IMG/VR virus record: IMGVR_UViG_3300024348_000150
Coordinates: 1-32,873 of that record
Origin: a virus
Direction: 5' to 3' (one strand)
DNA: 32,873 nucleotides
The translations under genes and the position numbers were made by a program. The notes under the pieces were generated by a model. The model did no database searches. It was not told the origin of the DNA and was given only the letters and a program-made list of their open reading frames with translations. Of the stretch, positions 1-32,873 are shown piece after piece. Every line of letters begins with the position of its first letter. The first letter of the stretch is position 1.

Positions 1-1151
1 TATTTGTTAGCTGAATTACCAATATTTCTTACGTTTGGCGAGTCTGGTGCTATATTTTGTGTAGTTAAAATACCATCAATATCAAAACTTCCGCCAACAT
101 TTAAATTTCCTGCAATTCCTGCGCCGCCAGCAACTACTAATGCACCGTTACCAAAGTTTGTACTAGAAGTTGTTCCGTCTACGTATATATTTCCACTTAA
201 TTTAATATTACCTGTAACATCTAACTTTTCGCTTGGTGCTGTATTGCTTATGCCAATATTTGTTGTTGAGTCAATACGCATTGCTGTTTGCGTTGTGCCG
301 CTATTATTAACTCTAATATCAATATTACTTCCACTAGTATTATGTGTAATAATACCTGCTTCTCCCTCAACCTCAATAGCAAGTTGGTTTCCTGTTCCTA
401 ATAATAATCCTGAATCATTTTTAATTTTAATTTGATAGTTTGTTGTACTTACTGCATCACCTCTTAAGAAGTTTGTTGCCGCAACGTTTGTAGTACCAAT
501 TAATAAGTTTTCTGCAACAGTAGATGGACCTACAAATTTAGGAGCACCATCTCCCGTAAGATTTGTTGTAGTTAAGTTAATACCCGGACTTATAGTTGTA
601 AATCCGCTAATGGTAGCTTTTGGTGTAAAACTGTCTGCTGAAATAATTGCAACTGGTTTTGCCGCTACTTCAACTTGTACTGCACTATAAACAACATTAT
701 CTTGACCTATTATCTCAACTGGTTGTGCACCAGTTGTAAGTCCGCCTGTAAACTCAGGTCCTACTAATACCCAGCCTGAGCCTGTAAACAAATATAATTG
801 TTGATTGTCAGTGTCTACCCATAGGTCACCAACAACACTACTTGATGCTTCAGGCTGTGTTAATGCTTTTTTTAGTCCGCCTGATGCTACCCAATTTGTT
901 GCATCATATACTTTTAATTGTTCGCTTCCAGGAGTGTTGTCGTACCAAATTTGTCCTTCAACAGGATTACTTGGCGCAGAATTTTTTGCAAAATTCTCTA
1001 ATAAGTGTAAAAAGTTTTCGTTAATTGCAGTACCGTATGCTGTAGTATTTCTTCCAGGAAAACTTAAACTAGTCTGTACATTTAAGGTATTATCCTCAAC
1101 AGTAATGCTTCCTTTATTTGATACATCTGTAAAATTAATAGTATATGCCAT
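1..1151 (-). CDS. Tail fibre-like structural protein, C-terminus beyond window
   Basis: This is an open frame of 383 codons from ATG at 1151 to the window edge with no stop, so the C-terminus is missing. Residues 1-60 (MAYTINFTDV..., then INENFLHLLENF near 43-54) resemble the N-terminus of structural proteins common in marine T4-like phages. Two short Trp/Tyr-rich repeats follow: GQIWYDNTPGSEQLKVYD (66-83) and GDLWVDTDNQQLYLFTGSGW (108-127). Near residue 300 a stretch of the type NIGISNTAPSEKLDVTGNIK, and later NVRNIGNSANK, is typical of tail fibres that carry a C-terminal chaperone domain; such a domain could lie outside the window. GGGAG lies about 8 nt before the ATG, inside the end of the upstream gene, and only 3 nt separate the two genes, so they are probably co-transcribed. 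The fibre role is inferred from these motifs; the receptor is unknown. Confidence 0.8.
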   Translation of the reverse strand, partial: MAYTINFTDVSNKGSITVEDNTLNVQTSLSFPGRNTTAYGTAINENFLHLLENFAKNSAPSNPVEGQIWYDNTPGSEQLKVYDATNWVASGGLKKALTQPEASSSVVGDLWVDTDNQQLYLFTGSGWVLVGPEFTGGLTTGAQPVEIIGQDNVVYSAVQVEVAAKPVAIISADSFTPKATISGFTTISPGINLTTTNLTGDGAPKFVGPSTVAENLLIGTTNVAATNFLRGDAVSTTNYQIKIKNDSGLLLGTGNQLAIEVEGEAGIITHNTSGSNIDIRVNNSGTTQTAMRIDSTTNIGISNTAPSEKLDVTGNIKLSGNIYVDGTTSSTNFGNGALVVAGGAGIAGNLNVGGSFDIDGILTTQNIAPDSPNVRNIGNSANK

Positions 1152-1154
1152 TTA

Positions 1155-1760
1155 TTACGCTCCCGACAAACTCTGTACACGCACAGTATAATCTATTTGT
1201 ATAAGTCTGTTCAAAGATTTTTGTACTGGATGAAAAATTACATGAGTAATTAGTTTACCGGTGGTAGCCGGATCATAACTTTTTAATCCTAGCTCGTCGA
1301 ATACATAAGTGCTAGTTGCATCTGTAGCAGTATCAAATGCGTCTTGGCCTGCTGGTTCGCCGTAATCTAGTAAACATGTTACAATAATATCAGTATAATT
1401 AGTTCCGCTTACATGTCTAGTTTCTAATTTGTTTCTAACAGGATCAGTATTGTTTGTACTTAAATCATCTACAACTTTAGTAAATGTTTGATTATACAAA
1501 CTAGCATTTGTTCCTGTACTATTAGGTGTTAAGTATGTAATAATACCTGTTGGATCTACGCTAGTACCGCCATTACCAAAACTCATTTCATAAATGGGTC
1601 CTTTGCCAGCATTAGCTAAACTTTCAGCAAGTGCAATACTCATATTCTCATAATGAATAGCATTACGCTTATCAACATATACTTCACCACTACTTGGATC
1701 GGATATCTTGATATGCCCTGTTATTGCTACTCCTGATTTGTCATTTAATTTATCTGTCAT
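1155..1760 (-). CDS. Virion structural protein of unknown role, about 201 aa
   Basis: The product begins MTDKLNDKSGVAITGHIKIS and contains KRNAIHYENMSIALAESL and the glycine-rich YEMSFGNGGTSVDPTGIITY. I recall this style of sequence from marine T4-like phages, where it is carried as a structural protein without an assigned function; I cannot name a T4 counterpart. A longer reading starts at GTG 1772 (MRNK...), but I prefer ATG 1760: a putative late promoter element at 1781-1789 ends 20 nt upstream of it, matching the 20-23 nt seen at two other genes, and a GTGAG sequence sits about 7 nt before it. The gene lies between the giant wedge-associated gene and a fibre-like gene, so a role at the fibre-baseplate junction is possible, but this is inference from position only. 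Confidence 0.75.
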   Translation of the reverse strand: MTDKLNDKSGVAITGHIKISDPSSGEVYVDKRNAIHYENMSIALAESLANAGKGPIYEMSFGNGGTSVDPTGIITYLTPNSTGTNASLYNQTFTKVVDDLSTNNTDPVRNKLETRHVSGTNYTDIIVTCLLDYGEPAGQDAFDTATDATSTYVFDELGLKSYDPATTGKLITHVIFHPVQKSLNRLIQIDYTVRVQSLSGA

Positions 1761-1780
1761 TTTGTTTCTCACTGCTATGT

Positions 1781-1789
1781 GTATTTATT
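1781..1789 (-). promoter_or_regulatory. Putative T4-type late promoter element (AATAAATAC)
   Basis: On the minus strand this reads AATAAATAC, close to the T4 late promoter consensus TATAAATA. It overlaps the stop codon of the giant gene and ends 20 nt before ATG 1760. The same nine bases occur before gp6, and a related site precedes the tube-cap gene. Late phage transcription from such sites depends on a gp55-type sigma factor, which is encoded in this window. Confidence 0.6.
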
Positions 1790-4700
1790 TGACTAGCTCG
1801 GTTACTTTGGTCCTAAGGAACCTTGCAATGTCATTTTCTTGTCTAGTTAGGCTAGTTCCAGGATCTGTCCAGAGTTTACCTTTTTTACGTACTATAATAA
1901 TCTTTTGATTCTCTAATGGAGCAGTAGTAAGTGTTAATGTACTAGTTGTACCGTCTATACTAAACTCTGCCGCACTTGATGCATCACCTTCTGGACTATC
2001 TAAATTAGTAGCCGGATTAAAGATATCTATAGCATTCTTTCTCATACGCTTACCTGCAACAAATACTTCAAACTCGTTTATACTTGTTGGTATAAAGTCT
2101 AGTTCATAAGCAGTTGAAGTACCGTCTGCTGTAAGTACCTGTGTTAGTGTTTCGTCTACATAAGGAATAGTTTGTCCAATGCTTTGTTCAATTACTGTAG
2201 TTCCTGCAGAATAGGTTGGTTTAACTCCTGTTCCGAGTGTTCCTCTACGTAATTGTCTCAAAGTATTGTTTTGTTTCACAAAATATTCAATTCTTTCTCC
2301 ATCAATAAACACCACTCCGGGTATTTTTGACGTTTTATTAGGCGTTGGCAACTGACTTGCATCTAATAATTGTATTTTTAAATCAGACCAATTAAGTGCT
2401 TCTGCTAACATATACTTATTCGAATCATCCATACGCTTATAGTGAGTCCGGTTTAGCATATCTTTAAACTGTCTAAACCCAAACTTCTGTAGCGTTGGAG
2501 GAGCAGTAAAGTGTATTAACTCAATAGTGTCGTTTGAATTAATTGGTTTTGTTATTTTAATATGATTTTTGTCTTCTGTAACATAATAATCTACTACTGG
2601 TGTTAATTGTACACCATTTAAGACTACCCACACATATTTTGAATTATTAACAGCTTTGCGTAATTTTACAAATCCATTAGTTAATAATGTATATTCTTGG
2701 AAATCTACTGTTCCTTCTGATACTGATGTCCTAGTAATAACATTATATTTAATACGTTCAATATCTTGTATGTCATGATTACTAAATGTAGTAATTTCTA
2801 CAGTAGCGTCAATTGCCGGAGCATTATCAAAATATATTACCCCTGGTGTTGAAATAAACTTAGTTGAACTATCAGGTCCTGCTTCGATACCTACATATCC
2901 AAATGCATATTCTCCGTCTGCTACTAGGAATACATCAAGTATTTGTCCAGCTGTTGCTATGTTAGGCGTTAAGTTAACTATATTACTAGCTGAATCCCAT
3001 TTGTATTCAATGTTCCTTACTAACTTAATACCATCTATATAAACTTCAATATCCTCGCCACGTATAGTATTAAGACCTAACTGCCAATTCTGTAATTGGT
3101 ATTGTAGTAAATTTGTCACAACATGCCTATCACTATATCCTGAATTTAATATAACTCCGTTAACTTTAACTATTGTTTGGTTAGCAACTGGATTGCTTCC
3201 TATTGGTGTGTTAGCTAATGTATAAGTTTTTGTACTTCCATCTGCTGTAAATTCTTGTGATGCTACTTGACTGAAGTTTGTTCCTGTTGCATAAAATAAT
3301 CCATAATCTATTACTGCGTCTAGTGCAGGTGCTGTATCAAATCTAATTCCTGCGTATCCTTTATCAACTCCGTAACTATCTCCTGCAGAGAAAATTGTAA
3401 CTGATTGTGCAACTCCGTTAATATTAACAAAGTTTGTCATATTTGATTGCCATTCTACATTAGTAATAAACTCTACTGAACTTCCGTCTCCTGTAAATTT
3501 ATTAATATCTAAGATCTTTTGTCCTGCTTCTCCCATAACTATTATGTTTAATAATTTACGTGTTGTAGGTGCTGTTGAAAATGTAATAGTATTAGTTGCG
3601 TAATTTACTGTATATAAACTTGGTGCAACTTTAACATTATCAAGTCTTACAAATATTGCATCTGCTGAATTAGGATGTCCTGCTAGATTAAATGTATCTT
3701 TAATACCGTCTGTCCAATATACATTACTATAAATTGTACTACCGCCATCAACTGAACGATGAAATACTTTTAAATCCATTGTATCTAATATCTGTCCAGC
3801 AACTAATTCTTCAGGACCTTTACTAGTAGTTGGAGTTACAAATAAGTCACCGTCTACTACTATTTCAGAAGCCGATATACCTCTAGCAGTATCATATAAT
3901 GTAGTTCCGCCATCAAGTAATGTATCGTAAGATGTTACATCAGGTTTAAAGCTACCATCACTAGTAGTTTTTCTAATAATAAATGTGTCATCACTATTTG
4001 CTGTTATGCCTAAGTTTTGTAAATTTATTTCAGTTTGCCCTGCACCTGTAATACTAAGCATCTTAGCATTTGGATTAGTAGCTTCACTAGAATCATTGTA
4101 ATACAAATCGTCTATTCTTATATTATTTTTATAGACATTATATACAACACCAGTTTCTAATGGCGTAGTCCATGTTAATGATGTCGTTGATCCGTCTAGT
4201 TGAAATACTAGATCTTCGTATGTGTTATCATAGGTATCAAATGTTTCTGTAAAGAACGGATCAGTATCCCAACCTGCACTACCTTCAAAACTAAAACTTT
4301 TAATTTCAACGCCGCCGTAGTCAATACCTTCCATTAACTGCGAAACATCTTTACCTATCATTCCTGTAGTAGGATTATAAAGTAAATTAATTCTATCCTG
4401 TGCATCTAGTAAATTTGCATCTTTGCTATATGTAACAGTTATTGCCGCACCTAATTTAGGTGGAGTAGTAAAAGTAATCTGACCAATTTCTCTGTCATAT
4501 CCTTTGGTGGCGTCTTTAATATTAGTAAACGTATACTCGCTTCTTAATAATTCAATACCTGTAACCACTACTGTTGTATTTGTATTTTTCCTATCCATTG
4601 GCCATTTTAATTTATAATTAAATTGGGTGCCTGTTCCTGTAAATGATTCGCTTGTAGCAAGAGTAGTAATATAATAACTTCCACTAACTCTATCAAACTT

Positions 4701-7700
4701 AAACTTAACTTTAGTACCTCTAACTACTCCGTTACCAAGAATAGCACTTGCTCTAGCAATAGTACCATTATCACTTAATCCGCCATCAACAATAATTGTT
4801 GGAGCACTTAAATAACCACTACCTGAAGTTAATACTTCAATTTTACTTATTTTTCCATTATTTAAATATGCTTTTGCTGTTGCACCTGATCCGCTACCGC
4901 CTTCAAATTTAATTACTGGAGGTAGATTATATAAATTACCCGGGTCTCCAATTTCAATACTTGAAACTTCATAACCTGAATTATCGTACCAATGTTTATC
5001 TGGATACGATGATACATCACGTTGACCATAAATTGCGTCACTGTCTACTTTTGCAGTCGAAGCTTCTATTTTCTGTGTTGCTATACTATACTTAGGAGGT
5101 AAATCAAAATCTGATACTGTTGTGTTAGTTGGATCAATTTTTTCATATGAACTTACAAACTCTCTAACTTTTGTTTTGTACGGCTTAACTTCATTAATAT
5201 ATGTTTGGTAGCTTTCTAAATTATCATTTTTAAATGTAACTTTTTGTGCTAACTCGCCTAAGTTATGTTGTGCTTTGACAAAGCTAGTTTTAAATGCCCA
5301 ATCAATATTTGGCTGTTCACTAAACGCATATCTAATGCTTGATAAAAATAATTTATTATATTCAGCTTCTAAATTATCAACAAATATCTTATCTCGTAAT
5401 GTTTCTAATATTATTCTTGATTCTGTTACAGGTTGTGCATCAAAAAATACACTATCGTAATTATTACTATCAAATCCTACTTTACTTTTTCCTACATTAT
5501 ATAATGTATCAGTAAACATAATAGTTGCATTTTGTTTGCCGATTGTTTTATAATTTACTGTGTAATCTTCAGTATCTACGTTTGCTATTTTTTGTAGTAA
5601 TAGCCATCCGCCTGAACCAACATTTTCAATTTTTACAGTATCATTAATATCATTATCTAAGCCAGTTAATAAATAACTTGCTGAAATTATATCTGTAGGT
5701 GTAACAAAATTATTATATCCCGGAGCATACCAGTCTACATAATTCCAATAAAGATTTGTATCATAACGCTGGCTTACACTTCTTTCCCATTTAGTTCCTA
5801 CTAATTCGTATATACTCCATTTGCCGGATACATTAGAATCTGAACTAACTAATGCAGAGAATTTTCTAACTGTAAGTGTAGTAGTTTCATCATATCCCTT
5901 ACCTGCATTTATAATTGTTACTGTAGCAATTTGTCCAAGTTCATTTAATGTACATTCTACTTCAGCACCTGTTCCAATTCCATTAACTGTAATCTTAGGG
6001 CCTTTCCTAACACCACTAGTATATGTAGAATCAATATATCCTCTACCAGTACCTGTAATTAATACTTGTGTTAATGTACCGTCAATAATTGTTGGGGTTA
6101 ATGTAGGTACTGTTTTATTACCTATTCCTAAAAATGCTAAGTCCTCAAATGTATCAATTACCGAATCATAAAGTTGTGTACTAGCACTTGGTGCTGGATC
6201 ACTTTTAACTAAATCACTAATATCAAATTCGTCAACAATTATATGTTGTTTCAAAACATCGTTTGTTCTTTCAATTACTTGTTTAAATGCTTCTGATTTA
6301 TTTACAAATAGACCTTGTCTTGGCCTATCTTGTATTCCATATTTTAATTTAACACTTAATGCAGGATCTGGTACTAGTCTATCCTTATTATCGTATCCAA
6401 TTAAACTGTCAAACCATTTGCGTTCAATATCTTTGTTAGGCTTGCTAGTAGCAACGCCCTGTGCAATCATTTGATATTCGTTGTGTATATTTTGATTTTT
6501 ATTACTAGTAGTGTAGTAACGAATGTTTAATGCAATATCTTTATCTTCCATTAACTGTGCTACATTAAATAACGAGAATCTATCTTTACTCATAAGTGCG
6601 GCAAACTTATACCCTGCGCCTGCAGGGTCTTTAATAAGTTGCTGAACAGCACTTGCACTTAAATTTCTAAAGTCTACTTCTGGAATAGTTTTTTTATTTA
6701 ATACCCAAAAATAGTACTTTGTTGATGTTGAATTAGATATAGTATCCCATACTAGTTGTTGACTATAAGCATTATCGCCATATTTTGATAAACCACTTAT
6801 TCCTTGTGCTATACCTTCCTCAGTATCTGCAAGTGAATCCCATTCACTTGGTAATATATTAGATTCAACCCATTCCCATATTGCAATGTCTGTTCCTGGA
6901 AATACTTCTGACCAAAAATTTGTTTGATAAGTTATATCGTTTTGATAATAATTATAATACTTAACTGCACTTAGATCCCACCATAGTTTGCCAACTGTAT
7001 CATTAGTCCAGCCACCATAAGTATCAACAACAACACTAGTATCACCAATATTATAAGACGCAGGATCGTAATAAGTTTTAAAACTTAATTCTTGCTCTGC
7101 TATTCCTGCAATTTTTCCTTGAACTGGATCAATTAGATCAATATCAGCAATGAATGTATTTGTTTTTGTGTTATATAGGAATGCACTTTTAATATTAGAC
7201 AAATCTACTTGGTCTAATGGATTTCTATGTGTAACCCATGCAGTAGTTCCAAGTATTTTTCTATAATCAACTACCATGCCTTGATACGTATTAAAGTCTG
7301 TCATATGAGGCATACTTGCATAAACGTGATTGTTATTTACTAGTATGTTTTTACCAAACATTATTGAGTCACTATTATCAAACAAAAACTCTTCAGCATA
7401 TACTAATGTTTCATTAATTCTTTCGTAAGTGTAAATAACTCCACTATCCATCATTACTGTTTTAAAGTTAGTAAATTTGTTATCAAAGTAAGTATTTTCT
7501 GCATCAAATATAGTTGGAGAATCAATGTCTCCTTGTAATGCTGTTACAGCTAATACATTTCCATCAAATCCTAGAGCAGTACCAAACTGCTCTGCAACTT
7601 CATTATTATGACTAGTTAATGTCTGTGATAAAGTAAATGTTCCTGCTGTTAGTTTATAAATGTAAACTTTGCCTTGTGAGCTTGCAACTGAGTTATTATA

Positions 7701-10700
7701 AGGTTCACCTACAGCAATTAACGTACCGTCTGCACTAATTGATATTGCATCGCCAAACCCAGTAAGAGTATCTGTACTCACATCAGTGTATGGTCCCTCA
7801 ATTGTTTGTGATATAGTAAACTGGCCGTTAACTTGACGATAAACATTAACTGCTCTAGCTCCTGTACTATCATTACCTTGTATCTTAGTGCTTGTAATTA
7901 ATACTTGTCCTGTTTTATCTTGATCAAACTTCTTAGCAAAGTCTCTAATTCCGCCTTCTGGAGTATAAATTCCTTCTCCTATAACTAATTGTTCTGGCGT
8001 ACTTGGTATATACCCAACATGCGTAGTAGTACTAGATAATTTAGTCCAGTTTGTTGTAGAAAATGCTGACCCACTAGCAATGTTTTGATTTGCACTATAT
8101 AATTCTTTATTATATGATACAATTTCGTCTACTTTATAGAATGTAGTTACACTAAACTGGCCTCTAAATAATGGATTAATATCTAATTGCCAGTCATAAT
8201 TTACAAAAGTATTTCCAACAGTATTTTCACGTCCGTTTTTAATAAAATGTATACTACCTGGATTAGATTCAGTATCATTTCCGTTTGAAGCAACTGCAAC
8301 TCTATAAAGTGCATTAACTCCTGTACCGGTTTGTGTTACTTGTATTTCATCACCAAATTTCTTATAGTGCTCTCTTTCAGGTATTACATAAGAATTATTA
8401 TGTTCAAACTGATTTACTTCACTAATTGAGTATATTGAAATCATACCTTCTTGTGTTAATCCACTTCCGGTAGCATTTGTACTATTGCTTGCAATTAAAT
8501 TATTTACTTGTGACCAGTCATTATTATTACTTGACGGAATGTTAGCACCTCTAGCAATACCTTGTAGTGTAATTTCATTATAGATCCAATATTCTTTATC
8601 TAGTAGCTGTGTAATAGCAACATTAGCAAAGTTAGTTGTTTCTGTTATAACAAATATTTTTCCAACTTCTGAAGTTCCTAGCGAAACATTTTTAATTTCG
8701 CCCATTGTTCTGTCTGGAGTTCCTTGTCTAATAATATCAGATGTTTGTCCCCAATTATCACCTAAACTCCAATTTCCAGTAGTATTTTTAACATACAATC
8801 TTACATCATTAAACTGTCTTTTATAGAATACAACTTCTGCTGTTGCGCCACTTGATGCATCTCTGACTATATCACCAACTGCTGGTTCAAAAGGTAACTG
8901 ATTTAGTGTACTAAAATTATCAAATACGAAATCAATATATCCGTCCCATACATCAGCAATAGTATGTTGCTTATTAAGTATATCAAATGTAAATGCTGTA
9001 CCTGTTAAGTCTACTAAACCGCTTTGATTGTCGACCTTAAGAAAGAATTGGTCTCCTATAGTCTTTACATCTGAAAATACTTTAGGAACTCTTATTGCCC
9101 ATTGATTAGAAGTTTGAACTCCGAATACTTCTCCCGGGTCGCCCTCATAAGTAAAACTTTCAATAAACGATATTTGATCGTTTGCTGATGTTTTTGCTCC
9201 AATAGCTTGTATATTATCTTGTATATTATAAAAATAATTTGGCGTTCTGCCTGAATTTTCTTTAATAACATCTACATATATTAATCCTTGCCCCGGATCT
9301 ACAAATATATTAGAACTATCTGCTGATGTTTCATAAGCAGGTGTTGTTATCATCCAATATCCGCCGACATTACTTGAAGGATTTACGTAATCTTCAGTAT
9401 AATCTCCAACTGCAATCTCATTAATAAACAACTGTCCTGTTGATGCAAATGTTCCATTTACATCTTTTACGTATACTATTGCGGCTCCGTCTGCATCGCC
9501 AACATAAGCTACTGTGCCACTAGCAACTGCACTATTTACTGTTTGTCCTACACCTGGTAAGTTTTGGAAGTTTGCAATATGTAATACATTCTCAACTTTA
9601 TTAACAATAGGATGCGTATCTGTTAAAAACGCACCAGTTATTGGTGCAAATTGTCCGTCAAATGGTTCTACAGCAACATTATATCCTTGAATATTTAAGT
9701 TACTATAAGTATTCCATTTTAATACAATACTGTCGCCTTCTTTAGATCCTTCGTATGCTTGCTTAGGTGCTCTTACTAATAAATGAGTTGTGTTTGGCTT
9801 ACTGTTAAGTTTATAGTTGCCAGTTTGGAGCAAATTAAGTAGTGTACTATCAGTATCAGAAACTATATCAGCATAAGAATCAAAAGTAGTATACGGAATA
9901 GATCCAACTGCGCCGTCGATAACTGCTACTGCTTTAAACAAGTTAGGACCATATTTTATTATATCATTTTTATTATAGTTACTACCTTCGATATAGGTAC
10001 CTTTATATGCAGTTTTTACATTACTTGCATGAGGTGATCCAATAATTAAATACTTTCCGTCTGGACTGAACGAAACACTTTCGCCAAATTTCTGTGATGT
10101 AATTTCTGTACTTCCGTCATATGTGTCAACATATGTTGAAGGAGCACTAATTGTTTGATCAAATACTAAATTATTTGCATCACTTGAACGTTTATAAACA
10201 TGCACTTCGCCGTTTCCTTTATCAGGAATACCAATAGCTAATAATGTATTAGCTTCATTTGCAGTAATACTATGTCCAAAATTATGTTGAGTGCTATCTA
10301 ATGGAAGACTACTTTTAAGTGTTTGTGCTTGAGTATATACTGGAGAGTTTTTAATAACTTTCCATTTTCCAGTATCATCATCATCGACCCAAATTACTTC
10401 TTTTGATTGTAAGTCTTTAGTACTTAAATTATTTGCATCTGATAATGTACTAACTCGTTGGGTTGAAAATTTTGTTATTATACCATTTAAATTAGTTAAC
10501 GAAGCTAGTTTTTCCCAATCAGGAAGTTCTGATTCTATTTCAATTTTATTATTGAATACATCTGTAATAGTATAAAACGCCTCTACTGTTGTTGGAGCAG
10601 TATCAGTTCCAACTATTTGATCTATATTATAAATTCCAATAATATCACCTATTGCAACATTAACTGTGTTATTACAATTAAGTGTTATAGTAGTAGATTC

Positions 10701-13700
10701 TTGCGTTATTGTTTGAATTATTAAATTACTATCAACATGCTTTAATACATTCCATGATTGATCGTCTGTTGCTACCCATACATATGCACCCTTGTCTATA
10801 TCACTAGTTGCAAAATTTAGTAATCCGGCAGTATTAGATACTGCTCTATTAACATCTTCGCCTGTAACATACCCAACTGTTTTTACATATTCGTCATTTA
10901 AAAATTTTGTTGGCAGTCTGTTTGTTTCGTAATCTTTAGGTTTTAAAAATACATCATAATGCGGAATTCTATAAGTTAGATCTGTTGTTGCAGTTGGTAC
11001 AACGTCTACTAGCTCAATTGGTTGTGGCTCAAGTCTAAATTTAGCCTCGTCTAATTGATATTCAATTTCTTCAAATCCATCACTTGCACCGTATTGTGCA
11101 GATTTAATAGCCCATTCTTCATAAAAGTCAACACTATCTTTATCAGCACTTGCTAAACTATCAAATAATTTATCAATAGCATTTCTTGTACCTTTATCAG
11201 CTATCATTCCTTGATAAAATTTATATTGACTTACTTCGTCATTAATAATGTTTTCTAAATATTGTCTTTTTTGGTAGCCAATTAAATGCTGTGCCATTTT
11301 TTGTTGATCTGAATCAAAATTATCTGAATCAAGATCGTAAAAGTCAGAAAATTGATTAATTCTATAATCAAAGTTTGTTAGCAGTTTTGTATCTGGCTTT
11401 TTATCTAATCGAGCCCAGTTTAAGGGATCAAATATTTCTGTTCCTGTAATATTAGTCGTTGCACTATAATAAAATTCTTTGTATTTTACTACATCACCAA
11501 TAGCAAAATCAGTCCATTGTGCCCAATTAACTACTTTAGCAGAATCAAATATAAATCCAGGAATATTAAGACTACCAGTCCATCCAGCGGCTACATATCC
11601 TAATACTTTAATTCTTTCTTGTCGATATCCTGTAGCAGGACTGTATATTACATCTTCAAATACTGATTTATTATCTAAAACTGCAACATGTTCATATTGC
11701 ACTTGAGGGAGAATTGAATGATAAAGTCCATCAGCAGTATTTTTAAGTTGTATTACAAAGTTTCCACTGTCTCTGTTTAATCTTGTAAGATCTTCAGTTA
11801 TTTTTTGACCGCTGGCATTTAAAATACTATAATCATAAAAGCTATCATATAAGTTATCAATTACAGAAAATGTTGAATTAAATTCTAATTTTGAAGCCGA
11901 TGGACTAATTGCTAAAACTGTCCCGGCCGCCCAATTTTGTGTGGTAAAATATAGAAATTCTTTTGTACTTAATTTCCAATCTTCAACAACTTGTGATTCT
12001 TTATTATAGTAATCAAATTTAAATCCTACAGATTCTAAATAATTTCCGTAGCCTAAGATAAAATCAACTACATCTTGTATTGATTCAAGTAACGTGCCAT
12101 ATGGTAAAACTTTAACATCTGTTTCAAAACTTTTTCTATATACTGCGGTACGTCCGCCAAGTGTAGGAAGTTCAGCCATTGGCTGAAATTTATCTGCTTC
12201 AAAACTCGTAGTACTTGTATGCTCTGCTTTTACTCTGTAAAATTGACTATTATTTCTTACATTACTACCTACTAAGTATTTTTGCCCTGTTGACCATTCT
12301 AAGAAAGACTCTGATATCCCGCCAACATTAATATTTGGATCACTTATAGTTACTTGTGGTTCATTGTAATTAAACGTAGGGTTTGTATTATCGTATCCTC
12401 TAACAATAAACCCACCTGGTGCTTTTTCAATCATTATACCACTATAAGATGCTACCTTTAACGGAGAACTTTTATTTAAGAAAATGTTGTAATTCTCTGT
12501 TGGTAAGAATACGTTTCCTTTATTAAATGGAGTTCTGCTATCTAGTATAAATTTTAATTTTTCTTTATCAGTAAATGACCCTAGCTTAATACCTAATTGA
12601 TTTTTAATTAATTTAAAATTTTCTTTATAAGTTGAAACATCTGTTGTTCCTTCACTAGCTAAGTAATCAACAATATAATTAATTAATCCTGATGTATGAG
12701 TTATAGTAGTATCAGTTGCAACTGTTGGTAATACTAAATCTTTAGATGATAATGATTTTTCAGTTGTAGAATATATCCATTGACCTGATAACGACTTATT
12801 CATCCTAGATAGATCAAATCCTAATCCCATTATTTTATGAGGTTGATTTAATATCCAAGACTTAATTAAACTAAATGGATATTCTCCACTACGTCTCCAA
12901 GCAGTTTCTGTAGGGCCTTCGTCGCCAAACTTTAGAGAAGATGCAATTGATGACGGAACAAATCCTGATGTAAATCCTGCTTCTTGTGGACTTAATAGCT
13001 GTCCAGATTCATTAACTGGAATATGTTTAAGTAATTCTTTTCTTTTATATTTTTTAATAAATTCTGCAGGAACATTAGGTGCTTTAATCTTACCTTCTTG
13101 TATATCTTCCCACATTACTAAGTTATTACTTGTATAAGGTGCAGGACCATATTGTGTTTCCCACCAAGTAGGCATAATTGTAAAGCCTAACATCTCCCAA
13201 GGATGGCTATGGGGTCTATCTGTATCGTATGCTTGTTTATATACAGATCTCCAAAATCCGTTAACATTTGTCTCGTCTCGTGTAGACATCTCTGAATAGT
13301 TCCATGTAAAACTATTAGCTCTAGTATAAAAATCTGTAGTTGAAGTATAGTTTAATCCGCCTAGGCTTTCTGACCACTGTACAAAATCACGCATCATTGC
13401 ATTGTCTATTTGTGTTTTAGTAAATTTTGTATTTCTATCGTTACTTGGCACAAAATTGTGTATATCTAATCTAGTAGTATCATATGTTATTTTAATATTA
13501 TTAAAAATTCTTTTTTCTAATTCTAATAATAACTGATCTCTATAGTCCATGAACGCTATTGTTTTACTGCCGTCGTGACCTTGTATTACTCGTGTAGTTG
13601 TTTGGTAGGTATCATCTTCTATTATTTCTGGATGATATGAAGGATATAATCCTAACTTAGTTGGAGTTGGTGGAATAAAACTTCCGGCTGTATTTTCATA

Positions 13701-16577
13701 CTCAAATATTTCAATTAAATCATTTTTAGTTTTAGTTGCTGTTATAACAGCAAATCCATCTGTATTAAATGTATAATCTTTATTATGTATTAATTGAACA
13801 CCGTTTTGATAAATTGTAACTGCTTTTGATGAAAGTGTATTTAAATCATATACTTGGCTTAATGAAAAGAAATTATTTTCTGAATCATAAACTACAAATT
13901 CTAAACGCTTGTAACCTTCACCAGGAACCATATCACTAAAACGATAAGGATCAGTATCTATTTTATCTTTATGATATTCATGTAATATTTTATCAACATG
14001 TTGCTTTACTGGTCCATCATAACCCAACGTTTCGGCTATTTGTAAAAAAGATCTTTTAAATTTTCTATATTCTTTTCTAGCAAAATCAATTGCTTTAATT
14101 ATGTTTGCATCTTTATCAGTAGCATGATATACATTTATATTTGGTGACCCTGCATACTGTAAAAACTTTTTACCATAAGATGATATATTACCAAGACTTG
14201 CAATATTACTTACTCCAGGAAATATTCCTGTAAACCCTGGTAAGTCTTCTATCATAGTATTAACATGGTCATTTACTTCTCCTAGTGTAAATGTACTAAG
14301 ATTTTCATTTTCTGGATTTTTTTCCATTGCATGTGGAAATTCGTAGTGCCCGTTAGCATTTTTAATTGTATCACTATTAGTTTTAATTACTACACTGCTA
14401 TTTACAGGTATTGCTGTTGCAAATCTAACAGTCTTAACTCCGTTAACATCTACAAGAGTATAATCAAATCTCCAAGTATTATCAACTTGAACTGCACATT
14501 TTAGATCTGTAAGTGTACTACTGTTATCATAAACATCAATACTAAAATCTGTTTGTGCAGTAGTAACGTCATACTGTCTAATAACTTTTGAGACTGTATT
14601 TGTATTAGCTTTCTTCCAACCATTACAATAAGTAAAACTATCAATATCTGTGTAAACTCTATAAAATCCAGTATCAGACTTTTTAGATAAAGGTGTGTTA
14701 TTAATTTGATAATTAAACGTATCTGTTACTAAATTAAAATCAAAAGTTATATCACCTACATTTTCTAATGCTCTGTAAGTAATAGGAAATCCTAATTCAA
14801 TGTCATTAGTGCCTGATCCAACTTTATAACTAAAGATTTTGTTACCACGGAAATCATTTACTGGATAAGTAGTTTCGTTGGTAAAACTAATACCATTATT
14901 ATCAAATAATTCAAATAATGGTTGTTGATTTATTTTTGTTTTTAGTTGTGCTACTTTCCAATCAGTGCCATTATAATAATACTGTTTACCTGCATTAGTA
15001 CCTTTAGTTATTAATGCAACCTGGTTAGTAATTGGCAATGTGTCGTCTTCTTCAATCAGTGCAATTTGCGTTACTGTTGAATTGTGTTTAATCATTTTAA
15101 CTTTATAGATTCTATCTTTTACAAGTAGATCAGGATCAGCTACGAACAAAATACGCATGCCGTCAGTAATATCAACACCGTCAATATTATAACCTTCTCT
15201 ACCATTAATAGTTGAAAATACATCAGTAGTAAATGTATCTATAAGATCTACATTTTCTGCTTTTGCTGATGTACCAAATTGATAAAGTTTCATTCCGGCA
15301 TTAAATTCAAGAATTGGTCGTTTAGCTCTTGCACTTTGATCAATATTAAAAACTTGTCCATTTAGAGTTGCTGTTTTTTCAAGTACTGATTTATGAAACC
15401 ATCGATTGTTTCTAGACCAAGCATTTTTATCAGGAGATGCTCTATTAATTACAACATAGTCCTTAGTTGCCGCATACGAACTAGCTGTTCCATATGGAAG
15501 GTTATCAAAGTTATTTGCATCAAATAGCACTTCTATATCTTCTGAATATGTTTGAGGGATTATTAAATCTGTGTCTTGGATTAGTAAAATTTTATTACCT
15601 ACTCCTTCAACATACCAAGAACCTGTTGCATATTTTACAGGAGTAACTGTTCCTGTAAAATTAAGCTTCATTCCGTTCATTAATTCAGTACCGTTTGCAC
15701 TAGTATAAGTTTTTTTACCTAGTATATCATCAGATATGTTAATAGATGTATTTGATTCAATTTCTGCAATTCTAAACATTCCGCCTGTATTAACATCTGT
15801 TTCTGAAACATAATACAATCTCTCAGGAGCATTTAGCGGAACAGTAAATGTTACAACACCATTGTCAACACCAGCGTTAGTAACTCCTGTTGCGTATTCA
15901 TTGTCACTTTCAATCAATCTCGAAGTTCTTATTGTAAACGGAAGTCCAGGAGTACCTACATCAAATATATAAGTTTGTCCTCTATATAATTCTAATGTAG
16001 GATTCTGTGTTAATTCACCATTAAATACGTAACCCTTATTTCCAGCATTATCAACGCTATTTACAGTATATGTACTTGTAACATCATCTGATTGTCCAAA
16101 AATTGATATTGGAGCAGGACCACTTGGTAGCCAATAATACTCACGGAAGTTTGTAAGTTTATCCCAGTCTACGCTAGAATCCCAAGAGTAATATTCTTGA
16201 CTATTGAATAAACTTTCATTAGTAGTAGTACCACCTAATATATCAAGCTGATTTCTAAAATCATTATAATCTTTATAAAATAAAACATTATTCAATATAT
16301 CTTTAGAAACTAATGCAGGCTCTAATTGATAATTAGTTCTATTAGCGTTAACATCGCCTAGATAGATATCTGTCGGTGAGTATGCCGGAGCTGTTTTTCT
16401 ACCAAGATAACCATTTAATTTTTTAGCTGTACCAGGCTTTGTAACCTGATCGAGTGTAGAATTTAAAAATTTTTCATTACTTTCTGTACGAAAGTATTTT
16501 GGTAATAGTTCAGCGGACTTTCTATCAGATTTACCATTAACTGGTAGTGGATAGTCCTTTTGATCATCGTACGCCAT
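1785..16577 (-). CDS. Giant 4930-aa baseplate wedge/tail protein (gp7 position), multi-domain
   Basis: This single uninterrupted frame covers 45% of the window. Position after gp6 suggests a wedge component like T4 gp7 (about 1030 aa), but homology to gp7 is not visible. Residues 20-150 carry a motif set (YFRTESNEKFLNSTLDQ, YYSWDSSVDWDKL, REYYWLPSGPAPISIFG) that I associate with large tail proteins of marine T4-like phages. About 197-212 is a cupredoxin-like YRGQTYIFDV...PF. About 996-1028 has GHDGSKTIAFMDYRDQLLLE; 1124-1147 HPWEMLGFTIMPTWWE. Carbohydrate-module-like repeats lie near 1426, 1685, 2190 and 2804. FG-type propeller repeats start at 2100, 2164, 2741, 2884, 2941, 2998 and 3074. Glycine-rich GxGY modules lie near 3512-3566 and 3883-3931. 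From about 3950 to the end there are adhesin-like beta modules (DGST...VNGV...DY). It starts one base inside the gp6 stop; GGAGGA lies 11 nt upstream. Confidence 0.85.
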   Translation of the reverse strand: MAYDDQKDYPLPVNGKSDRKSAELLPKYFRTESNEKFLNSTLDQVTKPGTAKKLNGYLGRKTAPAYSPTDIYLGDVNANRTNYQLEPALVSKDILNNVLFYKDYNDFRNQLDILGGTTTNESLFNSQEYYSWDSSVDWDKLTNFREYYWLPSGPAPISIFGQSDDVTSTYTVNSVDNAGNKGYVFNGELTQNPTLELYRGQTYIFDVGTPGLPFTIRTSRLIESDNEYATGVTNAGVDNGVVTFTVPLNAPERLYYVSETDVNTGGMFRIAEIESNTSINISDDILGKKTYTSANGTELMNGMKLNFTGTVTPVKYATGSWYVEGVGNKILLIQDTDLIIPQTYSEDIEVLFDANNFDNLPYGTASSYAATKDYVVINRASPDKNAWSRNNRWFHKSVLEKTATLNGQVFNIDQSARAKRPILEFNAGMKLYQFGTSAKAENVDLIDTFTTDVFSTINGREGYNIDGVDITDGMRILFVADPDLLVKDRIYKVKMIKHNSTVTQIALIEEDDTLPITNQVALITKGTNAGKQYYYNGTDWKVAQLKTKINQQPLFELFDNNGISFTNETTYPVNDFRGNKIFSYKVGSGTNDIELGFPITYRALENVGDITFDFNLVTDTFNYQINNTPLSKKSDTGFYRVYTDIDSFTYCNGWKKANTNTVSKVIRQYDVTTAQTDFSIDVYDNSSTLTDLKCAVQVDNTWRFDYTLVDVNGVKTVRFATAIPVNSSVVIKTNSDTIKNANGHYEFPHAMEKNPENENLSTFTLGEVNDHVNTMIEDLPGFTGIFPGVSNIASLGNISSYGKKFLQYAGSPNINVYHATDKDANIIKAIDFARKEYRKFKRSFLQIAETLGYDGPVKQHVDKILHEYHKDKIDTDPYRFSDMVPGEGYKRLEFVVYDSENNFFSLSQVYDLNTLSSKAVTIYQNGVQLIHNKDYTFNTDGFAVITATKTKNDLIEIFEYENTAGSFIPPTPTKLGLYPSYHPEIIEDDTYQTTTRVIQGHDGSKTIAFMDYRDQLLLELEKRIFNNIKITYDTTRLDIHNFVPSNDRNTKFTKTQIDNAMMRDFVQWSESLGGLNYTSTTDFYTRANSFTWNYSEMSTRDETNVNGFWRSVYKQAYDTDRPHSHPWEMLGFTIMPTWWETQYGPAPYTSNNLVMWEDIQEGKIKAPNVPAEFIKKYKRKELLKHIPVNESGQLLSPQEAGFTSGFVPSSIASSLKFGDEGPTETAWRRSGEYPFSLIKSWILNQPHKIMGLGFDLSRMNKSLSGQWIYSTTEKSLSSKDLVLPTVATDTTITHTSGLINYIVDYLASEGTTDVSTYKENFKLIKNQLGIKLGSFTDKEKLKFILDSRTPFNKGNVFLPTENYNIFLNKSSPLKVASYSGIMIEKAPGGFIVRGYDNTNPTFNYNEPQVTISDPNINVGGISESFLEWSTGQKYLVGSNVRNNSQFYRVKAEHTSTTSFEADKFQPMAELPTLGGRTAVYRKSFETDVKVLPYGTLLESIQDVVDFILGYGNYLESVGFKFDYYNKESQVVEDWKLSTKEFLYFTTQNWAAGTVLAISPSASKLEFNSTFSVIDNLYDSFYDYSILNASGQKITEDLTRLNRDSGNFVIQLKNTADGLYHSILPQVQYEHVAVLDNKSVFEDVIYSPATGYRQERIKVLGYVAAGWTGSLNIPGFIFDSAKVVNWAQWTDFAIGDVVKYKEFYYSATTNITGTEIFDPLNWARLDKKPDTKLLTNFDYRINQFSDFYDLDSDNFDSDQQKMAQHLIGYQKRQYLENIINDEVSQYKFYQGMIADKGTRNAIDKLFDSLASADKDSVDFYEEWAIKSAQYGASDGFEEIEYQLDEAKFRLEPQPIELVDVVPTATTDLTYRIPHYDVFLKPKDYETNRLPTKFLNDEYVKTVGYVTGEDVNRAVSNTAGLLNFATSDIDKGAYVWVATDDQSWNVLKHVDSNLIIQTITQESTTITLNCNNTVNVAIGDIIGIYNIDQIVGTDTAPTTVEAFYTITDVFNNKIEIESELPDWEKLASLTNLNGIITKFSTQRVSTLSDANNLSTKDLQSKEVIWVDDDDTGKWKVIKNSPVYTQAQTLKSSLPLDSTQHNFGHSITANEANTLLAIGIPDKGNGEVHVYKRSSDANNLVFDQTISAPSTYVDTYDGSTEITSQKFGESVSFSPDGKYLIIGSPHASNVKTAYKGTYIEGSNYNKNDIIKYGPNLFKAVAVIDGAVGSIPYTTFDSYADIVSDTDSTLLNLLQTGNYKLNSKPNTTHLLVRAPKQAYEGSKEGDSIVLKWNTYSNLNIQGYNVAVEPFDGQFAPITGAFLTDTHPIVNKVENVLHIANFQNLPGVGQTVNSAVASGTVAYVGDADGAAIVYVKDVNGTFASTGQLFINEIAVGDYTEDYVNPSSNVGGYWMITTPAYETSADSSNIFVDPGQGLIYVDVIKENSGRTPNYFYNIQDNIQAIGAKTSANDQISFIESFTYEGDPGEVFGVQTSNQWAIRVPKVFSDVKTIGDQFFLKVDNQSGLVDLTGTAFTFDILNKQHTIADVWDGYIDFVFDNFSTLNQLPFEPAVGDIVRDASSGATAEVVFYKRQFNDVRLYVKNTTGNWSLGDNWGQTSDIIRQGTPDRTMGEIKNVSLGTSEVGKIFVITETTNFANVAITQLLDKEYWIYNEITLQGIARGANIPSSNNNDWSQVNNLIASNSTNATGSGLTQEGMISIYSISEVNQFEHNNSYVIPEREHYKKFGDEIQVTQTGTGVNALYRVAVASNGNDTESNPGSIHFIKNGRENTVGNTFVNYDWQLDINPLFRGQFSVTTFYKVDEIVSYNKELYSANQNIASGSAFSTTNWTKLSSTTTHVGYIPSTPEQLVIGEGIYTPEGGIRDFAKKFDQDKTGQVLITSTKIQGNDSTGARAVNVYRQVNGQFTISQTIEGPYTDVSTDTLTGFGDAISISADGTLIAVGEPYNNSVASSQGKVYIYKLTAGTFTLSQTLTSHNNEVAEQFGTALGFDGNVLAVTALQGDIDSPTIFDAENTYFDNKFTNFKTVMMDSGVIYTYERINETLVYAEEFLFDNSDSIMFGKNILVNNNHVYASMPHMTDFNTYQGMVVDYRKILGTTAWVTHRNPLDQVDLSNIKSAFLYNTKTNTFIADIDLIDPVQGKIAGIAEQELSFKTYYDPASYNIGDTSVVVDTYGGWTNDTVGKLWWDLSAVKYYNYYQNDITYQTNFWSEVFPGTDIAIWEWVESNILPSEWDSLADTEEGIAQGISGLSKYGDNAYSQQLVWDTISNSTSTKYYFWVLNKKTIPEVDFRNLSASAVQQLIKDPAGAGYKFAALMSKDRFSLFNVAQLMEDKDIALNIRYYTTSNKNQNIHNEYQMIAQGVATSKPNKDIERKWFDSLIGYDNKDRLVPDPALSVKLKYGIQDRPRQGLFVNKSEAFKQVIERTNDVLKQHIIVDEFDISDLVKSDPAPSASTQLYDSVIDTFEDLAFLGIGNKTVPTLTPTIIDGTLTQVLITGTGRGYIDSTYTSGVRKGPKITVNGIGTGAEVECTLNELGQIATVTIINAGKGYDETTTLTVRKFSALVSSDSNVSGKWSIYELVGTKWERSVSQRYDTNLYWNYVDWYAPGYNNFVTPTDIISASYLLTGLDNDINDTVKIENVGSGGWLLLQKIANVDTEDYTVNYKTIGKQNATIMFTDTLYNVGKSKVGFDSNNYDSVFFDAQPVTESRIILETLRDKIFVDNLEAEYNKLFLSSIRYAFSEQPNIDWAFKTSFVKAQHNLGELAQKVTFKNDNLESYQTYINEVKPYKTKVREFVSSYEKIDPTNTTVSDFDLPPKYSIATQKIEASTAKVDSDAIYGQRDVSSYPDKHWYDNSGYEVSSIEIGDPGNLYNLPPVIKFEGGSGSGATAKAYLNNGKISKIEVLTSGSGYLSAPTIIVDGGLSDNGTIARASAILGNGVVRGTKVKFKFDRVSGSYYITTLATSESFTGTGTQFNYKLKWPMDRKNTNTTVVVTGIELLRSEYTFTNIKDATKGYDREIGQITFTTPPKLGAAITVTYSKDANLLDAQDRINLLYNPTTGMIGKDVSQLMEGIDYGGVEIKSFSFEGSAGWDTDPFFTETFDTYDNTYEDLVFQLDGSTTSLTWTTPLETGVVYNVYKNNIRIDDLYYNDSSEATNPNAKMLSITGAGQTEINLQNLGITANSDDTFIIRKTTSDGSFKPDVTSYDTLLDGGTTLYDTARGISASEIVVDGDLFVTPTTSKGPEELVAGQILDTMDLKVFHRSVDGGSTIYSNVYWTDGIKDTFNLAGHPNSADAIFVRLDNVKVAPSLYTVNYATNTITFSTAPTTRKLLNIIVMGEAGQKILDINKFTGDGSSVEFITNVEWQSNMTNFVNINGVAQSVTIFSAGDSYGVDKGYAGIRFDTAPALDAVIDYGLFYATGTNFSQVASQEFTADGSTKTYTLANTPIGSNPVANQTIVKVNGVILNSGYSDRHVVTNLLQYQLQNWQLGLNTIRGEDIEVYIDGIKLVRNIEYKWDSASNIVNLTPNIATAGQILDVFLVADGEYAFGYVGIEAGPDSSTKFISTPGVIYFDNAPAIDATVEITTFSNHDIQDIERIKYNVITRTSVSEGTVDFQEYTLLTNGFVKLRKAVNNSKYVWVVLNGVQLTPVVDYYVTEDKNHIKITKPINSNDTIELIHFTAPPTLQKFGFRQFKDMLNRTHYKRMDDSNKYMLAEALNWSDLKIQLLDASQLPTPNKTSKIPGVVFIDGERIEYFVKQNNTLRQLRRGTLGTGVKPTYSAGTTVIEQSIGQTIPYVDETLTQVLTADGTSTAYELDFIPTSINEFEVFVAGKRMRKNAIDIFNPATNLDSPEGDASSAAEFSIDGTTSTLTLTTAPLENQKIIIVRKKGKLWTDPGTSLTRQENDIARFLRTKVTELVK
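7250..10290 (-). other. Interrupted beta-propeller region inside the giant protein
   Basis: Seven repeats begin with FG or KF followed by a strand, a D/N-G turn, a hydrophobic I.G.P-type strand and a G.v.vY strand. Their first Phe residues are 2100, 2164, 2741, 2884, 2941, 2998 and 3074. The clearest are FGESVSFSPDGKYLIIGSP and FGDAISISADGTLIAVGEP. Repeat 2 opens at 2164 but its closing GMISIYS strand is near 2711, so about 520 residues are inserted in one blade. Repeat 3 holds a second, smaller insertion near 2804-2846. FG-GAP/WD-like propellers have this pattern; seven blades is my count by eye. Confidence 0.55.
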
Positions 16578-19500
16578 TAGTAACTATATCCTCCGCTACT
16601 GCTACTGCTACTGCTATTGCTACTGCTACTGCTACTGCTCGAGCCGCTATTTGAATTAATAGTAGTGTTATAAGAACTACTAGAACTTTGTATTCCAGTA
16701 TTTGCTGTTTCTGTACTTGCTGTTACAACGTTGCCTGTTGCTTTTAATCTAGTTGCTGTTATGCTATCTATAATGTCTACATCTGCAACTGTTGCTCCAC
16801 TTATAAAAATTTCATCTGACTCTGACTTAATTTCGTATAATGATCCAAATGCTTGTGTGTCTTCATTTGGAACAATTACTATAGAACTAATATTAGGTGC
16901 AAGCTGATTCATTATATACGTTGATAATTCTGAAAAGTAAAATGATTCGCCAAATTCCCAATTCTCTAAACTAAAATATTCATTTATTGCGTTTATTACA
17001 TTTGATTTAATTTCATTATCATTTGTAACTGTTTCTACATTTTTTACAATTTTAAAGGTTGCTTGCAAACTAGCCTCCGCTGATGGACCAAAAAGTATTT
17101 TATACTTTACTGGATGATAAATTACTTCATCACTAATAGATTTAATTTTATCTAACGCAACACCATAACTTCTATAAAGTTGATCGCTACTTGGCGGCAT
17201 TGGTTTTACTGCAATATCTCCGTTAAGCCATTGTCTATAACTGTTATCATATAAACGAGTCAACATGTAAATATCTATTAAATTTGTACTACTAGGATCA
17301 ATTCTTTTATTATTGTCTGCGGCATGTACGTACCTAAATTTTAAATCTGATCTTCCTAAAAATGCTTTATAAGTTGATATTTGTGTTAATGTAAGTTTAT
17401 CAGTTGATAGTTGCTTAAATAATCCAGTATCAATGTAGTAAAAAACTTCTAATGCATCATAAGAACTATATGCATTCATTGCCGATTCAGTTGTTAGTAC
17501 ACTAATATTTTCGACGTTTGCTTTTACATATTTGAAATCTTCAACTCCATCAGTAGTAGTATATTTTTTCTCGAAAATATATTTTGTAGTCGGTGATATT
17601 GTTTCTTGTACAATATCAATAAACGAATTTGGGTTATCAACAACACCATCATCGTCGTCATCAAAGAAAGATATTTCTACTTTTTTGGTATCGACATATC
17701 CATCATTGTCTCTATATTCTTTTGTAATTTCAAAATTATAATCTTTTGTAAAAGGAGTAGTACTACCGGGTAGAGTATTAATACTTAATACTTCAATTTT
17801 ATCTTTAATAATTTTTCCTGTTTTATTATCATAAATTTTATCACTACTGTCATAATAAAATTTAATCTCATTATCACTTTCATATACATAACGCATTGCT
17901 CTATATGTAATATCGTATTTTTCGCCATCAGTTTTAAACCACAGTAACCAACTTGCATCTAAATTTTGACTACTAACATCACCTGTTTTACCTGTACTAA
18001 ATGGACTAGTAGTATTTAGGTTTACTTCTGTAATAATTCTCCATTGTCTAGTAGATACATCGTATCGCAAGCCAAAAGTATTATTAGCAAACGCTTGATC
18101 AATAATTTGTGTTTTAACAGAATTAAGTATTTTTGTACTTAATTTAGGTCTAATCTCTGTTAATAATGCAGTTGATGGAATACTGTCATTTAATACTATT
18201 GGTCCTAAACCTGCTGTAGTATTTGTTGTGCCGTCACCATTAACACTGATTACTTTTACCCATTTGTAAGTTAAAGACCCAGGGTGATTGGCATCTCCTA
18301 TCATAAGTGTAGTTTTGTCACCTACCATAAAATGATACCCTGCAGGTGCTTCAAATTTTAGTAGTGACCCTGCTTCTAACAAACTAAGATTATTAGCTGT
18401 AAAAGATCCTACTTTATATTTTGCATCACTTTCATCTATTAAATATCCTGTTCCTCTATTAGTATCTGTAGTAACCTGCACCCATTCTGCTTTTAAATCA
18501 GACGTAATAATTTTTGTAAAATTTGTAAGGTAGTAATTTAAAACTCTTCTGTCTTTTAATATTGGTTCTATTTTATTTGTAATAGCACTTTCAATATCTG
18601 TTTGTGTTGTGTAAGGAAAACTGTCTTTTTGAGTTAAATTTTCTTTATATATAATACCATCATTTGCAAATAAATTAGTACTACTATATTTTCCTGTAGA
18701 ATCTAATAAGTCGTAGTATCTACTAATTCCGCTTGCAAACCTATTAACTGATTTAACTTTAATAATATCTTGACTTATACCTAATGGAGCAACATTGTAA
18801 TCTTCTGCTGTAACCATTCTATTTTGTGTATAATATGTTGACGGAGCATTTTGTTTAATGCTATCGTTTGATTCACTAGTAGTACTATTAGACACTGTAT
18901 ATTTTAATTCTAAATTAAGTGTAATTGTTTCAATTACGTTACTTTTACTTAGATACGGAACTCTTACTTGTATTCCGGTCATGTCTTGCGGTTTAATTAC
19001 ATATCTTTGATTATTACTAGTTCTATAAAAGACTTTAAATACACCTTTTGGTAATTCACCAAAAGTACCGTCGGAAAATACTAAACTAACTCTGTCACTT
19101 ACTCTAGTAAGTACACTATATATTGTTCTAACTTTTTTACTAATGCTATTATAGATAACATTGTTGCCTTCAACAGCTTCAACTTTTGTCCAGTATTCTG
19201 CTTCTTGTCCTGACGAGTCTAATTTATATAACCATACATCGTCGTTGTTAATATTAGTTGCATCAATATCAATTATTTGATTTGTTGTAGGATTATTAAC
19301 AACAAATTGACCACTGTCAAGTGATCCTTGTTTGAACATACAAAAGAATCCTGTATTACTACTTGACGGTCCTTTGCCATCATCTTTAAATAAGTATGCA
19401 AAACTATTTGCAGTTAGTGGAATTTCTTCTTGTATACTTTTTAAATCCGAATCAATATCTGTAGAAACAACTTCAAAATCTAAACTAGATCCTTGAACTG

Positions 19501-20110
19501 TTTTATTAAAGCCATATTTTGGAATATCTGTGTTTACTGCATTAAATCTATATTGTTGGTGGGGAACGCCGTCAACATTTTCCTTTTTGAGAGGGCGACC
19601 AAATGTTCCATTAACTGGTAATGCAGTATTCATTATTTTAATAAATTGCTCATACCAATCAGTATTAGTAGGATCGTTCCATTGTATTTCTTGATTTGCT
19701 AAATTAAAGTTGTTACTATCTACAACTTCTTCTGTTGTTGAAATGCTAGTAACTTTAAGTAACCCTTGTGCGGCTTGATTACGCTTTGGATTGTAAGAAA
19801 GTAACCGTGCTAGACGGAGAACTGATTCTCTACGTTCAGCTAATTCTAAAAAGTTTTCTCTTGCATTTAGATCAATACGGAAGGAAATATTTTGACCTAA
19901 AAAAGCAATCAAATCAATTAAAGAAAGGTATTCGCTTGATTCAATATAATCATTAAAATCTTCAGGATAATTAGTCCTCAAGTATGATATCATTGTTCGT
20001 CTTAGATTATCAAAATCGTAGCTTTGAAAATCAGCGTTACGAAAACTTTGGTAAACCCTCTTCCAATCTTCTGCTACTAATAACCTATTTTGTCTATCTG
20101 TTGTTGACAT
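16577..20110 (-). CDS. gp6: Baseplate wedge protein gp6
   Basis: The N-terminus is unmistakably gp6: residues 57-80 (ESSEYLSLIDLIAFLGQN then ISFRIDL) and 82-112 (NARENFLELAERRESVLRL, then LSYNPKRNQ) match the conserved region of T4 gp6. gp6 dimers form the inner ring that joins baseplate wedges around the hub. At 1177 aa it is nearly twice the T4 protein (660 aa). The extra middle part includes an acidic loop near residue 815 (DDDDDGVVD) that fits a DxDxDGxxD calcium-binding pattern. Residues about 1028-1130 (NAINEYFSLENWEFGESFYF...) look like the C-terminal baseplate-J-type region. The last ~40 residues are a Ser/Gly/Asn tail encoded by a hexanucleotide repeat. A late promoter element ends 23 nt upstream and AAGGAAGG serves as ribosome binding site. 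The stop shares one base with the start of the giant gene. Confidence 0.95.
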   Translation of the reverse strand: MSTTDRQNRLLVAEDWKRVYQSFRNADFQSYDFDNLRRTMISYLRTNYPEDFNDYIESSEYLSLIDLIAFLGQNISFRIDLNARENFLELAERRESVLRLARLLSYNPKRNQAAQGLLKVTSISTTEEVVDSNNFNLANQEIQWNDPTNTDWYEQFIKIMNTALPVNGTFGRPLKKENVDGVPHQQYRFNAVNTDIPKYGFNKTVQGSSLDFEVVSTDIDSDLKSIQEEIPLTANSFAYLFKDDGKGPSSSNTGFFCMFKQGSLDSGQFVVNNPTTNQIIDIDATNINNDDVWLYKLDSSGQEAEYWTKVEAVEGNNVIYNSISKKVRTIYSVLTRVSDRVSLVFSDGTFGELPKGVFKVFYRTSNNQRYVIKPQDMTGIQVRVPYLSKSNVIETITLNLELKYTVSNSTTSESNDSIKQNAPSTYYTQNRMVTAEDYNVAPLGISQDIIKVKSVNRFASGISRYYDLLDSTGKYSSTNLFANDGIIYKENLTQKDSFPYTTQTDIESAITNKIEPILKDRRVLNYYLTNFTKIITSDLKAEWVQVTTDTNRGTGYLIDESDAKYKVGSFTANNLSLLEAGSLLKFEAPAGYHFMVGDKTTLMIGDANHPGSLTYKWVKVISVNGDGTTNTTAGLGPIVLNDSIPSTALLTEIRPKLSTKILNSVKTQIIDQAFANNTFGLRYDVSTRQWRIITEVNLNTTSPFSTGKTGDVSSQNLDASWLLWFKTDGEKYDITYRAMRYVYESDNEIKFYYDSSDKIYDNKTGKIIKDKIEVLSINTLPGSTTPFTKDYNFEITKEYRDNDGYVDTKKVEISFFDDDDDGVVDNPNSFIDIVQETISPTTKYIFEKKYTTTDGVEDFKYVKANVENISVLTTESAMNAYSSYDALEVFYYIDTGLFKQLSTDKLTLTQISTYKAFLGRSDLKFRYVHAADNNKRIDPSSTNLIDIYMLTRLYDNSYRQWLNGDIAVKPMPPSSDQLYRSYGVALDKIKSISDEVIYHPVKYKILFGPSAEASLQATFKIVKNVETVTNDNEIKSNVINAINEYFSLENWEFGESFYFSELSTYIMNQLAPNISSIVIVPNEDTQAFGSLYEIKSESDEIFISGATVADVDIIDSITATRLKATGNVVTASTETANTGIQSSSSSYNTTINSNSGSSSSSSSSNSSSSSSSGGYSY
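16595..16639 (-). repeat. GCTACT hexanucleotide microsatellite coding poly-Ser
   Basis: On the plus strand GCTACT is repeated about seven times with one C-to-T variant unit near 16616. On the coding strand this alternates AGT and AGC, both Ser, giving most of the serine tail of gp6. Gain or loss of one 6-bp unit would change the tail by two serines and keep the frame. The tract ends a few codons before the gp6 stop and immediately precedes the likely ribosome binding site of the giant gene. Confidence 0.85.
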
Positions 20111-20133
20111 ATATTACCTTCCTTCACTCACAT

Positions 20134-20142
20134 GTATTTATT
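20134..20142 (-). promoter_or_regulatory. Putative T4-type late promoter element (AATAAATAC)
   Basis: The minus-strand sequence AATAAATAC lies in the 56-bp gap between gp25 and gp6 and ends 23 nt before the gp6 ATG. It is identical to the element at 1781-1789. It would give gp6 and the giant gene their own late transcript in addition to read-through from upstream. Confidence 0.65.
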
Positions 20143-20166
20143 GGTTTAGGATAACTGCGTAGTTTA

Positions 20167-20619
20167 TTACGACATCAAACCATTGTTTTCATCAAATGTT
20201 AAACGCATAGATTCTGATATGTTGTAAGGAAGATATGTAAGGTCTATTTCAATCTGTATTCCAGTCTCAAACGAATCAACTGTAACTTGATTTACTTGTG
20301 TGCGTGGATCATAGTTTACAATTTCAGTAACATTCTTTGCTACTGCACTTCTTAATTGATCTGTCATCGGTTCGAATAACACTTCCCAAATAATTGTTCC
20401 AAATTCAGGATTTTCTAATTTTTCGCCTTGCCTAATATGAAAGTAGTTAATTAAGTCTTGCTTAATTAACGCAAGATCGTATAATGTAGTTGAAGTATTT
20501 TCAGGATTAACTGAACTTAATCCCCTGTATGCCTTCGACGCCGATTGTCTCGAAACAGTAGTTGACTTTCGGCCTGTAACTTTTATTCTTTCAAAAATAT
20601 CTTTTTCTAATGTGCTCAT
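20167..20619 (-). CDS. gp25: Baseplate wedge protein gp25
   Basis: This is a 150-aa protein of the gp25 / GPW family, which has a lysozyme-like fold without lysozyme activity and forms part of the wedge core with gp6 and gp53; T4 gp25 is 132 aa. The signature lies at residues 67-85 (EKLENPEFGTIIWEVLFEP), preceded by YDLALIKQDLINYFHIRQG (47-65). The C-terminal half (VNQVTVDSFETGIQIEIDLTY) has the alternating pattern expected of the beta hairpin of this family. The N-terminal 45 residues are polar and basic and slightly longer than in T4. The gene lies 15 nt after the amidase-like gene and directly before gp6, as in other contractile injection systems where gp25 and gp6 homologues are neighbours. 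Confidence 0.95.
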   Translation of the reverse strand: MSTLEKDIFERIKVTGRKSTTVSRQSASKAYRGLSSVNPENTSTTLYDLALIKQDLINYFHIRQGEKLENPEFGTIIWEVLFEPMTDQLRSAVAKNVTEIVNYDPRTQVNQVTVDSFETGIQIEIDLTYLPYNISESMRLTFDENNGLMS

Positions 20620-20634
20620 AACGTATTTACCTAC

Positions 20635-21402
20635 TTAGGTTGTGGTGCTTTCTGTACCTGTTGAAGTTGCATCAACAACAAGTTTATCTGCACCAAATAG
20701 CGGTTTATCAAACTCTGCTGGTAGATCCCAATTTCTTTTAATATTTACAACATACTGGCTTGTATTTGAAACACTATATGTTGATATTTTAACATCATTT
20801 CCTTGATTCCCGCCAAGCACCTTAAGTTTGTTTGTTTTTGGATCTGCACCTACTATAAATCCAATATGCCCGCCTGAACGCTTCCTTGATTTAAAAACTA
20901 CAATGTCTAAATAACGAATTTTATCTAATGTCCTCCAGTCAACTTCAGAACCATATGTTCTATATGTTTGACTTCCCATTGAACGTAAACTTTCTATCCC
21001 AGCATTTTTTAATGCCCAACTTACAAATGCCGCACACCAAGCATTAGCCATTGAGCTACCGTCGCTCTTATAAGATAACCCGCATACTTCGTAGGTAGCT
21101 AATATATTTGGATTTCCAGGATTACCTCTTTCTTTCCAATCTCCGGCATTTGCGTTTTCTAGTATTGCTTTAAGTTTTTCATAACCAGGACCTGATGGAA
21201 CTGGGCCAACGTCAGCATATGCTATTGGTGATCCTTTATTTGCATTCATGCCGCCAATAGATTGAGGATAATCACCTTCTAAATTTGATGCTTCGCCAGT
21301 ATAATTAAATCTGCCAGATTCTAAATCTGCGGCTTGATAGCTAAGATCTGATATTGATCTTGGTCTTACTACTTTTGCTTCAGGTATAAAAACATTACAC
21401 AT
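20635..21402 (-). CDS. NlpC/P60-CHAP-like cysteine amidase (TIGR02594-like)
   Basis: This 255-aa protein has the layout of a small cysteine peptidase acting on peptidoglycan. The putative nucleophile is Cys123 in NAWCAAFVSWALKNAGI (120-136), the putative base His179 in GGHIGFIVG (177-185), and the polar third residue Asn199 in VLGGNQGNDV (195-204). This WCAAFVSW...GHIGF...GGNQ order is typical of the TIGR02594/CHAP-like hydrolases, which cleave peptide or amide bonds in the cell wall. There is no signal peptide. The gene lies in the baseplate operon, overlapping the gp5-like spike by one base upstream, so I infer a virion-associated enzyme that helps the tail through the cell wall rather than a holin-dependent endolysin; the latter cannot be excluded. 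The first ~60 and last ~25 residues are low-complexity and may attach it to the baseplate. Confidence 0.8.
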   Translation of the reverse strand: MCNVFIPEAKVVRPRSISDLSYQAADLESGRFNYTGEASNLEGDYPQSIGGMNANKGSPIAYADVGPVPSGPGYEKLKAILENANAGDWKERGNPGNPNILATYEVCGLSYKSDGSSMANAWCAAFVSWALKNAGIESLRSMGSQTYRTYGSEVDWRTLDKIRYLDIVVFKSRKRSGGHIGFIVGADPKTNKLKVLGGNQGNDVKISTYSVSNTSQYVVNIKRNWDLPAEFDKPLFGADKLVVDATSTGTESTTT

Positions 21403-24146
21403 TAGAACGGTCCTTTACGTCTTTCTTGAACGCCACCGGCATCTTGAACATTTTTGCTAATATTAGCAGTTTGTTCAGCTTTAGGTTCTTCTAACCAAGA
21501 GCTATCAATTTTTTTACGGAATGCTAAATCTTTAGGATATGCATGATCAAATCCTCCAGGATTAATACATAATCTTAAATCACCTAATATTCCTTTTCCT
21601 CTATTAGGCTTATATCTTTCTAAAAGATATTGTGCGGCAATATCACAACTAGTTACATAATCTGTTTTGAGCAAATCTGGATTATCTAAAATTGTAACAC
21701 CAAATGGATTTTTGTTTGTTTCTAGACCTATACCAGATCCTGGAGGGCCGTCTTTTAATGTTTCGTCTATAAGTCCTGCTTTTTTGCCAAATCTTTCATA
21801 ATTATCTCTACCAGTTAGCTGTATAATTCCTCTACCAATATAGTTTCCGCCATCGCCATCAAATTGATTTCCTAGCTCTAAACCTTTTTTATTATTATTA
21901 CCATATACTAGTTCAAAGAAAGAAGTTTTTGTAGATTTTGCTGAAGTTAAAGCGCCTTCGCTAACTCCTCTAGTTGCTGTTTTAAATATACTTCTAATAT
22001 AGCTATTAGTATTATTACCATAACTTGCTTCTTCTGCAGGGAGTAAATTACTTTCAGTATTACATACTGCAATAATTGATAGTAATGTTTCGTCGTCTGT
22101 AAATCCTGCGGCTCGCATACGTGACGCTAATATTCTACCTCTTTCACGCTTATCACCTGTAATAGGTGCTCCTGTTGCGTTTCTAGTTCCTGTTTTTCTT
22201 CTATCAACTGTATCATACTCACCAAATTGTCCGCCATACTCATTTTGTGTAGTGCCCGGATCAACGTAAGTTCCGCTTGAGCTAACTCCTACATCACCTG
22301 CATCGTTTGTTTTAGGTTCAAGTTTTGGAGTTGGTTGTCCAAACACCGGTACACCAATTTGTTTTGCAAAGGTATCAGAAATACGTGGTACATATGTTTG
22401 TTCTTGATGCGTGTTTGCTACAGTTTTTTCTGGTGTGTAAAGTGCCGGATTTAAGTGTTCGTGTTCGTACCAAGGTTCATGCTGTGGTATTCTAGATGCT
22501 TGATCAGCTAATGTAGGAGGTTCCGGAGCAGTCGGTGTTGGAGCAACAGGCACAGTTGCACCTTCTGCTTGTCCTGCGGCCGCAAGCGAAGCAATAGCAC
22601 CATCTGAGTTTAAATCTATTTGTCCTGCTGTTGCTTTAATTGTAGATCCGCCATTAATATCTAAACTAGTAGTTGACGAAATTTTTGTTGCTTCAGCACC
22701 TAATATATCTAATGTATTTTCACTATGTATTCTCATACTAGCAGTACTCTGTACAGCCATTTCGCCTGTTGATTTAATATCTGTTTCACCTTTACTTTGA
22801 ATATGTAAATCTGTACCTAAATGTATATGTCCTTCTTTGTCTGCGTTTAAATGAAAATTATTAAATGCATCAATGTTTACGTTTGCACCTGCAGATCCAA
22901 TGAATACATTATCAGCTGATAAAAAATTTGCATTTTCAGTTGAAGAATATGTTGAATTTCCTTCTGCATGTTGTGTAATATTTTCACCAGCCGCTATTTC
23001 ATATGCATCGCCTACATTCCATAATGCATTTGCTCCTGCAACAAAATTCATATTAGATCCTGTTGTGGCTTTAATGTCTTTACCTACAACCATATTTAAA
23101 TTTTTTCCAGCTGTAAAATTTATATCTCTATCTGCTGTAAAATTTAAATCAACTTGTGTATGCACACTAATACTATCTGCGGCATAAATGTCAATTTTAC
23201 CATTTGAAGTAAGTTCAATCCAAGCAGTACCTTTTGCATTTCCTATATAGATTAAGTCCTCAGTATTATGCATCAATAATTGATGTCCTGTACGAGTTCT
23301 TAATCGTAGTAGTTCGTTAGCAGGTAATGTAGGATCGCCGCCTTCTTCGGCCGCTTCAAGATTTACATACTCCATAGGAGAATCTTCAGCTTTGCCCTTT
23401 CTTATAAATTTATCGTCGCCGTCATCCATAACAAACGACGATCCACCTAATCGATGAGTATGGATACTAGCTTTTGTACCAAAAGGCCCTAGGCCATCCT
23501 TAGGTGCATTTGGTCTTTTATCAAGTGGGCCACCTGTACTAATACCAAATACTGCACTAGGAACTTCTCTTCTAGCACTCGACGTAGTAATACCTCTAAT
23601 ATCGTCTTGGAGTAATCCTTGTTGTATTAAACTTCTTGCTAAATCACCGTGTACCGGCTTTCTATATTTTGTAGCATCTTTAAGTTTTACAGAATTTAGT
23701 CGCTTATTATATTCTGTAGCAGGTGCTCTACTACCAAAATCTGCTAAATTATCTGTACCAGCATATCCTGGAAGCATAAAGTTCATATTTTCTTCTTGTA
23801 CACATCCTATCCAAAATGCTTTAGATAAATTTTCTTCTACAAGTATTACTAATACAGTAGTTCCGACATCTGGAGGGATGCCCCAAAAACCATATGACTT
23901 TTGTGAATGTTTATATCCTTCATTATTTGATGTTGCAGTTAGCGGTGTTACTCCATAAAACGGACTTAGATATCTAGCTTCGACCATTTGTCCAGTACGT
24001 TCAGGTTGGTTACCCGATGCTGTTTGTTTTAATAATTCAACTTGGAGTGTTCCCATGTAATGAGGATCTAGATGATTAACTACAATAGCCTCAAATGGGC
24101 CAGTAGAACTTTTGTTAATATAATTTTTAGCTCTCTTAGCAACCAT
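21402..24146 (-). CDS. gp5: gp5-like baseplate central spike with C-terminal GH19-like hydrolase
   Basis: The 914-aa product has three parts. Residues 1 to ~130 form an OB-fold-like head (GPFEAIVVNHLDPHYMGTLQ near 17-36; YGFWGIPPDVGTTVLVILVE), the gp5/VgrG type that sits on the hub trimer. About 286-515 is a repetitive stretch with short periodic units (DINFTAGKNLNMVVGKDI and similar), the pattern of the triple-stranded beta-helix spike. After a Pro-rich linker (~525-550) and a YGGQFGEYDT motif (~636), residues ~660-895 form a GH19 chitinase/lysozyme-like domain: TESNLLPAEE (putative catalytic Glu near 698) and YIGRGIIQLTGRDNYERFG (~767-785). T4 gp5 instead holds a GH24 lysozyme between the OB domain and the helix. 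The enzyme would cut glycan strands during tail penetration. Its start overlaps the stop of the hub gene by one base. Confidence 0.88.
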   Translation of the reverse strand: MVAKRAKNYINKSSTGPFEAIVVNHLDPHYMGTLQVELLKQTASGNQPERTGQMVEARYLSPFYGVTPLTATSNNEGYKHSQKSYGFWGIPPDVGTTVLVILVEENLSKAFWIGCVQEENMNFMLPGYAGTDNLADFGSRAPATEYNKRLNSVKLKDATKYRKPVHGDLARSLIQQGLLQDDIRGITTSSARREVPSAVFGISTGGPLDKRPNAPKDGLGPFGTKASIHTHRLGGSSFVMDDGDDKFIRKGKAEDSPMEYVNLEAAEEGGDPTLPANELLRLRTRTGHQLLMHNTEDLIYIGNAKGTAWIELTSNGKIDIYAADSISVHTQVDLNFTADRDINFTAGKNLNMVVGKDIKATTGSNMNFVAGANALWNVGDAYEIAAGENITQHAEGNSTYSSTENANFLSADNVFIGSAGANVNIDAFNNFHLNADKEGHIHLGTDLHIQSKGETDIKSTGEMAVQSTASMRIHSENTLDILGAEATKISSTTSLDINGGSTIKATAGQIDLNSDGAIASLAAAGQAEGATVPVAPTPTAPEPPTLADQASRIPQHEPWYEHEHLNPALYTPEKTVANTHQEQTYVPRISDTFAKQIGVPVFGQPTPKLEPKTNDAGDVGVSSSGTYVDPGTTQNEYGGQFGEYDTVDRRKTGTRNATGAPITGDKRERGRILASRMRAAGFTDDETLLSIIAVCNTESNLLPAEEASYGNNTNSYIRSIFKTATRGVSEGALTSAKSTKTSFFELVYGNNNKKGLELGNQFDGDGGNYIGRGIIQLTGRDNYERFGKKAGLIDETLKDGPPGSGIGLETNKNPFGVTILDNPDLLKTDYVTSCDIAAQYLLERYKPNRGKGILGDLRLCINPGGFDHAYPKDLAFRKKIDSSWLEEPKAEQTANISKNVQDAGGVQERRKGPF

Positions 24147-27100
24147 TAGTTAAATTGCTCCCATCTACCAGTAAGATCGTTTTTAATTCTTCTACTACCA
24201 CCAAGGTCTACTTTTGGTAAATTTACTTCTGGTAGTGTTAATTTATTTTTTATTCTATTTGCCTCAGCCTCGGTCATTCCGCCGATTGTATTAACACTAT
24301 TATAGCCGTCAATATTTCCAATATAAGAAGTTGCTCCGCCTATTTTATTTTTTAAATTATTGTTTAATGAATTAATTTCTGCTGATCCTATTGCGGCTGA
24401 CTGCCTAGCCGCGGCACTTATTGATCCCACACTTGGACCAATTCCGCCAAAGGCTGATAAGTCTGGTGCGGCCGGTAGTGTACTTGTCAAAATTTGATCC
24501 AATTTAACTCCAGTATATCCTTCAAGATTAGTTACAATTCCTTGGAAGTTACTTCCAACTTTTGCTAGGTCAAAATCTCCCATAGAAGCTTCTAACTGTT
24601 TGGCTAAATCACCAACTCTTCCAAACGTAGCTAGTGCATCACTATTTAACGATGCCTTTGCTTGTTCAGCAATAGTTCCGAGTTCTTGTATTGTTGGTAG
24701 CAGTTCTGCTAATTCATCTTGATATGCTATTATATTACTAGGAAAATCTATTTCTTGTATTGCTTTATTTGCTAGTGTTTGTGCTTTTAGTGCTATTTCG
24801 TTTAACGCTTCAATTTGTTCAGCTTTTACTAGTGCTGATGTAGCGGCAGTACTATTAGTATTTTGTTGATTTGGCATTCTTAATAATACTAGATCTTGTG
24901 TAAATTTATTTTGTTCAAATTTATGGTTAACTTCGTTTACTTTATAAATGCCACTAAACGACTCTACTAATAATAAATCTTCAGGAAATGTGTATTCTCC
25001 GTAATCTGTATTAATATCAATCGGAGTTCTAAAAAGTACATTTATATATATTTGACCGTTGTTATAATTAGCAGTACCATCACTAGTCATTCCACTAAAT
25101 GAAGTATCTCCTGCATGGTAATTTCCAGCACCATTATCGCTTAGATAAAATGGGTCACCTATAATGTTTAAGTTTACATTAACCATATCCGGAGTTGCGG
25201 CATTTAAATTATCATTAAACATTCTAGTAATTGCAATATCTGAATTAGATATTTCACTACCGCCTCTAGCTTTTGCTATAGCATTAATACTTTCAATTTG
25301 ATTAGGCATACCTTCTGGAGGAACGTAAGCACTGTCGTCGGAAAACGCCATGCCGTCTCCAGTTTTTAATGCCATATCTGGGTTACCTGCAACTGCTTGG
25401 CTACCCGCTCCTTTTCTTTGGTTAGCACTACTTGAACCTACGTCTGCACTAAATGCACGGTTGTATTGAAATTCATATAATATCTCAAGATCTATAATAT
25501 CTTTATTCTTACCAGTATAGATATAATTGTATTCTTTTGCTACTTCTTGTTTTAGTTTATCTATGCCAACCGAAGGTGTTGCTGGATTAGCAAAGATACT
25601 AGAATGTACTTGATACGGTACAACTCTATAAACATATATATTTGCTGAAGTACCAGTTCTAGCAACTTCAGAGTTATCGCCTACAGGATACACATCGGCT
25701 TCAACTTTGTACCAAGTAACCATCCCTGTAGGATCTTTAATATCTTGTAATTGTTGTGCAAGTGATTGTCCGTATGTGCTTACAATTAAAACTTCTTCAA
25801 TAATCTGTGTTATTTTTGTTCCAGAACTAAATTTAAACATTCTGTTACTACCACTAGTTTGGAGCTCAGCTGATCCTCTTGCAAAAATAGGATAAGTGTC
25901 TTTCATTTCTTGAGAAAATTTTGGCTGACCCATTGGCGATTGTCCTGTTTCAACCGTATTATTAATAACTGGGCTCATTCCAATTACATTAGTTGCAAAA
26001 TCACTATTTGCATATTCTTTAAATGCTTTACCTAAATCTGATGAAGCCTTAACTCTACCTGTAATACTATTAACATACTCGTCGTAATTTAAAGGAACTT
26101 CGCCGTCTGCATCGCCGGTAATAGATCTATATATTTCAGTAAGCTCTCGTTTAGATATACGTCCTGATGTATCAAATTCTCCGTAATCACCGCCGTATTG
26201 AGATGTGGCCATAGGAGTCTTTTTCTGGGTAGCAGGCGGTGGCTTTCCAGAAGCACTTGTTTTATCTTCTGGAAAGATAATAACATATTGGTCGCCTACG
26301 TTTACTTGATTTTTTTCTTCTTTATCTTGTTGTCTAGTATTTAATAACGTTGTTAGGCTCTGACCTCCGGACTGTAATATTTCTCTAACAGTTCTACCAG
26401 TAATATTAACATCTGTTTTCATAGACTGTACATCGTCTTGAAATCCTCTTTCATTGCTTATTAATGCCTTACAACTATATTCTGATCCTGCGCCTGTAAC
26501 ATTAAAAACCGACTCATTAATAATAATTGGAATAAATCTTCTAGAATAAGGTGCAACTCCCATATTGCCGTCTTCGTCTGTTCCTACAAATTCAATAGTA
26601 AGCATAAAATTACATTGTAAATAATTTGCCCATCCGCCGTCAATTGCGGCAGTTTTTAAAGACTGGTAAAACAATCCCATACTGTATGGCTCGGTAACTG
26701 TAAACGAAATATTATTTACGTTTGCATTTCCTGCTACAGGTGATACAATAGAATTCATTTCTAAATTATCTATAAAAAATTCTACAGTTTTACCTAATAC
26801 TTTTTCGTATGCTGTCCTAACTTTTTTAGTGCCAGCACCCCCGCTTCGACAAATTATTGATTCAGGACGTACTCCTGCACTTCTATACGTTCCGTCAGGA
26901 TCTGCTACTTCTTCTTTGCTTAGGGCTGAAAGAGTTATAATTGAATTCATACTAGCAAATCCTTCAAGCTCATTTGGCCAAGGACCAGGACTTTGTCCAG
27001 GAACCATTTGTCCAGGTTTAATCTTAGTTCCTATACTTCCTGGTTTTGAATCAAAATTGTTACTATATGATCTACTATTTGCTGTTGCATTAAAAATTCT

Positions 27101-27307
27101 ATCTGTTACTTTACCGATAGCACTGCCGTCATTTAATCCAAGATCCGATAATACGTTTCCAATTGACCCTGATGTAAAATTATCAATTTCATTTGTAAAC
27201 TTTTTAAAATCTGTTTCTATCTGTCCTGCAATATCAGGAACAAGGTCTTTCATAGAACTTACTTTTTTAGTTATATTATTTCTTAATGCATTAAAATTAG
27301 GTGGCAT
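24146..27307 (-). CDS. Large baseplate hub-like structural protein, 1053 aa
   Basis: The protein lies between gp53 and the gp5-like spike, where a gp27-type hub would be expected. About residues 205-240 read TEPYSMGLFYQSLKTAAIDG and then LQCNFMLTIEFVG, a pattern I recall from large structural proteins of marine T4-like phages. About 755-805 contains SGIYKVNEVNHKFEQNKF followed by TQDLVLLRMPNQ, which resembles the end of tail-hub domains of the gp27/late-control-D type. Near 370 there is a linker with YGGDYGEFDT, echoed in the neighbouring spike. About 820-950 is Ala/Glu/Leu-rich and probably helical or coiled coil. T4 gp27 is only 391 aa, so equivalence is inferred from position and the hub-like segment, not from overall similarity. 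It starts 3 nt after the gp53 stop. Confidence 0.75.
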   Translation of the reverse strand: MPPNFNALRNNITKKVSSMKDLVPDIAGQIETDFKKFTNEIDNFTSGSIGNVLSDLGLNDGSAIGKVTDRIFNATANSRSYSNNFDSKPGSIGTKIKPGQMVPGQSPGPWPNELEGFASMNSIITLSALSKEEVADPDGTYRSAGVRPESIICRSGGAGTKKVRTAYEKVLGKTVEFFIDNLEMNSIVSPVAGNANVNNISFTVTEPYSMGLFYQSLKTAAIDGGWANYLQCNFMLTIEFVGTDEDGNMGVAPYSRRFIPIIINESVFNVTGAGSEYSCKALISNERGFQDDVQSMKTDVNITGRTVREILQSGGQSLTTLLNTRQQDKEEKNQVNVGDQYVIIFPEDKTSASGKPPPATQKKTPMATSQYGGDYGEFDTSGRISKRELTEIYRSITGDADGEVPLNYDEYVNSITGRVKASSDLGKAFKEYANSDFATNVIGMSPVINNTVETGQSPMGQPKFSQEMKDTYPIFARGSAELQTSGSNRMFKFSSGTKITQIIEEVLIVSTYGQSLAQQLQDIKDPTGMVTWYKVEADVYPVGDNSEVARTGTSANIYVYRVVPYQVHSSIFANPATPSVGIDKLKQEVAKEYNYIYTGKNKDIIDLEILYEFQYNRAFSADVGSSSANQRKGAGSQAVAGNPDMALKTGDGMAFSDDSAYVPPEGMPNQIESINAIAKARGGSEISNSDIAITRMFNDNLNAATPDMVNVNLNIIGDPFYLSDNGAGNYHAGDTSFSGMTSDGTANYNNGQIYINVLFRTPIDINTDYGEYTFPEDLLLVESFSGIYKVNEVNHKFEQNKFTQDLVLLRMPNQQNTNSTAATSALVKAEQIEALNEIALKAQTLANKAIQEIDFPSNIIAYQDELAELLPTIQELGTIAEQAKASLNSDALATFGRVGDLAKQLEASMGDFDLAKVGSNFQGIVTNLEGYTGVKLDQILTSTLPAAPDLSAFGGIGPSVGSISAAARQSAAIGSAEINSLNNNLKNKIGGATSYIGNIDGYNSVNTIGGMTEAEANRIKNKLTLPEVNLPKVDLGGSRRIKNDLTGRWEQFN

Positions 27308-27310
27308 AGT

Positions 27311-27613
27311 TTAAATTCCTAACATTTGTTTTAATGCAGGACCCTTAGGTAAGTAAATTTCTAAGCCTGCTTCAATATCATATACTGGATCTTTAATTGA
27401 ATCCATATTACGTTGAGCAAATACCCACCATAATTTAGGAGTTCCGTATAAATCGTATGCTAATAAATCTGGCCTATGTGTATATTGAGCTTCAATTACA
27501 TAAAGCACATCGTCTGATTCTGCAGGAACTGGCCTGATTTCAAAATGATTTAGATATCTTCTGTTTACTATTTTAGTATTTTTCCAGGGACTAGTATTAG
27601 AATAAGATGCCAT
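27311..27613 (-). CDS. gp53: Baseplate wedge protein gp53
   Basis: This 100-aa protein carries the gp53 signature at residues 46-90: HRPDLLAYDLYGTPKLWWVF, then the RN.D.IKDP pattern and AGLEIYLP. In T4, gp53 (196 aa) joins neighbouring wedges and has a LysM-like fold; this version is shorter and ends just after the fold. It is encoded between the tube-cap-like gene, with which it shares one base, and the hub gene, 3 nt downstream. The tight packing implies co-translation with these partners. Confidence 0.9.
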   Translation of the reverse strand: MASYSNTSPWKNTKIVNRRYLNHFEIRPVPAESDDVLYVIEAQYTHRPDLLAYDLYGTPKLWWVFAQRNMDSIKDPVYDIEAGLEIYLPKGPALKQMLGI

Positions 27614-28464
27614 TAAATAATTCCTCTACTTATTAAGTCACCGCTAACAAAGTCATTTAAATTAAATTCTGACTGTGTTGCTCTACTATAAATTGGTTGC
27701 ACTGTTACTGATATTAAACTTTGTGACGGAACCCATGTATCTGGTCCGCTTTGTGATGTTGGGTCCGGATAATAATCAGCAGTTCCTTCGTCAGTTCCTC
27801 CAGACATTGTTGCTTTAATATAATCTACATCTTGTGGTAAATCAATATTAAATGAAGTTACCACACAAGGGACATCGTTAAACACAAATTCTCCGTACCC
27901 ATTTAATTTTATAATAGGAGGCGGATTACCAACATTATCTCCGTTACCATAAAACATTTTAGTTACAGTACGTAGATATGTTACTGCGGCTATCCAATAT
28001 TGTGCATCGATATTATTTTCAACAAAAAAGTCTCCTGCTATAGTTATAGCGTCCACAGCTGAGCTTTGATAATTAAAAAAAGGATAATTAGTATGTATAG
28101 GTTGCAATGCATTATAACTTGCAGAGTGGGAGAAGATTATACTTGGCGTAAAAGGAAACACCATACGGTTGTTTGTGCGAGTTAGTGGACTTAATAGAGC
28201 CTTAGGCATTCCTTGCATTATAGGAGGAATACTTAAACTAACACGCCAATCATTTTCGCCTCTAGGAGTTTTTACTGTTGCTCCTGTGCGTGTTTTAAAT
28301 GTTGGCATTGCATCTGTAGGTAAATTTATACCACGTATACCTTTCATAAAACCTAGTGGATTATCAGCAAATGCTTGTACTGAGTCTACGGTTCTTTTAA
28401 CAGTATTAACTATATTAATTGCACTGCCGAAAGTCTTTTGTAAACTTTGGAATGGGTTTGGCAT
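27613..28464 (-). CDS. Baseplate tail-tube cap/initiator-like protein (gp48/gp54 type)
   Basis: The 283-aa protein is the first gene of the minus-strand baseplate operon. It contains FPFTPSIIFSHSASYNALQP (102-121), YWIAAVTYLRTVTKMFYG (156-173), and PPPIIKLNGYGEFVFNDVP (182-200) followed by ITNF-like TSFNIDLPQDVDYI. This combination is what I know from marine T4-like phages in proteins named gp48, the tail tube cap that sits on the hub and starts tube polymerisation; tube-like folds are shared with gp54. I cannot separate gp48 from gp54 from sequence alone. An AAGGAGA ribosome binding site lies a few bases upstream, and a late-promoter-like TAAATA lies 20 nt before the ATG. Confidence 0.7.
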   Translation of the reverse strand: MPNPFQSLQKTFGSAINIVNTVKRTVDSVQAFADNPLGFMKGIRGINLPTDAMPTFKTRTGATVKTPRGENDWRVSLSIPPIMQGMPKALLSPLTRTNNRMVFPFTPSIIFSHSASYNALQPIHTNYPFFNYQSSAVDAITIAGDFFVENNIDAQYWIAAVTYLRTVTKMFYGNGDNVGNPPPIIKLNGYGEFVFNDVPCVVTSFNIDLPQDVDYIKATMSGGTDEGTADYYPDPTSQSGPDTWVPSQSLISVTVQPIYSRATQSEFNLNDFVSGDLISRGII

Positions 28465-28484
28465 AACGTCTCCTTCTTATAGTA

Positions 28485-28493
28485 TTATTTAGT
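28485..28493 (-). promoter_or_regulatory. Putative late promoter element (ACTAAATAA) for the baseplate operon
   Basis: On the minus strand the site reads ACTAAATAA and matches AATAAATAC at seven of nine positions. It ends 20 nt before the ATG at 28464, nearly the same distance as the two perfect copies. It lies in the divergent gap and its edge touches the -35 hexamer of the plus-strand gp55 promoter. It is a weaker match than the other two. Confidence 0.5.
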
Positions 28494-28521
28494 TGACTTT
28501 TTAATGTATGTATATTATAAT
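28493..28521 (+). promoter_or_regulatory. Sigma70-type promoter for the gp55 gene
   Basis: TTGACT (28493-28498), a 17-nt spacer and TATAAT (28516-28521) form a near-consensus bacterial promoter. Transcription would start near 28528, leaving a leader of about 24 nt with GGAGA (28543-28547) before the gp55 ATG. It would be read by host RNA polymerase without a phage factor, so gp55 should be made before the late genes. Confidence 0.8.
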
Positions 28522-28551
28522 ATATGTAACATCTTATAACTTGGAGAAACT

Positions 28552-29388
28552 ATGGCTAGAAGAGTAAATTACTTAAACAACAAAGATATTTTAAAAGAAA
28601 TACACAAATCAAAGAGCACATTTTGTAGCTATACAGAAGAAGGCCATGAGAATTATGACATTATCTTATTAGACGTTGATAAAATTAACATTAGAACTAT
28701 TGCAGAAGCAAAACGTAACAAAGCAAAGAAGCTTAGTTCGGCAGAATTTGAACGAAGAAAAGCAAACGGGGAGAAAGTTAAACAAGCAGAGTGTGAAGTC
28801 AAGTACACTAGTATTACTAAAGAAGAATTAATCTTCCGTATAATGACGTTTGATCACATTCCAGAAGAGCCTGGACGTAAAAAGAACCCTAAAACAATAG
28901 CAGATACAAAAACAAAACTTAATTTTCCTCCATTTAAACATTATAAATTTGACGATAGCGGTAATTTACAACTAGTTGGTAAATCACACTGGCAAGGTGG
29001 CATGGAAAACGGACATTTTGACAAGACATCAGGTAAAGCTACTAATAAACTTGCTATGATGTGGATGAAATTGTGTGATCGTTATGCAACAAGAGGAAAT
29101 GTTCGCGGATACACATATAATGACGAAATGCGAGGACAAGCTATTTTACAATTAGCACAAATTGGCTTACAATTTGACGAATCTAAGTCACAAAATCCAT
29201 TTGCTTACTATACTGCGGCTGTAACTAATAGTTTTGTTAGAGTTATTAATATAGAAAAGCGTAATCAAAACATTAGAGACGATATCCTCGAAATGAACGA
29301 TATGAACCCTAGTTTTACAAGACAAAATCAAGGACAATGGGAAGCTGAACAGAAAAGAGAAACTGATAAAATTAATGCGGCAAAATAG
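28552..29388 (+). CDS. gp55: Late-transcription sigma factor gp55
   Basis: gp55 redirects host RNA polymerase to late promoters of the TATAAATA type. The family signature is split here. Residues 6-21 (NYLNNKDILKEIHKSK) match the N-terminal YVNNK..L of T4 gp55, and residues 166-243 hold the sigma region-2-like core, including RGYTYNDEMRGQAILQLAQI (185-204), KSQNPFAYYTAAVTNSFVRV (212-231) and NIEKRNQNIRDD. Between them are about 140 Lys- and Glu-rich residues absent from T4 gp55 (185 aa). The C-terminus (QWEAEQKRETDKINAAK) lacks the hydrophobic sliding-clamp-binding tail of T4 gp55. The gene has its own host-type promoter and GGAGA ribosome binding site, and is divergent from the baseplate operon it probably activates. 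Confidence 0.88.
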   Translation: MARRVNYLNNKDILKEIHKSKSTFCSYTEEGHENYDIILLDVDKINIRTIAEAKRNKAKKLSSAEFERRKANGEKVKQAECEVKYTSITKEELIFRIMTFDHIPEEPGRKKNPKTIADTKTKLNFPPFKHYKFDDSGNLQLVGKSHWQGGMENGHFDKTSGKATNKLAMMWMKLCDRYATRGNVRGYTYNDEMRGQAILQLAQIGLQFDESKSQNPFAYYTAAVTNSFVRVINIEKRNQNIRDDILEMNDMNPSFTRQNQGQWEAEQKRETDKINAAK

Positions 29389-29392
29389 GTCG

Positions 29393-29421
29393 TTGACTTT
29401 GTTAAGTTTCTACTGTATAAT
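29393..29421 (+). promoter_or_regulatory. Sigma70-type promoter for the gp47-gp46 operon
   Basis: TTGACT (29393-29398), 17 nt, then TATAAT (29416-29421): the same hexamers and the same spacing as the gp55 promoter. It begins 4 nt after the gp55 stop codon. A leader of about 20 nt with AGAGG (29436-29440) leads to the GTG start of gp47. Confidence 0.8.
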
Positions 29422-29448
29422 GTTAGTTAAATCATAGAGGAATTATAA

Positions 29449-30459
29449 GTGTTTAAAAAAGCGGCGGTTTTTACTGATATCCATTTAGGATTGAAAGGTA
29501 ATAGCAAAGTACACAATCAAGATTGCGAAGATTTTGTTGATTGGTTTATTAAAAATGCAAAAGAAAACGGTTGTGAGACTGGGATCTTTTGCGGTGACTG
29601 GAACCACAATAGAAATAGTTTGAATCTTACTACAATGGATGCAGGAATTCGTTGTTTAGAAAAATTAGGCAAAGCATTTGATAATTTTTACATGTTTGCT
29701 GGTAATCACGACTTGTACTACAAAGATAAACGTGACGTAAAGTCAACAGAATGGGCAAAGCACATTCCTGGTATTGTTGTAGTAGACGAAATACTAGTAA
29801 ATGATGATGTTGCTCTTGTTCCTTGGCTAGTAGGAGACGAATGGCGAAAGATTAAAGATATAAAAGCAAAGTACTTGTTTGGACATTTTGAATTACCTAG
29901 TTTCTATATGAACGCAATGGTACAAATGCCCGATCACGGCGAGTTACGTGCTGAACACTTTGAACATCAAGAGTATGTATTCAGTGGACACTTCCATAAA
30001 CGACAAAAACAAGGTAAAGTACATTATATTGGTAATGCATTTCCGCACAACTATGCTGACGCATGGGACGATGCTCGAGGAATGATGATACTAGATAAAG
30101 AAAATAGTAAAGAACCCGAGTATATTGACTGGGCCGACTGTCCAAAGTACCGTACAATTAGACTAAGTCAGTTAATTGATGAGCAGGATAAACTTATTAA
30201 GCCTAACATGTACTTAAGAGTTAACTTAGACTTGCCTATTAGTTTTGAAGAAGCTAGTTTTGTTAAAGAAACATTTATTAACCAATATAAATGTAGAGAA
30301 ATTAGTTTAATACCGCAAAAACAACTAGAAGAAATTAATACAGAACTAGATATACAGCAATTTGAAAGTGTTGATCAAATTGTTGCTGGCGAAATTGCCG
30401 CAATCGACTCAGACAACTTCAATAAGAAGATGCTAATGGACATTTATAACGAACTATGA
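29449..30459 (+). CDS. gp47: Recombination nuclease subunit gp47 (Mre11-like)
   Basis: gp47 is the Mre11/SbcD-type phosphoesterase that, with gp46, resects DNA ends for recombination-dependent replication. The metal-binding motifs appear in order: Asp10 and His12 in TDIHLG, Asp50 in CGDWNHNR, Asn86-His87 in AGNHD, His146 in FGHFELP, and His181/His183 in SGHFHKRQ. The 336-aa length is close to T4 gp47 (339 aa). Translation starts at GTG, not ATG: the frame has no better upstream start, and AGAGG stands 8 nt before it. The gene has its own host-type promoter and its last four bases (ATGA) overlap the start of gp46, which fits equal production of two subunits of one complex. Confidence 0.93.
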   Translation: MFKKAAVFTDIHLGLKGNSKVHNQDCEDFVDWFIKNAKENGCETGIFCGDWNHNRNSLNLTTMDAGIRCLEKLGKAFDNFYMFAGNHDLYYKDKRDVKSTEWAKHIPGIVVVDEILVNDDVALVPWLVGDEWRKIKDIKAKYLFGHFELPSFYMNAMVQMPDHGELRAEHFEHQEYVFSGHFHKRQKQGKVHYIGNAFPHNYADAWDDARGMMILDKENSKEPEYIDWADCPKYRTIRLSQLIDEQDKLIKPNMYLRVNLDLPISFEEASFVKETFINQYKCREISLIPQKQLEEINTELDIQQFESVDQIVAGEIAAIDSDNFNKKMLMDIYNEL

Positions 30460-32228
30460 TTAAGATTAAAGATTTAACCGTAAAAAACTTTATGAGTGTG
30501 GGTAATCAGACTCAGGCTGTTGACTTCGATAAAGAAAATTTAACACTTGTTCTAGGTGAAAACTTAGACCAAGGCGGAGACGACACTGGATCACGTAATG
30601 GTACAGGCAAGACTACTATTATTAATGCATTGAGCTATGCATTGTATGGTACAGCTCTTACAAACATCAAACGCAACAACTTAATCAACAAAACTAACTC
30701 AAAAGGTATGTTAGTTACATTACACTTTGAAAAAAATAATATTGATTACCGTATTGAGCGTGGTAGATCGCCCAATGTACTAAAATTTTATGTTGATAAC
30801 CAAGAACAAGAGATGACAGACGAGTCTCAAGGTGATTCACGCAAAACACAAGAGTATATTAACGATTTACTTGACATGAGTCATGATATGTTTAAGCATA
30901 TACTTGCATTAAACACTTATACTGAACCGTTTTTAAGTATGCGTCAAAATGATCAACGTGCTATTATTGAACAGTTGCTCGGTATTACTATTTTAAGTGA
31001 AAAAGCAGACGCACTTAAAGAACAAACACGACAAACCAAAGATGCTATCCAAGAAGAAACATTAAAGATTAATGCTATTCAAAGTGCAAACGAAAAAATT
31101 GGTGCAACTGTCGAAAGTTTACAAAAAACGCAACGTGCATGGCTATCAAAGAAAGATCAAGACGTACAAAAGTTAAGAGTAAGTATCGACGAACTAGAAC
31201 ATTTAGATATTGACATAGAACTAGAATTACATGAAAAACTAGCAAATTGGACTGAGCATAACAATGCTATTTTGGCTCTTAAAAAAGAATTAAGTACATT
31301 AGAGCCAGCATTAGTACGTGCTGATAAGAGTGTTGAAAAAGCATCTAAAGATATCGCAGATTTAGATGATGCTAAGTGTTATACTTGTGGTCAAGAACTA
31401 CATGCAGACAAAAAAGCAGAGATTTCAGACCGCAAATCTAAAGAACTAGAAGATGCATTAGCCTATCAAAAAGAAATTACTGGTAAAGTAACTGAGGTTA
31501 TGTCAGCATTAGATAAAATAGGTGATATAAACGGAAAACCTACTACATTTTATGAAAATGCTAAAGAAGCATACGAACATAGGCAAAATGTTGACAGTTT
31601 AAAAAGTGCATTAACTAATAAAGAACAAGATATTGACCCGTATCAAACACAAATTGACGAATTAAACAATAGTGCTATGCAAGAAGTTAATTGGAGTGTA
31701 GTTAATAGCTTAACTGAGTTTAAAGATCATCAAGACTTCTTATTAAAATTACTCACTAACAAAGATAGCTTCATACGTAAGAAGATTATTGATCAAAACT
31801 TAATGTATCTTAACAATAGGCTGACATACTACTTAGATAAGTTAGGACTTCCGCATCAAGTAGTGTTTCAAAATGACCTAGCTGTTGAAATTACGCAACT
31901 AGGACAAGATCTAGACTTTGATAATTTATCAAGAGGAGAACGTAATAGACTTATACTCGGTATGAGCTTTGCATTCCGTGATGTTTGGGAAAGTTTATAT
32001 CAAAAAATTAACTTAATGTTTATTGATGAACTTATTGATAGCGGTATGGATACTGCTGGTGTTGAAAATTCACTTAGTGTCCTTAAAAAGATGGGTAGAG
32101 AAGGCGATAAGAACGTTTATCTTATATCCCACAAAGACGAACTTATTGGTAGGGTTAATAATGTAATGAAAGTTATTAAAGAAAACGGGTTTACTAGTTA
32201 CGAAAACGATATTGAGATTTTAGAATGA
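30456..32228 (+). CDS. gp46: Recombination nuclease ATPase subunit gp46 (Rad50-like)
   Basis: gp46 is the SMC-like ATPase partner of gp47. The 590-aa product shows all Rad50 elements: a Walker A loop at 46-53 (SRNGTGKT), two flanking helices of about 180-300 and 315-410 rich in Lys/Glu/Leu that should form the coiled coil, a zinc hook at 308-311 (CYTC), an ABC signature at 491-495 (LSRGE), Walker B at 521-525 (MFIDE) and the switch His559 (LISHK). The first Walker A position is Ser rather than the usual Gly, and the loop is preceded by an acidic/Gly-rich stretch (GENLDQGGDDTG, 34-45) not present in T4 gp46 (560 aa). Start and stop overlap both neighbours by four bases (ATGA). Confidence 0.94.
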   Translation: MIKIKDLTVKNFMSVGNQTQAVDFDKENLTLVLGENLDQGGDDTGSRNGTGKTTIINALSYALYGTALTNIKRNNLINKTNSKGMLVTLHFEKNNIDYRIERGRSPNVLKFYVDNQEQEMTDESQGDSRKTQEYINDLLDMSHDMFKHILALNTYTEPFLSMRQNDQRAIIEQLLGITILSEKADALKEQTRQTKDAIQEETLKINAIQSANEKIGATVESLQKTQRAWLSKKDQDVQKLRVSIDELEHLDIDIELELHEKLANWTEHNNAILALKKELSTLEPALVRADKSVEKASKDIADLDDAKCYTCGQELHADKKAEISDRKSKELEDALAYQKEITGKVTEVMSALDKIGDINGKPTTFYENAKEAYEHRQNVDSLKSALTNKEQDIDPYQTQIDELNNSAMQEVNWSVVNSLTEFKDHQDFLLKLLTNKDSFIRKKIIDQNLMYLNNRLTYYLDKLGLPHQVVFQNDLAVEITQLGQDLDFDNLSRGERNRLILGMSFAFRDVWESLYQKINLMFIDELIDSGMDTAGVENSLSVLKKMGREGDKNVYLISHKDELIGRVNNVMKVIKENGFTSYENDIEILE

Positions 32229-32428
32229 CAGAAGATCCACATGACTCCTTAGTACAAGCATATTTGTCTTATTTTAAAGCAAACGAAAATTTTGAAGCTA
32301 GAAATTCTCATAGAACACATGCAGAGAGCAGAAAATGGTTGCGAGAAATAAGAAAATATGCTAAACTTAGAAGTGATGAAATACATCAAAAACACAGAGC
32401 CAAAAAAGAGGCAATTAAAGGCAAGTAA
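32225..32428 (+). CDS. Small basic protein of unknown function, 67 aa
   Basis: The start ATG overlaps the gp46 stop (ATGA), and the frame is used right up to a TAA followed by the next gene, so I regard it as real. The protein is highly charged and probably all helical: an acidic N-terminus (MTEDPHDSLVQAYLSYFKAN) and a basic C-terminus (RKWLREIRKYAKLRSDE, HRAKKEAIKGK). I recognise no domain. Placement in the gp47-gp46 operon suggests a helper in DNA metabolism, but nothing in the sequence shows this. Confidence 0.7.
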   Translation: MTEDPHDSLVQAYLSYFKANENFEARNSHRTHAESRKWLREIRKYAKLRSDEIHQKHRAKKEAIKGK

Positions 32429-32442
32429 TAATAAGTATCCGT

Positions 32443-32873
32443 ATGCAATGGACTTATCAAGGTAAAAAAATAGATGATCTACCCTTAGGGTGTGAAGCAT
32501 TTGTTTACTTGATAACAAATAAAGTCAATGGCATGAAGTACGTAGGCAAGAAACTAGCAAAATTTAAGACAACTAAGCCACCACTTAAAGGCAAAAAAAA
32601 CAAAAGACGAGGCACTAAAGAAAGTGACTGGAGAAACTATTGGGGATCCAGTGATCGACTTAATGCAGATGTATTAGAGCTCGGTGAGGACAAGTTCACA
32701 AGAGAAATAATTCATATTTGTCCAAGTAGAGGCATTGCAAGTTACTTAGAGGCACGTGAACAATTTGAACGCAGAGTACTTGAAACAGATGATTACTATA
32801 ATGGTATTATCAATGTTAGAGTTGGCGGTTCTCAAATACTAAAAGAACACTTAGGCAAATCAAGCAACACATA
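32443..32873 (+). CDS. GIY-YIG-like endonuclease family protein, C-terminus beyond window
   Basis: The frame opens with ATG at 32443 and stays open for 143 codons to the window edge. Residues 20-36 (FVYLITNKVNGMKYVGK) carry the two halves of the GIY-YIG core as VYL and YVG. Further family-like elements are WRNYWGSS (63-70), the putative metal-binding Glu103 in YLEAREQF, and YYNGIINVRVGG (118-129). Proteins of this kind occur singly in many T4-like phages, some as homing endonucleases and some with unknown role. A Lys/Arg-rich insertion (KPPLKGKKNKRRGTK, 45-59) follows the core and may bind DNA. It starts 14 nt after the small gene. No intron or split gene is visible next to it, so homing is only one possibility. 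Confidence 0.75.
   Translation, partial: MQWTYQGKKIDDLPLGCEAFVYLITNKVNGMKYVGKKLAKFKTTKPPLKGKKNKRRGTKESDWRNYWGSSDRLNADVLELGEDKFTREIIHICPSRGIASYLEAREQFERRVLETDDYYNGIINVRVGGSQILKEHLGKSSNT

Follow-up and report, generated by a model that had tools for sequence, protein, structure and literature searches.

We propose that the giant gene in this viral DNA encodes a baseplate wedge protein of a jumbo-type phage of the T4 supergroup, which occupies the slot of T4 gene 7 beside gp6, gp25 and gp53 and carries binding arms (probability about 0.7). The protein is probably a baseplate scaffold bearing modules of sugar-binding type. The window, i.e., the whole stretch of DNA analyzed here, comprises 32,873 nucleotides of an IMG/VR record (IMGVR_UViG_3300024348_000150), and its features are listed in Table 1. 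The giant gene is a single open frame of 4930 codons that begins with ATG and fills 45% of the window. This is the unbroken frame described by the original prediction, which had given no strand; its length and share of the window are borne out, and it lies on the minus strand. The ATG shares one base with the stop codon of the gp6-like gene (TAATG), with GGAGG upstream. Directly before this junction, the 3' end of the gp6-like gene (16577-16660) encodes a Ser/Gly-rich tail with repeated AGTAGC units; the gp6 proteins of three related loci (L043, L046 and L047) also finish in Ser/Gly-rich tails.

Table 1. Features of the window and of the giant protein. Residues refer to the giant protein, positions to the window.
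Feature	Residues	Position	Strand	Basis
Giant virion-protein gene		1785..16577	-	4930 aa, 549.9 kDa, pI 4.8 (mass and pI computed); phrog_10938
gp6-like baseplate wedge gene		16577..20110	-	1177 aa; phrog_10646, E 0
gp25-like wedge gene		20167..20619	-	phrog_261/43 (baseplate wedge subunit); synteny
gp53-like wedge gene		27311..27613	-	phrog_7145; PF11246 just under cut-off
Conserved shell part A	1-1900	10878..16577	-	length CV 6%, 79 members
Cupredoxin-like beta sandwich	163-273	15759..16091	-	model 1 structure match; sequence
CBM5/12-like module 1	1424-1474	12156..12308	-	self-profile
CBM5/12-like module 2	1681-1731	11385..11537	-	self-profile; Milano baseplate chain match
FYxGxIxxKGT...EEWA conserved helical segment	1787-1854	11016..11219	-	weak profile similarity to gp7 core
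FG-GAP-type beta-propeller with inserts	2068-3109	7251..10376	-	PF14312, FG motifs, self-profile, integrin-type match
CBM5/12-like module 3, after blade 2	2189-2225	9903..10013	-	self-profile
Insert between blades 2 and 3 (520 aa)	2216-2735	8373..9932	-	present/absent among members; internal repeat
CBM5/12-like module 4, after blade 3	2802-2850	8028..8174	-	PF02839 E 0.0018 (under cut-off); self-profile
Conserved shell part B	3101-3830	5088..7277	-	length CV 6%
GxGY repeat copy 1	3501-3569	5871..6077	-	self-profile
GxGY repeat copy 2	3870-3929	4791..4970	-	common to several cyanophage structural proteins
C-terminal repeat array	3974-4899	1881..4658	-	self-profile
Segment common to PA5oct homologue	4687-4795	2193..2519	-	40% identity

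Upstream of the giant gene lie gp53-like, gp5-like, gp25-like and gp6-like genes, and the order gp25 - gp6 - giant confirms the claim that the gene stands at the site of T4 gene 7. A gene for a CHAP/NlpC-P60-type protein is located between the gp25-like and gp5-like genes (20635-21402); a second gene labelled as lysozyme occupies this position in RaK2, 121Q, GAP32 and XbC2. The genes on the opposite strand correspond by synteny with RaK2 and PA5oct to gp55, gp47 and gp46, and the phosphoesterase domain is the one part of this predicted set that was confirmed by domain search. At 32443-32871, the end of the window cuts off a gene for a SegE-type GIY-YIG homing endonuclease (PF19835, E 3.6e-32), of which the 5' part remains. 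Genes for a portal protein and a major capsid protein of T4 type in a near-identical 59-kb record (G002) place the virus in the T4 supergroup. Matches to the N-domain of T4 gp9/10 were found in five of 12 related records and in neither G002 nor G003, the closest relatives of the window in that set, both of which are fragments. No gp8 match was obtained in the 12 related records, in a search that was likewise without any match in the controls. When the first 20 kb of the window were searched as DNA against phage records, no match was returned.

At the protein level, the giant protein matched phrog_10938, annotated as "virion structural protein", in four stretches (E 3e-300). A tblastn search with its residues 1-1000 hit 71 of 50,697 phage records, every one at less than 60% identity. 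Nine jumbo-phage records contain homologues, in PA5oct (3857 aa), Atu_ph07 (4449 aa), Phosso (4555 aa), SCTP-2 (3807 aa), RaK2 (3326 aa), 121Q (3323 aa), GAP32 (3341 aa), Vibrio 2.275.O (3771 aa) and XbC2 (3339 aa). In seven of the nine, and likewise in CBB, the homologue is located directly 3' of an annotated baseplate wedge gene; in SCTP-2 and Vibrio 2.275.O, the gene upstream carries another label. The family members RaK2 ORF070, 121Q gp582, GAP32_230, CBB_236, PA5oct gp355, Atu_ph07 gp180, SCTP-2 gp140 and the Phosso protein share the gene position of the window protein and are homologous to it in both halves of the conserved shell described below, whereas the C-terminal parts differ between the jumbo-phage members and the window protein. 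The RaK2-type members (3323-3341 aa) also lack the propeller and its insert; their shell halves are about 180 residues apart, compared to 1200 in the window protein.

Public viral contigs contain many members of the family, and deposited records name them "virion structural protein", "structural protein" or "hypothetical protein". IMG/VR holds at least 585 relatives, among 599 pattern-matched stretches listed. Twelve relative loci belong to genome bins from GTDB, and marine titles are frequent among them. Two relatives (L152 and L153) are on contigs of 153 kb and 335 kb binned with a Neomarinimicrobiota genome, and two contigs of this bin carry T4-type portal and capsid genes; this is probably a jumbo phage sampled along with the bin. 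Five IMG/VR records (G005-G009, loci L044-L048) each contain one 4723-aa giant with identical ends and probably represent one widespread virus type. In the literature on these phages, covered mostly at title level and with supplements outside that coverage, we found no account of the propeller and insert architecture; the available portions of PMC10253068, PMC6102473, PMC3622015 and PMC10966104 held nothing on the giant protein.

Members of this family are found in virions. The record of PA5oct gp355 carries the note "ESI-MS/MS", and CBB gp236, a homologue of the window protein, was detected by mass spectrometry with 21 peptides and 7.72% coverage according to the available text of PMC5259590. 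The giant is thus probably a virion protein as well: It belongs to a virion-protein family with homologues from two phages, PA5oct and CBB, present in virions by mass spectrometry. Additionally, Table 1 of PMC7247149 lists phAPEC6 gp245 (381.88 kDa, 17 unique peptides), which adjoins the "baseplate wedge" protein gp244; from its mass and neighbor gene, gp245 would be a further homologue. For AP-J-162, the available text of PMC11242549 describes a 4455-aa "structural protein" that is 49.61% identical to an Atu_ph07 protein and adjoins a 1198-aa wedge protein.

Over 79 members of the family (81 minus two near-duplicates, with several redundant loci previously left out by hand), two regions of the protein are conserved in length (coefficient of variation 6%). 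We refer to these, residues 1-1900 and 3101-3830, as the conserved shell. It makes up 53% of the protein, and the recognized modules amount to about two fifths. The original prediction of a chain of binding-type and adhesin-type modules is thus correct for a considerable part of the protein, but its wording that they form most of the mass was overstated.

AlphaFold models were obtained for residues 1-1180 (model 1; mean pLDDT 84.6, pTM 0.76) and 1000-2190 (model 2; pLDDT 78.6, pTM 0.54). In model 1, residues 163-273 match cupredoxins (Z 9.7-11.0, rmsd 2.0-2.6 over 95-100 residues); this sandwich contains no Cys or His and therefore no type-1 copper site. Model 1 also matched its own family in BFVD. 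Short BFVD matches to gp9-labelled and fibre-labelled cyanophage proteins came from parts of residues 1-1180 and may represent the cupredoxin-like sandwich. The structure search with model 2 gave no match under E 0.001, and the whole protein gave none to E 10 against the sequences of solved structures. The conserved helical segment around 1743-1834 was poorly predicted in model 2, which would fit a part that needs its partners in order to fold.

In order to assess the relationship with gp7, the protein was compared with T4 gp7 and with the cores of gp7 proteins. The original prediction of a wedge-like N-terminus was not supported: Residues 1-165, well conserved inside the jumbo family, did not match gp7 cores (E 0.11), and a PHROGs search with this slice returned just the protein's own family, phrog_10938. 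T4 gp7 (1032 aa) has the same position after gp6 and is 4.8 times smaller than the window protein. It matches all three Pfam gp7 domains (PF21428, PF21427 and PF21456), whereas the matches of the window protein to E 1 include none of them. For 400-residue slices of the 79-member profile, even the best match to T4 gp7 was not significant (E 0.0013, probability 18), and a PHROGs search with residues 1640-1900 by themselves gave no gp7 family to E 1. In favor of a gp7 role, T4-type gp7 (phrog_964) was itself absent at E 1 from the 12 related records, which are fragments, in a search whose sole control genome with a match was a Bacteroides. Among the best 50 structure matches listed for either model, which were filled by single domains, there was no gp7 chain. 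The third Foldseek match, a baseplate chain of a variant of Klebsiella phage KP1 (E 1.3e-4), was rejected as spurious (rmsd 23 Å, TM 0.05-0.10).

A trace of the gp7 core may nevertheless be present at residues 1787-1854. When 80 windows of the protein were scanned against nine gp7 cores, 1681-1860 ranked first with a score of 25.1 (mean 13.3, SD 3.1). The FYxGxIxxKGT segment of the giant is in register with the FYSTKG segment of the T4 core (FYSTKG..FLFKLLYNEE), and the match at 1787-1854 reached E 0.0048 in one comparison; all hhalign E-values given here are for single comparisons. None of 150 column-shuffled decoys reached the score of slice 1700-1880 against the gp7 cores. When the cores were split, the outcome was mixed. 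Against cyanophage gp7 alone, 1700-1880 beat 150 of 150 decoys, yet windows within 3421-3660 scored higher, and against T4-like gp7 alone, 16 of 150 decoys equalled it and the best windows were at 2221-2520. The core profile was built from nine of 11 gp7 proteins; 44RR and Bellamy were excluded because the motif used for cutting was not found in them.

P2 gpI and TssG-type proteins are gp6 partners related to T4 gp7. A comparison of the gp7 cores with P2 gpI, meant as the positive control, failed (E 0.54), and the method therefore cannot exclude remote kinship. In one comparison the "KGT" segment of P2 gpI aligned at the place of the gp7 core, which was not significant (E 0.1), and its best windows in the sliding scan were elsewhere. 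We regard the trace at residues 1787-1854 as no more than suggestive and do not assign the giant protein to the gp7 family.

Very large proteins also follow gp6 in cyanophages. The gene after gp6 encodes 7041 aa in S-P4 and 7124 aa in P-SSM7, both annotated as "virion structural protein". The S-SZBM1 gene encodes 6619 aa (from coordinates) and carries the name gp7 or baseplate wedge initiator; that of P-HM1 encodes 4446 aa (from coordinates) under the name gp7, and that of Bellamy encodes gp111 of 4067 aa, noted as "baseplate wedge initiator". The gp7 slot of Pelagibacter phage Mosig holds a protein of 874 aa. The original prediction of a size several times that of any T4 wedge protein is correct for T4 itself, with a 4.8-fold excess over gp7, but giants in this slot had already been deposited for jumbo phages and cyanophages, and the window protein is smaller than its counterparts in S-P4 and P-SSM7. 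Giants at this gene position are thus already known, and the window protein adds one.

The cyanophage gp7 proteins, wedge initiators and positional equivalents share with the window protein the slot after gp6, the giant size and GxGY repeats (profile E to 9e-12). However, the S-P4/P-SSM7 core matches T4 gp7 (hhalign E 2.9e-6), whereas the window protein has no significant T4 gp7 match. The GxGY repeats, as judged from their distribution among sequences, are promiscuous and no proof of orthology. Several candidate matches were rejected. The matches between slices 3201-4200 and the gp7 proteins of cyanophages (E to 9e-12) lie in GxGY repeats. The match to a cyanophage "baseplate wedge subunit" (GC0399) centers on about 60 residues of the GxGY repeat, which occurs twice in the giant and in several structural families, and it was therefore discarded as evidence of orthology. 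Slice 1-400 matched P-HM1 (E 3.9e-6) through slice positions 168-289, i.e., the cupredoxin-like sandwich, and a match labelled "wedge initiator" from Bellamy (residues 190-326) lies inside the same sandwich; the Bellamy giant after gp6 is a different gene.

Between the shell halves, the FG-GAP_2 domain (PF14312) scored 27.8 bits against a cut-off of 23 in the window protein, and 30 of the 40 members searched matched it at E 0.001. The self-profile places the blades at about 2068-2134, 2121-2187, 2708-2767, 2879-2922, 2906-2964, 2966-3016 and 3043-3109, so that the propeller would have seven. Six of them contain an FG motif, and blade 2879-2922, which has none, was recognized by self-profile alone. 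In the model of its first part, the propeller at its beginning matches those of integrins (Z about 8). A relative without large inserts in the propeller (L113) shows six consecutive FG motifs every 52-57 residues.

The insert between blades 2 and 3 contains an internal repeat (2311-2394 resembles 2527-2629 in the self-profile). The length of this segment is bimodal among the 79 members, with at least 350 residues in 35, fewer than 100 in 40 and intermediate values in four. We mapped presence and absence on a quick tree built from the shell (74 of its 78 rows labelled), from which L118, cut at its N-terminus, was left out and in which the four members with inserts of 100-349 residues were left unlabelled. 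Four changes were counted, all forced by strongly supported branches, compared to about 25 in shuffles, and one of the four falls inside an insert-bearing clade; nine insert-free rows form a clade nested within an insert-bearing one. The distribution of the insert is clade-structured and not a random scatter, while the change count cannot tell gain from loss.

The CBM5/12 domain scored 18.7 bits against a Pfam cut-off of 26.2 in the window protein, and 18 of the 40 members searched matched it at E 0.001. As the score is under the cut-off, we call the modules CBM5/12-like. Module 2 matches a baseplate chain of phage Milano (8fqc_Q1; Z 7.5, rmsd 1.7 over 45 residues). Blade 2 with its module resembles blade 3 with its own module (2121-2224 and 2709-2837), and the two look like one duplicated unit. 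The repeats of the C-terminal array are likely of beta type, and outlying copies were found by self-profile near 687-737 and 913-963.

The most serious alternative, which we consider unlikely but deserving of real weight, is that the giant is a peripheral fibre-like protein of the tail or baseplate and no gp7 equivalent, with another, unrecognized gene encoding the true partner of gp6. The lack of a significant gp7 sequence match, the absence of a gp7 chain among the fold matches listed, the many modules of surface-binding type and the similarity of parts of residues 1-1180 to fibre-labelled cyanophage proteins in BFVD would all fit such a protein. However, the shell keeps its length and sequence over 79 members while the modules vary, as a scaffold would; the slot is that of the cyanophage gene named gp7; and the weak trace of a gp7 core also argues for a wedge protein. 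A protein of the head or neck is very improbable. PHROGs places phrog_10938 in the category "head and packaging", but phrog_701, which includes the cyanophage protein after gp6, bears the same category, so the label looks generic. Further, the baseplate genes gp53, gp5-like, gp25 and gp6 lie just upstream in the window, and the same baseplate neighbors are found in RaK2, 121Q, GAP32, XbC2 and PA5oct.

The idea that the long frame arose by misassembly or gene fusion is scarcely credible, and we count it as already refuted by the relatives. It could draw on G002 (L040, 59138 bases), which is 99.96-99.97% identical to the window and in which a single-base difference introduces an in-frame stop at about codon 2996, splitting the giant gene into ORFs of 2995 and 1889 aa. 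This stop is either a sequencing error or a real mutant, which cannot be distinguished. Against an artefact, contigs G001 and G003 each carry one giant copy of 4931 aa, and nine deposited phages have homologues of 3323-4555 aa. Among 112 loci, the longest ORF was closed by stops on both sides in 52, of which 46 span 3942-5267 codons (counted stop to stop) and six are short. The G003 copy is 86% identical to the window protein, with a dN/dS of 0.105 overall and 0.086-0.110 across seven segments along the whole gene, i.e., the gene is under purifying selection. The frame of 4930 aa is neither chance nor artefact, and its length is ordinary among its metagenomic relatives, the longest further one being 5444 aa.

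We therefore return to the wedge protein as the preferred reading. Based on its position, its conservation and the presence of homologues in virions, the shell (1-1900 and 3101-3830) would be the structural part that, in each of six wedges, takes the place of gp7 and joins gp6. What lies between the shell halves, with the FG-GAP-type propeller and the CBM5/12-like modules, would be displayed outward, as its fold types suggest, and some clades would carry one more large insert in the loop that follows blade 2. Together with the C-terminal repeat array, the propeller region could form a peripheral ring of carbohydrate-binding or surface-binding arms that help to keep the phage attached to its host prior to contraction. 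Wedge membership, the number of six copies and outward display are inferred, and glycan binding is suggested by the fold type and the CBM5/12 scores under the Pfam cut-off. Six copies would amount to about 3.3 MDa per baseplate, several times T4 gp7, and at that copy number the originally proposed large peripheral structure is a reasonable idea. A more specific version, which we put forward tentatively and hold to be rather doubtful, is an adsorption-platform wedge protein: one chain with the function of gp7 that perhaps also takes over tasks which other wedge proteins perform at the periphery in T4, and whose seven-bladed propeller is a docking slot that gains and loses a 500-residue module.

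If the giant protein is indeed the partner of gp6, a wedge can carry receptor-binding mass in one chain and not in separate fibres. The propeller loop between blades 2 and 3 would then be a concrete target for comparing host range among jumbo phages, and the plug-in propeller insert is the part of the giant most worth following.
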